Position numbers and translations under genes: made by a program
Source of the DNA: an uncultured Bacteroidales bacterium
GTDB taxonomy: Bacteria; Bacteroidota; Bacteroidia; Bacteroidales; UBA932
Length of the DNA stretch: 64,000 nucleotides
Assembly: GCA_944322585.1 (NCBI GenBank)
Contig: CALUPB010000012.1
Coordinates: 1 to 64,000, forward strand
Direction: 5' to 3'
Part shown: piece by piece, positions 1 through 64,000 of the stretch
Layout: each line of letters begins with the position of its first letter
Numbering within the stretch: the stretch's first letter is position 1
The notes under the pieces: model-generated
What the model saw: the letters and a program-made list of their open reading frames with translations, nothing else
Databases searched by the model: none
Told to the model about the DNA's origin: nothing

Positions 1-399
1 CTCTCCCCGTTCCAGGTCTGCGGAGTTTCAGCAGACCTGGAACACTCACCCCTGCCGGAGCGTTCTCTGCGGCCTCTCCCCGTTCCAGGTCTGCATCGTT
101 TCGACAGACTTGGAACACTCACCCTCGCCAGAGGCCTCTCTATGGCCGGTTGCCGTTCCAGGTTTGCGGAGTTTCAGCAGACTTGGCACACATTCCCCTG
201 CGGAGCATTCTCTGCGGCCTCTCCTCGTTCCAGGTCTGCATCGTTTCGACAGACTTGGAACACTCACCCCTGCCGGAGCGTTCTCTGCGGCCTCTTTCCG
301 TTCCAGGTCTGCACTTTTTCGACAGACCTGGCACACTCACCCTCGCCAAAGGCTTCTCCATAGCCTGCCGCCGTTCCAGGTCTGCTGTCGTTTCAGTAC
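1..399. repeat. 73-bp palindromic tandem array (family A)
   Basis: Six copies of the arm GTTCCAGGTCTGC (or close variants) start at 9, 82, 155, 227, 300 and 373, so the period is 72-73 bp. In the first five copies the arm is followed by a short loop and the inverse arm (GCAGACCTGGAAC or close), giving a 12-13 bp hairpin. Loops alternate between a GGAGTTTCA type (copies 1 and 3) and an ATCGTTTCGA type (copies 2 and 4), which suggests duplication as dimers. The sixth copy is broken off beside the stop codon of the next gene. The array may continue beyond the left edge of the window. Confidence 0.9.
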
Positions 400-1709
400 T
401 TGATAATCACTTCCTGGGAATTCGTCCATGCGGTTTCACGGTATGTTTCTTCCCTGTCACCCCAGTCTACGGTAAGATCCCAGTAATATTTCTTGCCGTC
501 TACCCGGATTTCGTAGTTGTCCGGATCATAATTCGTGATATTGCCGCTTTGACGGTAATGCACCCGTTCTACTGGTGTTTCCATGGAAATCAGACTCAGG
601 CAGTCTTCCGGTCCCTCGAAAACATATGTGATATCGGGTTCACCGTCATCGTAGTAATACCCTTCCTTTTCTACCGGTTTGTTCAGATCGTCTTCGCTTA
701 CTGTAAGCATCATGTCAGGAGTTTCGTACGCTTCGTCCCAATATGCCGGGTATGTATAATCCGTGCAACGGGTACCTAACATGCCGATGATGCCGAGCGG
801 GGCGATACTGCTGCCGTAACCTCCTGTTATAAGCCAGTTTATATCAATATTGCCTGTGTTTGGATAGGAAGAATAGAGGTAGTCCGTATCATAATAGTCC
901 TTATGTACGCGGGTAATGTTCCCGTCTGTCCATGTGTACTCTGTGTCGGATTCGGAATAACCGTCAGGGCGGTCCTTTACGTGGACAAGCCGACCGGTAT
1001 TGTCGTATGTGAGAATGATTTCCGAATTGTATCCCGAGCCGTTGCCCGTTTCAGTGTATTTTACTTCTGATGCGCGGCCTTCGCTGTCGAGTATGGCTTC
1101 TATTGATATCCCGTCATCTCCGGTGATGTTGACTGTTCCGTCTCCGTAAGATATTGTGTAGTAATACATGCCGACCTCATCATCGTAAGTGCTGTGGCCC
1201 TGCATCGTTATGACCCTGCCTTCGTTGTCGTATTCGAATGTGAAATTGTCTTCATCTTCGTCTGTCGGGTCGAGAATCGTAACCTGACGGATATATGTGG
1301 CAGGTATCTGGACCGGTTCGTCCGTTTCGTCTCCTCCGGATATTTCGCCGTCGGTTCCGAGCTGTATTACCTGTACTGTCTGAAACTTGTCTCCTGAAGA
1401 AATGTCAATGAAAGCGCTGCGGCTCTCCGGGTTTTCATTAGGAGTGGCGGAAATGGTAATTGTATGCTGCTTGGCGTCGCCTGACGTCGGACTGACGGTA
1501 AGCCAGCAGGTGCCGCTGTCTATGCCGTCGTCAGTGCGGACGCTGGCTGCCCAGGCAAACGGGGGGGTAAATGTAAGGGATGTTTCTCCTCCGGAAGACG
1601 GCAGGATTCCAGGCTCCGAATCGATGCTGATATCCTGTCCGAGGTCGCTGCATCCGGCAACAAGCAGAACTGATGCCCCGATTGATGCAAAAAATGAATG
1701 AAGTTTCAT
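393..1709 (-). CDS. Lipoprotein with BACON-like domain and DUF4595-like repeats
   Basis: This encodes a 438-residue predicted surface or periplasmic lipoprotein. The N-terminus is a signal peptide ending in a lipobox (LLVAGC, Cys near residue 20). Residues about 30-120 resemble a BACON Ig-like domain (WLTVSPTSGD followed by alternating strands), which in Bacteroidota is usually a carbohydrate- or surface-associated module. The rest carries YDNEGR/YDNTGR-type repeats and a C-terminal half like DUF4595 lipoproteins. I chose the ATG at 1709 because the signal peptide starts there; the longer open frame runs into a repeat. A promoter supplied by that repeat lies about 27 bp upstream. The 3' end abuts the 73-bp array. 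Function is unknown; the family assignment is from pattern recognition only. Confidence 0.75.
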   Translation of the reverse strand: MKLHSFFASIGASVLLVAGCSDLGQDISIDSEPGILPSSGGETSLTFTPPFAWAASVRTDDGIDSGTCWLTVSPTSGDAKQHTITISATPNENPESRSAFIDISSGDKFQTVQVIQLGTDGEISGGDETDEPVQIPATYIRQVTILDPTDEDEDNFTFEYDNEGRVITMQGHSTYDDEVGMYYYTISYGDGTVNITGDDGISIEAILDSEGRASEVKYTETGNGSGYNSEIILTYDNTGRLVHVKDRPDGYSESDTEYTWTDGNITRVHKDYYDTDYLYSSYPNTGNIDINWLITGGYGSSIAPLGIIGMLGTRCTDYTYPAYWDEAYETPDMMLTVSEDDLNKPVEKEGYYYDDGEPDITYVFEGPEDCLSLISMETPVERVHYRQSGNITNYDPDNYEIRVDGKKYYWDLTVDWGDREETYRETAWTNSQEVIIKY

Positions 1710-1735
1710 GTCAGTTTTATTTAACGATAGTTTGA

Positions 1736-1766
1736 CAAATATAGCAAGAAGCCGAGAGCAGAGCAA
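1736..1766 (-). promoter_or_regulatory. Promoter inside repeat family B, facing the lipoprotein gene
   Basis: On the minus strand a TTG (1766-1764) is followed after 20 nt by TATATTTG (1743-1736), the TAnnTTTG -7 element of Bacteroidetes promoters. The lipoprotein ATG lies 27 bp downstream. Both boxes are part of the interspersed repeat. Confidence 0.7.
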
Positions 1767-1905
1767 GTTTATTTGCTTTACGGTGCAACCGTATAAATGC
1801 CGATGACAAATATCGGCCAGAAACAGAGAGCGATACAAGTTTACTTGCGATTACAGAGGCGCAACTGTATATATGGCGTCGGACAAATATCGCAGAAGCC
1901 ATTTC
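1736..1905. repeat. Interspersed repeat family B, about two and a half units
   Basis: AAATAT starts at 1737, 1808 and 1885 mark successive units of 71-77 bp. Each full unit has AAATAT, a GCCGAGAGC-like block, a small AT palindrome (CAAG/TTTA/CTTG type), then a GGCGCAAC-like block and GTATATATGG. Other copies in this window are near 6542, 40165 and 58143. Confidence 0.85.
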
Positions 1906-1923
1906 GTGTTGGTGCCTTCATCC

Positions 1924-2031
1924 GTTCCAGGTTTGTCAGGATTGCGCAGACCTGGAACGGTGACATGCCCCAGGAGTACTTCAAAGCGGGTGTGGTGTTC
2001 CAGGTCTGTCAGAATTGCGCAGACCTGGAAC
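1924..2031. repeat. Family A palindrome pair, 73-bp spacing
   Basis: Two hairpins with arms GTTCCAGG(T/TC)TG and CAGACCTGGAAC start at 1924 and 1997, exactly 73 bp apart. They share the arms of the array at 1-399 but have different loops (TCAGGATTGCG type) and a different spacer containing AAAGCGGGTGTGG, which recurs inverted near 46909. Confidence 0.85.
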
Positions 2032-2368
2032 GCGTGGCATTCTCAGTGAGCGGTTCCCTGTGGAATTACGACGATATTATGGTTTTCGCGGCCACATTGA
2101 TGAGCATATCCTGTCAAACGGCGATGATATGTGCCCCGACGCGGCCTCATCGATATGCATATTCCTTCGGAATTGCGATGCCATACGCACTGACCTGCGA
2201 TATATGCTTCCTGCAATGTTTGATAATCCTTATCAGTAATTGGACCCTTGAGAAAATAAGGGGTAATTATTGCGGATAAGCATTTGTTTCATTGTGCGTA
2301 TCACCGAAAATACCAGAGATAATTGACTATGGAAGCGGACAGGTACGGATAATCATTAAAGTTTTTGC
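2032..2368. other. Intergenic stretch without recognisable gene
   Basis: I see no convincing coding sequence or RNA gene here. Short open frames exist on both strands but none resembles a known family, and none has a plausible start context. A degraded remnant cannot be excluded. Confidence 0.5.
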
Positions 2369-2376
2369 TAATTTTG
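2369..2376 (+). promoter_or_regulatory. Likely malQ promoter -7 element (TAATTTTG)
   Basis: TAATTTTG matches TAnnTTTG. It would give a leader of roughly 290 nt before the malQ ATG, containing the folded element at 2452-2552. No clear TTG -33 box is visible. Confidence 0.4.
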
Positions 2377-2451
2377 AGGCTTGGATATGGACTTGACTTC
2401 CGCAAATGCGAAAGACCTCATTGGAGAAAGACGGACCGACCGTACAGAGTG

Positions 2452-2552
2452 GGCTCAAGAGGGGCTTTCAAGGCTTGCTAAGCTAAGAAAGCAGCAGTGC
2501 CGTATATGAGGAATTTCGGATCAAGTGCAATGCAGACGTGCCCTTTTGAGCC
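2452..2552 (+). ncRNA. Structured leader element, malQ copy
   Basis: The outer stem GGCTCAA (2452-2458) pairs with TTGAGCC (2546-2552). Inside are CAAGGCTTGC and a later CAAGTGC that can pair, and a GAAA/TTTC helix. The layout matches the elements before cysS (28128-28241) and folD (42031-42156), whose outer stems have different bases but still pair. This is the most diverged copy and lies 121 nt before the start codon. It may be a cis-acting RNA or a repeat; I cannot match it to a named RNA family. Confidence 0.5.
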
Positions 2553-2600
2553 GCCCCTTAGGGGAGAGGTGACATAGACATAGTTTGTGTGGTGGAAAGA

Positions 2601-2657
2601 AGTTTCGCAAGCCGCACAAATCCGCGAATATCAGTACAATTATGAAATTGCGAAACT
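2601..2657 (+). promoter_or_regulatory. 10-bp inverted repeat just upstream of malQ
   Basis: AGTTTCGCAA (2601-2610) and TTGCGAAACT (2648-2657) are perfect inverse copies with a 37-nt loop, ending 16 nt before the ATG. In mRNA this hairpin would sit against the ribosome entry site; as DNA it could be an operator. Confidence 0.4.
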
Positions 2658-2673
2658 TGAAATAAGAATTGGA

Positions 2674-5517
2674 ATGAAACTTATTACACATATAGAGTAT
2701 CATACGGTGTGGGGAGAGACGCTTGCGCTCAGGGTCCGGGGCAAGAGCTATCCTATGGAATATACCCCGGGAGATATCTGGGTGGCGCGAATCGGCCGGC
2801 TGCATCCCGGACAGCGGTTGGAGTACCGATATGAAGTATATCAGGATGGTGTCTGTACAAGGACTGAATGGTTCTCGCATTGTGTCCAGCTGCCCTCCTG
2901 TAATGCTCCGGTGTCGGTACCGGCAGTACAGTCTCTGGAAAAGGCACATCATCTCATCGCTTCTGGAACTGTTTCTGATGACGTGACGGATTCGGTATCT
3001 GCGGGACAGACCCATAGGCCGGCATTACATGCCATATTGCCGGAAGCCGTTTCACGTAACGCAACGGTTCCGGAGATCCTGTCCGGTGGAGGCGAGATAT
3101 TGTCGGTCGGGAAGAATGTTGTAGAAATCCGTGATGTCTGGTCCGATGTCCCTGCCGGCCTCCCTTTGCATTCGGCTCCGTTTGCCGAAGGGATTTTTCG
3201 GGACGATGGATGCATTTCACCGGAGGGTGGATGCTTGTCGTCTGAAGGCGGATGTCCTGTCGGAAAATCATTCGGCATCGGCAAGTGCGGAACCACAGAC
3301 AATCTCGGATCCTACGGGGAGACAGGACTTTATGGAAATGAAGAGGAGGCCGGATCTTATGGAAACGGCAGTCCGGAAGCCGCTTCCGTACGGAGAGGGG
3401 TGTGGAAAGCGGCAGGGACGGCAATCCCTGTATTTTCCCTCAGGTCGGAGAATGGTTTCGGGGTAGGTGAATTCAATGACCTGAAACTGCTTGTGGACTG
3501 GGCTGCTGCTACCGGCCAGAAAGTCATCCAGCTTCTTCCGGTCAATGATACTACGATGACTTGGACGTGGAGAGATTCATATCCGTACAATGCCTGTTCC
3601 AGTTTTGCCCTTCATCCGCAGTTTATCCATCTGCCGTCAGCCGGTGTCGTGGAAGATGATGAGTATTATAGATTGCAGAAAGAACTGAATTCATTGCCGG
3701 AACTGGATTACGAAAGGGTCAACCGTGAAAAGCACAGGTTTCTTCGCATGGCATTCGAAAAGTCGGGCAGGAAAACGCTTCAGACAGAGACTTTCAAATC
3801 CTATGTCAGGGAGAACAGCGAATGGCTTTTGCCTTATGCTGTTTATTGCGTGTTGAGAGACCGGTTCGGGACGGCTGATTTTACCCGGTGGCGCACCGGA
3901 GCCAATGATTGCCGGTTCGCATCCTGTTCTGATGTAGAGTCCGGGAGCACGGCATGTCAAAGTCAGGATTGTGGCGGCTCTGCATTCCGTTCTGTAGCAG
4001 ATCCCATGAGCGCGACATGCCAAAGTCAGGATTGTGAGGGCACTGCATCCTGTTCTGCTGCAGAGCCCATGAGCGCAACATGCCAAATTCCGGATGGCGG
4101 CGGCTCCGTTTCCTGCTCCTCTGTCGGGCCCGGGACTGCCATACGCAGTAGCCTGGATATAGGATCCGGAATATTCCCCGGTCAGGATATCGGGGGTGAT
4201 ACAGCTTCCGGGACTGCGGACTGTCCGGCAGCGGCTTCGGATTATTCCGTATACGACAGGGAGACGGTCATGTCATTCGCCGCGGAACACCGGGAAGATG
4301 TGGAATACTGGTATTTTGTACAGTACCATCTTCATATGCAGTTGCTGGAATCCCGCAATTATGCGCATTCGAAAGGCGTGATTTTCAAAGGGGATCTTCC
4401 TATCGGCGTCAGCAGTAACAGCGCGGATGCGTGGATGGACAGAGACCTTTTCAATATGGATTCATGTGCAGGAGCACCTCCGGATGCCTTTTCAACCGAA
4501 GGGCAGAACTGGGGTTTCCCTACATACAATTGGGACGTGATGGAAAAGGACGGGTTTGCCTGGTGGAAAGCCCGTCTCGGTAATATGTCCCGATATTTCG
4601 ATGCATTCAGGATAGACCATATTCTCGGCTTTTTCAGGATATGGGAAATCCCGTTGGCGGCAAAGAGCGGGCTTGCCGGTCATTTCAGCCCTGCCTTGCC
4701 TTATTCTTCCAAAGAACTGGCAGACTTGGGCTTTGATATGAAATGCAGACAATATCCGGAAGTCTGTCCGTCTCAGTGTGCAGGGGGGCTGTTCGTCCCC
4801 GACCCTCATCACAGAGACAGGTGGCATCCATGCATAGCTGCCAGATCCTCGGCGGCGTATGCCGCTCTTGCGCCCGACTGCAGACATGCCTTCGACAGTC
4901 TTTATGAGGACTTTTTCTACCACAGACACAACCGTTTCTGGAAAGAGTCCGCCATGAGGAAACTTCCCGCCCTGCTCTCGGCTACAGGTATGCTGGCCTG
5001 CGGGGAAGATCTCGGAATGATTCCTGCATGTGTACCGGAAATAATGCGGGAATATCAGATACTTTCGCTCGAAATACAGAGAATGCCGAAGAAGTTCGGG
5101 GAAAGGTTTGCGGATCCGGCTGAATATCCCTATTATTCGGTCTGCACGACATCCACTCATGATACCAGTACGCTCAGGGCATGGTGGGAGGAAGACCGGG
5201 AAATGACCCGGCTTTTCTGGAAGGATATGCTCGGCGGGGAAGGGGAAGCACCGGACGTCTGTACCCCTTCGATATGTCGCAGTATAATACAGATGCATCT
5301 GGATTCTCCGTCAATGCTTGCCATACTTCCAATCCAGGACTGGCTTTCAGTCGACGGTACCCTGAGACTCTCTGATCCGATGGAGGAAAGGATCAACATT
5401 CCGTCTGACCCTCACCATTATTGGAGATACAGAATGCACCTGACACTCGAGTCCCTTCTGCGACAGGACGGATTCAATTCCGTTCTCCGTGAAATGATTC
5501 TCTCTTCCGGAAGATAA
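2674..5517 (+). CDS. malQ: 4-alpha-glucanotransferase (amylomaltase), GH77, with insertions
   Basis: This enzyme transfers alpha-1,4-glucan segments between maltooligosaccharides in the cytoplasm. It is 947 residues long. Residues about 1-90 look like a CBM20-type starch-binding domain (IEYHTVWGE). Residues about 90-240 form a Gly/Ser-rich linker. GH77 runs from about 242 (VWKAAGTAIPVFSLRSE) to the end. Catalytic residues fit the family: nucleophile Asp648 in FRIDH, acid/base Glu778 in CGEDLG, and Asp830 in STHDTSTLR. The catalytic domain is split by a Cys/Ser/Gly-rich insert (about 415-530) that contains three 21-residue tandem repeats encoded by a 63-bp DNA repeat. Related Bacteroidales enzymes, as I recall them, carry two CBM20 domains; only one is evident here. 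I start at 2674 because the CBM20 sequence begins there. Confidence 0.93.
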   Translation: MKLITHIEYHTVWGETLALRVRGKSYPMEYTPGDIWVARIGRLHPGQRLEYRYEVYQDGVCTRTEWFSHCVQLPSCNAPVSVPAVQSLEKAHHLIASGTVSDDVTDSVSAGQTHRPALHAILPEAVSRNATVPEILSGGGEILSVGKNVVEIRDVWSDVPAGLPLHSAPFAEGIFRDDGCISPEGGCLSSEGGCPVGKSFGIGKCGTTDNLGSYGETGLYGNEEEAGSYGNGSPEAASVRRGVWKAAGTAIPVFSLRSENGFGVGEFNDLKLLVDWAAATGQKVIQLLPVNDTTMTWTWRDSYPYNACSSFALHPQFIHLPSAGVVEDDEYYRLQKELNSLPELDYERVNREKHRFLRMAFEKSGRKTLQTETFKSYVRENSEWLLPYAVYCVLRDRFGTADFTRWRTGANDCRFASCSDVESGSTACQSQDCGGSAFRSVADPMSATCQSQDCEGTASCSAAEPMSATCQIPDGGGSVSCSSVGPGTAIRSSLDIGSGIFPGQDIGGDTASGTADCPAAASDYSVYDRETVMSFAAEHREDVEYWYFVQYHLHMQLLESRNYAHSKGVIFKGDLPIGVSSNSADAWMDRDLFNMDSCAGAPPDAFSTEGQNWGFPTYNWDVMEKDGFAWWKARLGNMSRYFDAFRIDHILGFFRIWEIPLAAKSGLAGHFSPALPYSSKELADLGFDMKCRQYPEVCPSQCAGGLFVPDPHHRDRWHPCIAARSSAAYAALAPDCRHAFDSLYEDFFYHRHNRFWKESAMRKLPALLSATGMLACGEDLGMIPACVPEIMREYQILSLEIQRMPKKFGERFADPAEYPYYSVCTTSTHDTSTLRAWWEEDREMTRLFWKDMLGGEGEAPDVCTPSICRSIIQMHLDSPSMLAILPIQDWLSVDGTLRLSDPMEERINIPSDPHHYWRYRMHLTLESLLRQDGFNSVLREMILSSGR
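3953..4141 (+). repeat. 63-bp tandem repeat inside malQ
   Basis: CATGTCAA/CATGCCAA recurs at 3953, 4016 and 4079, a 63-bp period with about three copies plus a partial copy upstream. The units stay in frame and encode CQSQDCGG-, CQSQDCEG- and CQIPDGGG-type blocks. Confidence 0.9.
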
Positions 5518-5809
5518 TTCATTCCTGTGTCGCATCGTCCGGTCCCGGCTAAACTCCTGTCCCGTCCGTTAGCTGTCATCCGGTTTACACACTGGTTTAC
5601 ATTCTCTGTAAAACTATGTCACGTTAAATTTAAATCTTCAGAAAACTTTTGCAATTTGCGATATTAGAGCACTCATCTAAAATATAAGTGGACAACAGTT
5701 GGTTAAACAGAGCACCTGTCCTGTGCTCGCATTGACTTGTATATACAACAAACCCTCCTACATTGCTGCAAGAGGGCGTATATCCAAATGTATTTCCGGT
5801 AGTTTACGT
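5518..5809. other. Intergenic, left edge of genomic island
   Basis: No gene is visible. Base composition becomes AT-rich from about 5620, which marks the likely start of foreign DNA. I did not find a clear attachment-site repeat here. Confidence 0.5.
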
Positions 5810-6208
5810 TTAGTCCTTTATCAGATTTCCGACTTTGGCGATAAATTCCCGTGTCGGCTCAAACAGAGGTCGCATTTCATCGGCAGCAGTGACATAGACA
5901 CAGTTATAATCACTTTTCTCCCTCATTGTCTGGAGTTTAATGTACAGTTTGGATGCATCAGCCGGGAATATACCTGTCTTGACATAGTGTTGTCCGAACA
6001 TCACTAATGTGCCTTTATGTGTGCTGACCTTATGCCCGTCTTTTATTAAAAGGGCTGACACAGCATGGAATATTGAATAGTACAGTCTGTTCGCAACGAC
6101 ATCCCATAAATCCATTGCAGCAATTTTCTCTGCCTGCTCCAAAAATGACAGTGCCTTCTCATATTCCAGACTTACCATTATCCGGCGTTCTTCATCATTC
6201 AGTTTCAT
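5810..6208 (-). CDS. HEPN domain protein (toxin-like partner of MNT)
   Basis: This 132-residue helical protein fits the HEPN family. The motif RLYYSIFHAVSALL at about residues 42-55 contains an R-x6-H arrangement, as in HEPN ribonucleases, and is typical of HEPN proteins paired with minimal nucleotidyltransferases. Its ATG overlaps the stop of the MNT gene by the ATGA arrangement, so the two are translationally coupled. Known HEPN/MNT pairs act as toxin-antitoxin modules in which the nucleotidyltransferase modifies and silences the HEPN RNase. That role here is inferred. The pair sits in an AT-rich island next to other mobile-element debris. Confidence 0.8.
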   Translation of the reverse strand: MKLNDEERRIMVSLEYEKALSFLEQAEKIAAMDLWDVVANRLYYSIFHAVSALLIKDGHKVSTHKGTLVMFGQHYVKTGIFPADASKLYIKLQTMREKSDYNCVYVTAADEMRPLFEPTREFIAKVGNLIKD

Positions 6209-6522
6209 GCCAATACTATTCCGTCTTCTTCAACATTCTTGTAAAATGGAGTGAATGAGTATTTCTTCCATTCATCCTTCGTGTAAAGTATAGGACTTAT
6301 CAGTTCTCCCACATCCCAACTCAATGCAACAAAAGGATATGCCACATTGTCATAATCTTTATGCTCTATTTCCGGCTTGTCCAGAAGTATCAGCAAATCC
6401 CAGTCGGAATCTTCCGTGGCTTCATTTCTCGCCCGTGACCCGTACAGAATCAATTGCCCTCCTTTCGGGAGAACTTCTTTCGCTATCCGTTTGATTTCCT
6501 TTAATATGTCACTCGATTTCAT
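6205..6522 (-). CDS. MNT nucleotidyltransferase (antitoxin-like)
   Basis: This is a 105-residue minimal nucleotidyltransferase. The motif GSRARNEATEDSDWDLLIL (about residues 27-45) is the G-S-x-A-R ... S-D-x-D-L signature that binds Mg-NTP. In characterised HEPN/MNT systems this enzyme adds AMP to the toxin. I start at the ATG at 6522 because the longer frame runs into repeat family B. A TATATTTG element from that repeat lies 19 bp upstream, so the repeat appears to drive the pair. The gene overlaps the downstream HEPN gene by 4 nt. Confidence 0.82.
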   Translation of the reverse strand: MKSSDILKEIKRIAKEVLPKGGQLILYGSRARNEATEDSDWDLLILLDKPEIEHKDYDNVAYPFVALSWDVGELISPILYTKDEWKKYSFTPFYKNVEEDGIVLA

Positions 6523-6541
6523 AACTTCGTGGCTTATATGG

Positions 6542-6573
6542 CAAATATACGCTGAAGCCGAGAGTATAGCAAA
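6542..6573 (-). promoter_or_regulatory. Promoter inside repeat family B, facing the MNT/HEPN pair
   Basis: TTTG (6573-6570), a 20-nt spacer, then TATATTTG (6549-6542) on the minus strand, ending 19 bp before the MNT ATG. The same boxes and spacing occur in the copies at 1736 and 58143. Confidence 0.75.
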
Positions 6574-6622
6574 TTTATTTGCTGTACCGAGGCGCAACAG
6601 TATATGTGACGAAGTCAAATAT
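6542..6622. repeat. Interspersed repeat family B, single unit
   Basis: One unit with AAATATACGC, GAAGCCGAGAG, the palindrome AGCAAATTTATTTGCT, CCGAGGCGCAAC and AGTATATGTG. The palindrome keeps pairing compared with the 58143 copy (AGCAAAT/ATTTGCT here, AACAAAT/ATTTGTT there). Confidence 0.85.
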
Positions 6623-6782
6623 AACACTTTTATCTGTAAACAGGTATAGTTAATGGCTATTCTGTATCAAGTACAATTTTTCTGAATTCATCAGCAGGTA
6701 TATCCAAAGGACAGTTTGATGTAGTATCCAACTTAATTTCCCTTATCTGGAATATGTCTACACTTTATTGTATTAGGTAGTC

Positions 6783-7055
6783 TCATCCAACCTAATATTC
6801 GAAAGCCCGCTGTTGGTGAAACTGATAATGCAAAGTATCTACAAGGAGAACGACCGGGAGATACGGCATCTGGGCAGCAAGCGTTTCGGCATCCAGTTTT
6901 TGATAAAGGGCATTTACACCTACAACGGGATGCTCTGCGTGCATACGCAGACGAAGAACAGTTCCGCCGTCCCTTTCAACACGGATTTCATCCGGTTTAA
7001 GATTGTCGATAAGTCTGCCCTCGAAGAACTTATCGACGAGTTCGACCCGATATAG
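6783..7055 (+). pseudogene. traN: Conjugative transposon TraN fragment
   Basis: The frame reads LLVKLIMQSIYKENDREIRH, then FGIQFLIKGIYTYNG and FIRFKIVDKS, which closely follows the central part of Bacteroides conjugative-transposon TraN (DUF4138). The N-terminal signal and preceding domain are missing, and the C-terminus is replaced after IVDKS by an unrelated short tail and stop. No start codon with a sensible context precedes it. It is a remnant showing that an integrative conjugative element once occupied this region. TraN works in the conjugative pore at the cell envelope. Confidence 0.75.
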
Positions 7056-7080
7056 GATCCAGCCTCTCATATACTTGGTC

Positions 7081-7108
7081 TGTCACGAAAATTGATTTTT
7101 TTGTGACA
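7081..7108 (+). terminator. Hairpin with TGTCAC/GTGACA arms
   Basis: TGTCACGAAAA and TTTTTTGTGACA form a near-perfect stem between the traN fragment and the abiEi fragment. It could end transcription or be a recombination scar. Confidence 0.35.
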
Positions 7109-7109
7109 A

Positions 7110-7394
7110 TATAATTCGCTGACCATGTTCAGCATAGCCCGCACCATAGAGATTTCCGGAGGTAGAGGCATCACATTCAGAAACACAGCCCCCAAAAACC
7201 TCTCATTCACCAACCGACTCGCTATGTTCATAACCTCAGCCCTGAAATCCATAAAACGCGGCAATGTCACCAAAGAGCAGATCAGCCGCATCAGCGAACT
7301 CCTCCACAAAGAAGACAAAGACTCCGTACTGGCAGACCTGCGGCTCATGCCGGAATGGATAAGAGAAATCATACTCCAGACTTATGACGAATAA
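7110..7394 (+). pseudogene. AbiEi-like antitoxin (DUF6088), C-terminal fragment
   Basis: The readable part (about 94 codons) ends with DLRLMPEWIREIIL, the typical end of AbiEi/DUF6088 antitoxins from Bacteroidota; TAPKNLSFTN earlier also fits. The N-terminal winged-helix part that should precede it is absent, and an in-frame stop lies upstream. The stop overlaps the start of the next frame by 11 nt, as in intact abiEi-abiEii operons. In full systems AbiEi represses the operon and counters the AbiEii nucleotidyltransferase toxin. Confidence 0.5.
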
Positions 7395-7450
7395 CTACTT
7401 CCAACTTTCCTGGGAAGACCGGAGACTGGTCCTGCAACAGGCCTCCGCTC
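7384..7450 (+). pseudogene. AbiEii-like nucleotidyltransferase, N-terminal stub
   Basis: MTNNYFQLSWEDRRLVLQQA resembles the start of AbiEii-type toxins. After about 22 residues the similarity stops at a 24-bp palindrome (7450-7473), beyond which lies the 3' end of dinD. The breakpoint therefore coincides with the palindrome. Confidence 0.45.
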
Positions 7451-7473
7451 ATTTTCGTGACCTCACGAAAATG
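7450..7473. repeat. 24-bp palindrome, copy 2
   Basis: Arms CATTTTCGTGA and TCACGAAAATG with a CC centre. The identical sequence lies inside dinD at 8132-8155. Confidence 0.9.
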
Positions 7474-7495
7474 ATCTATACAGCCGGAAAAGCGA

Positions 7496-8362
7496 TTATT
7501 TCTTTTTCGACAATTTTGAGGATGACTTCTCTATTTTCTTGTGCTCGGAAGCGACCCTGCGCTCCAGTTTCTTTATATCTTCAGCAGGCGGCAATTCTTC
7601 AGGACGAATACCGCGCTGCCCAAGCATATCGCGGACACTCTTATTGTTCTGCATATGCTCTACGGTGATAGCTTTTTCTCCATACAGATCTTTACCCTCT
7701 ACATTGTAGTTGGTCATCTCCGTAGCAAGATTCTTTGCAGCAATGGTAAGTGTCGGAAGGAAATCAGCCAATGGCCTGTTATCCTTAACCCCAAGACGAC
7801 TCTTCATATCTTCCGTAGTATGACCGCCAAACAGGACTGCATCACCCTTTGAGCGGATTCGGCCAAAACCCTTGTCATCTACGCCTCTTTCATAAATATT
7901 CTGTGAAAGCTGCTTCTCTGAAGCCCTTAGCCTATCGCGAGACTCTAATCGCGCAATATAGTTGATGCGTTCCTCAATCAGCTCCGCCTTTCTGGTCTGT
8001 ACGGCAAAATAACTTTGGGCAAAAGCAATTTCCTCCTTTTTCGGGTCACCATTTTGGGCAATCAGATAACACGCATATCGGGTAAGCATATAATCCTTGA
8101 TTTCCCTTTCGGAACCACTGCCGAGTTTAACCATTTTCGTGACCTCACGAAAATGGTCGTCTACATTGATATTCTGACTATTACAAGATTCTACCGCTCT
8201 GTTGATAGCCGTCAGGAAATTCTCCCATCTGGCATATCCAAGTACCTGCTGCAAGTCACGGGCAAACCAGACCTCCACCTGCTCCTTGCCGTTATCACTC
8301 TCAATATAGGTAGCAATAGCATCAAACGCTCCCTTGTACTGTATTATACTCTGTTTGTCCAT
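7496..8362 (-). CDS. dinD: DinD-like DNA-damage-inducible protein
   Basis: This encodes 288 residues similar along the length to DinD (DNA-damage-inducible protein D), with an N-terminal BRO-N-like domain (VWFARDLQQVLGYARWENF, about 32-50) and a conserved C-terminal half (DKGFGRIRSKGDAVLFGGHTT). E. coli DinD inhibits RecA-driven strand exchange; in Bacteroidota the gene often travels on mobile islands and its role is not settled. The C-terminus is lysine-rich. A perfect palindrome lies within the coding sequence (8132-8155, encoding HFREVTKM). The gene appears intact, in contrast to its neighbours. I see no SOS-type operator that I could name with confidence. Confidence 0.85.
   Translation of the reverse strand: MDKQSIIQYKGAFDAIATYIESDNGKEQVEVWFARDLQQVLGYARWENFLTAINRAVESCNSQNINVDDHFREVTKMVKLGSGSEREIKDYMLTRYACYLIAQNGDPKKEEIAFAQSYFAVQTRKAELIEERINYIARLESRDRLRASEKQLSQNIYERGVDDKGFGRIRSKGDAVLFGGHTTEDMKSRLGVKDNRPLADFLPTLTIAAKNLATEMTNYNVEGKDLYGEKAITVEHMQNNKSVRDMLGQRGIRPEELPPAEDIKKLERRVASEHKKIEKSSSKLSKKK
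8132..8155. repeat. 24-bp palindrome, copy 1 (within dinD)
   Basis: Same sequence as 7450-7473; here the pairing extends to 28 bp (8130-8157, ACC...GGT). Confidence 0.9.
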
Positions 8363-8571
8363 AACAAATAAACCGTTAACCCAACAAATTTACCGAATAT
8401 TCTCCAACGATATGTCAGATTCTCCATGTTTTCTGCGCATACCTACAACCCGTCCGCCCAACTCAGCGGCGTCAGCCGTGCGCCCGGGGCTCCGCTACGC
8501 TCGCTCTGCTCCGAATCCCACAAGACTCCCGGACGGTCCTCTGTCCCAGCGGTGTTCGCTCCGCTTCTCAG

Positions 8572-8782
8572 TAACCTTTCTGTTCTGAATGGTGATGTTG
8601 AGTCTCTGTTTCTGCGGATGTCTTACTGCCGTCTGTGTCTTTGCATCCCAATACTCCGGGAGGAACTTTATGCCGAGAGGAATGAGCGCGGTTCTGCCGT
8701 ACATACAGATTGATAGCTTCAGTGGTGCTTCTGTTCCATGGGCGTAGGCTCTTGTATCAAGATACGGTTTGGTCGTTGTCAT
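8572..8782 (-). pseudogene. Tyrosine integrase, N-terminal fragment
   Basis: From the ATG at 8782 the frame reads MTTTKPYLDTRAYAHGTEAP, ALIPLGIKFLPEYWDAKTQ and NITIQNRKV, the arm-binding domain of Bacteroidetes tyrosine recombinases. Similarity ends at about residue 70; the SAM-like and catalytic domains are absent and the frame runs on into GC-rich sequence of other origin. The gene starts about 140 bp from the 14-bp attachment core at 8924, the same side and orientation as the intact integrase has relative to 18353. This suggests an older element integrated at the same tRNA site. Confidence 0.75.
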
Positions 8783-8923
8783 TTTTTTGCAGGTATTTTG
8801 CAGGTATTCTTATGCAAAAAAGTGCAGAATTGCGCAAAAAATGAAGATTTTTGATAAGAAAAAAGCCTTATAAATCAGCGATTATTTTACTTATTGAGAT
8901 TGATTTAGAATGCTTTAGAAACA
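8783..8923. other. AT-rich end of the older element
   Basis: The region upstream of the integrase fragment contains repeated ACCTGCAAAA-type strings on the minus strand (TTTGCAGGTATT twice on the plus strand at 8787-8810), possibly arm-type integrase sites. No gene. Confidence 0.4.
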
Positions 8924-8937
8924 ATCCGGTTGGGATT
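8924..8937. other. attL core of the mobilizable element
   Basis: ATCCGGTTGGGATT is repeated perfectly at 18353-18366 within the 3' end of tRNA-Arg. The two copies bound a 9.4-kb segment with integrase, relaxase and replication genes. Confidence 0.8.
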
Positions 8938-8957
8938 AAGCCTCGTAGAGGCTTTTT
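8938..8957 (+). terminator. Terminator-like hairpin at left end of the element
   Basis: AAGCCTC-GTA-GAGGCTT followed by TTT. It directly abuts the attL core and would insulate the element from outside transcription. Confidence 0.55.
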
Positions 8958-9622
8958 CCCTGTTCCTGCGCCACGGGCGATCTTACATAAGCCCCGCATA
9001 ATGTGCCAGGCTGCGCCTGCCTTTTCCATATCATACCTTCCAGTCCCTGAGCGAGCTCCGGGCCTGTCCGCTCTGGCACGGAAAACGCCTGACAGGAGTC
9101 AGGCGCATTATGTTTTCCATGTGATCCGCTTGGTATCTGAAAATAGCTCTTTTTATTACCAAATATCAAGCGATATCTTGTTCTGTATCAGAGTCTTCCG
9201 ACATTCAATAACGATGTTCGATTTGAGCGAGTAACACAATGCGGTAACACGGTTTATGATCACTCACAGTGGACTCTCTTAGTCCATCCTGATTGCAAAG
9301 ATACATTTTTTCTTTTGATTTGCGGTTCTTTTCATGGGGCTAAATCTTGCTTTTGTTTCTTTTGCGACAACAATTTTCATGTTCCGCAGCCTTACTAAGC
9401 CATATTTGGGGATGTCTATTTGTTACATTAATGGACTGATAATTAGATTTTAAGTATGATTTATAGTATGAAATCATACTCGATTTATAAATAGCTATAA
9501 AATCCGGCAGTAAAGTGTTGTGAATTTTGTTTTTTAGCAGACTTACCATGTACCTTTGTGTCGCTGCCCGGCTGAAAGGTACCGCAATCGGAAGCAAATT
9601 GTCTCACTAAAATTACAGAATT
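8958..9622. other. Left non-coding end of the mobilizable element
   Basis: No convincing gene. Visible structure: a perfect hairpin GCCTGAC-AGGA-GTCAGGC (9091-9108), CATAATG/CATTATG outer arms around 9000 and 9110, a repeated GTAACACAATGCGGTAACAC motif (about 9229-9250), and TATCTTTG on the minus strand (9303-9296). These could be integrase/excisionase sites or a small RNA; see findings. Confidence 0.5.
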
Positions 9623-9847
9623 ATGAAACAAGAACATTATATTAAGGTCGTGAACGATGTGGTTCATCGGATGGAAAGACACGCCGATATCGTGATGAAC
9701 GTAAAACAGGTGGCAGAATATCTCGGCTTGTCTGTCGGAGCCGTCCGCAAACGCTGCCAACGCAAACAGTTACCCTATCATCTCAATGCCAAGCATCTTT
9801 ATTTCAGCAAACTTGAAGTGGATGCAGCATTACTTGACCGAAAATAA
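9623..9847 (+). CDS. Helix-turn-helix protein, excisionase-like
   Basis: This 74-residue protein carries a MerR/excisionase-type DNA-binding domain: MNVKQVAEYLGLSVGAVRKR (about 26-45) followed by a YHLNAKHLYFSKLEVDAALL wing. Proteins like this are common first genes of Bacteroidales mobilizable elements, where they help excision or regulate mobilization. Its TAA lies just 1 nt before the start codon of the replication protein, so the two are co-transcribed. The role as excisionase is inferred from position and fold. Confidence 0.75.
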   Translation: MKQEHYIKVVNDVVHRMERHADIVMNVKQVAEYLGLSVGAVRKRCQRKQLPYHLNAKHLYFSKLEVDAALLDRK

Positions 9848-9848
9848 G

Positions 9849-10577
9849 ATGGGCATACGTTCTTTTGACTATATGGGGCAATTCTGGAGAGAGAATGAAA
9901 TGCAGACGTTCTCAGCAAGGGAAACGCAACTGTATTTCTTTCTTTTGGCAGAATGCAAACGCCGATATTGGCAAGCCTCTTTCGGATGCAGCACGCAACG
10001 AATTACCAACAATCTCGGCATAAGCCGCCAGACACTCTGCCGGTTGAGGAAGAAACTGCAAGACCGTGGACTTATCGCTTACGAAGAGGGAAAAAACAAT
10101 TCCTCTATTCCCGGCTACACTCTTTTAATAAAGGTGGACACCAACAAAACGGTACAGCGAAATATGACAGCAAATGGAACACTGGATGGAACGGCAGCCG
10201 GAACCATTATAAACAGTATAGACAAAATAAATAAATCTATTATTCCTAAAGAGAAACCGCTCCATTTAAACGACTTGCAGGCTCTTTTGTACGCTGACAA
10301 CAAATGGTTGGGCAACGTGAAGGAATATGCGAACCAGCATGGAATAGAAGTGGACGACATGAAGATACAGGAAATGCTTGGAGAGTTCTTTCTTTATCTC
10401 CGGACATGCGGCATCCAGTCTAAATCGCCAGCCGATGCGCAGCAGCATTTTGTAAACTGGTTGATGAAAAAAGGGAATAACAGAGACTACAGGCAGAAGG
10501 CTCATCCTGCTTGGCAAGTCGGCGTAAAACTGACTGACGACAATCCGGACAAATTCAAAAACACATCAGAATGGTAG
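9849..10577 (+). CDS. Replication initiator-like winged-helix protein
   Basis: The 242-residue product has an N-terminal winged-helix region (SFDYMGQFWRENEMQTFSAR, then STQRITNNLGISRQTLCRLRKKLQDRGLI at about 47-75) and a C-terminal helical part ending in a DnaD-like or primosomal-type segment. In related mobilizable elements the gene in this place initiates replication of the excised circle together with the DnaC-like ATPase that follows. I use the ATG at 9849 (MGIRSFDYMG); an upstream in-frame ATG lies within the preceding gene. Its 3' end overlaps the ATPase gene by 7 nt. Exact family is not certain. Confidence 0.65.
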   Translation: MGIRSFDYMGQFWRENEMQTFSARETQLYFFLLAECKRRYWQASFGCSTQRITNNLGISRQTLCRLRKKLQDRGLIAYEEGKNNSSIPGYTLLIKVDTNKTVQRNMTANGTLDGTAAGTIINSIDKINKSIIPKEKPLHLNDLQALLYADNKWLGNVKEYANQHGIEVDDMKIQEMLGEFFLYLRTCGIQSKSPADAQQHFVNWLMKKGNNRDYRQKAHPAWQVGVKLTDDNPDKFKNTSEW

Positions 10578-11176
10578 ATATTAATTCAGACAACAGAATA
10601 GATTTCAGAGCGGCAGTAAATTTCTTTGCCGAGCGAAAAGTGTGCCTGCAACCGCAACGGCTGCATATCCGTTTGCCCAATGCCAAAGAGGTATTGGATG
10701 CAGGATTGCGGCATTTCTTGGGCTGTAACTACATGTGGCAGCCCGAATACGATAAGGTCGTAGATTGGTTGACTGACAACAAAGGGCTTGGACTGTTCTG
10801 TATGGGCAACTGTGGCAGAGGAAAGACCACCATTTGTTTGCAAATACTTCCCTGCATTATACAGCACTATTTTCACAAAGTATTCTCCATCTGTCTGGCA
10901 CGCGAAATGAACCGACATTACACCGAAGTGATGCGTAGCCATCTGCTTGTGATTGATGACATAGGGCGTGAAGAACCCTATCAGGAATACGGCAACCACT
11001 TCAATGTGTTCCCTGATTTCGTGGACGATTGCGAAAGGAAGGGCAAATTCCTAATCACGAACACCAACTGCACGAAGGAACAGCTTGCAGAGAAATATGG
11101 GGAGCGTACCCTTTCCCGACTGAAAGCGACAACACGGTTAGTGGTTTTTGCAGGAGAGGACTTACGGCATGGATAA
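10571..11176 (+). CDS. DnaC-like AAA+ ATPase
   Basis: This 201-residue ATPase shows Walker A GNCGRGKTT (about residue 77) and Walker B LLVIDDIGRE (about 118), followed by a sensor-like LITNTN and a C-terminal RLKATTR arginine motif. The arrangement is that of DnaC/IstB-like helicase loaders. It overlaps the replication initiator gene and most likely loads the host replicative helicase onto the element's origin. The non-coding region downstream holds the candidate oriT. Confidence 0.78.
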   Translation: MVDINSDNRIDFRAAVNFFAERKVCLQPQRLHIRLPNAKEVLDAGLRHFLGCNYMWQPEYDKVVDWLTDNKGLGLFCMGNCGRGKTTICLQILPCIIQHYFHKVFSICLAREMNRHYTEVMRSHLLVIDDIGREEPYQEYGNHFNVFPDFVDDCERKGKFLITNTNCTKEQLAEKYGERTLSRLKATTRLVVFAGEDLRHG

Positions 11177-11189
11177 ATGCTGGGCTTGC

Positions 11190-11445
11190 CCAGATATAGC
11201 CCACTATAACTTCTCCGCTACGCTCCGAAGTTGTGGGCTCTCCCGAGGGGCTTATGGCTCTGCCCTAAGAACCCGGCAAGGGCTTTCAGCCCTGTGCAAC
11301 CCAACCAAAGAGTGACCCTCTCTTTGGAAACTCCGCTTAGTGGCTTCCACCCCTAAGAACCCGGAGCAGGAAGTGACCCTCTCCCTGCACCCTCCGATTA
11401 AGGCTCCGCCCTAATAACCCGAAGTGAAACTCAAAATACAGACAA
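11190..11445 (+). other. Candidate oriT: hairpin-rich region before the relaxase
   Basis: Several inverted repeats lie in series: CCCACTATAACTTC / GAAGTTGTGGG (about 11200-11231), AGGGCT-TTC-AGCCCT (about 11279-11293), CCAAAGAG / CTCTTTGG around a GTGACCCT loop (about 11304-11325) and GCAGG / CCTGC around the same GTGACCCTCTC loop (about 11365-11386). CCCTAAGAACCCGG occurs twice and CCCTAATAACCCG once. MobV relaxases normally nick close upstream of their own gene, so this is the best oriT candidate. The nick site itself cannot be fixed from sequence alone. Confidence 0.55.
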
Positions 11446-11449
11446 GCCT

Positions 11450-12979
11450 ATGGCACAGAAGACATCCATCAACATCAAGCCGTGCAACATCGGCAGCAGC
11501 GAAGCGCATAACAAGCGGACAGCGGAATACCTCGCCAATATCCGCAAGGAGAAGTTCTACATCCGTACCGACCTCATGGCAGGAAACGAGACATGGGTAT
11601 CACCAGATTTCGGCGAAGCCACGCTCACCGACCGCTACAATCAGATAGCCGCAATGGTCAAGGAAAAGACAGGTCGGGCGATGCAGACCAAAGACCGGGA
11701 AAGGGTGAACAAGAAGACTGGTAAGGTGACCATCGTCCGTGGCAGCACTCCGCTCAAGGAGGGCGTGGTCGTCATCAAGGACGACACCACGATGGAACAG
11801 CTGCGGCACTTCTGCGAGGTGTGTAAGCAGAGTTGGGGAATCACAGCCCTGCAAGTGTTCATCCACCGTGACGAGGGACATTACGGAATACCCGGCGACA
11901 ATGCCACATGGAAGCCCAACTTCCATGCTCACATCGTATGGGACTGGATGAACCACGATACGGGAAAGTCCTGCAAACTGGACGAGAAAGCCATGAGTGA
12001 GATGCAGACGGTTTTGGCTGAGTGTCTTGATATGGAAAGGGGCACCTCAAAGGAGGTGACGGGCAAGAAACATCTGGAGCGCACGGACTTCATCATCGCC
12101 AAGCAGAAACAGGAAGCGGAACAGGCGAAAGCCGCAAGGCAAGCAGCCATCGCCGCCAAGGAGGAAGCCGAAGCGGAACTTTTATTCGTGGAGGGCGAGA
12201 ACAAGGCGAAAGAGCAGTACCGCCATTCCCTCGACAGCGAGATTGCCGAAAAGGAGAAACAGTTAAAAGACGAGCGAAAGGCAAAAGTGGACAGCATACT
12301 GGACAGCTTCGGCAGCCTTGTCGGGGTCGGCAAGTCCGCAGCGGTCGAAAAGGAAAATGCCAAATTGAAAGCCGAGAACGAGCGCATGAAGAAAGCCTTT
12401 GCCGAAGCCGTAAAGGAAAAGGCGGAAAAACGGACAAAGGCATTGGTCGCAGAAAAGCAGAAAGCCGAAGCGGAGCGTGACAGGGCTTTGGTGCAAAGCC
12501 GCTCTCTTGGCATGGAAAGGGACAAGGCACTGCGGCAGCTTCAGGAACAAAAGGACGGCGAGCGGCAGCGCATCAGCCAAGCGGTAAATCAGGCCACGGC
12601 GGAGAAAGACAAGACCATCCGCCTGTTGCAAAGTACGCTCAAAGCGAGTAGGCATATTCTGAACGTGCTTGCCGATATGCTTTACAAGGCAAGCGAGGTA
12701 TTTAGGCGAGCCATTGATGCGATTATCCATTTCGGCACGGAGCAGCACAAGTCGTTCTTCGCCCCGTCCGAAGCCGCCGACATCAAGAGCGTGATGCAGG
12801 AGTACGGAGAAACGACCGAACAGCAGAATATGGTCGGCGCATGGCTTTGTGACTATGCGGAGAGACGACAGCCAGTTGATGGAATAAAACATCGCCATAC
12901 ACTTAAAGAGGTTGGCGATGTGGCAGATGGAAAATATGACTGGAAAATCAATTCTATACAAAATAATATCAGAATGTAA
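11450..12979 (+). CDS. MobV-type relaxase
   Basis: This 509-residue protein nicks oriT and pilots the strand during mobilization. The N-terminal catalytic domain (about 1-215) has the Mob/Pre signature: the His-rich block VFIHRDEGHYG and the metal site FHAHIVWDW (about 160-172). No catalytic tyrosine motif of the MobA type is obvious, consistent with MobV. Residues about 225-400 are a long Ala/Glu/Lys/Arg coiled coil, and the C-terminus is a small globular tail. The gene directly follows the candidate oriT and is divergent in direction from the cargo operon downstream. Related mobilizable elements in Bacteroidales use the transfer apparatus of co-resident conjugative transposons. Confidence 0.85.
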   Translation: MAQKTSINIKPCNIGSSEAHNKRTAEYLANIRKEKFYIRTDLMAGNETWVSPDFGEATLTDRYNQIAAMVKEKTGRAMQTKDRERVNKKTGKVTIVRGSTPLKEGVVVIKDDTTMEQLRHFCEVCKQSWGITALQVFIHRDEGHYGIPGDNATWKPNFHAHIVWDWMNHDTGKSCKLDEKAMSEMQTVLAECLDMERGTSKEVTGKKHLERTDFIIAKQKQEAEQAKAARQAAIAAKEEAEAELLFVEGENKAKEQYRHSLDSEIAEKEKQLKDERKAKVDSILDSFGSLVGVGKSAAVEKENAKLKAENERMKKAFAEAVKEKAEKRTKALVAEKQKAEAERDRALVQSRSLGMERDKALRQLQEQKDGERQRISQAVNQATAEKDKTIRLLQSTLKASRHILNVLADMLYKASEVFRRAIDAIIHFGTEQHKSFFAPSEAADIKSVMQEYGETTEQQNMVGAWLCDYAERRQPVDGIKHRHTLKEVGDVADGKYDWKINSIQNNIRM

Positions 12980-13084
12980 ATGAGATGATGTACCTTAAAA
13001 GTACACCACCAAACGTACAATATCTGAATAGATGTGAGTTTGCTTCTTCCACTTCAAAAAATGGGTACTTAGTAAAGTTTCAAA

Positions 13085-13726
13085 TTATTTATTGCTTCCA
13101 AACACCTTGCTGACAAATTTATATGCCCTTCTTTCACCTGTTTCAGGATGTGTCCAGTCGGCATCCTTGGGAATAGATATGACAATAATGGCATACTTAT
13201 AACAGACTTCTTCATTATCCAATATATCGTAAAAATCTTGGTCAGTCAAAGACACCCCTCTCATTGGATAACGCAACCCACTCCATGTGAAATCAATCTT
13301 AGCCTTGCCATAATCATTTTTATAAAGTCTGACATCTGAAACCAATAATATAGATTCAGACGGTTGAGTTACATTTTCCAGTTCATCCTCTCTCAAATAC
13401 GAATAACCGTTATTCCAAAAGCCATGATAGCCATATTCCCTGAAAGCTTGCACAACTCTCTTCATTGACTCTGTACCAATCTTTCTACAAGAATGATTGT
13501 CAATCACCCAGTTCTCTTTTTGTTTACCCTGTGGCATCGAACGACCGTCAAACTCTATCACATCAAGCGGTTGGGCAAAATCAATCTCATGCCCTTGTAC
13601 TGCACCAGCTTGACCGTCATCACGTACAATACGAATCCACTCTTTAGGATTATCTAAATCAATGCCACCAGGGCATAATCCTCCGTTCTTGCAACTGACA
13701 GCAAGAAGAAAAACTCGCTTTTTCAT
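13085..13726 (-). CDS. Dual-OB domain protein (cargo gene 4)
   Basis: The 213-residue product begins KRVFLLAVSCKNGGLCPGG, followed by EWIRIVRDDG and HEIDFAQPLDVIEFDG; the pattern looks like the family annotated as dual OB-containing domain, which is predicted to bind nucleic acid. No signal peptide or membrane segment is present, so it is cytoplasmic. Its ATG overlaps the stop of the second DUF488 gene (TAATG), making it the last member of a tightly coupled four-gene operon. The family name is my recollection and moderately sure; a catalytic motif is not evident. Confidence 0.55.
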   Translation of the reverse strand: MKKRVFLLAVSCKNGGLCPGGIDLDNPKEWIRIVRDDGQAGAVQGHEIDFAQPLDVIEFDGRSMPQGKQKENWVIDNHSCRKIGTESMKRVVQAFREYGYHGFWNNGYSYLREDELENVTQPSESILLVSDVRLYKNDYGKAKIDFTWSGLRYPMRGVSLTDQDFYDILDNEEVCYKYAIIVISIPKDADWTHPETGERRAYKFVSKVFGSNK

Positions 13727-14190
13727 TATAGGTTTCCTCCGAATTTAATATCGTTTCTAAATTTATTGAGAAGCATCTCGCTAAGAACTCTTCTGTGACA
13801 CTTTTCGTTTGTCGGCTCAGAGCATAGCAGCACAACATTTTCATACTTTCCAAATTCTTCAACAAAGTTGGAAATATTGGATTTGTATTCAAGCTGTTTC
13901 CTATATGCCACCTCAAATAATTTGTAATCCTTACTCATAGGACAAGACTTATCTCTAACCTCTTTCAGTAATTCCTTAGTCGGTGCCAAGTCCACACGGT
14001 GTTTATATTTACAGCCATTTGCCAATTCTGAAAGGAAATACGGTAAATCTTGCTCAAATGCAAAGCGTGATAATTGCCCATTAGGATTAAGTCGTACATC
14101 CACAAGGCAATCAATCTTGTTTGCCTTGATGATTCCAAAAAACTCTTTTGCAGTTTTTTTTGTAAAGCCAATGTTGAATAAGTTAATCAT
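13726..14190 (-). CDS. DUF488 protein, short form (cargo gene 3)
   Basis: This is a 154-residue DUF488 protein: NLFNIGFTKKTAKEFFGIIK, CLVDVRLNPNGQLSRFAFEQ and VVLLCSEPTNEKCHRRVLSE. The DVR and C-(S/A)-E-x-x-x-x-C-H-R blocks are the family hallmarks and the Cys/His/Arg cluster looks like an active or metal site. Its start overlaps the previous DUF488 gene by 8 nt and its stop overlaps the next ATG. The biochemical role of DUF488 is unknown to me. I chose the ATG at 14190; a longer frame reaches back into the upstream gene. Confidence 0.78.
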   Translation of the reverse strand: MINLFNIGFTKKTAKEFFGIIKANKIDCLVDVRLNPNGQLSRFAFEQDLPYFLSELANGCKYKHRVDLAPTKELLKEVRDKSCPMSKDYKLFEVAYRKQLEYKSNISNFVEEFGKYENVVLLCSEPTNEKCHRRVLSEMLLNKFRNDIKFGGNL

Positions 14191-14962
14191 AGTTCTCGGT
14201 ATTATTGTAGTTAAACCTTTTCCATCCATGTAATAAATTCCAATATCTATCGCAGAAGTCATAGAGCTTTTCTTGCTCGGTATTTCCGAAATAATTATCA
14301 AGGATTTCTTCCTTGAACATCATGTTCAGAACTTTTTTCTTTTCGCAAACGAATATTTCAAGTTGCTTATCCAAATCCGAGTTTGATATAAAGTAGATTC
14401 CACCATCAGGCTTTTCGACGATATGCCTCACTTCAAGCCAGTCACCGTATCTTTGTTCAAGTGCTTTGCTCACCAAAAAATATCTATGGCAATCCATCGG
14501 TTTCTTTTCGCTGCACATCAAGCACAAGGTGTAATTTTTGTCATACGCATCTTCAATGCGTTTTAATCCGCTTACAAAATGCTCATCATGCCTAAATTTA
14601 CGAAAATCTACAATCTCATCCGAACCAAGCAATTCTGTTTTCTCTGGACGATAACTTTTTGCTATGGGGAAAACCTCTTGCTCGAAGAAGATGTCCGCTG
14701 CCTTAGAAAATACCTCTTGCTGACTACTGGCTTTGGCACCAATTTCCGGCATATTCATGTATGGTATGCCCAATTCCTTTCCTGCAATCTTCATGTTATC
14801 TGCATTGCATTGTGGATATTGCTTGGAAAAAGGAACAGAACGCACATCTATCAAAAAATTTACACCATGTTCTCTTAATGTATCAAACAAATGGTTGACA
14901 TCTATGATATTACCTTTTTGAAATAAGGTGTAACCAACTGTATAAATGTATTTTTTATCCAT
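14183..14962 (-). CDS. DUF488 protein, long form (cargo gene 2)
   Basis: The 259-residue product is a second DUF488 protein. It starts YIYTVGYTLFQKGN, has FLIDVRSVPFSKQYPQCNAD (about 36-55), IPYMNMPEIG and LCLMCSEKKPMDCHRYFLVS (about 148-167), all diagnostic for DUF488. The C-terminal 80 residues are extra compared with the short paralog and include a KPDGGIYFISNSDLDKQLE segment of unknown role. It overlaps the FkbH-like gene upstream by 8 nt. Two diverged DUF488 paralogs adjacent to each other suggest a heteromer or substrate division of labour; that is inference. Confidence 0.82.
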   Translation of the reverse strand: MDKKYIYTVGYTLFQKGNIIDVNHLFDTLREHGVNFLIDVRSVPFSKQYPQCNADNMKIAGKELGIPYMNMPEIGAKASSQQEVFSKAADIFFEQEVFPIAKSYRPEKTELLGSDEIVDFRKFRHDEHFVSGLKRIEDAYDKNYTLCLMCSEKKPMDCHRYFLVSKALEQRYGDWLEVRHIVEKPDGGIYFISNSDLDKQLEIFVCEKKKVLNMMFKEEILDNYFGNTEQEKLYDFCDRYWNLLHGWKRFNYNNTENYD

Positions 14963-16367
14963 TGCAATATTCTTTTAGATTGGTATTAAGTTGCATGTCG
15001 TTTATCGACTGCCTGTTTGGAACAAAACATATATTTCCATCTTTATCATTCTCTATAAAAATATCTTTATACTTGTCTATCAACTCAATGGCTTTTCCAT
15101 TAAACCCAGTATCATCGAAAGCTAATGTTATAGTACGATTATTTGCTAAAGCAAAAATGTACATCAAGATGTATTCTTCAAGTCCAATTTCAAAATACCT
15201 ACAGCTGATAGCCCAGTTTAGTACATGGATATTCTGTTTGTTCTCCGCATAAGTTACCGCAGAACAAACTCCCAAGTTTTCACCGTTACTTCTATATATC
15301 TCAAAAATTAGAGACCTGCATTTTTCGTAATGCTTTTTTTCTGAAAACTTGAATTGATTGGACTTTGCATAAAGGCGCATGGCTTCCACATGGTTTATGT
15401 CATCACTAACCTTGACAAGTAACTGCGGAAGATAACTTTTCTCACGTTCTTGCTGTAAGACCGCATATAATCGTTTACGATTTCTTGACTTCAACGAAAG
15501 CTCAAATCTATCAAAGACACCACAAGTTAAAAGTAAAGTTAGAAGTTCATCATGATTATCCCAATCAGGAACAAACACCTCTGGCAAGTTTTGTCTTACC
15601 TCGTCACGAACTATTTTGTTATCATCGATAAAAACGCAAGCACTTGTTAATATTGATAACTTTTGTGCTATGGCTTTTATGTTTTTGCTCTTATCGTTAT
15701 AATTGGCGACAATACAGTCTATTTGACCTTTAAGAGGAAATTCATTCTCATCAAGCCTATCAATGGCAGACAGAACTTTTTCATTGTCATTGCGTGAGCA
15801 TATTGCAATGTACAACCCAAGCTCTTTCGCTAAGGCTTGTATGAAACGCATAAACCCAATAAACGGAATTGCATCATTTGAAAGGAGATTTTGTTTGATT
15901 GCATCGATACCATCTTCTGCAAGAGTCCCTTTCCATATCGTATCGTCAAGGTCAAGAATGACAGCCTTATACACAATCTTGGACTTGCACATAATCTGTG
16001 AAATGATTTGCATAACCAGTATTCCGACAATGGAAATTCCCGTTTTACTTGACAAATATATTGTCGATACAAAGTTTTCTATCTTGTATCCAAAAAATTC
16101 ATCATTTGCGTTCCCTCTAATAGTATATTCTACTTGTATTTCATCTATGGTATCTTGCCCGTTGGATATTGTCACTTCAAAACCATACGTTTGCAATTTG
16201 CGAAGAAGAAAGGACAAATCATGGTCGTCTGCAGCAATAAAACCTGCAACACCACCTATATTAACTATGTAATTGCTTGTGATGAAGTTGCGAAATTTCC
16301 TTACATAGTTGTTGATGTAAACATCTATGTATTTGTTAACTGGTGACTCTATTTCTGTCATAATCAA
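14955..16367 (-). CDS. FkbH-like HAD phosphatase/acyltransferase (cargo gene 1)
   Basis: This 470-residue protein combines a HAD phosphatase domain of subfamily IIIC (motif I AVILDLDDTIWKG at about 135-147; SRND; motif III FIDDNKIVRDE at about 230) with a C-terminal GNAT-like part (MRLYAKSNQFKFSEKKHY, ISCRYFEIGLEEYIL). That is the FkbH layout, known from polyketide pathways where it makes glyceryl-ACP from 1,3-bisphosphoglycerate. No acyl-carrier protein or synthase lies nearby, so the substrate here is likely different. An N-terminal region (1-130) is of unknown type. It is the first gene of the cargo operon, preceded by a leader of about 245 nt with a long hairpin. The start may be 16367 or 16361. 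Confidence 0.72.
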   Translation of the reverse strand: MIMTEIESPVNKYIDVYINNYVRKFRNFITSNYIVNIGGVAGFIAADDHDLSFLLRKLQTYGFEVTISNGQDTIDEIQVEYTIRGNANDEFFGYKIENFVSTIYLSSKTGISIVGILVMQIISQIMCKSKIVYKAVILDLDDTIWKGTLAEDGIDAIKQNLLSNDAIPFIGFMRFIQALAKELGLYIAICSRNDNEKVLSAIDRLDENEFPLKGQIDCIVANYNDKSKNIKAIAQKLSILTSACVFIDDNKIVRDEVRQNLPEVFVPDWDNHDELLTLLLTCGVFDRFELSLKSRNRKRLYAVLQQEREKSYLPQLLVKVSDDINHVEAMRLYAKSNQFKFSEKKHYEKCRSLIFEIYRSNGENLGVCSAVTYAENKQNIHVLNWAISCRYFEIGLEEYILMYIFALANNRTITLAFDDTGFNGKAIELIDKYKDIFIENDKDGNICFVPNRQSINDMQLNTNLKEYCNG

Positions 16368-16414
16368 AACATTGTCTCCCAGTCCCCGAAGACCTCATAT
16401 TATTTTACACCAAA

Positions 16415-16555
16415 GCGTGGAACTGCGATGCCACGTCTGATTGGAGGTCGTAGGAAAAACCTGTGCACGGATATGGAAATAGCAGTCCACGCTATAGCGT
16501 GAGAACCACTATGCCATCTCTTGTGCACAATTGAAAATTTCCTACGTTTCCAATC
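16415..16555 (-). ncRNA. Structured leader or small RNA of the cargo operon
   Basis: Two hairpins lie between a TACCTTTG promoter and the FkbH-like gene. The large one spans 16439-16555: GATTGGA (16439-16445) pairs with TCCAATC (16549-16555), GTAGGAAA (16450-16457) with TTTCCTAC (16538-16545), GTGCAC (16463-16468) with GTGCAC (16523-16528), then ATGG/CCAT, ATAG/CTAT and CACGC/GCGTG at the tip. The small one (16416-16434) pairs CGTGG with CCACG. No open frame explains the conservation of pairing. I see no reverse transcriptase gene, so it is not an obvious retron. Confidence 0.6.
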
Positions 16556-16620
16556 ACAAGACAAGCATAACGCTTCTTTGATTTATCGTATGTCTGGCAA
16601 GAGTCGCCTCCAGCCAAATA

Positions 16621-16628
16621 CAAAGGTA
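16621..16628 (-). promoter_or_regulatory. Promoter of the cargo operon (TACCTTTG)
   Basis: TACCTTTG on the minus strand fits TAnnTTTG. Transcription would start near 16614 and pass through the hairpin region into the FkbH-like gene. Confidence 0.55.
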
Positions 16629-16811
16629 GTAAAATTCTAAGATAAACCATTTTATTCTGGGAAAAATCAACTATTTAAGCCTTATTTTATCACACAGTGG
16701 GATTTTACTACTCATTTCACCTCATATTCACAATTCACTTGTTTTTATAGTCAGCCAATAATTCCTCAAAATCTTTGTTATCCCAGATTCAATCAAAGTG
16801 ATTGATATCCA

Positions 16812-16838
16812 AGGGGGTGTCCATTTTGGTCACCCCCT
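16812..16838. terminator. G-tract hairpin 1 near integrase 3' end
   Basis: AGGGGGTG (16812-16819) pairs with CACCCCCT (16831-16838) over an 11-nt loop. A similar hairpin lies at 16888-16915. Both lie downstream of the integrase gene and could end its transcript, or serve as recombination sites. Confidence 0.5.
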
Positions 16839-16887
16839 ATTAGAAAATAAGAATCATCTATTAAAATGCGAATGGAGAATTACAAGA

Positions 16888-16915
16888 AGGGGGGGCGTCA
16901 TTTCAACGACCCCCT
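16888..16915. terminator. G-tract hairpin 2 near integrase 3' end
   Basis: AGGGGG plus CGT pairs with ACG plus CCCCCT, with a small bulge. Shares the AGGGGG ... CCCCCTAT frame with hairpin 1. Confidence 0.5.
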
Positions 16916-16957
16916 ATCAATATCAGCACTTTAGACTTTTATGTGGAATGGTCATCT

Positions 16958-18133
16958 TTATTTCCATGCCCTGAACATCTTATCCCCAATGTTCTGCGAA
17001 ACATATTGCATGGGCAGCTTTGCATAAATTTCAGTCGTCCTTATGGAAGTGTGCCCCATCATAATTTGTAGAACTTCTTTGGAAATGCCTTGCCCAAGAG
17101 CCACCGTACAGGCGAATGTATGACGGGCTATATGTGTGGTTAAAGGAAAAGAACAACTGAGAGCCAAGCCTATGCCTTTAAGAAATTGGTTGTACTTCTG
17201 ATTGGAGGTTATCTCCATCTTGTAGTTGTTTCGTTCCAATATCTTCCGCGTGATGGGTAGAATGGGCGTAACAAATTCATTCCCTGTCTTTATGCGATGC
17301 CCATCAATGTAGTCTTTGCCGTCAATAGAAACGACATGCTGGTCGTAATCAAACGATTTAGCATCGCTGTATGCCATGCCTGTGAACGTCTGGAAAAGGA
17401 AAAAGTCAAGATACCTGTTCATTACTGCATCTGTGCTTTCCTCCCGCATACGGATTAACTTTTTCAGTTGTGTTTCTGTGAGATGAGGGCGGTCGCTTTT
17501 CTCACCACGCTTGTCTTGAAAACGCTCGTAGGGGTTTTCTTTGATAAGCCCAAGACGGAAAGCCTCGGACACATACGACTTGAACCGCTTGTGGTAATTG
17601 TGGATGGCAGCCTGACTTCTGATGATTGGTTTCCCTTTGGTTGTGTAGGTCTGTTCTTCCCTTATGAAAAGGTCGAACTGATAGATGTGTTGCAGGGTTA
17701 CATCGTCAAAGGTCTTAAACTTACCGAACCGTTCAAGAGCCTTATAGGTGGTGAAATGCCCTTTACGAGTACCTTCACGAAGCGGACGGTTATTGATACG
17801 CTCCCTAAGCCAAGCCATGAAGTTACGTCGGTTGCCGCCGTCCGCACTCAAATAAGTTTTGAATTGAGAGATGGTCATGTCGTCCTTATTCACCTGCATG
17901 GCGATAAGGATATGCTCAAATTCGGTTACTTTCTTTTGGATGTCCTCGTTGATGACAACAGCACGAGGATGATTTACCACAGTTCCATTCTCCCATTGGG
18001 CAATGGTAACGCTATGTCCTGAATGGAAATAACAGCGTTCACGCTGTAAACAAACCACGATTTCGATAGCTCCTGCCACTGTTGCCGTGGCTTTCTTCTT
18101 CCGGTTGAAGAACAGTCTTACGTACTTACTCAT
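16958..18133 (-). CDS. int: Tyrosine recombinase (integrase) of the mobilizable element
   Basis: The 391-residue protein has an N-terminal arm-binding domain (about 1-90), a SAM-like core-binding domain (about 100-200, FMAWLRERINNRPLREGT) and a C-terminal catalytic domain. Catalytic residues visible are His-x-x-Arg in THIARHTFA, His in MGHTSIRTTEIYAK and the nucleophile Tyr in the same motif. The first catalytic Arg is not at its usual place: the motif reads TFTGMAYSDAKSF, the pattern of Bacteroides integrases related to IntDOT, which also lack that Arg. It starts 220 bp from the tRNA-Arg attachment core. Together with the HTH protein it should carry out integration and excision. Confidence 0.9.
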   Translation of the reverse strand: MSKYVRLFFNRKKKATATVAGAIEIVVCLQRERCYFHSGHSVTIAQWENGTVVNHPRAVVINEDIQKKVTEFEHILIAMQVNKDDMTISQFKTYLSADGGNRRNFMAWLRERINNRPLREGTRKGHFTTYKALERFGKFKTFDDVTLQHIYQFDLFIREEQTYTTKGKPIIRSQAAIHNYHKRFKSYVSEAFRLGLIKENPYERFQDKRGEKSDRPHLTETQLKKLIRMREESTDAVMNRYLDFFLFQTFTGMAYSDAKSFDYDQHVVSIDGKDYIDGHRIKTGNEFVTPILPITRKILERNNYKMEITSNQKYNQFLKGIGLALSCSFPLTTHIARHTFACTVALGQGISKEVLQIMMGHTSIRTTEIYAKLPMQYVSQNIGDKMFRAWK

Positions 18134-18310
18134 AATGGTAACACATTTGTGAGATTGGTAACACAGCTATGGTAACACAAAACCCGTCCAAAAGGGGATT
18201 TTTACGTCCAAGTGTGTCGCTTTTTCTCGTTTTTTTTGATGGTGTTACCACCTTGTATGCTGCTCAAAAAGAGAATGCAAAGAATTGAATGCCAGCAGCT
18301 TTGTGCAAAT

Positions 18311-18341
18311 TAAAAAGAAAAGGTCTTCACCATTGAAGACC
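18311..18341 (-). terminator. Terminator of tRNA-Arg
   Basis: GGTCTTCA (18322-18329) and TGAAGACC (18334-18341) form a perfect 8-bp stem; on the minus strand it is followed by TTTTCTTTTTA. It lies inside the mobile element, directly beyond the attachment core, so the element brings its own terminator for the tRNA. Confidence 0.85.
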
Positions 18342-18350
18342 TCTCTTCCG

Positions 18351-18424
18351 TGATCCGGTTGGGATTCGAACCCAAGACCCACAGCTTAGAAGGCTGTTGC
18401 TCTATCCAGCTGAGCTACCGGACC
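18351..18424 (-). tRNA. tRNA-Arg (anticodon TCT)
   Basis: The minus strand folds as a cloverleaf: acceptor GGTCCGG / CCGGATC, D-arm with AGCTCAGCTGGATAGAGC, anticodon stem ACAGC / GCTGT with loop CTTCTAA (anticodon TCT, reads AGA), T-arm with GGTTCGAATCC. The 3' CCA is not encoded. The 3' 16 nt overlap the attachment core of the mobilizable element. Confidence 0.97.
18353..18366. other. attR core within tRNA-Arg
   Basis: ATCCGGTTGGGATT, identical to 8924-8937; corresponds to the T-arm 3' side and acceptor 3' strand of the tRNA. Confidence 0.8.
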
Positions 18425-18513
18425 GATCCGTGTCGTGAGCAGTCGGAACGGGAATCGGCATCCACTCATGCAGCATGCCGTACCGTTTGCCCTTTCTCCG
18501 TAAAAAGAGACTG

Positions 18514-18541
18514 CAAAGATACTATTTATTTTGGATTGACA
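18514..18541 (-). promoter_or_regulatory. Promoter of tRNA-Arg
   Basis: TATCTTTG on the minus strand (18521-18514), preceded after about 18 nt by a TTTTG stretch, 90 bp before the mature tRNA 5' end. Confidence 0.6.
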
Positions 18542-18597
18542 AAACAAAAAATTGTCAGTACAGAAGCATGTCAGATTATCCCTCAAAAATCCATGGT

Positions 18598-18776
18598 CTG
18601 CGTAAGAGCTTGCAGAAAATCCGAGTCTCGTTAAATCCGAGCCTGTGGAAAATCCGGGTTTGCAGAAAATACTGGTTGACAGGATATCCGAGTGGCGTAA
18701 AATCATGACTTGCGTAAAATCATGACTTGCGTAAATCCGGACGGGTGGAAAATCGGGGAGGCAGAAAGCCCGGGCC
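18598..18776. repeat. Degenerate 17-bp minisatellite
   Basis: Units of the form GCGTAAAATCATGACTT are repeated: two are perfect neighbours near 18695-18729, and about eight others are recognisable as GCAGAAAATCCGAG, GGAAAATCCGGG or GCGTAAATCCGGAC. The array fills the gap between tRNA-Arg and the DUF368 gene. Confidence 0.7.
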
Positions 18777-18793
18777 GGCTGGATATGCCGCGA

Positions 18794-19771
18794 CTATCTG
18801 TTTTTCCTCCTGCTGATGTATGTGCTGACGGTCTCGATTACGGTAACGAGCAGGAAGCCTATGAGGGCAAAACATACCGCTCCGGCAATGTGATAGTCGA
18901 TCATGCCTGCATACTGCGCGGAAAGCTCTTTCCAAACGGGGGCTGTCATTTCTGCGATTTCAGGATATTGCGAGGCTGCTACTGTCACCATGTCGCTCCA
19001 TGGCCACACCTTTACAAGGGAACCGATTATGAAACCTGCCAATGCAAGCAGCGTCGGTCTGTGGTAGCCGGCGAGAAGCCAGTGAAGGAATTTCGAAAAG
19101 GCAATGATTCCCGCCAGGGCTCCGGCGGCGAAGATAATCAGGATGACGAAATCCATGGGTACACCGTCGCCGGACACTATCTTTGCTACTGTCCCCATCA
19201 TGTATTCATATTTACCGAGGATGAGCAGTATGAAACTGCCGCTGATGCCGGGAAGTATCATCGCACAGATGGCTATGGCTCCGCAAAGGAATATGAACCA
19301 CAGTCCGTCCGGAGTTTCGGTAGGAGACAGGGTACATACGACCGCCCCTGTAACTATGCCGATTGCCAGCATGACGATGTCTCTGAATTTCCATCCTTTG
19401 ATGTCCTTGAGAATGAATATCGAGGAAGCCACGATCAGTCCGAAGAAAAAGGCCCAGGTCTGTACCGGATGATGTTCGAGCAGGTATGTCATGAGTTTTG
19501 CGAGAGACAATATGCTGACGAGTATTCCCGCTATTAAAGACAGAAGGAAATTGCCGTTGATATGTTTCCAGAATTCCTTGAATTTTCCGGAAAACAGCAG
19601 TTTCATGGCAGTGGTATTTATGGCGTTTATGGAACCTACCAGTTCCTCGTATATTCCTGTCATGAAAGCTATGGTGCCTCCGGAGACTCCTGGTATCACG
19701 TCGGCGGCTCCCATGCATATGCCCTTGACTGTCACGAAAAGGTAGTCGGTCAATTTTTTCATTTTTGCCAT
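18794..19771 (-). CDS. DUF368 membrane protein (PopT-type polyprenyl-phosphate transporter)
   Basis: This 325-residue protein has about nine hydrophobic segments and starts with the DUF368 signature VKGICMGAADVIPGVSGGTIA (about 14-34), repeated in weaker form at MILPGISGSFILLILGKYE (about 195). The family includes PopT, which flips undecaprenyl phosphate back across the cytoplasmic membrane for cell-wall and glycan synthesis. It is the last gene of a likely operon with the PfkB kinase and DUF6913-like genes upstream (36-bp gap). The start at 19771 or at the next Met (19762) are both possible. No terminator is evident before the minisatellite. Confidence 0.85.
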   Translation of the reverse strand: MAKMKKLTDYLFVTVKGICMGAADVIPGVSGGTIAFMTGIYEELVGSINAINTTAMKLLFSGKFKEFWKHINGNFLLSLIAGILVSILSLAKLMTYLLEHHPVQTWAFFFGLIVASSIFILKDIKGWKFRDIVMLAIGIVTGAVVCTLSPTETPDGLWFIFLCGAIAICAMILPGISGSFILLILGKYEYMMGTVAKIVSGDGVPMDFVILIIFAAGALAGIIAFSKFLHWLLAGYHRPTLLALAGFIIGSLVKVWPWSDMVTVAASQYPEIAEMTAPVWKELSAQYAGMIDYHIAGAVCFALIGFLLVTVIETVSTYISRRKNR

Positions 19772-19807
19772 TTATGTGAAAGGTTTATTGTGATCTGAAC
19801 TCGGGGA

Positions 19808-20431
19808 TCAGGCGTGTTCGATTTTTTCAATGAGATCTGCGGCAGCGAGAAATATCTTTTCCGGTACCGGCCGGGCATCTTTCAGGACATTCCTTTTTCC
19901 CGTTCCGGCAGAGGCTGGAACGGGAATTTCCGTTGTCCCGTCAGGGCTTTCCTGACCCTGCTGTATGCCGTTCTCCGGTTCTGCTACTATTAGGTTGAAC
20001 GGATCTCCCTCAAATGTGTTCCTGCCGATCTTGAACCTTGCCTTTGCCGCTTTCGACAGATATTCTGTGCAGTAGGAACTGTCATTGGCAAGGCATATGA
20101 ACAGGTCTACGGGTTTGCCAGTCACAATGTAAGCCTTCCTGAGGTCGGGCCGTCCGAACCAGTTTAGATCCCTCCGTGTGACTGTAGATGCCCTGTCGGT
20201 CGTCATCCTTACTTTGCTGCTGAATTTCCTGAAATCCATGAAAAGGACAGACAGGGACATCCTGTGGCGGCTGCAATAGTTCCGGATACATCCAAGACAT
20301 GTGTCATACCCTGGTTCGGAAGCATCGATTACGACTGCGATCGAATGTATTTCGTCCAGTGGAATAAACCCGGTGGGGATTGTACTGCCGTCTTTCCTGA
20401 GACGTCTTTTCCTGAAGAAATTCTTGAACAT
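19808..20431 (-). CDS. DUF6913-like protein of unknown function
   Basis: The 207-residue product begins MFKNFFRKRRLRKDG, typical of a Bacteroidales-specific family that I believe is DUF6913. Blocks HSIAVVIDAS and FICLANDSSYCTEYLSKAAKARFKIG are well formed. The C-terminus contains a hydrophilic, low-complexity stretch (EPENGIQQGQESPDGTTEIP, about 157-180) that looks like an insertion before the final helix PEKIFLAAADLIEKI. I start at 20431 rather than further upstream because the longer frame overlaps the kinase gene. No enzymatic motif recognised. It lies between a PfkB kinase and a PopT-like transporter in one transcription unit. Confidence 0.6.
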   Translation of the reverse strand: MFKNFFRKRRLRKDGSTIPTGFIPLDEIHSIAVVIDASEPGYDTCLGCIRNYCSRHRMSLSVLFMDFRKFSSKVRMTTDRASTVTRRDLNWFGRPDLRKAYIVTGKPVDLFICLANDSSYCTEYLSKAAKARFKIGRNTFEGDPFNLIVAEPENGIQQGQESPDGTTEIPVPASAGTGKRNVLKDARPVPEKIFLAAADLIEKIEHA

Positions 20432-20447
20432 AATCAGTAGTATTCCG

Positions 20448-21464
20448 TTAAACGGGTCTTTTATCCGCATGAGGTTTTCCGGAGGCGACAAGTTCCCGGA
20501 TTTCCTGCTTCGCCGCCTTCCATCGCGGTATATCGATTTTGGTGCCGATGACCTCGACGACCTTGGCCGCTATTATTGACCCTATTTCCCCGCATGTCCT
20601 CAACGGCAGTCCGAGAGAATGTCCGTACAGGAAACCTGCCGCATAAGTGTCTCCGGCTCCTGTGGCGTCTACCGGTGTTGCCGGCCATGCTTCGATATAA
20701 TGGTATTCATCCCCGCTTTTGAGCATGGAGCCGTCCTTGCCTATCTTGACGACGGCAATCTTGCAGTACCGGGCCATTTCGTCAAGGGCCTCACGCGGTT
20801 CGAGTCTGGTGAATGACTTGGCTTCGGTCTCGTTGGCGAATACGATGTCGATGTAGTTTTCCACGATGTCGTGAAGGAAAGTCTTGTTGGATTCGATGAC
20901 ATTGTAGGATGCCATGTCTATGGAAGTGATGCATCCCGCCGCCTTGGCCATTTCAATTGCCTTGCGGATAAGTTCCTGGTTCTGGACTAAATATCCTTCG
21001 ATGTGGAAATAGTCGTATCCTTCGAAATATTCCGGCTTCAGGTCTTCGGGAACGAGTTCGAGAGCTGCCCCGAGGTAGGTCGCAAATGTCCTTTCCGCAT
21101 TCGGGGCGGTTATGAACACCATGGCCCGGCCTGTAGGACTGTCTCCCTTGAGCAGGGTCGAATGGATGCCGTACTGTTCCTGGTCGCTTTTGTAAAGGTG
21201 ACCGATCTCGTCATCCCCCACCTTCCCGATAAACCCGGATTCCATTCCGAGAATAGCGGTGCATGTTATGGTGTTGGCAGCAGACCCTCCGGCTACGTAC
21301 TGTACGCCTATTTCCTTGAGGGTATGCCATATCTTGTCGCTGGTACCCCTGTCGACATGTTGCATGCTGCCTTTGGGCAGATGGAGGTTTTTAAGAAGTG
21401 TGTCATCAGGAAGCACGGCAAGGACATCCGTGAGTGCATTCCCCATTCCCAGTATGGATTTCAT
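20448..21464 (-). CDS. PfkB-family kinase (adenosine/nucleoside kinase-like)
   Basis: This 338-residue sugar or nucleoside kinase has the PfkB signatures: VAGGSAANT near residue 57 (substrate-lid region) and DATGAGDTYAAGFLYG at about 271-286, with the catalytic Asp in GAGD. The sequence resembles the adenosine-kinase-like branch common in Bacteroidota, in which case it would phosphorylate a nucleoside in purine salvage; substrate cannot be set from sequence. Length is normal. A TAACTTTG promoter element (21497-21490) lies 25 bp upstream of the ATG, and the gene leads an operon with the DUF6913-like and DUF368 genes. It is divergent from the YbhN-like gene. Confidence 0.85.
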   Translation of the reverse strand: MKSILGMGNALTDVLAVLPDDTLLKNLHLPKGSMQHVDRGTSDKIWHTLKEIGVQYVAGGSAANTITCTAILGMESGFIGKVGDDEIGHLYKSDQEQYGIHSTLLKGDSPTGRAMVFITAPNAERTFATYLGAALELVPEDLKPEYFEGYDYFHIEGYLVQNQELIRKAIEMAKAAGCITSIDMASYNVIESNKTFLHDIVENYIDIVFANETEAKSFTRLEPREALDEMARYCKIAVVKIGKDGSMLKSGDEYHYIEAWPATPVDATGAGDTYAAGFLYGHSLGLPLRTCGEIGSIIAAKVVEVIGTKIDIPRWKAAKQEIRELVASGKPHADKRPV

Positions 21465-21489
21465 AAAAATGAATTTGTCTCGAATTCTG

Positions 21490-21497
21490 CAAAGTTA
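21490..21497 (-). promoter_or_regulatory. Promoter of the PfkB operon (TAACTTTG)
   Basis: TAACTTTG on the minus strand matches TAnnTTTG and lies 25 bp before the ATG. Confidence 0.55.
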
Positions 21498-21606
21498 GAA
21501 AAAATATGGATAAATTTGCAGCCGGGCCGGAAGGAAGGGCTTGCGCAGTGCTGAAAGGCAGTGAAGATAATGGAATAGGCGGATGGCGTGGAATGGATAC
21601 GGTACA

Positions 21607-22749
21607 ATGAAAGACAGAAACAGGAAAATACTGAAATATGCAGGCTCGCTTGCCATAGCGGCAGTTCTTCTCTATTTTTCTTTCAGAGGCGTGAAGTGGG
21701 AGGATTTTATCGGCGGGCTGAAGGAATGCAGGTGGGAATTCGTCCTGCTTTCCATGGCGGCAAGCATCGCTGCGTTCTGGCTGAGGGGAGTGCGGTGGCG
21801 TCAGATTCTGCTGCCGCTGGATCCGTCCATAACAAGGCTTACGGCATTCAATGCCGTGAATATCGGCTATATAGCCAATTTTATATTCCCGAGGATAGGT
21901 GAATTCGTCCGTTGCGGGGTGATAAGTGCCGGAAGTGCCGCCGGTCATATTGCTTATGGAAAGTCTGCCGGACATGATGATGCCGGATCTTCCGTGTGTG
22001 ACAGCGTATCCGGAGCGGACGGCACGGCTGAAGAAAGGACTGTAACGGGGAAGCATCCGGTCAAGGCTGAAAAAGTGGTAGCGGGTGAAGTTAAGGCAGG
22101 TGTGGCGACATACGACAAAGTGCTTGGCACGGTGGTGCTGGAGAGAGGATGGGATCTGCTGACGATGTTTGCCGTTGCCGTAGTCCTGCTCGTCGCAGGA
22201 TGGGACAGGTTCGGGAGCTTCTTTGTGGAGAACATGTGGAAGCCGGTTTCCGGAATGCTGGACTTCAGCCTGTGGTGGATCGTCTCCGCGGCAGTGGCAG
22301 TTGTCGCGGTGTGCATCTGGGCAGTATGGAAATGCCGTAACAGGAACAGGGTATGCGGGAAGATATGTTCTGTCCTGCGCGGAATGCTTGACGGGTTTAC
22401 CAGTGCTTTCAGGATGGACGGCAAGTTCATGTTCATTGTCCGCACCCTGCTCATATGGGGCATGTACTGGCTGATGGCGGTATTCACCATGATGGCCATT
22501 CCGGATCTCGGCGGGCTCAACGCAGTGGATGCGCTTTTCCTGATGGTGGCGGGAAGTTTCGGCTGGCTCGTCCCTGTACCCGGAGGTTTCGGGTCATTCC
22601 ACATCATAGTGTCGCTCGCCCTTTCGGCCATTTATGGAATACCGCAGGAACTGGGAATTATATTCGCGACCCTTTCCCATGAATCCCAGGCAATCACAAT
22701 GGCTTTGTGTGGAGGTGTTTCGTATTTTTATGAGACATTCAGGAAATAA
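21607..22749 (+). CDS. YbhN/LPG-synthase TM-region (UPF0104) membrane protein
   Basis: The 380-residue protein has six to eight membrane segments and the family blocks WLRGVRWRQIL (about 60-70), YIANFIFPRIGEFVRCG (about 92-108), LGTVVLERGWDLL and GWLVPVPGGFGSFH (about 320-333). Such proteins are flippase-like membrane proteins of unknown substrate. After FVRCGVIS comes an insertion of about 55 residues rich in Ala, Gly, Asp and Ser (about 107-165) that is absent from the usual family and falls in a loop before YDKVLGTVV. I start at 21607 (MKDRNRK); the upstream in-frame ATG gives a longer tail without merit. It is divergent from the kinase operon. Confidence 0.8.
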   Translation: MKDRNRKILKYAGSLAIAAVLLYFSFRGVKWEDFIGGLKECRWEFVLLSMAASIAAFWLRGVRWRQILLPLDPSITRLTAFNAVNIGYIANFIFPRIGEFVRCGVISAGSAAGHIAYGKSAGHDDAGSSVCDSVSGADGTAEERTVTGKHPVKAEKVVAGEVKAGVATYDKVLGTVVLERGWDLLTMFAVAVVLLVAGWDRFGSFFVENMWKPVSGMLDFSLWWIVSAAVAVVAVCIWAVWKCRNRNRVCGKICSVLRGMLDGFTSAFRMDGKFMFIVRTLLIWGMYWLMAVFTMMAIPDLGGLNAVDALFLMVAGSFGWLVPVPGGFGSFHIIVSLALSAIYGIPQELGIIFATLSHESQAITMALCGGVSYFYETFRK

Positions 22750-22818
22750 TTCCCGACAAGTCCGGTTCCGGAGACATATCCCGCGATGGACTGCCTTGAA
22801 TGTATAAAACCATAACAG

Positions 22819-25215
22819 ATGAACTACAGACATATACTGACAATTCTTGCGGCTGCAGCGCTGTCTGCGGCATGCAGCGGCAGACAGGACGATCTGGTCA
22901 CGGACCCGGCCGACTATGTGACGACCCTGATGGGGACACTGTCGGAATTCGCCCTTTCGACAGGCAATACCTATCCTGCTACGGCAGTGCCGTGGGGCAT
23001 GAATTTCTGGACGCCGCAGACAGGTGCCATGGGGGACGGGTGGACCTACCGTTATGATGCACACAAGATCAGGGGACTCAAACAGACCCATCAGCCGTCT
23101 CCGTGGATCAATGACTACGGACAATTCGCGATAATGCCGGTGAGGGATGCTGCGGAATATGATGAAAATGACAGGGCAAGCTGGTTCTCCCACAAGTCGG
23201 AAACGGCCCGGCCATACTATTATCAGGTCTATCTCGCGGATCATGACATCAATGCGGAGCTTGCCCCCGCCGAGAGGGCGGCTTCTTTCAGGTTTACCTT
23301 CCCGGAAAGCGCGACTTCCGGGGTGGTAATCGATGCATACGACCACGGCTCGCATATAAAGGTGATACCGGAAGAGAATACGGTGGTGGGATACACGACC
23401 CGTAACAGCGGCGGTGTGCCCGAGAATTTCCGCAACTGGTTTGTAGTGAAGTTCGACAAGCCTGTCGAGGGTTTCTGTCTCTATGACGGACGGACTCTCA
23501 AGGTAGAGCATGGTGCATTGGCTGAGGCTTCGGGGGAAACCGACGTGACAACCCGGGACAGCGCATATGAAGTCCGTGGAGACCATGCCATGGCGGTCGT
23601 GAAGTTCAGGACTGCAAAGGGGGAGCAGGTCCATGTCCAGGCAGCATCATCGTTCATTTCCGAGGCTCAGGCATATACCAACCTCAAGGAGGTGGAAGGC
23701 AAGCCGTTCGATACAGTGAAATCCGAGGCTAAGGCGAAGTGGAACGATGTACTCGGACGCATACAGGTGGGTGGCGGCACACCGGATCAGTACCGTACAT
23801 TCTATTCCTGTCTGTACAGGAGCGTCCTTTTCCCGAGAAAATTCCATGAAGTGACGGAGGATGGCAGAATAATGCATTACAGTCCTTATAACGGGGAAAT
23901 CCGGAAAGGGTATCTCTATACCGACACCGGTTTCTGGGATACTTTCAGGGCACTGTTCCCATTGCTGAATTTAGTCTACCCTTCAGTGAATGAGGAGATA
24001 CAGAAGGGCATGGTGAACATTGCGGAAGAGAATCCGTTCCTCCCCGAATGGGCAAGCCCGGGTCACAGAGGCTGCATGGTAGGGAACAATTCGGCTTCCG
24101 TAGTGGCGGATGCATATGTCAAGGGGCTGATATCAGGAGGTATCGACACCCTGTACAGGGCGATAGTCCATGGTACGGAACACGTTCATCCGGAAGTCGG
24201 CTCGACAGGCCGTCTGGGACATGAATATTACAACGGTCTCGGATATGTACCTTACAATGTCGGGATAAACGAGAATGTCGCAAGGACTCTTGAATATGCC
24301 TATGATGACTGGTGCATACTCCGGATAGCCAGGAAAATGGGCAGACCTCAGGAAGAATTGGACAAATGGTCGCAGAGGGCGATGAATTACCGGAATGTCT
24401 TCGATCCGTCCGTCGGACTTATGCGGGGACGCAATGCGGACGGTACGTTCCAGGAGCCGTTCAGCCCGTACAAATGGGGTGATGCCTTTACCGAGGGCAA
24501 CTCCTGGCATTATACATGGTCGGTGTTTCATGACGTGCAGGGCCTGATAGACCTGATGGGCGGGGATGACCGTTTCTGCGCGATGCTCGATTCCGTGTTC
24601 GTGGTACCTCCTGTCTATGATGATTCCTACTACGGTGTGCGGATTCATGAGATTACCGAGATGCAGGTTGCACAGATGGGCAATTATGCGCACGGGAACC
24701 AACCGGCACAGCATATGATCTATCTCTATGATTATGCCGGACAGCCGTGGAAAGCCCAGTTCCGGGTAAGGGAGGTGATGGACAGGCTCTACAGTGCTAC
24801 GCCTGACGGGTATTGCGGAGACGAGGACAACGGCCAGACTTCGGCGTGGTATGTCTTCTCTGCTCTCGGCTTCTATCCTGTATGCCCGGGTTCCGATGAA
24901 TATGTCATCGGTTCCCCTCTGTTCGGGAAGGCTGTGCTTCATCTTGAGAACGGGAACGAGGTCACGCTTACGGCGGACGGCAATTCTCCGGAACATCGGT
25001 ATATCACCGCCATGACAATGGACGGCAGGAAATATGACAGGAATTATCTGAAATATGCTGACCTGCTCGACGGTGCAGACATAGAGTTTTCCATGTCGGA
25101 TACACCGGACAAGTCCCGTGGCACATCATCGGAAGCAAGGCCGTATTCTTTCAGCCGGGAAAGTCAAGTTATGCCCGCCATATCTCTACGGAAGCTGCGA
25201 TTTCCACCATTATAG
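22819..25215 (+). CDS. GH92 alpha-mannosidase lipoprotein
   Basis: This 798-residue exported enzyme should cleave alpha-mannosidic linkages of N-glycans or mannans. The N-terminus is a lipoprotein signal peptide (LSAAC, Cys near 19). GH92 features are present: NTYPATAVPWGMNFWTPQTG near residue 50, the Ca and catalytic-type blocks TGFWDTFRA, EWASPGHRGCMVGNNS, DAFTEGNSWHYTW, GNQPAQHMIYLY and GDEDNGQTSAWYVFSALGFYP. The enzyme domain should end around ARPYSFSRE; instead it continues for about 17 residues into the DUF4143 pseudogene that follows, so the native stop codon was lost. It stands alone rather than in an operon. Confidence 0.92.
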   Translation: MNYRHILTILAAAALSAACSGRQDDLVTDPADYVTTLMGTLSEFALSTGNTYPATAVPWGMNFWTPQTGAMGDGWTYRYDAHKIRGLKQTHQPSPWINDYGQFAIMPVRDAAEYDENDRASWFSHKSETARPYYYQVYLADHDINAELAPAERAASFRFTFPESATSGVVIDAYDHGSHIKVIPEENTVVGYTTRNSGGVPENFRNWFVVKFDKPVEGFCLYDGRTLKVEHGALAEASGETDVTTRDSAYEVRGDHAMAVVKFRTAKGEQVHVQAASSFISEAQAYTNLKEVEGKPFDTVKSEAKAKWNDVLGRIQVGGGTPDQYRTFYSCLYRSVLFPRKFHEVTEDGRIMHYSPYNGEIRKGYLYTDTGFWDTFRALFPLLNLVYPSVNEEIQKGMVNIAEENPFLPEWASPGHRGCMVGNNSASVVADAYVKGLISGGIDTLYRAIVHGTEHVHPEVGSTGRLGHEYYNGLGYVPYNVGINENVARTLEYAYDDWCILRIARKMGRPQEELDKWSQRAMNYRNVFDPSVGLMRGRNADGTFQEPFSPYKWGDAFTEGNSWHYTWSVFHDVQGLIDLMGGDDRFCAMLDSVFVVPPVYDDSYYGVRIHEITEMQVAQMGNYAHGNQPAQHMIYLYDYAGQPWKAQFRVREVMDRLYSATPDGYCGDEDNGQTSAWYVFSALGFYPVCPGSDEYVIGSPLFGKAVLHLENGNEVTLTADGNSPEHRYITAMTMDGRKYDRNYLKYADLLDGADIEFSMSDTPDKSRGTSSEARPYSFSRESQVMPAISLRKLRFPPL

Positions 25216-25682
25216 CAGATGTACGCCAAAGTAATGAAAGATCCATGGATCCCAAGACATTCGATGAATATATGGAAGCGTTGAAGGATCTGTATATCAT
25301 CGAGGATATGCCTGCATGGAATCCGAATATCCGTTCAAAGACTTCGATCAGGGCAACACCTACCCGGCACTTTATAGACACTTCGATTGCCTGCAGAGCA
25401 TTGGGTGTAATGCCTGAAGACCTGTTGAATGATCTGGAAAGTTTCGGATTGTTCTTTGAAGACATGGCAGTCAGGGACTTGAGAATATATACGGAGATCA
25501 TTGACTGCATTACAGGGACAATGCCGGACTGGAATGTGACGCTGTAGTACATCTGAATGACGGACGCTGGGGGCAATAGAAATCAAGCTTGGCGGTGATG
25601 AACTTATCAATGCCGGAGCAGATTCCCTTACAACATTGAAGAAAAAGATCGATGCAAAAAGCGATGAAAAAGCACCGTCTTA
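25152..25682 (+). pseudogene. DUF4143 AAA+ ATPase, C-terminal remnant
   Basis: In a frame shifted from the GH92 gene the sequence reads SSYARHISTEAAISTIIADV and then DPKTFDEYMEALKDLYIIED, SIACRALGVMPEDLLNDLES and MAVRDLRIY, the C-terminal part of DUF4143 ATPases. A frameshift leads to HYRDNAGLECDAVVHLNDGR, and a one-base loss in a G-run before GAIEIKLGGDELINAG gives a second shift; the remnant ends at a TAA at 25680-25682. The Walker A/B half is missing. The remnant is fused to the 3' end of the mannosidase gene. Confidence 0.8.
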
Positions 25683-25686
25683 AAAG

Positions 25687-25716
25687 CATGGGAGAACGGA
25701 ACCCCGTCGTCCCATG
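25687..25716 (-). terminator. Possible terminator of the cysS-xth operon
   Basis: CATGGGA (25687-25693) pairs with TCCCATG (25710-25716); on the minus strand it is followed by CTTTTAAG. It lies 13 bp beyond the xth stop codon. Confidence 0.45.
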
Positions 25717-25728
25717 GCCTTTGGACTG

Positions 25729-26484
25729 TCAGTCAATGTCCAGTTCGACAGGACAGTGGTCGGAGCCGAATATCTCGTTGTGTATGGCTGCCCCGCTGAT
25801 ACGGTTCCTGAAATTGTCCGAGACGAGAAAATAATCTATACGCCAGCCGGCATTCCTGCTTCTGGCGCTGAAACGGTATGACCACCATGAATATATGTCT
25901 TTCTTGTCCGGATAGAAATAACGGAAGGTGTCTGTGAAGCCGCTGGCTAAAAGTTCCGTCATCTTGCCCCTTTCCTCGTCCGTGAAACCTGCATTGCGGC
26001 GGTTGGAAGCAGGGTTCTTGATGTCTATTTCCTTGTGTGCTACGTTGAGGTCTCCGCATACGATGACACCTTTTTTTGCCGCGAGGCCAAGCAGGTAAGC
26101 CCTGAAATCATCCTCCCATTTCATCCGGTAGTCCAATCTTGCAAGTCCGTCCTGGGAATTCGGGGTATACACGCATACAAGGTAAAATTCCGGCATTTCG
26201 AGTGTGATGATTCTGCCTTCATGGTCGTGTTCGTCAATCCCCATGCCGTATGTTACGGACAGAGGTTCGTGTCGGGTGAATATCGCCGTTCCGGAATATC
26301 CTTTCCTGTCGGCGTAGTTCCAGTAGGACCTGTATCCGTCGAACTGCAGGTCGAGCTGTCCAGCCTGCATCTTCGTTTCCTGAAGACAGAAAAAATCCGC
26401 ATCGAGGGCGGCGAAAGTCTCCCGGAAGCCTCCTTTGTCGCATACGGCTCTCAGTCCGTTTACATTCCACGATATGAGTTTCAT
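25729..26484 (-). CDS. xth: Exodeoxyribonuclease III / AP endonuclease
   Basis: This 251-residue DNA-repair nuclease removes 3' blocks and cuts at abasic sites. It carries the ExoIII/EEP signatures: MKLISWNVNGLRA at the N-terminus (metal-binding Asn), FFCLQETKMQ (catalytic Glu near 37), YSGTAIFTR, VVCVYTPNSQ, CGDLNVAHKEIDI (Asp/Asn pair) and the C-terminal WRIDYFLVS and GSDHCPVELDI (catalytic His). Length is standard. It follows cysS with an 11-bp gap on the same strand and most likely shares its transcript. Confidence 0.95.
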   Translation of the reverse strand: MKLISWNVNGLRAVCDKGGFRETFAALDADFFCLQETKMQAGQLDLQFDGYRSYWNYADRKGYSGTAIFTRHEPLSVTYGMGIDEHDHEGRIITLEMPEFYLVCVYTPNSQDGLARLDYRMKWEDDFRAYLLGLAAKKGVIVCGDLNVAHKEIDIKNPASNRRNAGFTDEERGKMTELLASGFTDTFRYFYPDKKDIYSWWSYRFSARSRNAGWRIDYFLVSDNFRNRISGAAIHNEIFGSDHCPVELDID

Positions 26485-26495
26485 AATTTAACTGA

Positions 26496-28112
26496 TTAAA
26501 GCGACCATTCGGTGCCGTCCTTGGTGTCCTTTATGGTGATACCGAGGGAATTGAGGTCATTCCGGATTTTGTCCGAAACAGCCCAGTCCTTAGCCTCCTT
26601 GGCGGCACGCCTCTGCTCTAATACCATTTCCACGAGTCCGCTGATGGTCGCGGCAGCCTTGTCCCCTCCTTCCTCTTCATCCTTGAGCCCGAGTACATTG
26701 CCGGCTATCCCGTCGAATATGGCGAGAAGGATTCCGTAATCTTCTTCGGAAAGTGTCAGTTTCCTGTCCTTGGCGGAGTTGATGATACGTACTGCATCGA
26801 ATATCCGCGAGATTGCCACAGGTGTGTTGAGGTCATCGCAGAGCGCTTCATATATGGCTGAAGCGATTTTCCCGACTTCGCTCCCGTATTCCTGTCCTCC
26901 GGCGAGAGCGGCTTCGATTCCGGCAATCCGTCCTTTTGTTCCGTCCTGTCCTGCACTGCTTCCATGTTCCGTCCTGCCCTGCACAGACTCTTTCTCCTGC
27001 GCTGGTGTTCTTTCCGATGAGCCGTCGCTACAGCCGATCCCTGCCGTCCGGGCCATGCCTTTCAGATCCTTTCCGGCCTGAAGGATTTTTCTGAGACCCT
27101 TCTCGGCTGCCTGAAGGGCATCGTTGCTGAAGTCCAGTGTGCTGCGGTAATGTGCCTGCAGGATGAAGAAACGTATTGTCATCGGGCTGTAGGCCTGCTC
27201 AAGCAGAGGATGCGTCCCGTGGAACATCTCGTCGAGCGTAATGAAGTTGCCGAGCGACTTGCCCATCTTCTTGCCGTTGATGGTTATCATATTGTTGTGC
27301 ATCCAGTAGTGCACTCCGCCGGTTCCCCTGGATGCCGTATTCTGCGCCAGTTCGCATTCATGGTGAGGGAACATCAGGTCCATCCCTCCTCCGTGTATGT
27401 CGAATTCGCGTCCGAGATATTTTTCGCTCATGGCGGAACATTCCAGATGCCAGCCCGGGAAACCTTCGCTCCATGGCGACGGCCATTTCATTATATGTTC
27501 CGGCGCAGCCTTTTTCCAGAGTGCGAAATCATATGGCTCGTGCTTGTCGTCCTGTCCGTCGAGGTTCCGGGTCCCTTCCTTCGTTTCATCCAGGGTCCTT
27601 CCGGAAAGGAGCCCGTACCTGTGGTCATGATCGTATTTGGCGACATCGAAGTAGACCGACCCGTTGCTGACATATGCATATCCCGCATCCAGTATCTTCT
27701 GCACCAGCTGTATCTGCTCGATGATATGCCCTGAAGCCCTCGGCTCGATTGACGGCGGAGCCACGTTCAGCGCTTCCATGGCCTTGTGGTAGCGGATGGT
27801 GTATTCCTGCACCACCTCCATGGGCTCCAGCTGTTCCAGACGCGCTTTCTTGGCTATCTTGTCCTCTCCGTCATCTGCATCGTGCTCCAGATGTCCCACA
27901 TCGGTGATGTTGCGGACATATCTCACCTTGTATCCGAGATGCTTCAGGAATTTTACAAGTACATCATAAGTGACACCCGGTCTTGCATGACCGAGGTGCG
28001 CGTCCCCGTAGACTGTCGGTCCGCACACGTACAGCCCGACCCTGCCGGGATTGATCGGCACGAAAAGCTCTTTCTTCCTGCTCAGCGTGTTTGTTATGTA
28101 TAAATCTCTCAT
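26496..28112 (-). CDS. cysS: Cysteinyl-tRNA synthetase
   Basis: This 538-residue enzyme charges tRNA-Cys. The class I signatures are present: [20 protein letters not shown] (zinc Cys and HIGH-like), HLECSAMS and HHECELAQ (zinc ligands), and KKMGKSLGN (KMSKS-like). Residues about 352-411 form a hydrophilic insertion ([27 protein letters not shown]) after the KGMAR helix; at DNA level it contains a near-repeat TTCCGTCCTG(T/C)CCTGCAC. The usual enzyme lacks this. I start at 28112 (MRDLYITN), which matches the family start; the longer frame only reads through the folded leader element. A TATCTTCG box near 28258 may be its promoter. Confidence 0.95.
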
Positions 28113-28127
28113 AAATCTCCAGTATTT

Positions 28128-28241
28128 GAAAGAACCGACCCAAAAGGGTGCGCCTGCGTTACGCTTGCTTTGAAAACCAGTCCACTGCGGTTTTCTCATC
28201 TTCGCAAGCCTTGAAATTCCTCCTTTGGGTCAATCTCTTTC
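28128..28241 (-). ncRNA. Structured leader element, cysS copy
   Basis: Outer arms GAAAGA plus GACCCAAA pair with TTTGGGTC plus TTCTTTC. Inside, GCTTGC pairs with GCAAGC and GAAAACC pairs with GGTTTTC. The element ends 15 nt before the cysS ATG. The core (CAAGGCTTGCGAAGATGAG, AACCGCAGTG, GCAAGCGTAACGCAGGC) is strongly similar to the folD copy. Confidence 0.65.
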
Positions 28242-28257
28242 AGAGTCCCGTAAATCG

Positions 28258-28265
28258 CGAAGATA
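28258..28265 (-). promoter_or_regulatory. Possible cysS promoter (TATCTTCG)
   Basis: One mismatch from TAnnTTTG; would start the transcript just before the folded leader. Confidence 0.35.
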
Positions 28266-28316
28266 GTCAATTTTTCTGAATTTCCGGAAATGATGCTGTC
28301 GTACGCAAAATTTGAC

Positions 28317-28324
28317 TACCTTTG
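28317..28324 (+). promoter_or_regulatory. Promoter of the pur operon (TACCTTTG)
   Basis: TACCTTTG fits TAnnTTTG, 34 bp before the purE ATG, giving a leader of about 28 nt. No purine-riboswitch-like fold is visible. Confidence 0.6.
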
Positions 28325-28358
28325 TGGAGCTTTTGGTGGTCATTCTTATTTTTTATAT

Positions 28359-28826
28359 ATGAAAGTAGCGATAATAATGGGATCTACGAGCGACCTGGAC
28401 GTAATGTCGGCTGCCGTAGAGACCCTCGCCGGATTCGGCGTCGAGGTAGAGAAGCGCGTTATCAGTGCACACAGGACTCCTGACCTTATGTTTGAATTTG
28501 CGAAGACAGCCCGGGATCGCGGCATAGGCGTAATCATAGCCGGTGCCGGCGGAGCTGCGCATGTGGCCGGGGTCGTGGCCGGACTGACTACAGTGCCGGT
28601 GATCGGTGTACCGATGCAGACGAAGGCTCTCGGCGGTCTGGATTCCCTTCTCTCCATAGTGCAGATGCCTGGCGGGGTCCCGGTTGCGACTGTGGCGATC
28701 AACGGGGCGAAGAATGCAGCTCTCCTCGCGGTAGAGATACTTGCACTTGCAGACAGGGAGCTTGAGGCGAAACTTGTCGAATACAGAAAACACCAGACAG
28801 AAACAGTTTTGAAGACGGAAATCTGA
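28359..28826 (+). CDS. purE: 5-(carboxyamino)imidazole ribonucleotide mutase
   Basis: This 155-residue enzyme moves the carboxyl group of N5-CAIR to give CAIR in purine synthesis. The family motif [10 protein letters not shown] is at residues 7-16, VISAHRTP at about 37-44 (catalytic His) and [16 protein letters not shown] at about 66-81. I start at 28359 (MKVAIIMGS), the family start; an upstream ATG gives a tail with no similarity. The stop TGA overlaps the purL ATG. PurK is not in the window and must lie elsewhere if this is a class I enzyme. Confidence 0.95.
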
Positions 28827-31800
28827 TGGAAAACTACCGTATTTTTGTAGAGAAATATCCTGAATTCTATGTGGAGGGCGACAGTCTCAGGAACGAACTT
28901 AACGAGAACCTCCAGCTAAACCTGAAGACACTGCGTCTCCTGAATGTCTATGACCTGTTCGGCTTTACTCCTGAACTGCTTGAAAAGAGCCGCTACAGTG
29001 TGTTCGGCGAGGTGGTGACCGACAAGGTTATGGATTCCTGTGACCTTGAAGGCAGGAAATACATCGCAGTCGAATATCTTCCCGGACAGTTTGACCAGAG
29101 GGCTGCCTCGGCAGTCGACTGTGTGCGGCTTATTGATCCGGAGGCGGATGTGAGGATCCGTAGTTCGAGGCTTATAATTCTGGATGCCGACACTCCGGAT
29201 GATGTCATGGAGCGTATCAGGCATTATTATATAAATGCGGTCGAATCCAGGGAGAAGGATCTTTCGAAGCTAAGCGATATGGAGCATGCTCCTGTGCGGC
29301 CAGTGCCTGTACTCGAAGGGCTGAGGGATCTCGGGGAAGATGATCTGGCCCCGTTCTGCCGGCAGTATGGTCTTGCGATGAATGCGGACGACCTGCGCGA
29401 AGTGGTGAAATATTTCCGTGGAGAGGGGAGGGACCCTTATGAGACGGAGCTCCGTATTCTCGATACGTACTGGAGCGACCACTGCCGTCATACTACATTC
29501 ACGACTGTCCTTCAGGATGTGACCATAGAGGATTCCTTCATCAGGGACGAGATACAGGGGACTTATGACCTTTATCTTAAGATACGCCGGGAGCTCGGGC
29601 GTGAGGACAAGCCGCTGTGCCTGATGGATGTGGCCACGATAGGTGCCCGCTATCTCCGCAGCAAGGGCCTCCTAGACGATATGGAGGTAAGCGAGGAGAA
29701 CAATGCATGCAGCATATATGTGGATGTGGACGTGGACGGCAAGACGGAGAAATGGCTGCTGCAGTTCAAGAACGAGACACATAACCACCCTACCGAGATC
29801 GAACCTTTCGGAGGGGCGGCCACATGTCTTGGCGGGGCTATCCGCGATCCGCTTTCGGGCCGGAGCTATGTATATCAGGCGATGCGCCTGACCGGGGCCG
29901 GCAATCTCTGGAGGGAGGTCAAGGATACGCGTCCGGGCAAACTGCCGCAGAAGATAATCAGCCGTAAGGCTGCTGCCGGCTATTCGAGCTACGGTAACCA
30001 GATCGGTCTGGCCACGACCAATGTCCATGAAATGTATCATCCCGGCTATGAGGCCAAGAGACTGGAAATAGGAGCTGTCGTAGGAGCAGTAAAGGCGGAA
30101 AACGTGCGGAGGGAGTCGCCTGCGCCCGGGGATGTTATACTGCTGCTCGGAGGACGTACCGGACGCGACGGTATAGGAGGGGCGACAGGTTCTTCCAAGG
30201 AGCACACTGAGGCTTCTCTGGAGACCTGCGGAAGCGAGGTACAGAAAGGAAATGCTCCCGAGGAGCGCAAGCTGCAGCGACTGTTCCGTCGTCCGGAGGT
30301 GACGAAACTCATAAAGAAGTCAAATGATTTCGGTGCAGGCGGAGTCAGTGTGGCCATCGGGGAACTGACTGACGGCCTTGATATATATCTTGACAGGGTG
30401 CCGGTAAAATATTCCGGGCTGAATACTACGGAACTTGCCATAAGCGAGTCCCAGGAGAGGATGGCTGTCGTTATAGAGGCGAAGGACAGGGAAAAGTTCG
30501 AGAAATACTGTCTCAGCGAGAATGTGGAAGTGACCCATGTGGCCGATGTGACGGATTCCCGCAGGCTCAGGATGTACAATGGCGGCAAGCTGATGGTGGA
30601 TATTTCCCGCGAATTCATAGACAGTGCCGGAGCAAGGCATTATGCCGAAGCGTCCATAGGTACGGTGAAACAGTCGGATCCGTTCAGTGCTGATCCTGAT
30701 GACAGAAGGACAGTCAGGGAGAGGGTCGAGGAGGAGCTTGCGGACGCCAACCATACTTCCCAGAAGGGAATGGTGGAGATGTTCGACTCCACTGTGGGAC
30801 GTTCTACGGTCCTGATGCCGTACGGAGGGATGCTGCAGACGACTCCGGTGCAGGTGTCCGTGCAGAAACTTCCGGTGGACGGCTATACCGACACGGCTTC
30901 GGTGATGGCATGGGGATGCGATCCTTTCCTCGGAAGCTGGAGCCCGTATCATGCAGCTGCATACGCGGTCGTGGATGCGTGCACCAAGGTGGTTTCTGCC
31001 GGAGGCCGGTATGAAAGGATGCGTTTCTCATATCAGGAGTATTTCCAGAGGATGACGCACGACAGCCATACCTGGGGATTGCCTCTGGGCGCATTGTTGG
31101 GCGCTCTGAAAATGCAGCTTGACCTCGGACTTCCTTCCATAGGCGGCAAGGACTCCATGAGCGGTACTTTCGAGGACCTGAATGTGCCTCCGACTCTCGC
31201 TGCTTTCGGAATCACGACGGTAGATGCAGGGTCTGTCATTTCACCTGAACTGAAATTCGAGGGCAACAGGCTCTATCTGATCCGCCATACCCCGAAAGAG
31301 AACATGATGCCGGATACGGAGCAGCTGAAGCGGAACTGGACGTTTGTGAATGAACAGATAGAGAAAGGAAATATCGTGTCGGCTTATGCTGTCGGCCTCG
31401 ATTCCGTATGTGCCTCCGTCTGCCGGATGGCGTTCGGCAATGCGTTCGGAGTGGATATCAAGGCTCCGGCGGATATCCTGTTCGACCGTGCCTATGGTTC
31501 CATAGTGGTGGAGACCGGGGAACCTCTCGACTGGCCGGATGCGGTACCGCTCGGCGAGGTGACTTCCGGAGATGACGGTTATATGCATGTCAACGGTGAA
31601 AAACTCGATATATTCGGACTCATGGCCATCAATGGTGCCATGTTCAATGAAATATATCCTTCCGTATGCAAGGCCCGCCATGAAGGTCTTGTCCCTGCGG
31701 GGATGGAGAACATCCGTCCTCTGAAGGTGAAACGGCAGGAACTGCGGTATAAGGGTGAACCGGTGCAGACTCCGGTGGCCTATCTGCCAGTATTCCCGGG

Positions 31801-32575
31801 AACCAACTGCGACTATGATACAGCCAAGGCTTTCCGGAAGGCAGGGGCGGAAGTCAGGATGACTGCATTCTGCAATCTCAGGAGCGAGGATATATTCCGT
31901 TCCATAGCGGAAATGAAGAAGAATATATCGGAATGTCATATTCTGGCCCTGTGCGGAGGCTTTTCTGCCGGAGACGAGCCGGACGGAAGCGGGAAGTTCA
32001 TAGCGAATGTGCTTAACAACAAGGAAATAGCGGAAGAGATACATAAACTGCTTGACAGAGGCGGGCTGATTCTGGGTATATGCAACGGATTCCAGGCTCT
32101 TGTCAAGTCGGGACTCCTGCCGTACGGCCGTCTCGGAACGGTGACGAAGGATTCACCTACATTGTTCCGCAATGACATAAACAGGCATGTATCGCAAATG
32201 GTTACGACAAGGGTATCCACCACCAATTCTCCGTGGCTTTCAGGCTTCAAGGTCGGAGATCTGCATACGATAGCCGTCAGCCACGGTGAAGGGAAATTCG
32301 TTGTGAACGAGACTCTTGCCAGGGAACTGTTTGCGAACGGACAGGTGGCATTCCAGTATGTAGACCCTATAGATGAAGAGGTTACGATGGAGTCTCCGTA
32401 CAATCCTAACGGCTCGTACTATGCGATAGAAGGTATCATAAGCCGTAACGGACAGATACTCGGCAAGATGGGACATACGGAGAGGTATGAGGAGAACCTG
32501 TTCAGGAACATTCCTGACGACGGACTCGAACAGCCTCTGTTCGACAATGCGGTACGGTATTTCCGTGGAGAATAA
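28826..32575 (+). CDS. purL: Phosphoribosylformylglycinamidine synthase, single-chain type
   Basis: This 1249-residue enzyme turns FGAR, ATP and glutamine into FGAM. It is the long form with the amidotransferase fused at the C-terminus. Seen are the linker and FGAM domain (YWSDHCRHTTF near 218, NHPTEIEPFGGAAT, the Gly-rich LGGRTGRDGIGGATGSS loop near 450), and the glutaminase domain from about 990: PVFPGTNCDYDTAKAF, ALCGGFSAGDEPDGSG, the nucleophile in LGICNGFQ, and VSHGEGKF. The N-terminal PurS-like part is included. It overlaps purE by 1 nt and purC by 1 nt at the long start. It appears intact and normal in length. Confidence 0.97.
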   Translation: MENYRIFVEKYPEFYVEGDSLRNELNENLQLNLKTLRLLNVYDLFGFTPELLEKSRYSVFGEVVTDKVMDSCDLEGRKYIAVEYLPGQFDQRAASAVDCVRLIDPEADVRIRSSRLIILDADTPDDVMERIRHYYINAVESREKDLSKLSDMEHAPVRPVPVLEGLRDLGEDDLAPFCRQYGLAMNADDLREVVKYFRGEGRDPYETELRILDTYWSDHCRHTTFTTVLQDVTIEDSFIRDEIQGTYDLYLKIRRELGREDKPLCLMDVATIGARYLRSKGLLDDMEVSEENNACSIYVDVDVDGKTEKWLLQFKNETHNHPTEIEPFGGAATCLGGAIRDPLSGRSYVYQAMRLTGAGNLWREVKDTRPGKLPQKIISRKAAAGYSSYGNQIGLATTNVHEMYHPGYEAKRLEIGAVVGAVKAENVRRESPAPGDVILLLGGRTGRDGIGGATGSSKEHTEASLETCGSEVQKGNAPEERKLQRLFRRPEVTKLIKKSNDFGAGGVSVAIGELTDGLDIYLDRVPVKYSGLNTTELAISESQERMAVVIEAKDREKFEKYCLSENVEVTHVADVTDSRRLRMYNGGKLMVDISREFIDSAGARHYAEASIGTVKQSDPFSADPDDRRTVRERVEEELADANHTSQKGMVEMFDSTVGRSTVLMPYGGMLQTTPVQVSVQKLPVDGYTDTASVMAWGCDPFLGSWSPYHAAAYAVVDACTKVVSAGGRYERMRFSYQEYFQRMTHDSHTWGLPLGALLGALKMQLDLGLPSIGGKDSMSGTFEDLNVPPTLAAFGITTVDAGSVISPELKFEGNRLYLIRHTPKENMMPDTEQLKRNWTFVNEQIEKGNIVSAYAVGLDSVCASVCRMAFGNAFGVDIKAPADILFDRAYGSIVVETGEPLDWPDAVPLGEVTSGDDGYMHVNGEKLDIFGLMAINGAMFNEIYPSVCKARHEGLVPAGMENIRPLKVKRQELRYKGEPVQTPVAYLPVFPGTNCDYDTAKAFRKAGAEVRMTAFCNLRSEDIFRSIAEMKKNISECHILALCGGFSAGDEPDGSGKFIANVLNNKEIAEEIHKLLDRGGLILGICNGFQALVKSGLLPYGRLGTVTKDSPTLFRNDINRHVSQMVTTRVSTTNSPWLSGFKVGDLHTIAVSHGEGKFVVNETLARELFANGQVAFQYVDPIDEEVTMESPYNPNGSYYAIEGIISRNGQILGKMGHTERYEENLFRNIPDDGLEQPLFDNAVRYFRGE

Positions 32576-32643
32576 TGGATGCCTTTGCTGTTGCAGGCGG
32601 TGTTTCCTGTCATCAGGAACGTAACCGGGAGGACTTGAAGAAA

Positions 32644-33372
32644 ATGGATATGGGGAAAAATGAAGTGATATACAACGGTGAATCGGTCAGAATTTCCGCT
32701 ACGGACAATCCGGAGGAAGTCAGGGTCCGTTTCACCGACAGTATCACCGCTTTCAACAAGATAAAGAAAGCTGTCATTGTCGGGAAGGGAAGGCTGAATA
32801 CGTCCATAGCCGCCATGATTTTCGAAATCCTTGAGAAGAATGGTGTCAGGACCCATTTCCTGGGCAAGGTGTCGGAAAATGAGCTTCTGTGCAGGAGAGT
32901 GGAGACAATACCCATAGAGGTGATCGTACGCAATGTGATAGCAGGTTCCATGGCAGCGAGACTCGGGCTCAGGGAAGGTATGGTTCCCGCATCTCCGGTA
33001 TATGACCTGTGCTATAAGAACAGCGATCTGTGCAATCCTCTTATAAATGACTGCCATGCAGTGGCTCTCGGTCTGGTGGACGAAGGCGAGCTTAAGACAA
33101 TGTACGCCATGACCGCGAAGATAAACGATGTACTGAAGCCTCTTTTCCTGAAAGTCGGGATATGTTTGGCGGATTTCAAGATAGAGTTCGGGAGGGTGCC
33201 GTCAGGCGGACTTGTCCTTGCGGACGAGATTACCCCGGACAACGCCCGTTTCTGGGACGCAGCGACCGGTGAGAAATATGACAAGGACCGCTTCCGCAGG
33301 GATTTGGGCAAGGTAGGGGACGCATACAGGACAATATATAATAAGGTACTGGAAATCAAGGAAAGTTTATGA
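32644..33372 (+). CDS. purC: SAICAR synthetase
   Basis: This 242-residue ligase joins CAIR and aspartate to give SAICAR. Family blocks: VIYNGESVRI at the start, GKGRLNTSIAAMIFEILEK, VIVRNVIAGS (about 84-93), LINDCHAVALGL, LADFKIEFGR and the C-terminal ADEITPDNARFWD plus FRRDLGKVGDAY. Most similar proteins start close to MGKNEVIYNG, so I place the ATG at 32644; an in-frame ATG at 32575 overlaps the purL stop and would add 23 residues. Its stop overlaps the purF ATG by 4 nt. Confidence 0.94.
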   Translation: MDMGKNEVIYNGESVRISATDNPEEVRVRFTDSITAFNKIKKAVIVGKGRLNTSIAAMIFEILEKNGVRTHFLGKVSENELLCRRVETIPIEVIVRNVIAGSMAARLGLREGMVPASPVYDLCYKNSDLCNPLINDCHAVALGLVDEGELKTMYAMTAKINDVLKPLFLKVGICLADFKIEFGRVPSGGLVLADEITPDNARFWDAATGEKYDKDRFRRDLGKVGDAYRTIYNKVLEIKESL

Positions 33373-34790
33373 CGGACGACTTGACACAGGTGCGCGGACT
33401 TCACGAAGAATGCGGAGTGTTCGGGGTATGGGGAGTTCCCGAAGCCGCGGGACTTGCATATTACGGACTCCATTCTCTCCAGCACAGAGGACAGGAAGGA
33501 TGCGGCATAGTGACCGTGAATGATGACGGAGTATTGCGCAGGGTCAAGGGTGAAGGACTTGTGTCGGAAGTTTTCAATGAGGAAAAGATTGCGTCTCTTC
33601 CCGGTTCCATGGCCATAGGGCATGTGCGTTATTCCACTACAGGGGGAGGAGGGATAGAGAATGTCCAGCCGTTCCTTTTCCGGCACAATACCGGAGACTT
33701 TGCACTGGCGCATAACGGAAATCTCGTGAATTCCGCGCAGCTGCGTAAATATCTGGAAGACAGGGGAAGCCTGTTCCAGTCATCTTCCGACAGCGAAATC
33801 CTTGCCCATCTGATAAAAAAGGATGCGGCAGACCGTCATGAGCCGAGGATTCTCGCCATAACGGAAGCCCTGAATATGATAGAGGGCGCATTCGCCTTTC
33901 TCATAATGACGAAGAACAGGATATATGCATGCCGGGACAAGTACGGTCTGCGTCCTCTTTCTATCGGAAGGCTCGGGGATGGATATGTCCTGAGCAGCGA
34001 AACCTGTGCATTCGATGCCATAGGGGCGGAATTCATACGGGACATGGAGCCCGGGGAGATAGTTACCGTGGACAGCCATGGCATCAGAAGCAGACGCTAT
34101 TCGGAGTATCGGAGGAATGCCATGTGTGCCATGGAGTACATCTATTTTGCCCGTCCGGACAGTGATATAGAAGGCTGCAACGTCCACAGTTTCAGGAAAG
34201 AGACCGGGCGGTTGCTGTGGAATGAGGCTCCTGCCGATGCGGATATCGTGGTAGGGGTACCGGATTCCAGTCTCAGTGCGGCAATGGGGTACAGTGAGGC
34301 TTCCGGGTTGCCGTATGAGATGGGCCTTGTCAAGAACAAATACATAGGCAGGACATTCATCTATCCTTCCCAGTCCATGAGGGAAAAGGGAGTCAGGATG
34401 AAACTGTCTGCCGTAAAGACGATAGTGAAGGGGAAACGGGTCGTGCTTGTGGATGATTCTGTTGTCAGAGGTACCACTTCACGGCGTATAGTGGCGATGT
34501 TGCGGGAGGCGGGAGCGCAGGAAGTGCATCTGAGGATTGCTTCTCCGATGATAAAGTCTCCGTGTTTCTATGGGGTGGACATTTCCACTTATGAGGAACT
34601 GCTCTGTGCGCACAAGTCATTGGCTGAAGTGACGGAGACCATAGGGGCGGATTCAGTGGCATTCCTTTCGGAGGGGGCTCTTTTCAGGGCCGGCGGCAGG
34701 AGCGACCTGTGTCTTGCCTGCTTCAACGGCCGCTATCCGACATCGCTTTACCAGAGTCTTGAAGAGGCCAACAAGGACGGCAAGTTCTGA
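33369..34790 (+). CDS. purF: Amidophosphoribosyltransferase
   Basis: This 473-residue enzyme catalyses the first committed step, PRPP plus glutamine to phosphoribosylamine. The glutaminase Cys lies in HEECGVFG at about residue 15, preceded by a short propeptide to be removed, as in the Bacillus-type enzyme. The PRPP-binding loop is VVLVDDSVVRGTTSRRI (about 358-374). Cys residues in EGCNVHSF and in CLACFNG near the C-terminus fit the 4Fe-4S type. Length is normal. It overlaps purC by 4 nt and is followed closely by coaW. Confidence 0.95.
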   Translation: MTDDLTQVRGLHEECGVFGVWGVPEAAGLAYYGLHSLQHRGQEGCGIVTVNDDGVLRRVKGEGLVSEVFNEEKIASLPGSMAIGHVRYSTTGGGGIENVQPFLFRHNTGDFALAHNGNLVNSAQLRKYLEDRGSLFQSSSDSEILAHLIKKDAADRHEPRILAITEALNMIEGAFAFLIMTKNRIYACRDKYGLRPLSIGRLGDGYVLSSETCAFDAIGAEFIRDMEPGEIVTVDSHGIRSRRYSEYRRNAMCAMEYIYFARPDSDIEGCNVHSFRKETGRLLWNEAPADADIVVGVPDSSLSAAMGYSEASGLPYEMGLVKNKYIGRTFIYPSQSMREKGVRMKLSAVKTIVKGKRVVLVDDSVVRGTTSRRIVAMLREAGAQEVHLRIASPMIKSPCFYGVDISTYEELLCAHKSLAEVTETIGADSVAFLSEGALFRAGGRSDLCLACFNGRYPTSLYQSLEEANKDGKF

Positions 34791-34816
34791 TTGGGAATGA
34801 CATTAATTGACATTAA

Positions 34817-35629
34817 ATGATAATAGGCATAGACGTAGGCGGAAGCACGACAAAGATTGTCGGCATAGACGGCGGGGCGCTGAAAGCTCCCCAATTCATC
34901 AGGGCGGACGACCCGGTCACCTCCCTATTCGGGGCTTTCGGCAAATATATCTACGACAATCATATAGCTCTTCCCGATGTGGAGCATGTCATGCTTACCG
35001 GTGTGGGAAGCGCATATATTGACAGCGATCTCTACGGCCTGCCTACTACGAAAGTCGATGAATTCAAGGCCAATGCCTTGGGTGCAAGGTACGGCAGCGG
35101 TCTCGACAGGATGATAGTCGTGAGCATGGGGACAGGCACCTCGTTCATAAAGGTTGACGGGGAAAATATGGAACATCTGGGAGGTATGGCCATAGGAGGG
35201 GGAACTCTTCAGGGGCTTTCCAGAATCCTCTTCAAGACGCATGATATCAGACAGGTCATGTCCATGTCCATGAATGGGGATGTGTCTGCGGTCGATCTGC
35301 AGATAGGAGACATATCCAGGGAGGAAATCCCGGGACTTCCGTACAGCGCGACAGCATCGAATTTCGGGAAAGCCGAAGCCAATGCTTCTCAGAATGACAT
35401 TGCGGCCGGTCTTGTCAACATGATTCTTCAGGCAATAGGCAGTGCTGCGAATTTTGTCGCGAGGAATACGGAGATAAAGGATTTCGTCCTGATAGGCAAT
35501 TTGTCGATGCTCCCGCAGTGCAGACCGACATTCGACAGGATTGCGGAACTGTACGGTATCCGGTTCCATATTCCGGAGTACCGGGAATACAGGACCGCCC
35601 TCGGTGCCGCCTTGAGCTGGCGGGTATAG
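34817..35629 (+). CDS. coaW: Type II pantothenate kinase
   Basis: This 270-residue enzyme phosphorylates pantothenate, the first step to coenzyme A. It has the ASKHA ATPase motifs of type II kinases: MIIGIDVGGSTTKIVGID at the start (phosphate 1), VVSMGTGTSFI near 93 (phosphate 2) and GGMAIGGGTLQGL near 114. A C-terminal FVLIGNLSMLPQCRP supplies the adenosine site. It lies between purF and purM on the same strand with short gaps (26 bp to purF), so it is probably co-transcribed with purine genes. This linkage may be simple operon packing. Confidence 0.9.
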   Translation: MIIGIDVGGSTTKIVGIDGGALKAPQFIRADDPVTSLFGAFGKYIYDNHIALPDVEHVMLTGVGSAYIDSDLYGLPTTKVDEFKANALGARYGSGLDRMIVVSMGTGTSFIKVDGENMEHLGGMAIGGGTLQGLSRILFKTHDIRQVMSMSMNGDVSAVDLQIGDISREEIPGLPYSATASNFGKAEANASQNDIAAGLVNMILQAIGSAANFVARNTEIKDFVLIGNLSMLPQCRPTFDRIAELYGIRFHIPEYREYRTALGAALSWRV

Positions 35630-35756
35630 TATCGGCGTCAGGACCATGGATGATCCTGGTTTGCCGGTCTGACATTGCTGATCATACGTCCGGCACCGGA
35701 CAGCCTGCGGGAAGAATTGGAAATGCAGATGATTGATTATTAAAATACAGAACGTT

Positions 35757-36782
35757 ATGGCAGAGAGTTACGAGAAAGCCGGTGTAAACCTTGAAGCCGG
35801 GTATGAAGTGGTCCGCAGGATCAAATCGCATGTCGCGTCGACCGCCCGCACGGGTGTGATGGGAAATATCGGGTCATTCGGAGGGATGTTTGACCTTTCC
35901 TCCCTGAACATGAAGGAGCCTGTGCTCGTCAGCGGTACCGACGGGGTCGGGACGAAGTTGAAACTTGCATTCGCGCTGGACAGACATGACACAATCGGTA
36001 TTGATGCAGTGGCCATGTGTGTCAATGATGTGCTTGCCCAGGGGGCCGAACCTCTTTTCTTCCTCGACTATGTGGCCGTCGGCCATAACGAGCCGTGGAA
36101 AGTGGAGGCCATAGTTTCCGGAGTGGCAGAGGGCTGCCGTCAGGCAGGATGTGCCCTTGTCGGAGGCGAGACGGCGGAGATGCCCGGGATGTATTCGGAC
36201 GGGGAATACGACATTGCCGGGTTTACTGTCGGGGCTGTGGAGAAGTCGAAACTCATCGACGGGTCGAAAGTGAAAGCTGGGGACGTGCTTGTGGGCATAG
36301 CCTCTTCCGGTATACATTCCAACGGGTTCAGCCTTGTCCGCAAGATTTTCGCCGACAACAGTCTCGACCTGAGCGCCTCCTATCCTGAACTTGACGGCAG
36401 GAGTCTCGGCGACGTGGCTTTGACTCCGACTAAAATCTATGTGAAACAGGTGTTGGATGTCATCAGACAGTGTGATGTCCACGGGGTCGCCCATATAACG
36501 GGAGGCGGTTTCGACGAGAATATCCCGCGTATCCTGCATGAGGGTCAGGGTATAGAGATCAGGGAAGGCAGCTGGGAGATACTTCCGATTTTCCGTTTTC
36601 TTGAGAAATACGGGAAGATTGCCCACAGGGAGATGTTCAATATTTTCAATATGGGTATCGGAATGGTGCTGGCCCTCAATGCTTCCGAGTCGCAGAAAGC
36701 CATTGACATCCTTGCATCGCACGGTGAAAGGGCCTCTGTCATCGGTTCCGTCACCGCCACCCCGGGTGTCTCTATCATATGA
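35757..36782 (+). CDS. purM: Phosphoribosylformylglycinamidine cyclo-ligase (AIR synthetase)
   Basis: This 341-residue enzyme closes the imidazole ring (FGAM to AIR). Typical blocks: [19 protein letters not shown] at the N-terminus, [15 protein letters not shown] (about 60-74), [20 protein letters not shown] (about 83-102), [12 protein letters not shown] and GLVRKIF-like [11 protein letters not shown] start at 35757 (MAESYEKAG); an ATG 24 nt upstream is in frame but poorer. It follows coaW after 127 bp and precedes purH after 61 bp. Confidence 0.96.
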
Positions 36783-36843
36783 TAGCAGATTGGCGGCCAG
36801 GAAGCTGTAATGTTTTATTGAATAGTATCAAATACTTTATATT

Positions 36844-38394
36844 ATGAGAGCATTATTTTCCGTAAGCGATAAGACTGGCGTGGTAGAATTCGCCAGCGCA
36901 CTCAAAAGCCTCGGCTGGGACATCATAGCCACGGGCGGTACAATGAAACTCCTGAAGGAAGCGGGACTCGAAATCATCAACATCAGCGATGTCACCGGTT
37001 TCCCGGAAATCTGCGACGGTCGCGTGAAGACCCTTCATCCCAAGGTACATGGCGGACTTCTCGGAAGACGGGATCTGGAGAGCCACCGACAGCAGCTCAA
37101 GGAGAACGGGATAGAATACATTGACCTCGTATGCGTCAACCTCTATCCGTTCAAGGAGACCATAGCCAAGCCGGATGTCACCATGGAGGATGCAGTCGAA
37201 CATATCGACATCGGTGGGCCGTCCATGCTCCGCAGTGCGGCCAAGAACTGGGCTGACGTTACCGTAGTATGCCATCCGGAGGATTACGGGAAGGTGATAG
37301 ACGAGATCCGCTCTACTGGCAATACGACGAAGGAGACCCGTCTGGAACTTTCCGCAAAGGCATATACCCATACAGCCGAATATGACATCATGATTGCTAC
37401 CTATATGCGGGCACAGGCAGGGCTTAACGAGAAACTGTTCCTGGAGTATGACCTGAAGCAGAGCCTCCGCTACGGAGAGAACCCTCACCAGCAGGCCAAG
37501 TTCTATGCTGCGATGGAGAAGGTGCCCTATTCGCTTGCGACAGCGGAGCAGCTCAACGGCAAGGAGCTTTCCTACAACAATATCCAGGATGCGAATGCGG
37601 CCCTGAATATCGTCCGCGAGTTCGATGAGCCGTTCTGTGTAGGCCTTAAGCATATGAATCCTTGCGGGGCGGCTGTCGGCAAGGATGTCACGGATGCATG
37701 GAAGAAGACATTCGAGGCTGACAAGGTCAGCATTTTCGGAGGTATTGTGGCTACCAACCGCGAGATCAATCTTGAAGTCGCAGAGCTGATGAAGCCGATA
37801 TTCCTCGAAATCATCATGGCTCCTTCATTCTCCGAAGATGCCCTTGCCCTTCTCAGGACCAAGAAGAATCTCCGTCTGCTGAAAGTCGATATGACAAAGG
37901 ACGACAAGATCCGCCGGCAGTTCGTGAGTGTCAACGGCGGGCTTCTCGTCCAGGATCAGGATATTGTCACGAAGACCGTAACGCCGGAAATGTGCGTGAC
38001 CGAGGCCAAACCGCAGCCGGAGGATATGGCCGACCTCGATTTCGCATGGCATATCGTCAAGCATGTCAAGTCGAACGCAATCGTAGTAGTCAAAAACGGC
38101 ATGACATACGGAGTCGGAGCCGGTCAGATGAACCGTATCGGCTCGGCAGAGATTGCACTCAAGGAGGCCAAAGCCACGATAGAGACCAATGGAGGCAAGG
38201 TGGAGGACTTCGGACTCGTCCTGGCATCCGACGGTTTCTTCCCGTTCGATGACTGCGTAGCCCTTGCGGCGGAATACGGTGTCAGGGCCATTGTACAGCC
38301 GGGAGGAAGTGTCCGTGACGGGGATTCCATAGCCAAGGCCAATGAGCACGGCATTCCGATGCTCTTCACGGGCAACCGCCATTTCAAGCATTAA
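36844..38394 (+). CDS. purH: Bifunctional AICAR transformylase / IMP cyclohydrolase
   Basis: This 516-residue enzyme does the last two steps to IMP. The N-terminal MGS-like cyclohydrolase domain starts MRALFSVSDKTGVVEFA and includes IATGGTMKLL and KTLHPKVHGG. The transformylase domain starts after about 200 with LRYGENPHQQAKFY, and includes LKHMNPCGAAVG and the C-terminal SDGFFPFDDCV and VQPGGSVRD. It uses 10-formyl-tetrahydrofolate, which the nearby folD supplies. A clear terminator follows, so it ends the first pur operon. Confidence 0.97.
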   Translation: MRALFSVSDKTGVVEFASALKSLGWDIIATGGTMKLLKEAGLEIINISDVTGFPEICDGRVKTLHPKVHGGLLGRRDLESHRQQLKENGIEYIDLVCVNLYPFKETIAKPDVTMEDAVEHIDIGGPSMLRSAAKNWADVTVVCHPEDYGKVIDEIRSTGNTTKETRLELSAKAYTHTAEYDIMIATYMRAQAGLNEKLFLEYDLKQSLRYGENPHQQAKFYAAMEKVPYSLATAEQLNGKELSYNNIQDANAALNIVREFDEPFCVGLKHMNPCGAAVGKDVTDAWKKTFEADKVSIFGGIVATNREINLEVAELMKPIFLEIIMAPSFSEDALALLRTKKNLRLLKVDMTKDDKIRRQFVSVNGGLLVQDQDIVTKTVTPEMCVTEAKPQPEDMADLDFAWHIVKHVKSNAIVVVKNGMTYGVGAGQMNRIGSAEIALKEAKATIETNGGKVEDFGLVLASDGFFPFDDCVALAAEYGVRAIVQPGGSVRDGDSIAKANEHGIPMLFTGNRHFKH

Positions 38395-38397
38395 GAA

Positions 38398-38433
38398 GGG
38401 GACTGACCTGAAAATGCGGGTCGGTCCCTTTCT
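38398..38433 (+). terminator. Terminator after purH
   Basis: GGGACTGACC (38399-38408) pairs with GGTCGGTCCC with one G-T wobble, followed by TTTCTGTTT. Confidence 0.8.
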
Positions 38434-38536
38434 GTTTCCGCAAGTTCCTGTCGCCTCACTACCTGCTATCCGTCTCCTGTGTGCCAATATGGAAGTACGG
38501 CGATTTCATTGTCTCTCATATCCGCCTGTTCCATAT

Positions 38537-40151
<1,615 letters not shown>

Positions 40152-40164
40152 AATCGTTCCTATA

Positions 40165-40318
40165 TTATCATATATACTGTATTGCCTCGGCATAACAAAT
40201 AAGTCTATTTTACTATCGGTCTCTGCGTATATTTGGCCTGTCTGCCATGTATACTGTTGCGCCTCGGCAATTGCAAACAAGTATGCATTGTTCTCGGCTT
40301 CTGCGTATATTCTTGTAT
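40165..40318. repeat. Interspersed repeat family B, two units, inverted
   Basis: Units are recognisable by CTCGGCTTCTGCGTATAT (near 40300), GTTGCGCCTCGGCAATTG (near 40257), TCTGCGTATATTTG (40222-40235) and ATTGCCTCGGCATAAC (near 40181). The central palindromes are degenerate compared with the copies at 6542 and 58143. Confidence 0.8.
40169..40199 (-). promoter_or_regulatory. Promoter-like boxes inside family B, facing the hsdR remnant
   Basis: TTTG (40199-40196), 19 nt, then TATATATG (40176-40169) on the minus strand, 17 bp before the hsdR ATG. This uses the opposite end of the repeat from the copies at 1736, 6542 and 58143. Confidence 0.5.
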
Positions 40319-40456
40319 TATCAGAAGTTGTACGCTAAAATCAGACCATCCCGGATGCAATTGCATTATGCAAATATAGTCAATTATATCCGATGGTAAG
40401 GATGGTTTTCCTTTCCTTTTCCCGGATGTCCGGTGCAGAAATCGGAAATTTATGTG
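40319..40456. other. Intergenic stretch before purD
   Basis: AT-rich then GC-mixed sequence without a gene. It holds no clear terminator or riboswitch that I can recognise. Confidence 0.45.
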
Positions 40457-40464
40457 TAAGTTTG
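40457..40464 (+). promoter_or_regulatory. Likely purD promoter (TAAGTTTG)
   Basis: TAAGTTTG fits TAnnTTTG; the leader to the ATG would be about 140 nt. Confidence 0.5.
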
Positions 40465-40609
40465 CAGTCCGGTGCCGGTGCGTTTTGTCCGGTTGTGCGG
40501 TGTAATGTGTATGGAGGGTACGGTGATGAAGCTGTATATCCGCCGACGGTGTCTGTGCCGGACTGATGGTGTGACTGCTTGGAAAAACAGAAAAAATTTA
40601 ATTGACGAT

Positions 40610-41980
40610 ATGATAATGGACAGGAAAGTTTTGGTGGTCGGAGGCGGTGGAAGGTGTCATGCCATAGTGGATGCCCTTTCGCGTTCTCCTCAGGTATCGA
40701 AGATATATTGTGCTCCGGGCAATGCGGGGATTGCGGCGCAGGCGGAATGCGTACCGCTGAAGGATACCCAGGTCATGGAGCTGAAGCAGTTCGCTCTCGA
40801 CCATGGGGTGGATTTGACGGTAGTCGGTCCTGAGGCTTCGCTCGCCGCCGGAATCACGGACGTGTTCAATGAGGCAGGCCTGAGGATATTCGGCCCGACA
40901 AAGGCGGCCGCAACGATAGAGTCCAGCAAGGATTTCGCTAAAAGGCTGATGGAGAAGTATGATGTCCCGACTGCCGCATACAGGACTTTTGAGGATTATG
41001 GCGAGGCTGTGGAATATGTCCGAGACCATTCCATGCCGGTCGTGCTGAAATATGACGGGCTTGCGGCGGGGAAGGGAGTCGTGATACCGGATACGTTCGA
41101 GGAGGCCGAGACAGTGTTGAGGGAGATGCTGCTGGACGATATGTTCGGCAAGGGCAAGGTGGTCGTGGAGGATTTCCTGATGGGACCGGAATTTTCCCTG
41201 ATGTGTTTCGTAAACGGCACTGAGGTGTATCCAATGGCTCTTTCGCAGGATCACAAGAGGGCATATGAAGGTGACAGCGGCCCGAATACGGGAGGCATGG
41301 GAGCTTATTCCCCGTTGCCTTTCATTACGGATGAAGATATGGAGTATTCCGTAGAGAAAATCATGAAACCGGTGGCGGCAGGCCTTGTCAAGGAAGGATG
41401 CCCTTTCAAGGGAGTGTTGTACGGCGGGCTGATGAAGACTCCGGAAGGAGTGAAGGTCATAGAGTTCAACTGCCGGTTCGGAGACCCGGAGACGGAAGTT
41501 GTGCTGCCGAGACTGGAGTCCGATATTTATGATATATTCTCGAGCATCGCCGATGGGACTCCGATGCCTGAAATCAGATGGTCGGACAGGGCTACGATGG
41601 GATTCGTGATGGCGTCCAAAGGTTATCCCGGTCATTATGACAAAGGCTTTGATATTACCGGACTGGAGGCTCTTGCTGATGACCCTGACATTAAGGTATA
41701 TCATATGGGGACAGCTTTTGCCGGTCAGACGGGTGCATCCGTTCATGGACAGTCGGAAACAGCGGGTCAGGTCATGCCGGAAGATTCCGACGGCCGGATG
41801 GCAGCCGGGAAGAGGACAGTGACTGCCGGAGGCCGTGTGCTGATGGTCGTGGGGTTCGGACAGACGTTGCAGGACGCCCATGACAAGGCGCTGGAGGCTG
41901 TGGAGCATATCCGATGCGACAATCTGTTCTATCGCCGGGACATAGGCTGGAGGGTGCTTCAGCCATCCGGAGCGCGTTAG
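40610..41980 (+). CDS. purD: Phosphoribosylamine-glycine ligase (GAR synthetase)
   Basis: This 456-residue ligase makes GAR from phosphoribosylamine, glycine and ATP. ATP-grasp blocks are clear: VLKYDGLAAGKGVVIPD (about 144-160), EDFLMGPEFSLMCFVNG, DHKRAYEGDSGPNTGGMGAYSP (about 219-240) and EFNCRFGDPETEVVLPRLES (about 285-304). Two oddities: the N-terminal motif reads GGGGRCHAI where family members, as I recall them, have GGREHA; and about 30 extra residues (about 370-404, HGQSETAGQVMPEDSDGRMA) interrupt the C-terminal domain before GGRVLMVVGFG. Start at 40610 or the in-frame ATG at 40616; the longer frame from 40472 lacks family support. Confidence 0.93.
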   Translation: MIMDRKVLVVGGGGRCHAIVDALSRSPQVSKIYCAPGNAGIAAQAECVPLKDTQVMELKQFALDHGVDLTVVGPEASLAAGITDVFNEAGLRIFGPTKAAATIESSKDFAKRLMEKYDVPTAAYRTFEDYGEAVEYVRDHSMPVVLKYDGLAAGKGVVIPDTFEEAETVLREMLLDDMFGKGKVVVEDFLMGPEFSLMCFVNGTEVYPMALSQDHKRAYEGDSGPNTGGMGAYSPLPFITDEDMEYSVEKIMKPVAAGLVKEGCPFKGVLYGGLMKTPEGVKVIEFNCRFGDPETEVVLPRLESDIYDIFSSIADGTPMPEIRWSDRATMGFVMASKGYPGHYDKGFDITGLEALADDPDIKVYHMGTAFAGQTGASVHGQSETAGQVMPEDSDGRMAAGKRTVTAGGRVLMVVGFGQTLQDAHDKALEAVEHIRCDNLFYRRDIGWRVLQPSGAR

Positions 41981-42030
41981 TCCGTCAGGCGGATTGGTAT
42001 CCTCATAAAATTTATAATGACAAAAATCAA

Positions 42031-42156
42031 GGAGGTTGACCCAAAATAAGGAATTTCAAGATTTGCGACGATGAGAAAACCGCAGTGTACTGGTGTACAT
42101 GAGGATTTTCGAAGCAAGTGTAACTAACGCAGGCATACCCTTTTTGGTCGACCTCC
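42031..42156 (+). ncRNA. Structured leader element, folD copy
   Basis: Outer arms GGAGGTTGACC (42031-42041) and GGTCGACCTCC (42146-42156) pair over 11 bp with one wobble. Inside, GATTTGCGA and GCAAGTG arms, GAAAA...TTTTC, and a small hairpin TGTAC-TGGT-GTACA are visible. It ends 23 nt before the folD ATG and is closely similar to the cysS copy. Confidence 0.65.
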
Positions 42157-42179
42157 TAAAACAGCTTTTAATTGAACGA

Positions 42180-43028
42180 ATGATAATAAGCGGTAAAGAA
42201 TTGTCAGCTAAGCTGAAGACGGAAATGGCGGCGCAGGTGTCCGCTTTTCCGGAAAAGTACGGGCGCGTCCCGCATCTGGTCGTGATCCTTGTCGGTGATG
42301 ATCCGGCGAGCATTTCCTATGTCACGGGAAAGGCAAAGGCATCAGAGGTCGTGGGTATCCGGAATACGACCATCCGGAAGCCGGATACCATATCGGAGGA
42401 AGAGCTGCTCGGGCTGATACGGGATTTGAATGAGGATGATGCCGTTGACGGCATCCTCGTCCAGCTTCCGCTTCCGGAACATATAAGTGAAGCCAAAGTG
42501 ATAGAGACAATATCCAAGGAGAAGGATGTGGACGGCTTCCATCCTCTGAATGTGGCTGCCCTGTGGCAGAAACAGGAGTGTACGGTTCCGTGTACTCCGA
42601 AAGGCATCATTAAGATGCTTAAGGCCGCCGGTGTTACCTTGCAGGGCAAGCGGGCGGTCGTTATAGGCCGCAGCAATATTGTAGGACTTCCTGTGGCGAA
42701 ACTCCTGCTGGATGAAAACGCCACTGTGACCATAGCCCACAGCCGTACCGTCAATCTTCCGGAAATCACACGGCAGGCCGATGTACTGGTCGTGGCTGTC
42801 GGACGGCCGCGGTTCGTGACGGCTGACATGGTGTCGGAAGGTGCTGTCGTCATCGATGTCGGGGTCAACCGTGATCCTGAGACCGGCAAGCTCTGCGGGG
42901 ATGTCGACTTTGCGGCTATCGAGCCTAAGGCATCCGTAATAACTCCGGTGCCTGGCGGTGTGGGCCCGATGACGATATGCTGTCTTATGGAGAATACCAT
43001 CGAATGTTTTCTCCGCCGGCAGAAGTAG
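42180..43028 (+). CDS. folD: Methylene-THF dehydrogenase / cyclohydrolase
   Basis: This 282-residue bifunctional enzyme converts 5,10-methylene-THF to 10-formyl-THF, the cofactor used by PurH. Motifs: SYVTGKAKASEVVGI (catalytic Lys, about 41-55), DGILVQLPLPEHI (about 87-99), KDVDGFHPLNV, VVIGRSNIVGLP (NADP site, about 161-172) and VITPVPGGVGPMT near the end. I start at 42180 (MIISGKELSAKL), the family start; the longer frame reads through the folded leader. It is 199 bp after purD, likely in the same transcript, and convergent with the LacI-type gene. Confidence 0.96.
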   Translation: MIISGKELSAKLKTEMAAQVSAFPEKYGRVPHLVVILVGDDPASISYVTGKAKASEVVGIRNTTIRKPDTISEEELLGLIRDLNEDDAVDGILVQLPLPEHISEAKVIETISKEKDVDGFHPLNVAALWQKQECTVPCTPKGIIKMLKAAGVTLQGKRAVVIGRSNIVGLPVAKLLLDENATVTIAHSRTVNLPEITRQADVLVVAVGRPRFVTADMVSEGAVVIDVGVNRDPETGKLCGDVDFAAIEPKASVITPVPGGVGPMTICCLMENTIECFLRRQK

Positions 43029-43097
43029 TGTATGCCGTATGTGCCGGGCTGCAGCGACAGTTTACGGTGTATCTTTCCGTAACGTGTTCATGGGCTG

Positions 43098-44111
43098 TCA
43101 GCAGCTGCGGCCTTCCACAAGAGTCGGTCTGATGAATATCTGCCCGCGGGTCTCGGCAAAGCCGGGCTTGCGGGCAATCATGTTTACCAGCATGTCCGCG
43201 GCAATCTGCCCTATCTGCGGGACAGGCTGTTCTATACGTGTTATCGGCGGGTCGAGATAATCCAGAAACATATTGTTGTCGAAAGAGATTATTCCTATGT
43301 CGTCAGGTATCTTCAGAGCCCGTTCCCTTATGGCAGTGAGTGCTCCCAGCATTATTGTCGTGCTGAATGCGAAGACGGCATCCGGAATATTGCCGGAATC
43401 CACCGCTTTCGTGAGACTTTCATAACCGTTTTCTACAGAAAAGGCGTTTCCTGTCACTGTAAATCTTATATCCTTGTCTTCATTTGCCTTGACGGCATCG
43501 GTAAGTCCTCTGACCCTTTCCCTGTTGGTCATGGAGGTCCGGACTCCCTGGATTGCCAGTATGTTGCGGTATCCTTTCCGTATCAGGTGTTCAGTGGCTA
43601 TATAACCGCCGGAATAGTTGTCGGTGCATACGTAGGGCAGGGAAGTGTCCGGGAAATACCTGTCGATAAGCACTACGGGAATGCTTTTGCTTATGCTTTC
43701 CAACAGGGAGGGCGAATTCCCCACTGGTACGGCTATGATACCGTCTACTTTTCTGGACAGGAACGAATACAGGGCTTCGGTTTCCATAGCCTCGGTTTCC
43801 ATCGAGTCGGCAAGCAGGATATTGTATCCGTGTCCTTTCAGCTGGTTGGTTATGACGCTGGCCATGTTGGCGAAGAACGGGTTGTCGATGCTCGGTACGG
43901 TCAGACCTATCGTGTCGGTCCGTCGTGTCCGCAATCCCTTGGCAATCAAGTCGGGGGTGTAATTGCATTTTTCCGCTTCCGCCGTGATGATTTCAATCGC
44001 CTTGCGCCCGATCCTGTATTGTTCCCCTTTGCCCGACAATACCCTGGATACGGTAGAGATGGAATATCCTGTGCGCTGCGATATGGTTTGAAGGCTTTCT
44101 TTATTGGTCAT
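43098..44111 (-). CDS. LacI-family transcriptional regulator
   Basis: This 337-residue repressor has an N-terminal LacI helix-turn-helix (LQTISQRTGYSISTVSRVLSGK, about 5-26) and a periplasmic-binding-protein-like ligand domain (TIGLTVPSIDNPFFANM, VDGIIAVPVG, YVCTDNYSGGYIATEHLI, PPITRIEQPVPQIG). Such proteins bind a sugar or nucleoside and control nearby genes. Its target cannot be told; it is convergent with folD, and a purine link would be speculation. A TAACTTTG promoter lies 25 bp upstream. Confidence 0.93.
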   Translation of the reverse strand: MTNKESLQTISQRTGYSISTVSRVLSGKGEQYRIGRKAIEIITAEAEKCNYTPDLIAKGLRTRRTDTIGLTVPSIDNPFFANMASVITNQLKGHGYNILLADSMETEAMETEALYSFLSRKVDGIIAVPVGNSPSLLESISKSIPVVLIDRYFPDTSLPYVCTDNYSGGYIATEHLIRKGYRNILAIQGVRTSMTNRERVRGLTDAVKANEDKDIRFTVTGNAFSVENGYESLTKAVDSGNIPDAVFAFSTTIMLGALTAIRERALKIPDDIGIISFDNNMFLDYLDPPITRIEQPVPQIGQIAADMLVNMIARKPGFAETRGQIFIRPTLVEGRSC

Positions 44112-44136
44112 CTTTGTCTTGATTCATCGGTATATG

Positions 44137-44144
44137 CAAAGTTA
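44137..44144 (-). promoter_or_regulatory. Promoter of the LacI-type gene (TAACTTTG)
   Basis: TAACTTTG on the minus strand, 25 bp before the ATG. Confidence 0.55.
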
Positions 44145-44279
44145 ATATTTCCTGTTTCTATTCTCAACCCATTTTGTCCGGCATTTCCTGTGGTATTTCA
44201 GGATACGGGAGGCCTGATGTCTGTGCATCACGTTTCTGATCAGGGAGCTGTCTGAATTCCTTTTAAATCTATCCTGACA

Positions 44280-44774
44280 TTATAGTATTTTCAGCGCGAT
44301 TGCAGCACAGGCTTCCGCGTCTGCAAGAGCATGATGGTGAGCCTTGAGGTCATATCCGCACCGGGCTGCAACGGTATGGAGCTGATGATTGGGGAGCATT
44401 CCCCGGAAAATCCGTCTGGAAGCCCTGCATGTGCAGAAAAAGCTGTAGTCGGGATAATCCATCCGGTACATCCGGAACACTGCCTTGAGACATCCTTCGT
44501 CGAACATGCTGTTGTGGGCGACGAGCGGCAGACCTGCTATTACAGGTTCGGCCCTGGCCCAGACTTCAGGGAATACCGGGGCATTTTCCGTGTCATGGAA
44601 TGACAGTCCGTGTATCCGGGTGTTCCAGTAGGAATAGTATTCCGGTTCCGGACGTATCAGGCTGTAGAACCTGTCGGTGATTACACCGTCATGTACGGCG
44701 ACTATACCGATGCTGCATACGCTGGTAGGTTCCCTGTTGGCCGTCTCGAAGTCTATTGCTGCAAAATCTTTCAT
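44280..44774 (-). CDS. DnaQ-like 3'-5' exonuclease
   Basis: This 164-residue nuclease belongs to the DEDDh group: Asp and Glu in AAIDFETAN (residues 4-12), Asp in the middle block LVAHNSMFDEGCLKAV, and His and Asp in HHALADAEACAAIAL at the C-terminus. Stand-alone proteins of this type are common in Bacteroidales; DNA or RNA substrate is open. I prefer the ATG at 44774 (MKDFAAIDFETAN) by family precedent; another ATG at 44804 overlaps the stop of the upstream lipoprotein gene (ATGA), which indicates that the two are co-transcribed. Confidence 0.87.
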   Translation of the reverse strand: MKDFAAIDFETANREPTSVCSIGIVAVHDGVITDRFYSLIRPEPEYYSYWNTRIHGLSFHDTENAPVFPEVWARAEPVIAGLPLVAHNSMFDEGCLKAVFRMYRMDYPDYSFFCTCRASRRIFRGMLPNHQLHTVAARCGYDLKAHHHALADAEACAAIALKIL

Positions 44775-44800
44775 ATCGTCAGTTTGACGGTTTCCCGTTT

Positions 44801-46822
44801 TCATATCATTCCGCTGAGGACATCCACCAGGCGACTGTGGTCACGGAAATCGTTGCGCAGGCTGTAGTTCCCCTCCCTGTCCACGAGTACATAGGACGGT
44901 ATGCCGTCGATTTTGAACTTGTCGCCAAGATATTTCCACTGCTCCCCGTTGAGCCGGTAGTGTAAGCCCCTTATCTCCGGTATCATTGTCTTGTATTTTA
45001 CCAGAGGAGAGGTTTCGTTGGCAATGTATATCCATACTATGTCATCGCTTTTCAAGGCCGTGTCTTTTAGCGGTTCATTCTTTTCTATTGCATACCTGCA
45101 TGGCTCGCACCAGGTGTTCCAGAAGTCGACGAGGATTATTTTCCCTTTGTGCGGGGCGATGATTGCATCGAACAGTCTGTCATTGCCCACATCAGGCGTT
45201 GCACGGATCACGGCCTTCTGCGCTACGGCGGCAAGGGCTGCTTCGGCATCGGCCTGCATTGTCCGGAATGCTTCGAGGTAGAATCCGTTCCCCATCCCTT
45301 CCAGCATCCTGAAATCTTCTTCGGAGACAGCGGCGTCCGCAGCCTTTTTCGCCAGTCCCTGTCCGGACACCTTCCTCAGCTCCGGTATCAGACCGGAACC
45401 GATGCCTGCCAGTCCGGGCCAGTCTATATCTTCTGATGTGACAGCATCAATGTAATCGAGCATCATTTCCCCCATCAGCAGCTTCGGGTCATTGATGTCG
45501 AACAGGGTGCAGACAGCCGCGTAATTGTCGGGTTTCATTCTGTCCAGACCCGGGCAGGTCTTCCCCCAGAGGCTGAAGTCATTGTGTACATTCATGTAAT
45601 TGTGTGTGCGCAGGAAATCTCCTTGCGCAAATGCCGTTACCGTCTCCTCTTTCAGGGTGATGAGCTGGAATTCTTTCATCATGGCATCTGCGTCGCACCC
45701 GGCTATGCTGTCGGCAAGTTCCGTGTATCTGTCGATGACATGCTCCGTGTACTCGTCGGCTGTCATCGTGTAGGATGCGAATTCCCCTGAATAGAGGTTC
45801 ATTCTGTATTTAAGAACGTTGCTCCCGGCTGCCCTGCCGTTCGTAATGGAAGAATATTTTCCGGAAGCATATGTGCTTCTGAACGGTTTTACGTCTGCTT
45901 CTTTTCCGGGTTTCATCCGGTATGCCTGAAGCAGCCAGCCGGTTTCCCGCATGTCATAATATACATCCGCGCTGTCGCCAGGTGCCAGCCATACCGTGCT
46001 TCCCCCGGTACCCATCGTTACGACGGCTATGGCATTTGCCGGACCATATTGCCTGAATTTGAATTCCGCAGTTGCCGTTTCCGGATCGATATCAGCGTGG
46101 TATGACTGCTGTCCGTTCAGCAGCGTGTTTACATACAGGCTTACCTTCTTTCCAAGTTCAGGCCTGTAGTGTATCAGATGCATCCTTACAGTGGTCATCC
46201 CTACGGTAAAGTCAGGTCCCGGGACATGCCGGCCGTCATCGGCCTCGGATGCATACTGCCTGCCATTGGGTTTATTATCCGCCTCGGATGCATGCTGTCT
46301 GCCATCGGGTGTACCATTCTCTACAGAGGTGCGGCGGATCTTATACGCAGTCTGGTTCAGGATGTTTTCCGGTATTCCGGCCGGTCTGTCGTATTCTGTC
46401 TTTCCTGTAAGGTCTATTCCGTAGAGCTTGAAACAGTCCTCGCAGTCGGATTCGATGAAGTCAAATGATTTCGTACGCTTCGGCAGCGGCTCGAACATAA
46501 GTCTGAAAGAGGCTTCTCCGGAAGCAGGCATCCAGAAAAGGGAATCCGGCTCAATGCCGTCGCTGCCGGTCAGGGTGTATTTCCTGCCTTTGGTGGCAAG
46601 GTATGAGTCGGATGAAATCTTTATCCAATAGTTCGGGATATACCTCGCATTTATGTGGAGGACAGTGGCTGTGTCAGACAGTTCCACTTTGGCTATGTCG
46701 AGTGTCGTGCTGTTGGCTGTCTCAATCAGGGGGTAGTCCACTGTCTTGACTGTCCGGGAGCACGATGCCGCTATCGTGGCAGTGGCTGCTGTCAATGCAA
46801 TAGCTTTGATTATATGTTTCAT
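44801..46822 (-). CDS. TlpA-like thioredoxin-fold lipoprotein
   Basis: This 673-residue exported protein has a lipoprotein signal (IAASC, Cys near 21), a long N-terminal region of unknown fold, and a C-terminal thioredoxin-like domain with the redox motif FWNTWCEPCRYAIEKN (about 575-590) and GIPSYVLVDREGN. It probably acts as a periplasmic thiol-disulfide reductase. Residues about 167-205 hold an imperfect 13-residue repeat (GRQHASEADNKPN / GRQYASEADDGRH) encoded by a 39-bp DNA repeat (46242 and 46281), which looks like an insertion. A TAACTTTG promoter (46857-46850) lies 27 bp before the ATG. Confidence 0.85.
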   Translation of the reverse strand: MKHIIKAIALTAATATIAASCSRTVKTVDYPLIETANSTTLDIAKVELSDTATVLHINARYIPNYWIKISSDSYLATKGRKYTLTGSDGIEPDSLFWMPASGEASFRLMFEPLPKRTKSFDFIESDCEDCFKLYGIDLTGKTEYDRPAGIPENILNQTAYKIRRTSVENGTPDGRQHASEADNKPNGRQYASEADDGRHVPGPDFTVGMTTVRMHLIHYRPELGKKVSLYVNTLLNGQQSYHADIDPETATAEFKFRQYGPANAIAVVTMGTGGSTVWLAPGDSADVYYDMRETGWLLQAYRMKPGKEADVKPFRSTYASGKYSSITNGRAAGSNVLKYRMNLYSGEFASYTMTADEYTEHVIDRYTELADSIAGCDADAMMKEFQLITLKEETVTAFAQGDFLRTHNYMNVHNDFSLWGKTCPGLDRMKPDNYAAVCTLFDINDPKLLMGEMMLDYIDAVTSEDIDWPGLAGIGSGLIPELRKVSGQGLAKKAADAAVSEEDFRMLEGMGNGFYLEAFRTMQADAEAALAAVAQKAVIRATPDVGNDRLFDAIIAPHKGKIILVDFWNTWCEPCRYAIEKNEPLKDTALKSDDIVWIYIANETSPLVKYKTMIPEIRGLHYRLNGEQWKYLGDKFKIDGIPSYVLVDREGNYSLRNDFRDHSRLVDVLSGMI

Positions 46823-46849
46823 ACCTTTTAGTATTGTTTCATATCTTGA

Positions 46850-46857
46850 CAAAGTTA
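46850..46857 (-). promoter_or_regulatory. Promoter of the TlpA-like gene (TAACTTTG)
   Basis: TAACTTTG on the minus strand, 27 bp before the ATG at 46822. Confidence 0.55.
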
Positions 46858-46883
46858 ATAAAATAATCCGAATCAGTTACCCA

Positions 46884-46981
46884 GGCGGTTTTCTGGCAGA
46901 CCTGGCACACCACACCCGCTTTGAAGCACTTCTGTGGCAAGGGACCGTTCCAGGTTTGCGCGTTTTTGACAGACCTGGAAC
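46884..46981. repeat. Family A palindrome pair, inverted orientation
   Basis: A degenerate hairpin ends with CAGACCTGGCAC at 46908 and a perfect one (GTTCCAGGTTTG ... CAGACCTGGAAC) ends at 46981, again 73 bp apart. The spacer CCACACCCGCTTTGAAG is the inverse of that at 1967-1996. Confidence 0.85.
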
Positions 46982-47114
46982 GCCCTCCCCTCGTAGAGCC
47001 CCCCCCGAGCGTCTTGGGATACTGATCTTCCGTTCCCACTGGATTTACGGATAGGAGGCGACAACGGGAGAGCGGGTGTGCCGGCGATTGTGTCCTGAAA
47101 AACAGCTGTCGGCT

Positions 47115-48083
47115 CTATGATTGTTTTGTACGTGTCACGGTATGCAGGACGTGACCGTCCTTGTCAAGCATATGCAGGTTGAGCTCGTGTCTGTCGGCAG
47201 TGATTAGGGACCAGCCGGTCTCGTTGCTGCAGAACACGGTGCCCTCGACAGGCTTTACGTCCTTGCGGCTGAGTGATCCGGACGAGTTGACCACATAGTC
47301 TATGTCGCAGCCGTCTCTGCGGATATGTTGGAATGTGTGGATGTGTCCGCAGAGATACATGTCCACATTTCCGTATTTCCGGAGGACAGGGTCGAGCCTC
47401 TCCTGTAGATTCTGTCTTTCGCTTGCGGTCTTGTCCGTGTCTGCATAGACGGGATGGTGCCCCACGACAAGCACCCAGTCTTCATCCGCTTCGGCAAGGA
47501 CGCTGTCCAACCAGGAGAGCTGGTCTTTGTAGTCGGATCCTGAAGCATCGGCATATCTCTCTGAATTCCTGTACCTGTCGATCATCGGGGTGGTGTCCAC
47601 CATTACTATACGTACGGTTGTGCCGTCCTCTTCTTTCACGAAAGTATAATATTTTGCGGGCATCTGCCAGCGTGCACTTACATCGCTGTATTCCACCATG
47701 GCATCGGTATTCCCCCTGTATTCATGGTTACCGCATACAGGATGCCATGGCACCATCAGGTCAGGATGTGAATAGACGAGTTCGTAGTTGGTCATCCACA
47801 GCGGATCCGATACGCTTCTTATGCCTTCGAAATGGTGCGTGTCGCCGGCTGCAAGGATAAAGTCGATGCCGATGATCCCTCCCATGCGGCCCATGGTTTC
47901 GGCAACAGGCTTCTGGTAATAGTATCCGTTGCGCCCGAGGTCATTGACAAGGTAGAAGTTCAGTGACTTTCCGATGGCTTTCCATTCGTCTGCGGGATCT
48001 TCCCGGACAGTTGTGCCGCCACCGCAGCATGAGCCTGCAAGAAATGCGGAAGCGGCAAGAAGTAAGATGATGATTCTTTTCAT
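47115..48083 (-). CDS. Metallophosphoesterase lipoprotein (acid phosphatase-like)
   Basis: This 322-residue exported phosphatase has a lipoprotein signal (LAGSC) and the metallophosphoesterase motifs FYLVNDLG, LAAGDTHHFEG (about 78-88), HPVCGNHEYRG (about 113-123), VVGHHPVYAD and MYLCGHIHTFQH. It fits the purple acid phosphatase-like group of Bacteroidales. The substrate is not evident. I start at 48083 (MKRIIILLL) for the signal peptide. A TAAATTTG box lies 23 bp upstream. Confidence 0.88.
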   Translation of the reverse strand: MKRIIILLLAASAFLAGSCCGGGTTVREDPADEWKAIGKSLNFYLVNDLGRNGYYYQKPVAETMGRMGGIIGIDFILAAGDTHHFEGIRSVSDPLWMTNYELVYSHPDLMVPWHPVCGNHEYRGNTDAMVEYSDVSARWQMPAKYYTFVKEEDGTTVRIVMVDTTPMIDRYRNSERYADASGSDYKDQLSWLDSVLAEADEDWVLVVGHHPVYADTDKTASERQNLQERLDPVLRKYGNVDMYLCGHIHTFQHIRRDGCDIDYVVNSSGSLSRKDVKPVEGTVFCSNETGWSLITADRHELNLHMLDKDGHVLHTVTRTKQS

Positions 48084-48106
48084 GAGCGATTGTTTTGGCA
48101 TTCCTG

Positions 48107-48114
48107 CAAATTTA
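48107..48114 (-). promoter_or_regulatory. Promoter of the phosphoesterase gene (TAAATTTG)
   Basis: TAAATTTG on the minus strand, 23 bp before the ATG. Confidence 0.5.
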
Positions 48115-48199
48115 CGGAAATTATCCGGTTCCATGGTCTGATGATTATCCGTATCGGCATATCTTGCAGGAAACAGGACAGATTATGCAGAATAATTCG

Positions 48200-48207
48200 T
48201 ATATTTG
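48200..48207 (+). promoter_or_regulatory. Promoter of the guaB operon (TATATTTG)
   Basis: TATATTTG, 19 bp before the guaB ATG. It belongs to no repeat. Confidence 0.6.
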
Positions 48208-48226
48208 CCCCCAAAAATTTTTACAG

Positions 48227-49696
48227 ATGGAGACGTTAGTTAATTCTCAGATTCCCGAAGGTCTCACCTTTGATGATGTACTGCTTGTCCCTGCCCGCTC
48301 CGAGGTCCTGCCGAGAGATGTGGATGTCACGACAGAATTTTCAAGGAACATAAAGCTTCATACGCCTATCGTCTCGGCGGCGATGGATACCGTCACTGAA
48401 GCGGAACTTGCGATTGCCATGGCGCGTGCCGGAGGTATAGGCGTCATTCACAAGAATATGCCTATCGAACAGCAGGTTGCGCAGGTACGCCGTGTCAAGA
48501 GGGCCGAGAACGGGATGATATACGATCCTATAACCATCAGCCCTGACGCCACCGTGGGGGCTGCTCTCGGAATGATGGCGCAGCATCATATCGGAGGAAT
48601 TCCGGTAGTGGACGGCAACAACTATCTTATCGGAATTGTGACGAACAGGGATCTCCGTTTCCAGGACAATATGGCGCTGCCCGTATCGGAGGTAATGACT
48701 TCTGAAAACCTGGTGACTGCGCCTCAGGGAATAGGTCTGGAGGAGGCTACTGCCATTATAAAGAACCATAAGTTCGAGAAACTCCCTGTCGTGGACAAGG
48801 ACGGCAAACTCGTCGGACTCATCACCTACAAGGATCTGATGAAGATCAAGGACAATCCTATCGCATCCAAGGATTCCAAGGGTCGTCTTCTCGTAGCGGC
48901 TGCCGTGGGTATCACGTCCGACACCATAGAGAGGATAGAGATGCTCAGCAGTGCCGGAGCCGATGCCGTGGTCCTGGATACGGCGCACGGACATTCCGTC
49001 AATGTGCTGAATGCAATAAAGAAAGCATGCGATACGCTTCCGGGGATAGAGATAGTGGCAGGCAATGTCGCTACGGCGGAAGGTGCCCAGGCTCTTGCCG
49101 ATGCGGGCGTAAGTGCGGTAAAGGTCGGTATAGGACCTGGTTCCATCTGTACGACCCGTGTGATAGCGGGAGTCGGTATGCCTCAGCTTACAGCCGTGAT
49201 GCTTGCAGCCGATGCGCTCAAAGGGACAGGTATTCCTGTCATAGCGGACGGAGGAATAAGGTATTCGGGAGACATAGTCAAGGCTCTTGCAGCGGGTGCC
49301 AGCACGGTAATGGCCGGTTCTCTCTTCGCCGGAGTCGAGGAATCCCCGGGAGATACGATCATACTCAACGGAAGGAAATTCAAATCGTACAGGGGCATGG
49401 GTTCTCTGGAAGCAATGCAGCACGGTTCGAAGGACAGGTATTTCCAGGATATGGAGGACGATGTCAAGAAACTCGTTCCGGAAGGGATTGTAGCCCAGGT
49501 GCCGTACAAGGGGACTCTTTCGGAGGTTGTGTACCAGCTCGTCGGCGGTCTGCGTGCAGGTATGGGATATGTCGGCGCCAAGGACATCAGCTCTCTCCGT
49601 TCGGCACGGTTCGTGCGCATCACCAATGCCGGCTACATCGAGAGTCATCCGCATGATGTCACCATTACCAGGGAATCTCCTAATTATTCAAGGTAA
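48227..49696 (+). CDS. guaB: IMP dehydrogenase
   Basis: This 489-residue enzyme oxidises IMP to XMP on the way to GMP. It has the TIM-barrel start [16 protein letters not shown], two CBS domains (about 90-205, [14 protein letters not shown] and [13 protein letters not shown]), the active-site loop [11 protein letters not shown] (Cys near 304), the IMP site [16 protein letters not shown] and the flap region RGMGSLEAM. Start at 48227 ([17 protein letters not shown]). Its TAA overlaps the ATG of the following lipoprotein gene, so it heads a four-gene operon with envelope genes. Confidence 0.97.
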
Positions 49697-50556
49697 TGCA
49701 CAGACTGTTGTCCGTTCTCATTGCAGGCATTGCTGTTTCCGGCAGCCTTACATCATGCAAACTGATAAATTCTATCCTGCATGATGAGGAAGTGGTGGCC
49801 AAGGTAGGGAACAATATGCTGTACAAGAGCGAGGTGACATCCCTTATACCGTCCGGTATCTCCGGGGATGACAGCCTGCGGCTCGCGATGCAGTATATCA
49901 ATTCGTGGGCATCGGACATGGTCTATTTAGACATCGCCGAGAAGCAGCTTTCCAAGACGGAGAAAGACGTTTCCAAACAGCTTGAGACCTACAGACGGGC
50001 TCTTCTGAAATACCGTTACGAACAGTTATATGTCAATGAAAGGCTTGACACGGCTGTTACTTATGGCGAGGTGGAGGAATATTACAGGTCGCATACCGAA
50101 GATTTCAGGCTTGAAAGGCCGATAGTGAGGGCATGTTACCTCAACATGCTTCCCGAGTCGACCCATTTCGGGCAGATAAAGGATCTGATGTCTTCGACTG
50201 ACGAGGATTCGACATGGCAGGCGGAACAGCTGGCCTCTTCTTCATATGACAGATTTACCGACTATGCGGATTCCTGGATAGATGTGACTGTGCTGGCAGG
50301 AGATCTCGGAGTCGGCTACGAAACCATACTGCCATTGGAGCCGGATACATTCATAGAGACCGAGGGACAGAACGGAAAGCATAATGTAGCCTATATCTTC
50401 GATGCGGTTCCCGCAGGGGAGATACCTCCGGTGGAGTTCTGTGCCCCGATGATCAAGGATATCATTCTCAGTGCGAGAAAACACAGGCTTACGGCGTCTT
50501 TGGAACAGGAGTTGCTTGAGGATGCCCGCGATAAAGGAAAATTTGTAATATATTGA
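49696..50556 (+). CDS. PPIase-operon lipoprotein, SurA-N-like
   Basis: The 286-residue product has a lipoprotein signal (GSLTSC, Cys near 20) and then EVVAKVGNNMLYKSEVTSLI, the pattern of the N-terminal chaperone region of SurA/PpiC-type proteins. The middle is helical (SKQLETYRRALLKYRYEQLY), and no parvulin signature is evident, so it may be a chaperone without isomerase activity. It is coupled to guaB upstream (TAATG) and to the SurA-like gene downstream (TGATG). It likely helps outer-membrane protein folding; inference from neighbours. Confidence 0.7.
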   Translation: MHRLLSVLIAGIAVSGSLTSCKLINSILHDEEVVAKVGNNMLYKSEVTSLIPSGISGDDSLRLAMQYINSWASDMVYLDIAEKQLSKTEKDVSKQLETYRRALLKYRYEQLYVNERLDTAVTYGEVEEYYRSHTEDFRLERPIVRACYLNMLPESTHFGQIKDLMSSTDEDSTWQAEQLASSSYDRFTDYADSWIDVTVLAGDLGVGYETILPLEPDTFIETEGQNGKHNVAYIFDAVPAGEIPPVEFCAPMIKDIILSARKHRLTASLEQELLEDARDKGKFVIY

Positions 50557-51953
50557 TGCCAATGAAATACATGAGAATTGCCCTGGCGGCAGCAATGATG
50601 TGCGGTATTCTGCCGGTGTCTGCGCAGAGATATTCTGACGGACTGATAGACAAGTCTGTGGCAGTGGTGGGGAATGAAATGATTCTTCTGTCGCAGATAG
50701 AGCAGGAGATACAGATGCGCAGGGCGCAGGGAATGGCTTCTGACAGGAACATCAGATGCGAAATCCTTGAGCAGATGCTTGCGTCCAAGCTCTTTCTGAT
50801 GCAGGCCCGGGTGGATTCCCTGACAATCAACCAGGATATGGTGGCAGGGGATCTCGCGAACAGGATGGATCAGATCCGCACTCAGCTCGGCGGGGACGAG
50901 GAAGTGGAGAAATATTTCGGGAAGCCGCTGTACAAGCTCCGCGAGGAATGGAGAAGGACTTTGGAGGATCAGAACCTGACAATGATGATGCAGCAGAATA
51001 TAGTGGAGAAAATACCGGAACTCACTCCTTATGATGTGGAGCAGTATGTCGAAAGGACGGCTCCGGAAGATCTTCCCGTTGTCCCGATAAAGTACAGGCT
51101 CAGCCAGATCTGCATATATCCGGACAGAGAGGCGGCCGACAATGCGGTCAAGGAAAGGCTGCTTGCCATCAGGGAACGTATCATCAACGGAGAGAAATTC
51201 GCCACTCTCGCAAGGATATATTCTCAGGATCCGGGTAGTGCCCGGCGTGGAGGTGAACTCGGAATGGCATCCAAGTCTATATTCTGGCCGGCATTCTCGG
51301 ATGCTGCAATGGCCCTCAAGCCGGGTGTCGTGTCCCAGATAGTGGAGACTCCGGACGGCTTCCATATCATAGAAGTCCTTGAAAAGAAAGGGGACATGTT
51401 CAATGCCCGCCATATCCTCATGAAACCCGAATATACTTCGGATGACAGGGACAAGGCATTCAAGGTGCTGGACAGTCTCAAGACAGAGATACTTTCCAAT
51501 AATATCCCGTTCGAACTGGCAGCGAGATTTTTCTCGGAAGATCCTGCCACGAGGACCAACGGAGGGCAGATGGCGGATCCCAATACCGGTTCTGCATATT
51601 TCGAGATAGACCAGCTCAAGCCTCAGGACTATAATGCCATCAAGGATCTGAAGGAAGGGGAGATTTCAGTCCCGGTGGAGTCCCTCGACAATGAGGGAAG
51701 AGGCGGAACGACCGGAGGCAACACGGTGTACAAGATCCTGAAAGTGGACATGATTCTTCCTGCCCATACGGCGTCTTTCGACAATGATTATGACCTTCTT
51801 CTTTCCCAGGCGAAGCAGGAGAAGGAAATGGAGGCAATAGACAGTTTCATAGACGAGAAGATAACTTCCACTTACATTGTCATAGACCCCATGTTCAAGG
51901 ACTGTCCGTTCGAGAGGGATGGCTGGTATGAAAAGTTCCGCGAATCCGAATAG
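50556..51953 (+). CDS. surA: SurA-like parvulin peptidyl-prolyl isomerase
   Basis: This 465-residue periplasmic chaperone has a signal peptide (to about residue 23, VSAQ), a SurA N-terminal helical domain (VAVVGNEMILLSQIEQEIQM) and two rotamase domains: the first around RLSQICIYP ... DPGSARRGGELGM ... SQIVETPDGFHIIEVLEK (about 170-275) and the second around NARHILMKPEY ... FSEDPATRTNGGQM (about 282-390). It helps outer-membrane barrel proteins fold. The ATG at 50556 overlaps the previous stop. The symbol follows the family, not direct evidence of orthology. Confidence 0.88.
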   Translation: MPMKYMRIALAAAMMCGILPVSAQRYSDGLIDKSVAVVGNEMILLSQIEQEIQMRRAQGMASDRNIRCEILEQMLASKLFLMQARVDSLTINQDMVAGDLANRMDQIRTQLGGDEEVEKYFGKPLYKLREEWRRTLEDQNLTMMMQQNIVEKIPELTPYDVEQYVERTAPEDLPVVPIKYRLSQICIYPDREAADNAVKERLLAIRERIINGEKFATLARIYSQDPGSARRGGELGMASKSIFWPAFSDAAMALKPGVVSQIVETPDGFHIIEVLEKKGDMFNARHILMKPEYTSDDRDKAFKVLDSLKTEILSNNIPFELAARFFSEDPATRTNGGQMADPNTGSAYFEIDQLKPQDYNAIKDLKEGEISVPVESLDNEGRGGTTGGNTVYKILKVDMILPAHTASFDNDYDLLLSQAKQEKEMEAIDSFIDEKITSTYIVIDPMFKDCPFERDGWYEKFRESE

Positions 51954-51959
51954 CGTCAG

Positions 51960-54764
51960 ATGTCAGTCAGCAAGTCTTTCATAGCCCTGGCCATAATCCT
52001 GCCTGCCTTGATGCTTCCGCCCGTCCTGCGGGCCCAGGAGCAGCAGGAAGACAGTCTTGTGCGTCTCGATTATGCCCAGACAGCTGAACTTCTGGAGATT
52101 GACGGTCAGAATGTCAGGAAAGTGGTGGGGCCGGCGCAGTTTTTCCACAACAACACATACCTGCTTTGTGACACCGCCCTGTGGAATATCGACACCAAAA
52201 TAATAGATGCGATAGGAAATGTCAGCATCATTCAGGACGGAACGGAGCTGACAAGCGAGAAGATGGTGTACAGGATAAGTCTCAACCTTGCCGAGTTCAG
52301 AGGACAGGTCGTCCAGTTGGAGGATAAGGATCACAACATGTTGAGGACACGACATCTGGACTATAATACCAAGGACAGTGTGGCCGTATTTTCCGGCGGA
52401 GGATCCATGAGGGACAAGGACGGACAGATCATCGAGAGCGAGAGGGGGACGTATGATGCGAAGATAAGGACTTTCAATTTTTACAATGATGTCAACATGT
52501 TCACGGATTCCATATTCGTGAAGACTACGACATTGAAATATGAGTCTGATCTGAGTCTGGCGACATTCGGCAGGGGAACAGATGCATGGCATGAGGACAA
52601 TATGCTGTCAGCCGATGCCGGCTGGTATGACCGGGGCCGGGAGATATTCTTCTTCCGCAACAATGTCCATGTGATGACCGATACCCAGGAGGGATGGAGC
52701 GATTCCCTGTATTTCTTCCGCAACACCATGGATGTGGAAATGCTCGGGCGGGCCCAGGTGACTGACACGACCCGGAATGTCTCGGGACTCGCAGGTCGTA
52801 TAGAATATATAGATTCCCTTTCAAGGGTTACAATGACAAGGAAACCGGCCGTGATATCAGAGGTGGAGGAACAGTCTCAGAGGGACACTGTATATTTCGG
52901 TGCGGATACCCTTATATATTATACCCTCAGAAAGTGTGACATCGACTCTTCCGTTGTCGCTGCCTCTGCACAGAGACTGGCTGACCTTGATGTGGATCCG
53001 GTCGGGAATTACAGGAAAAAGGCTGCGGAAGAAGCTGCCAAGGCCGCCGCTGAAGCCGCAAAGGACGACCCGAACCGGCCTCCTCCAAAACATAAGGGGA
53101 CCGGGAATAATCCGGCGGCTGGCACAGGGGATTCTGTATCTCCGGCAGCCGGTGCTGCACCGGCTGCCCGCCCCGGAGAAGAAAGGAAAACCGGTACCGC
53201 GGCAGGAGCGGTTCAGCCGGCAGGCGGTCCTTTGCCGTCTTCCGGAGCATCCGGAACGGCAGCGCTTTCTGCAGCATCATTAATGACAGGAAGCACACCA
53301 GCGGATTCCCTGAACGCAGGCGTAGATACACTCGTGGCTGGTGTCGATACATTGGCGACGGGAGCCGGTAACCCAGTTGCGGGACAGGATTCTCTCCCGG
53401 CAAGTGCGGATACCCTTGCTGCGGGTGTTGATACACTATCGGCTGGTGCGGATACCCTTGCAGCGGGTCTTGATTCCCTTGCTGCCGGGGCGGATACCCT
53501 TGCATTGGCGGATTCGGCCGCACTCATTCCTCCCGATACTACTGAAATAGGGTTCGTGACGGCCTTACGCAATGTCAAGATATTCAGGAAAAACATGCAG
53601 ATAATCTGTGATTCCCTGGAGTATTCGGATCTCGATTCCCTGGCACGTCTTTTCGGACAGCCGATGATCTGGAACGAGATTACCCAGCAGTATTCTGCGG
53701 ACAGTATCACTGCCGTGATCCGGAACAATGCCATGGAAAAGGCCAGCCTGATGTCCGAGGCCTTTATCCATATGGAGGTCGAGGATTCCGTCTACTATAA
53801 CCAGATAAAGGGCGCGGAAATGCTGGCTTATTTCAATGAAGACGGGGAGCTGGTCCGTTTCGATGCCCTCGGAGGAGCATCGGGTCTGTTTTTCCTGGAG
53901 GAAAATGACGAGATCGCCACTGTCAACAGAAAGGAATCCAAGATGCTTTCCGCTACGTTCAAGGACGGAGACATACAGCAGGTATATTATTATGATGCAG
54001 CCAAGAGCGATGCCTATCCGGTGGTGCAGCTTGCCAAGGCGGATCAGTTGCTGAAAGGCTTCAACTGGAGACCGGATCTCAGACCGGCAGACAGGACTGC
54101 CGTCACTCCTCTTGATCTGAGACCTCCCGACAGGGCAAGATATCTTGCCAGACCGCGGGCTGCATACAGGCAGACGGATATCTATTTCCCTGGATATATA
54201 TCGGATATATACAGACAGATTCAGGTCAGGGATTCTTTGGAAAGGCTGCGGGCAATGGAAGAAAGACGGGCTGAGGCCGAAGCGGAAGCCATTGCCGAAG
54301 ACCGCAGGACAGATTCTCTTGCGAGGGTGGACTCAATAGCCGTTGCGGACAGCATAGCCAAAGCCGACAGTATTGCGGTGGCGGATTCCATCGCTGCCGT
54401 CATGCAGAAAATCCAGGCGGACAGTATAGCCAGGGCCGACAGTATCCGTTCGGCTCAGGAGGCTCTTCTTAAGTCCGACCGTCAGTTGAGGCGTGAACAG
54501 GCCGTTGCTGCACGGAAGGCCGCAAAGGAACAGCGCGTCAGGGAAAAGGAGGAACGCTGGGCCAGTCTCGACAAACGCGATGCGGAGAAGGCTGCTGCCA
54601 GACAGGCGAAGAAGGATGCCCGGCTAAGGGAAAGAAAGCGAAGGCTCCTTATGAAGCAGATAGAACAGGCCAAAAAGGATGCTGCCGTTCTCGAGAAGTA
54701 TATAAAGAGGCTGGAGAAACGGCAGTCCGGAAAGGATGCGCTTATTCTGCAAACTGTGAAATAA
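51960..54764 (+). CDS. OstA/LptA-like envelope protein with repeat linker
   Basis: This 934-residue protein has a signal peptide (LPPVLRAQ) and an OstA-like N-terminal region (about 35-330: VVGPAQFFHNNTYLLCDTAL, SIIQDGTELTSEKMVYR), as in LPS-transport proteins of Bacteroidota. A second OstA-like block follows at about 525-700. Between them is a Pro/Ala/Gly-rich linker and a heptad-like repeat of AG(V/A/L)D(T/S)LA units (about 445-520). The C-terminus is a repeated ADSIA segment and a Lys/Arg/Ala coiled coil. It follows surA after 6 bp, consistent with a joint role in outer-membrane assembly. Its 3' end overlaps the convergent pepT gene by 23 bp. Confidence 0.78.
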   Translation: MSVSKSFIALAIILPALMLPPVLRAQEQQEDSLVRLDYAQTAELLEIDGQNVRKVVGPAQFFHNNTYLLCDTALWNIDTKIIDAIGNVSIIQDGTELTSEKMVYRISLNLAEFRGQVVQLEDKDHNMLRTRHLDYNTKDSVAVFSGGGSMRDKDGQIIESERGTYDAKIRTFNFYNDVNMFTDSIFVKTTTLKYESDLSLATFGRGTDAWHEDNMLSADAGWYDRGREIFFFRNNVHVMTDTQEGWSDSLYFFRNTMDVEMLGRAQVTDTTRNVSGLAGRIEYIDSLSRVTMTRKPAVISEVEEQSQRDTVYFGADTLIYYTLRKCDIDSSVVAASAQRLADLDVDPVGNYRKKAAEEAAKAAAEAAKDDPNRPPPKHKGTGNNPAAGTGDSVSPAAGAAPAARPGEERKTGTAAGAVQPAGGPLPSSGASGTAALSAASLMTGSTPADSLNAGVDTLVAGVDTLATGAGNPVAGQDSLPASADTLAAGVDTLSAGADTLAAGLDSLAAGADTLALADSAALIPPDTTEIGFVTALRNVKIFRKNMQIICDSLEYSDLDSLARLFGQPMIWNEITQQYSADSITAVIRNNAMEKASLMSEAFIHMEVEDSVYYNQIKGAEMLAYFNEDGELVRFDALGGASGLFFLEENDEIATVNRKESKMLSATFKDGDIQQVYYYDAAKSDAYPVVQLAKADQLLKGFNWRPDLRPADRTAVTPLDLRPPDRARYLARPRAAYRQTDIYFPGYISDIYRQIQVRDSLERLRAMEERRAEAEAEAIAEDRRTDSLARVDSIAVADSIAKADSIAVADSIAAVMQKIQADSIARADSIRSAQEALLKSDRQLRREQAVAARKAAKEQRVREKEERWASLDKRDAEKAAARQAKKDARLRERKRRLLMKQIEQAKKDAAVLEKYIKRLEKRQSGKDALILQTVK
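53300..53515 (+). repeat. 21-bp-type coding repeat in the OstA-like gene
   Basis: About ten degenerate units encode GVDTLVA, GVDTLAT, SADTLAA, GVDTLSA, GADTLAA, GLDSLAA and GADTLAL. The shared DNA core is GATAC(C/A)CT(T/C)G and GGTGT(T/C)GATAC. Confidence 0.8.
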
Positions 54765-55956
54765 TGTTGAGTATCACTTTTGAAGCCTTTTCCATGCTTT
54801 CGAGCGGTACGAACTCCAGTTTGCCGTGAAAATTGTGGCCTCCGGCAAATATGTTCGGACACGGCATGCCCATGAATGAGAGATTTGCCCCGTCAGTGCC
54901 GCCGCGGATAGGCTGTATGTGAGGTGTGATGCCTTCCATTTCCATTGCCTTGACGGCTTTCCCGATTATATGGTAATGAGGTTCTACCTCTTTTCTCATA
55001 TTATAGTACTGCTGGCGGATTTCCACGGTGGCGACTCCGTCTCCGTATTTCCCGTTGATGAAGTCCGCACATTTCCGGAGCATATCCTGTTTCTGCCGGA
55101 ACAGTTCCATGTCGTGGTCTCTGATTATATATGAGAATGTCGATTCTTCCACAGTCCCGTTGAAGCCTGTTATATGGATGAATCCTTCATATCCCTCCGT
55201 ATATTCGGGCCTCTGCTCGACAGGCAGCATGGCATTGAGTTCCATGCCTATAAGTATCGAATTGAGCATCTTGCCCTTGGCATAACCCGGATGGATGTTG
55301 CGCCCCTGGATATGGACAGTGGCGGCTGCGGCATTGAAATTCTCGTATTCCAGCTCTCCGATAGCTCCTCCATCCATCGTATATCCGTATTTTGCCCCGA
55401 ATTTCCCGACATCGAACCTGGCTGTCCCGCGTCCTATTTCCTCGTCCGGAGTGAAGGCTATCCTGATTTCTCCATGCTTGAATTCAGGATGCTCAGTCAT
55501 GTACTGCACGGCATCCATTATCTCTGCCACTCCCGCCTTGTCGTCCGCTCCGAGCAGAGTCGTACCGTCGGTAGTGATGATTGTCTGTCCCCGGTATTGA
55601 AGCAGTTCCGGGAACTCGTCTGTCTTGAGGCTCAGCCTGTCGTTCAGCCTGATGTCCTTGCCGTCGTAGTTCCGGATTATCTGCGGATGAATGTCCTTGC
55701 CGGGAGCATCGGGAGAAGTGTCCACATGTGCGATGAACCCTATCGGAGGGACATCCTTTCCGCAATTCGATGGGATAGACGCCATCACGTATCCGTATTC
55801 GTCCAGTTCCGCGCTTATGCCGAGAGCCTGCAGTTCGTCCCTGAGAAGTCTCAGCAGATCCAGCTGTTTCGCAGTGCTCGGCTGGCTTTCCGAATCAGGG
55901 TCGGACTGGGTTTCCACGGCCACATATCTTAAAAATCTGTCCAATATAGCTTCCAT
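54742..55956 (-). CDS. pepT: Peptidase T (tripeptide aminopeptidase)
   Basis: This 404-residue M20-family enzyme releases N-terminal residues from tripeptides in the cytoplasm. Metal and catalytic motifs: FIAHVDTSPDAPG (His and Asp, about 74-86), LLGADDKAGVAEIM (bridging Asp, about 139-152), FTPDEEIGRG (Glu pair, about 171-180), YTMDGGAIGEL and NIFAGGHNFHGK (about 375-386). Length is normal. Its 3' end overlaps the OstA-like gene on the other strand by 23 bp, with no terminator between. Confidence 0.95.
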   Translation of the reverse strand: MEAILDRFLRYVAVETQSDPDSESQPSTAKQLDLLRLLRDELQALGISAELDEYGYVMASIPSNCGKDVPPIGFIAHVDTSPDAPGKDIHPQIIRNYDGKDIRLNDRLSLKTDEFPELLQYRGQTIITTDGTTLLGADDKAGVAEIMDAVQYMTEHPEFKHGEIRIAFTPDEEIGRGTARFDVGKFGAKYGYTMDGGAIGELEYENFNAAAATVHIQGRNIHPGYAKGKMLNSILIGMELNAMLPVEQRPEYTEGYEGFIHITGFNGTVEESTFSYIIRDHDMELFRQKQDMLRKCADFINGKYGDGVATVEIRQQYYNMRKEVEPHYHIIGKAVKAMEMEGITPHIQPIRGGTDGANLSFMGMPCPNIFAGGHNFHGKLEFVPLESMEKASKVILNIISQFAE

Positions 55957-56071
55957 AATATTTTGCTTTTAATTGTCTGTCAGTCCGTAAAGCTATCTGC
56001 CCGCGGCCAGGCCGTCAGTATCCGTTACGGTGTACTTTCCGCACGTCTGTGTCGGAAAGTAACTGCACTGC

Positions 56072-58060
56072 CTACTGCCGTCCGGCTTTCATCGCAGAGG
56101 TTATGATGAAAATTATTATCGCTGCATAAGGTATTATCGCCACAGGTTCCGTCCATGCGGAAGGACTGACTGCCAGGTCGACCTTGGCGAACTTCAGGAT
56201 TGCGCTGACAACCCCCATCAGTGCACCTCCGGCTATGAAACCGGAAGCGATCAGTGTCCCTTTTTCCTGACGTGCACTGTTGACTTCCCTGTCCTTGCTG
56301 CGTGATCCCACGAACCATGATATCGCTCCTCCCACGAGCAGAGGCAGGTTCAGTTCTATCGGAATGAACATCCCGAGGGCGAATGCAAGGGCAGGAACCT
56401 TGAATACGGTCAGCAGTATTGCGATGACTGCTCCGATGCCGTACAGCAGCCACGGGGCGCCCCCTCCGTTCATCATAGGCTCTATGACGGCAGCCATCGC
56501 ATTCGCCTGCGGAGCCACGAGCGCACCTTCTCCCGTGAAACCGTATGCCTCATTCAGAACGAGCATCACTCCGCCGACTGTCGCTGCCGCGACCAGAGTC
56601 CCGAGGAATTTCCAGCTTTCCTGCTTCTTAGGCGTGCTCCCTATCCAGTATCCTATCTTGAGGTCTGTCACGAAAGCTCCGGCTACGGAGAGGGCAGTGC
56701 AGACGACTCCGCCTATTATAAGGGCGGCTGTCATTCCGGCGGTGCCGTTGAGACCGCATGCTACCATGACTATGGATGCAAGGATGAGAGTCATCAGAGT
56801 CATTCCGCTGACAGGGTTTGTGCCTACGATTGCTATCGCGTTGGCAGCGACTGTGGTGAACAGGAACGCGATTATTCCCACCACGAGAAGGCCTATGACG
56901 GCATGCCACAGGTTGTCGACGACTCCGAAGGCAAAGAACAGGAACACTGCGATCAGCGTAAGTGCAATCCCGATTACGACTATCTTCATCGATATGTCTT
57001 TCTGTGTCCTCGCGGTCTCGGCCTCTTCCGGGCTCTTTTTCCTTCTGAATTCCCCTGCGGCAAGTCCGACGGCGGACTTTATCACTCCGAAAGACTTGAT
57101 GATGCCGATTATGCCGGCCGTGGCGATGCCTCCGATGCCGATGTGCCTTGCATATTCAGTGAATATCTGCTCCGGAGACATTTCTCCGACAGTCTGTACT
57201 ATGCCTGTCCCCATCATGTCGATGACGCTGCCTCCCCATATCAGGTTCATCAGTGGGATTATCACAAACCATACAAGGAAGCTCCCGCAGCAGATGATGA
57301 ATGCATATTTCAGTCCCACTATATATCCGAGCCCGAGGACGGCGGCTCCGGTGTTGAGCTTCACCACGAGTTTGGCCTTGTCCGCGATAACAGCGCCCCA
57401 GTGCATGACGGTAGTGGATACCGTTTCTCCCCACAGCCCGAAAGTGGAAACGATGAAGTCGTAGAGACCTCCTATCAGACCGCTGATCATCAGAGTCTTG
57501 GCACCCTTGCCCCCGCTTTCTCCGCTCACCAGCACCTGTGTGGTGGCGGTGGCTTCAGGGAAAGGGTATTTCCCGTGCATGTCCTTTACGAAATATTTCC
57601 TGAACGGTATCAGGAACAGGATGCCGAGTATGCCTCCGAGGAGTGAGGAGAAGAATACCTGGGTAAAATTCACGGCCAGTTCCGGATATCTTGCCTGCAG
57701 GATGTACAGGGCCGGCAGGGTGAATATGGCGCCTGCCACGATAGCTCCCGAGCATGATCCGATAGACTGTATCATCACATTCTCTCCGAGGGAATTCTTC
57801 CTTCCGAGTGCGCTGCTCAGGCCGACGGCAAGTATCGCAATCGGGATGGCCGCTTCAAATACCTGTCCGACCTTCAGCCCGAGATAGGCTGCGGCAGCCG
57901 AGAATATTATGGTCATCATAAGTCCGACGGCCACCGACCATGGCGTGACTTCCGGATAATTCTTTTCCGGAGACATTATCGGCCTGTACTCTTCTCCCGG
58001 CTGCAACTCCCTGTGGGCATTCTCCGGCAGTGATGTCTGTCTTTTTTCTTCCATTGGCAA
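56072..58060 (-). CDS. OPT-family oligopeptide transporter
   Basis: This 662-residue inner-membrane protein has about 14-16 hydrophobic segments. The N-terminus is cytoplasmic (LPENAHRELQPGEEYRPIMS), followed by VTPWSVAVGLMMTIIFSAAAAYLGLKVGQVFEA, the OPT hallmark, and later KYPFPEATATTQVL and MVACGLNGTAGMTAALIIGG. OPT proteins import peptides or metal chelates with protons. The start may be 58060 or 58054. A promoter carried by repeat family B (58174-58143) lies 82 bp upstream. It is divergent from the sigma-factor operon. Confidence 0.92.
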   Translation of the reverse strand: MPMEEKRQTSLPENAHRELQPGEEYRPIMSPEKNYPEVTPWSVAVGLMMTIIFSAAAAYLGLKVGQVFEAAIPIAILAVGLSSALGRKNSLGENVMIQSIGSCSGAIVAGAIFTLPALYILQARYPELAVNFTQVFFSSLLGGILGILFLIPFRKYFVKDMHGKYPFPEATATTQVLVSGESGGKGAKTLMISGLIGGLYDFIVSTFGLWGETVSTTVMHWGAVIADKAKLVVKLNTGAAVLGLGYIVGLKYAFIICCGSFLVWFVIIPLMNLIWGGSVIDMMGTGIVQTVGEMSPEQIFTEYARHIGIGGIATAGIIGIIKSFGVIKSAVGLAAGEFRRKKSPEEAETARTQKDISMKIVVIGIALTLIAVFLFFAFGVVDNLWHAVIGLLVVGIIAFLFTTVAANAIAIVGTNPVSGMTLMTLILASIVMVACGLNGTAGMTAALIIGGVVCTALSVAGAFVTDLKIGYWIGSTPKKQESWKFLGTLVAAATVGGVMLVLNEAYGFTGEGALVAPQANAMAAVIEPMMNGGGAPWLLYGIGAVIAILLTVFKVPALAFALGMFIPIELNLPLLVGGAISWFVGSRSKDREVNSARQEKGTLIASGFIAGGALMGVVSAILKFAKVDLAVSPSAWTEPVAIIPYAAIIIFIITSAMKAGRQ

Positions 58061-58142
58061 ATCGTTTCAGTTGTTGATATACGGTGTCAGAAGCTGTATT
58101 GCTTCCGGGATTGTGCATGGCCGCACATAGGCAAAACAGATG

Positions 58143-58174
58143 CAAATATACGCAGAAGCCGAGAGCAGAACAAA
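58143..58174 (-). promoter_or_regulatory. Promoter inside repeat family B, facing the OPT gene
   Basis: TTTG (58174-58171), 20 nt, TATATTTG (58150-58143) on the minus strand; 82 bp before the OPT start. Same boxes and spacing as at 6542. Confidence 0.7.
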
Positions 58175-58249
58175 TTTATTTGTTATGCCGAGGCGCAACA
58201 GTATATATGGCGCCAGCCAAATATCGCAGAAGCCGAGAGCAGAACAAAT

Positions 58250-58340
58250 AACCAGTCCCGGAGGGACCGCGACGGGCAGTCGCGAAATCCCCCTGATAGG
58301 GGGTGCAGGGGGTTTAGAGGATGGTCTTTCGGAGAAAGAC
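58250..58340. repeat. Hairpin-string insertion inside family B
   Basis: Four hairpins in a row: GTCCC-GGA-GGGAC (58255-58267), CGCGAC-GGGCA-GTCGCG (58268-58284), CCCCC-TGATA-GGGGG (58289-58303) and GTCTTTC-GGA-GAAAGAC (58324-58340). Confidence 0.8.
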
Positions 58341-58454
58341 TTGCCGAGGCGTGAACCGTATATATGGCGCCAGCCAAATATCGCAGAAGCCGAGAGCAAT
58401 GCAAGTTTACTTGTGATTGCCGGGGGCATCGGCGTCAAAATGCGAAAATATTGC

Positions 58455-58462
58455 TATTTTTG
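58455..58462 (+). promoter_or_regulatory. Promoter of the sigma-factor operon (TATTTTTG)
   Basis: TATTTTTG fits TAnnTTTG and lies only 8 bp before the ATG, so the transcript would be nearly leaderless or start at a later codon. Confidence 0.5.
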
Positions 58463-58470
58463 TCTCCGTT

Positions 58471-59064
58471 ATGGATGACAGCGCACTCATATCACGGATG
58501 AAGGAAGGGGACAGAAAGGCATTCAACATCTTGTATGCCAGACATGTGGACGCATGCAGAGGATATGCCGGCCTGATGGTGGGCAATATGTTTTCCACAG
58601 ACATCGTACAGGATGTATTTCTGAAGGTATGGGACAGACGGGCGACCATCTCAGTGTCGGATTCCCTTCGTCCGTACCTGCTTAGGGCAATATACAACAG
58701 GGCACTGAATTCCATCCGCGGGGCTTCGTACCGCCAGCAGTACCGGAATGAATACGCGGAGCGCATAGAAAGGCTTTCCGCTCAGACGTATGACCCTGAT
58801 GCCAATGAAGTGATACGTAAACTGTATCTCAAGGATGACATGGCTGCTATAGAGGATGTCGTCAGGCTTCTGCCCGACCGCTGCTGTCAGATTTTCAGAA
58901 TGAGCTATATAAACGGATTGTCACATAAGGAAATAGCCTTGAGACTGGGTATATCCGTGTCTACGGTGGACAATCATATCTATAAGGCGCTCAAAGTGTT
59001 GCGTGAAAATCTTTCCGACCCGCGCATCTACATGATGATACTCTTTTCATTGTTTTTAAGATAA
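58471..59064 (+). CDS. ECF-type RNA polymerase sigma factor
   Basis: This 197-residue sigma-70 family protein has region 2 (AFNILYARHVDACRGYAG ... DIVQDVFLKVWDRRA, about 19-60) and region 4 (LPDRCCQIFRMSYINGLSHKEIALRLGISVSTVDNHIYKALKVL, about 132-175). It has the layout of Bacteroidales ECF sigma factors that are controlled by a FecR-type anti-sigma encoded next to them, which follows here. It would activate the SusC/SusD genes downstream when the receptor binds its substrate. I take the ATG at 58471. Confidence 0.92.
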   Translation: MDDSALISRMKEGDRKAFNILYARHVDACRGYAGLMVGNMFSTDIVQDVFLKVWDRRATISVSDSLRPYLLRAIYNRALNSIRGASYRQQYRNEYAERIERLSAQTYDPDANEVIRKLYLKDDMAAIEDVVRLLPDRCCQIFRMSYINGLSHKEIALRLGISVSTVDNHIYKALKVLRENLSDPRIYMMILFSLFLR

Positions 59065-59128
59065 ATTCCCGTCAGGAGTAGGTAGTATGTCCCGGTCAAG
59101 TGTGTATATAGCATAAAATCCGGGAAAA

Positions 59129-60070
59129 GTGGAAAAAATAGACATGCTCATACTGTCCTGGCTTCGTGGCCGGACAACGGAAGAGGAAGACAGGGAACTC
59201 TGTGACTGGATCGAGTCGGATCCTGACAATCTCGAATATTTCTCGCAGGTCAGAGCCGTGGATTCTTTCCTGAAAAATCGTCAGGGGGGGGCAGCGTTAA
59301 ATAAATCCGCAAAGCCGCATGCATGGAAAAGGCTTGTGTGGGTTTCAGCCGCCGCGGCTGCAGCCTTTTCCGGTATTTTCGCCGTTGCGAGGTATGTCGT
59401 CTGGCCGGATTCCGGTCGCGACATGGTCACATGCAGCAATGATTCCGAACCCTCGATTCTCATTGACCTGCCTGACGGCAGCCGGATATGGCTTGCCGAA
59501 AATTCTTCCGTATCATATGCCAGCGAAGGCTTTTCCGATGACAGGACCCTGTTACTTGAAGGCGAGGCCATGTTCGATGTCGCGTCGGATTCCCTGCATC
59601 CGTTTGTGGTACACGGCCCTGATATGGATGTGGAAGTACTCGGCACCGTGTTCAATGTGGTAGACTGCGCCGGTGACGGCACTGCTGAGACGACCCTTGC
59701 CGAGGGGAGAGTGCTCCTGCATGATCCTGACGGTCAGGAACTCATAGTATTGAGGCCGGGACAGAAGGCGGTATACCACTCCGATACGAAAAGGGTGGAC
59801 ATTTCCGATGTGCCGACTTCGGGGATGCTGATGTGGAGGGACGGGGTCATATTCATGGAGAATGTCACGATAAGACAGATAAAGGCACGTCTTGAAGAGG
59901 ATTTCCGGACAAATCTCAGGATAGCGGGAGGCGGCCCGGAAGGAGGGCTTTTCACCCTGAGTTATGTCAGGACTGCGCGTCTGGATGATGTCCTTGACAT
60001 GGTGGAGACCATATCGGGATATGTTCTGGTTCCGGATGACGGTCCCGTACCGCAGAACGGCATGAAATAA
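59129..60070 (+). CDS. FecR-family anti-sigma factor
   Basis: This 313-residue membrane protein has a cytoplasmic N-terminal sigma-binding part (ILSWLRGRTTEEEDRELCDWI), one membrane helix (about 70-92, WVSAAAAAAFSGIFAVARYVV) and a periplasmic FecR domain (LIDLPDGSRIWLAENSSVSY, RTLLLEGEAMFDVA, GTVFNVV, TTLAEGRVLL, LRPGQKAVY) plus a DUF4974-like C-terminus. It transmits a signal from the SusC-like receptor to the sigma factor. The frame opens with GTG at 59129; an ATG at 59144 is an alternative start. Confidence 0.92.
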   Translation: MEKIDMLILSWLRGRTTEEEDRELCDWIESDPDNLEYFSQVRAVDSFLKNRQGGAALNKSAKPHAWKRLVWVSAAAAAAFSGIFAVARYVVWPDSGRDMVTCSNDSEPSILIDLPDGSRIWLAENSSVSYASEGFSDDRTLLLEGEAMFDVASDSLHPFVVHGPDMDVEVLGTVFNVVDCAGDGTAETTLAEGRVLLHDPDGQELIVLRPGQKAVYHSDTKRVDISDVPTSGMLMWRDGVIFMENVTIRQIKARLEEDFRTNLRIAGGGPEGGLFTLSYVRTARLDDVLDMVETISGYVLVPDDGPVPQNGMK

Positions 60071-60107
60071 TCCTTATTACACAATACCATAGGTTAATAA
60101 TACTAAA

Positions 60108-63100
60108 ATGACCGTTATGAACAACATGAGAAGATTATTGTACGGACTGCTCTGCGCCGTTCTCCTGCCTTCGGCCGTTTTCGTGTCGGAAGCGGATTCG
60201 GCAGCAGCGCAGAGTTATTCGTTGTCTTTGACTGTAGCCAAGGCTCCTGTACGGGATGTTGCGGCAGATGTTACCAGACAGACGGGTCTGGTGTTCTCTT
60301 ACAGTGCATCCACCGGTGACAGGGAGATGTCAGGAGTGGATGTGTCTCTTGAAAATGTCTCGGCCGACCGGCTTCTCGATGCCGTCTTTTCTTCTGAAGG
60401 GCTGTCCTGGACCATACTGGAGAATATGGTCAGCCTGTATCCGTCGTCTCAGGATGGCGGTCCGGAAACGAGGACACTCATAGGTACGGTAACGGATGCC
60501 GTTACCGGAGAGCCGGTACCGGGTGTCGGAGTATATTATTCGGACAATCCTTCATTCGGCGTAGTGACGGATCTGGACGGAAAATACGAGATAGAAGTTC
60601 AGGAAAGGACAGAACTGGAATTCTATTCATTGGGTTACGGGATACAGCGACTTATGGTCGGCGACCTCGGTGTGCTGAATGTGCAGCTCTATCCCGATAA
60701 CGAGACTCTTGATGAAGTCGTGGTCGTGGGTGCCGGTACACAGAGAAAGGTCTCGGTGACGGGAGCCATTTCAGCCGTGAAGGGCGATGCCCTCAAGGCT
60801 CCGGTGTCTTCCCTGACCAACAACCTTGCCGGCAAGCTCGCCGGAGTCATTTCCGTCACCAGCAGCGGAGAACCGGGGTCCTCTTCCCAGTTCTATATCC
60901 GCGGTATCAGTACGTTCGGAGGCAGGACGACTCCGCTGATTCTCCTTGACGGGGTGGAAATCTCGGTCGGAGACCTGAACAACCTTCCTGCGGAGTCCAT
61001 CGAAGGTTTTTCCATACTCAAGGATGCGTCCGCAACTGCCATCTACGGTGCAAGGGGAGCCAACGGAGTGATGCTCGTGACGACCAAGAGCGGTACCGAG
61101 AATACCAAGGCGAGAGTGAACGTGTCCGTGGACATGTCCGTGCTCCAGCCTGTGAATATAGTGGATTATGCCGACGGTGCCACATATATGGCCGCATACA
61201 ATGAGGCCCTTCTGGCCCGCAACCCCTCAGCGTCTCCTCGCTACAGCGAGAAACAGATAGAATATACCAGGTCAGGGGTCAATCCGTACCTCTTCCCTGA
61301 CGTGGACTGGTATGACCTTATGTTCAAGAAGGTGGCCATGAGTCAGAGAGCTAACATCAACATACAGGGAGGAGGTTCCAAGGTCACATACTACATGTCC
61401 CTTCAGGCCAACCATGACAGCGGTCTTCTGGACGTACCGAAGAACTATTCCTTCAACAACAACCATAACCGCTGGCTGTATATCTTCCAGAACAATATCG
61501 CCTATCAGGTGACGCCGACTACGAAGATCGACCTCAGGATGAATGCCCAGATTTCGTCCATGTCTTCCCCGAATACTTCTTCGAATGATATCTTCAACCA
61601 GGTGTTCCTGAACAATCCTGTCTCCTTCCCGGCGATGTTCCCTGAAGAGGAAGGGGTGGAACATATACGTTTCGGATCCGCTGTGATGTCGGCCGGAAGG
61701 TTCTATACCAACCCTTATGCGAATATGCTCAACAGCTACAGGAAACAGAACGAGAACAAGCTGAACATATCCCTGAACATAGACCAGAAGCTGGATTTCA
61801 TCACGGAAGGGCTGTCGGTCACGGCTCTTGTGAATTTCAACAACTGGTCCCAGAAATATTACACCCGCGGACTCGACCCGTTCCTCTATGGAGTGGAGAG
61901 CGGAAGCTGGACGGAAGACAATCCCCAGCAGTACCGTATCACACGCCTCTATACCGGGGATGAATACATGACCCAGTCCGGAGTGACAAGGAACAGTGAC
62001 AATACATTCTATCTGGATGCGAGGCTGAATTACAAGCGGACTTTCGGGGACGGGCACAATGTCACCGGAATGCTGATGTACATGATGCGTGAATACAGCA
62101 ACGACGTCCTTCCGAACAGGAACCAGGGTTTCTCCGGCCGTGCCACCTATGATTACAAGAACAGATATCTCGTTGAGTTCAATTTCGGTTACAACGGTAC
62201 GGAAAGGCTCGGAAGACAGGACAGGTATGAGTTCTTCCCTGCTATGTCGTTAGGCTGGGTGATAAGCAATGAAGATTTCTGGACGCCCGTACGGGATGCG
62301 GTTGACTTCTTCAAGATAAGGACTTCGTTCGGCCTTGTCGGAAGCGATGAGACCGGCTCGGAAGCAGGGGCGCCGCATTTTCTCTATCTGGACATGGTAA
62401 ACATGTCGGGAGGCCCTTCATTCGCATCCGGCTACACCGGCAGTACGGTACACACAGGACCGTATATCACATCATATGCAGTGGAGGGGGCAAGCTGGGA
62501 GCGTTCGACACAGTTCGATGTGGGAATTGACCTGCACCTGTTCGACCAGCTCAGTCTTACTGTGGACTATTACAATTACATGCGTGACCGTATCCTTATG
62601 GAAAGGGCATCTTTTCCGGACATACTCGGCTACGGGAACACGACCCCGTGGGCCAATGTCGGCAAGGTCAACAGTCAGGGCATAGAGGTCAGTCTCAACT
62701 GGAACAAGGAACTTGCCAGGGATTTATGGATTGATCTGAGAGGCAACTTCACATATACGAAGAACAGATACGTATATGTCGACGAACCTGACTATCCGTA
62801 TGTATGGCAGACAAAGACGGGGAAACCTCTCGATGCGATGTACGGTTACATAGCCGAGGGCCTGTTCGAAAGCTACGAGGAGATAGAATGCAGTGCTGAC
62901 CAGAGTTCCTTCGGAAGCACGGTCATGCCTGGAGACATAAAGTACAGGGATGTGGACGCAAACGGACGTATTACGGAAGAGGACATGGTGATGCTTTCCC
63001 CGGTGGGCAATATGCCGCGCATACAGTACGGCTTCGGTATCAGCCTTACCTGGAAACATTTGGATTTCAGTGTGTTCTTTAACGGTTCGGCCCAGCGTAA

Positions 63101-63473
63101 GGTCATGCTCAACAGTTCTTCCATCTATCCGTTCTGTGCCAATGACACCAACGACCATAACCTGATGCAGTGGATAGCGGACAGCCACTGGACTGAGGGG
63201 GCGGACAACACGGGCGTGGAATATCCGCGGCTCGGAACCCTCGATACACAGATTTCCAACAACCAGCAGCCAAGCAGCTGGTGGCTCAGGAATGCAGGAT
63301 TCCTTCGTTTCAAGACACTGGAGATAGGTTACAGTTTCCCTCACTGCAGGGTATATCTCAGCGGGGACAATCTGGCTGTCTGGTCTCCGTTCGAATACTG
63401 GGATCCGGAGCTCCAGTTCTATTCCTATCCTCTTCAGAGAACATTCAACATAGGAGTGCAGGTGAATTTTTAA
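60108..63473 (+). CDS. SusC/RagA-type TonB-dependent receptor with STN domain
   Basis: This 1121-residue outer-membrane transporter imports glycans or glycopeptides. Order: signal peptide (to about 35), STN domain for signalling to FecR (about 40-110, ADVTRQTGLVFSYSAS), carboxypeptidase-like domain (LIGTVTDAVTGEPVPGVGVYY, about 124-200), TonB-dependent plug (DEVVVVGAGTQRKVSVTGAIS, then RGISTFGGRTTPLILLDGVE) and a long beta-barrel ending in aromatic FNIGVQVNF. The STN domain and the sigma/FecR genes upstream show a trans-envelope signalling locus. It overlaps susD by 1 nt. Confidence 0.95.
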   Translation: MTVMNNMRRLLYGLLCAVLLPSAVFVSEADSAAAQSYSLSLTVAKAPVRDVAADVTRQTGLVFSYSASTGDREMSGVDVSLENVSADRLLDAVFSSEGLSWTILENMVSLYPSSQDGGPETRTLIGTVTDAVTGEPVPGVGVYYSDNPSFGVVTDLDGKYEIEVQERTELEFYSLGYGIQRLMVGDLGVLNVQLYPDNETLDEVVVVGAGTQRKVSVTGAISAVKGDALKAPVSSLTNNLAGKLAGVISVTSSGEPGSSSQFYIRGISTFGGRTTPLILLDGVEISVGDLNNLPAESIEGFSILKDASATAIYGARGANGVMLVTTKSGTENTKARVNVSVDMSVLQPVNIVDYADGATYMAAYNEALLARNPSASPRYSEKQIEYTRSGVNPYLFPDVDWYDLMFKKVAMSQRANINIQGGGSKVTYYMSLQANHDSGLLDVPKNYSFNNNHNRWLYIFQNNIAYQVTPTTKIDLRMNAQISSMSSPNTSSNDIFNQVFLNNPVSFPAMFPEEEGVEHIRFGSAVMSAGRFYTNPYANMLNSYRKQNENKLNISLNIDQKLDFITEGLSVTALVNFNNWSQKYYTRGLDPFLYGVESGSWTEDNPQQYRITRLYTGDEYMTQSGVTRNSDNTFYLDARLNYKRTFGDGHNVTGMLMYMMREYSNDVLPNRNQGFSGRATYDYKNRYLVEFNFGYNGTERLGRQDRYEFFPAMSLGWVISNEDFWTPVRDAVDFFKIRTSFGLVGSDETGSEAGAPHFLYLDMVNMSGGPSFASGYTGSTVHTGPYITSYAVEGASWERSTQFDVGIDLHLFDQLSLTVDYYNYMRDRILMERASFPDILGYGNTTPWANVGKVNSQGIEVSLNWNKELARDLWIDLRGNFTYTKNRYVYVDEPDYPYVWQTKTGKPLDAMYGYIAEGLFESYEEIECSADQSSFGSTVMPGDIKYRDVDANGRITEEDMVMLSPVGNMPRIQYGFGISLTWKHLDFSVFFNGSAQRKVMLNSSSIYPFCANDTNDHNLMQWIADSHWTEGADNTGVEYPRLGTLDTQISNNQQPSSWWLRNAGFLRFKTLEIGYSFPHCRVYLSGDNLAVWSPFEYWDPELQFYSYPLQRTFNIGVQVNF

Positions 63474-64000
63474 TGAATAAAACGATGACTGTTATGTTTG
63501 TCAGGACAATAAAATATATCGCCGCCATTGCGGCAGCTGCCGTATCGGTTTCTTGCAGCTATCTCGATGTGATTCCGATAGAACAACCCGGTACGGACGA
63601 CATGATGATAGACGACGCTTCCACCCAGAATTTCCTGTACAGCTGTTACGGCTATCTTCAGGATTCAGATGCGGGACACAATTTCGACATAGGGATGCTC
63701 AACCAGCCGGATTTCGGCTGTGACGAGATGGTATGCCCCCAGGAATGGGAATCCGCGGCTTCGCGTTCCCAGTGGAATTATTATACCCCGTCCTCCATCG
63801 GAAGGGGGGCGTGGGGCAACTGGTATGACGGCATCGGCTACTGCAATCTTTTCCTCAAGACCATCGAGGAGAGCAATCCTCCTCTCAATCCGAATGACAG
63901 GGCGCAGTATATCGCCGAGGCCAAGTTCCTCAAGGCATATTACCATTTCCGTGTCCTCCAGCTCTACGGCCCATGCCCTGTAATAGACAAGGTATATCCG
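63473..64000 (+). CDS. SusD/RagB-type lipoprotein, N-terminal part
   Basis: The frame starts at the ATG overlapping the SusC stop (TAATG) and runs off the window. The first 176 residues show a lipoprotein signal (AVSVSC, Cys near 30) and SusD features: YLDVIPIEQPGTDDMM, QNFLYSCYGYLQD, WGNWYDGIGYCNLFLKTI and YIAEAKFLKAYYHFRVLQLYGPCPVID. SusD proteins cap the SusC barrel at the cell surface and bind the glycan. Other enzymes of the locus probably lie to the right of the window. Confidence 0.93.
   Translation, partial: MNKTMTVMFVRTIKYIAAIAAAAVSVSCSYLDVIPIEQPGTDDMMIDDASTQNFLYSCYGYLQDSDAGHNFDIGMLNQPDFGCDEMVCPQEWESAASRSQWNYYTPSSIGRGAWGNWYDGIGYCNLFLKTIEESNPPLNPNDRAQYIAEAKFLKAYYHFRVLQLYGPCPVIDKVYP

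Follow-up and report, generated by a model that had tools for sequence, protein, structure and literature searches.

What might four tightly packed genes, lying between a relaxase-like gene and an integrase, do together, and what governs their expression? The genes encode an FkbH-like HAD/acyltransferase, two DUF488 proteins (DUF488a and DUF488b) and a dual-OB (DuOB) protein, and they were found in a stretch of DNA of 64,000 nt (the window). The reading that we prefer, at roughly even odds, is that they are the cargo of a ~9.4-kb mobilizable element: an operon made of the defence candidate PDC-M45 and an FkbH-like gene, expressed through a leader that controls translation, whose proteins would modify nucleic acids or nucleotides against invaders.

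The operon and its mobile element

The operon (Table 1) spans 13085-16361 on the minus strand, its four genes overlapping successively by 8, 8 and 1 nt, and is richer in AT than the window as a whole (GC 0.364 and 0.502); its host is a gut-type bacterium. The first-pass annotation had described the arrangement in these terms, and profile matches agree with the gene families that it named; its folded leader behind one promoter is borne out by the folding energy and promoter element described below. The cargo slot that it placed between relaxase and integrase is supported on the integrase side by Pfam; the relaxase is named only through a two-step similarity. The gene has no Pfam match; it resembles one in locus L003 (40% identity), and the L003 gene is similar to an annotated MobV relaxase of locus L035. 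The operon occupies the whole interval between these two genes and leaves no space for further pathway genes. A 14-bp repeat suggests that the mobilizable element is bounded by copies of the tRNA-Arg 3' end, and insertion was probably at that tRNA gene.

Table 1. Features of the element, operon and leader (positions in the window)
Feature	Position	Strand	Basis
Probable distal attachment repeat of tRNA-Arg 3' end	8924-8937	+	14-bp exact repeat of 18353-18366
Relaxase-like gene	11450-12979	+	two-step similarity to MobV relaxase
DuOB protein, 213 aa (PDC-M45A)	13085-13726	-	Pfam PF22557 119.6 bits, E 2.5e-34; PADLOC PDC-M45A E 1.6e-12
Second DUF488 protein (DUF488b, PDC-M45C), 154 aa from ATG 14190	13726-14190	-	DUF488 E 1.1e-18; PDC-M45C E 2.1e-35 (both computed on the longer ORF from TTG 14301)
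First DUF488 protein (DUF488a, PDC-M45B), 259 aa	14183-14962	-	DUF488 E 6.2e-18; PDC-M45B E 1.1e-26
FkbH-like HAD + GNAT-like acyltransferase, 468 aa from ATG 16361 (alternative TTG start at 16367)	14955-16361	-	HAD-IIIC match, conserved motifs, structure model
P4 hairpin just 5' of the start codon (GTCTTC/GGAGAC)	16374-16393	-	motif coordinates; stem covariation
3' pseudoknot strand, P4 loop GGGACTG	16380-16386	-	motif coordinates
Leader RNA core (model R1): P1 16570-16576/16412-16418, P2 arm 16538-16546/16449-16457	16410-16582	-	182 bits; covariation
5' pseudoknot strand CAGTTCC	16419-16425	-	permutation tests
Possible upstream ORF ATG CTT GTC TTG TGA (MLVL)	16554-16568	-	reading-frame counts, suggestive only
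TAnnTTTG promoter element TACCTTTG	16621-16628	-	copy counts vs shuffled upstream sequence
Tyrosine integrase of the element	16958-18133	-	Pfam Phage_integrase
tRNA-Arg (TCT), probable integration site	18350-18424	-	tRNA call + repeat

A defence candidate with an added gene

DuOB, DUF488a and DUF488b are contiguous and match the PADLOC models PDC-M45A, B and C, a phage-defence candidate. By these protein models the operon is the three-gene PDC-M45 module with an FkbH-like HAD/acyltransferase placed in front. A defence-type role is plausible because the models name DuOB/DUF488/DUF488 as PDC-M45 (a candidate label rather than a function test).

The set is tightly linked and recurs elsewhere: the order FkbH-DUF488-DUF488-DuOB is kept in 10 of 10 close FkbH relatives with readable downstream DNA, and both DUF488 genes adjoin DuOB in 19 of 21 DuOB genomes, in one of the 19 partly as a fragment. 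The genes are linked in relatives; the scattered arrangement that would have told against the first-pass annotation is not what these genomes show. Its statement that no system of this composition has been described holds for the four-gene form, as far as could be searched; it does not hold for the triad, three of the four genes being already catalogued as the candidate PDC-M45. The literature searches found no paper naming PDC-M45 (matches to DuOB were unrelated) and none combining DUF488 with a dual OB, and a search for DUF488 with rhodanese returned only an unrelated match. An archaeal DUF488 is described as fused to a CTP-binding ParB fold (PMC12704722).

Is the FkbH-like protein, then, a working part of the module? 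It is an add-on to the triad, present in 3 of the 21 genomes found via DuOB, and its absence from the other 18 would suit a passenger functionally unconnected to its neighbours. That reading is made unlikely by two observations: 1) FkbH is always the first gene in the 12 loci outside the window with readable order (the 10 relatives above and loci L136 and L137), mostly overlapping DUF488a; 2) its active-site motifs, including DLDDT, are invariant in the nine sequences (of 14 loci) that were aligned.

Possible acyl chemistry and the DUF488 pair

The FkbH-like protein exceeds the HAD-IIIC cut-off (49.6 bits against 35.75) and falls below that of NCBIfam TIGR01686 (FkbH; 102.9 bits against 146.65), the latter profile covering residues 133-413. 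The HAD motifs are conserved in the nine aligned sequences together with the NQF and SCR motifs, which we take to be FkbH features. Its structure model finds counterparts, at low TM-scores, in a HAD and in GNAT structures, and the FkbH profile found one match among solved structures, 3slr. Plasmids yielded 107 FkbH records, all below 60% identity and none spanning 80% of the query. The chemistry of the FkbH family is the formation of a glyceryl group from 1,3-bisphosphoglycerate. The earlier remark that no acyl-carrier protein lies near stands for the nine local ORFs that were compared with Pfam; it needs amending for one relative, locus L134, where an ACP-like/LnmK fusion adjoins an FkbH-less triad (in 1 of 21 DuOB genomes only, with a weak ACP part at 14.4 bits against a cut-off of 20.8).

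Both DUF488 proteins carry DxR and a paired cysteine motif, C.E..CHR, as read off alignments of 11 chosen sequences each: CSE..P..CHR in 11 of 11 for DUF488a, C.E and CHR in 11 of 11 for DUF488b. The C.E..CHR motif presumably has a catalytic role. No solved structure matched the DUF488a profile at E < 0.1, and none in the PDB matched the DUF488b model at E <= 0.001. (The weak PDB matches of the DUF488b model are mostly methyltransferases, e.g., CbiL and diphthine synthase.)

Might the operon instead be a metabolic or small-molecule pathway serving competition, with FkbH chemistry yielding a nucleotide-like compound that bears an acyl group? The names of the FkbH and LnmK families, which derive from polyketide-type acyl chemistry (PMC3679948), lean that way. 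We consider such a pathway somewhat unlikely: PADLOC labels the triad a defence candidate; it is spread patchily, with DuOB in 12 of the 393 genomes from the window's order, and is carried here by a mobile element; and the filled relaxase-integrase interval has no room for additional pathway genes. A search for DuOB in plasmids and phages gave no match.

A structured leader in front of many genes

The operon is preceded by a structured RNA of ~175 nt. The segment 16358-16620 has a folding energy of -92.8 kcal/mol (z -5.1; none of 200 shuffles equalled it), and in an alignment of 29 copies both partners change at 19 of the 43 predicted pairs. Permutation tests, which do not control for relatedness of copies, gave the pseudoknot between the P4 loop and the core a score of 1042 vs 914 +/- 16 (0/2000 permutations, 72 copies) and, in held-out copies, 579 vs 456 +/- 16 (0/5000, 39 copies); the P4 stem scored 532 vs 398 +/- 17 (0/5000, 42 copies) and, held out, 362 vs 238 +/- 15 (0/5000, 26 copies). 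This covariation supports the leader core, the pre-start hairpin P4 and the pseudoknot, although the 6-pair pseudoknot partner is absent in 23 of 68 distinct first-set copies. An alternative pairing, TATGCT/AGCATA, which might give a second, mutually exclusive fold of the kind used by translational attenuators, scored 988 vs 945 +/- 9 (0/5000) in copies outside the held-out set, again with permutations that ignore relatedness.

(A technical note: the 72 copies are 83 matches less L050, at 47.6 bits, and 10 antisense matches; removing 4 duplicates gave the 68 of one version of the pseudoknot test. The 29-copy set, A2, omits the truncated L050 and L025, and set A8 omits L168. The P4 test was confined to copies in which the loop match was good and in the right place, 42 of 72 and 26 of 39. 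The held-out set is 40 copies less L185, cut by a contig end; its members were found with the same model R1, partly in the same genomes as the first set, and 3 of the 39 share 95% identity or more with a first-set copy across at least 140 nt.)

The promoter element TAnnTTTG, which we take to be the promoter consensus, stands upstream of 61 of 72 leader copies and of 29 of 39 in the held-out set; shuffling the upstream sequence would give 3.6 and 2.5. Between the core and the start of the first ORF lie 42-58 nt in 41 of the 69 copies, and in 26 of the 39 held-out ones. The unfitted alignment, read on the operon strand, has 170 G.U cells and 18 A.C cells, which points to a leader that acts as RNA of that strand.

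Could the hairpins matter as DNA, e.g., as a recombination or integration site for cargo swapping? The long leader arm is palindromic enough to give matches on both strands, locus L042 has two tandem copies, and in L027 a 5' fragment of the leader is followed by ~6 kb with an integrase relative and then by a promoterless leader; no direct repeat at that insertion stood out among the 20 largest of 47 families. A DNA element is nonetheless very improbable in view of the covarying pseudoknot and P4, and a purely DNA role was rejected on the G.U excess and the conserved promoter element and start-codon spacing.

Within the window's order, 116 of 393 genomes contain the leader, and the 69 first ORFs that follow it fall into 45 similarity clusters, a common use by many unrelated genes that the first-pass annotation had overlooked. 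Since 6 of 14 FkbH operons have no leader match (L029, L030, L031, L033, L136 and L137), the leader is not specific to the FkbH operon; a tie to that operon alone was ruled out. Rfam gave no match at seven leader loci (E <= 0.1); in window positions 8000-20000 (E <= 1) it recognised the tRNA, with a further weak match to that gene, and nothing else, leaving the leader unmatched. The leader has the look of a regulatory RNA of an uncharacterised type, cargo-independent and probably acting on translation.

A possible upstream ORF

Reading-frame counts suggest a putative upstream ORF of 4-9 codons in the leader core. A stop appears in this frame no later than codon 10 in 44 of the 45 distinct first-set copies that have the ATG and in 32 of 34 such held-out copies; for the other two frames the held-out counts are 14/34 and 12/34. 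The ATG is absent from 12 of 72 copies and 2 of 39 held-out ones. An apparent swap of the stop between codon 5 and codon 9 in the first set (19/24 vs 7/21) was dropped as a case of compensation, the held-out copies showing none (11/20 vs 9/17).

How leader and operon might work

We propose the following scheme. The leader core would fold, and the loop of P4, a hairpin whose end lies 12 nt ahead of the AUG, would pair back into it (CAGUUCC/GGGACUG), so that ribosome access could depend on core folding. The likeliest trigger would be a ribosome that passes along the upstream ORF or stalls there. FkbH would make an activated small hydroxyacyl group (the glyceryl group noted above), and the DUF488 pair, guided by DuOB, would attach or process it at nucleic-acid ends or on nucleotides, yielding an anti-invader modification.

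The leader might do the same for any cargo: as an RNA switch that uses its micro-ORF to sense translation stress and then frees the next gene, of any kind, for translation, it would be a common control of mobile defence, resistance and surface genes in the order. In this general form the proposal is doubtful. A simpler device, constitutive rather than switching, is a tentative alternative: a folded 5' end that protects the mRNA and ensures reliable translation of new cargo in any host of the order. The diversity of downstream genes, the conserved promoter element and the regular first-ORF spacing all suit it; a conserved long-range pseudoknot beside the start codon, together with a possible upstream ORF, exceeds what a stabiliser would appear to need.

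Were the leader a switch, a single RNA element would help to explain how many mobile Bacteroidales genes come to be expressed once transferred, and would provide a ready-made 5' UTR for testing. The candidate defence module, linked in a few genomes to acyl chemistry, now comes with a native expression setting in which its function can be tested.

Comparison with known systems

Burroughs and Aravind (2023) reportedly predicted DUF488/DuOB systems to process nucleic-acid ends in conflicts; these share both families with the window's operon. PDC-M45 of PADLOC-DB is the same as the window's triad by protein models A, B and C and by contiguity, the assignment being made at that level only; the window's operon adds the FkbH-like protein, which matched no PDC-M45 model. 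Polyketide-pathway FkbH proteins resemble that protein in the HAD-IIIC match, the extent of the FkbH profile and the HAD and NQF/SCR motifs; it differs in scoring under the FkbH cut-off and in the lack of an acyl-carrier protein among the nine ORFs scanned. (FkbH and LnmK are families named for polyketide-type acyl chemistry; PMC3679948.)

For the leader, parts of it may already be in the automated candidate list of Fremin and Bhatt 2021 (PMC8040213), where the Bacteroidetes structured-RNA candidates HMP2_4078, HMP2_4205 and HMP2_1881 (108-132 bp) are placed near integrase, TPR or radical-SAM genes and the first two are described as palindromic; the likeness is by description only. The toiL upstream ORF of E. 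coli topAI-yjhQ (PMC12121999), which together with leader structure controls a toxin-antitoxin gene, is similar, likewise by description only, in combining a short upstream ORF (putative in the window) with a structured leader. A table in PMC5418344 gives translation as the level at which the translational attenuator of Bacteroides tetQ (Wang et al. 2005) acts. As described there, that attenuator is likewise a 5' leader belonging to a gene carried on a mobile element; it differs in that leaders of the window's type serve many unrelated genes.

The operon and its mobile element

The four genes overlap by 8, 8 and 1 nt; coordinates and family matches bear out the first-pass annotation's description of the locus as an overlapping minus-strand set, encoding an FkbH-like protein, two DUF488 proteins (DUF488a and DUF488b) and a dual-OB (DuOB) protein, with integrase- and relaxase-like neighbours. 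The operon has a GC content of 0.364; the window as a whole has 0.502. The element adjoins a tRNA-Arg, whose 3' end is repeated farther along.

Features of the operon and its element
Feature	Position	Strand	Remark
Repeat of tRNA-Arg 3' end	8924		14 bp; its position suggests the far boundary of the element
Relaxase-like gene	11450-12979		named from two-step similarity only
FkbH-like, DUF488a, DUF488b and DuOB genes	13085-16361	minus	
Leader core	16410-16582	minus	
Integrase gene	16958-18133		same element as the operon

A stable triad and an added gene

How far do these four genes belong together? The FkbH-like protein, as a query, picks up close relatives only: 11 genome loci (49-98% identity in the best segment). 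DUF488a, DUF488b and DuOB follow the FkbH-like gene, their order kept, in all 10 that can be read; counted among these are L025, where the contig end cuts off DuOB, and L026, where the FkbH gene is split across two frames, while the eleventh (L032) is left out because its contig ends within the gene. A search started from DuOB finds it in 12 of 393 genomes of the window's order (taken to be Bacteroidales, the group of the named relatives), always adjoined by both DUF488 genes (12/12) and in some loci as the first gene. In a phylum-wide sample DuOB is present in 10 of 395 genomes, one of them the window's own; seven of the other nine have both DUF488 genes (one of them a 79-aa piece at L145), L144 has DUF488a only, beside a DuOB gene with a stop, and L151 has neither. 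Altogether, both DUF488 genes accompany DuOB in 19 of 21 distinct genomes, whereas FkbH does so in three, all from the window's order. The first-pass annotation had proposed the four families as one set: the linkage of three of them stands, as does the four-gene order at FkbH loci, but FkbH is not a regular companion of DuOB. The stable unit is thus the DUF488a-DUF488b-DuOB triad, to which FkbH has been added.

At one triad locus (L143:15-1358) a UvrD-type helicase ORF lies immediately 5' of DUF488-DUF488-DuOB.

Protein chemistry

C.E and CHR are kept in both DUF488 proteins (11 chosen sequences of each). Burroughs and Aravind (2023) reportedly assigned DUF488 to a rhodanese-phosphatase superfamily, with a predicted role in processing nucleic-acid ends. 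DLDDT, SRN, DDN, NQF and SCR, motifs with meaning for HAD and FkbH enzymes, are invariant across nine FkbH-like sequences (of 14 loci); the FkbH profile scores 102.9 bits, under its curated cut-off of 146.65 bits. The best structural match of the AlphaFold model (mean pLDDT 74.6, pTM 0.50) is a Bacteroides HAD protein, 3slr, with several GNAT acetyltransferases lower down, all at low TM-scores and with unrelated matches interspersed.

In polyketide pathways ACP is loaded with 1,3-bisphosphoglycerate as glyceryl-ACP, an FkbH-like protein being presumed important for this route (PMC3679948). The nine ORFs scanned around the operon include no ACP, in agreement with the first-pass annotation. At L134, which lacks FkbH, DuOB is followed by a gene for an ACP-like/LnmK fusion (LnmK part 129.8 bits, cut-off 100; ACP part weak, 14.4 bits against 20.8); of the 20 loci searched with it, no other has this fusion. 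Acyl chemistry adjoins the triad in two forms, FkbH and this fusion, and these few cases support a possible acyl-type modification. The L134 stretch (368-4499) continues, after triad and fusion, with a Fic-domain protein.

A leader with many cargoes

In a first DNA search of plasmid records, the only parts matched were the tRNA and the leader, a stretch about 175 nt long ahead of the operon; the leader matches sit in Bacteroidales records, and their downstream genes differ where annotated. R1, a covariance model built from 29 copies, detects the leader (E <= 0.001) in 116 of the 393 genomes from the window's order, with copy numbers that are lower bounds because seven candidates were scored per genome. 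A phylum-wide sample has it in 11 of 296 genomes (E <= 1e-6), including the window's own. From 83 matches in 74 sources came 72 usable sense-strand copies, the first set. A TAnnTTTG element lies upstream of 61 of these (3.6 in shuffled upstream sequence) and of 29 of 39 held-out copies (2.5 by shuffling).

Three of the 72 have no ORF downstream. The first ORFs after the other 69 form 45 similarity clusters, 36 of them singletons (including two stubs at contig ends), and start 42-58 nt past the core in 41 copies. The cargo includes DarT, TerB, an MBOAT protein, TPR proteins, an aminoglycoside-transferase-like protein and MUN-1 beta-lactamase; most names come from a Pfam scan of 10 first ORFs, two of which matched no family. 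Relaxase or integrase relatives lie within 10 kb of 18 of the 72 copies; this count used ten query proteins, and the upstream DNA covered was often limited to 2 kb, so that mobility is documented for a minority of leaders. The leader precedes eight of the 14 FkbH operons; the other six lack it.

On a Bacteroides uniformis plasmid (L035:7010-8188) the MUN-1 gene behind this leader adjoins a MobV relaxase gene. At L042:6055-7676 two leader copies lie in tandem, spaced by about 1.5 kb and each followed by genes of its own, an arrangement that resembles stacked cargo units. The window's own genome holds two weaker copies, G000:C4:6011-6176 and G000:C1:262417-262603 (65 and 57 bits). At L027:600-6990 a 5' leader fragment with the promoter element is followed by about 6 kb, including an integrase relative, and then by a promoterless FkbH-operon leader; an inserted element seems to have split this leader near GCGTTATG.

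The leader as a structured RNA

RNAalifold folds the 29 copies into 43 pairs, 19 with two-sided changes, and in the unfitted 29-copy alignment G.U cells outnumber A.C cells by 170 to 18, as expected if the operon strand were selected as RNA. A segment of the core, which takes 21 forms over the 72 copies (CAGTTCC in 41 of them), pairs with the loop of P4, the hairpin directly ahead of the start codon. This pseudoknot has a total pairing score of 1042, against 914 +/- 16 with segments exchanged between copies (0/2000 as high); covariation in the P4 stem scores 532 against 398 +/- 17 (0/5000; 42 copies, selected for good loop match). Because these permutations do not control for relatedness, both tests were repeated on 39 of 40 further copies taken from the order-level R1 match list, all re-found with R1 (one, cut by a contig end, was dropped): 579 against 456 +/- 16 for the pseudoknot (39 copies) and 362 against 238 +/- 15 for P4 (26 copies), each 0/5000. 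R1 contains neither pseudoknot nor P4, so that these tests are independent of copy retrieval; the core fold is part of R1 and does not share this independence. Folded from an unfitted alignment, 38 of the held-out copies give the same closing stem, strands of P2 (a core arm) and tip, and 8 of 28 pairs show two-sided changes; the middle helix of the 29-copy fold is absent from it. Against the pseudoknot, six consecutive pairs are missing in 23 of 68 distinct first-set copies. By its covariation, the leader is an RNA with a predicted pseudoknot.

A nearly invariant ATG lies within the core (missing in 12 of 72 first-set and 2 of 39 held-out copies). Its frame is closed by codon 10 in 44 of 45 distinct first-set copies with ATG (the other two frames in 27/45 and 19/45) and in 32 of 34 held-out copies (14/34 and 12/34); MLIL, MLVL and MLILYLKT are the commonest peptides (57 of 97 copies with ATG). 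A putative micro-ORF is suggested; the codon-9 stop falls within a pairing strand, so that structure could account for part of the frame closure. Compensation between two stop positions, also considered, did not repeat in the held-out copies and was dropped. In a divergent group (L102-L106 and L116-L120) the upstream ATG is replaced by TTTAGCTT or similar and the TAnnTTTG element is mostly absent; several copies have the pairing loop ahead of the start codon.

Relation to known systems

The leader has no match in Rfam, and no title among the literature matches listed evidently describes it. Fremin and Bhatt 2021 (PMC8040213) report 3161 automated candidates, some from Bacteroidetes and near integrase, TPR and radical-SAM genes. 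Compared by description only, these Bacteroidetes candidates may be pieces of the leader, which is for that reason apparently uncharacterised rather than "never seen".

The triad is catalogued: the PADLOC models make DuOB PDC-M45A, DUF488a PDC-M45B and DUF488b PDC-M45C. The open-licence literature searched yielded no paper on PDC-M45 by name; PMC11514479 applies "phage defence candidate" to PADLOC genes that hint at a larger, as yet unrealised pool of resistance systems. The operon is a variant of this catalogued PDC-M45 candidate.
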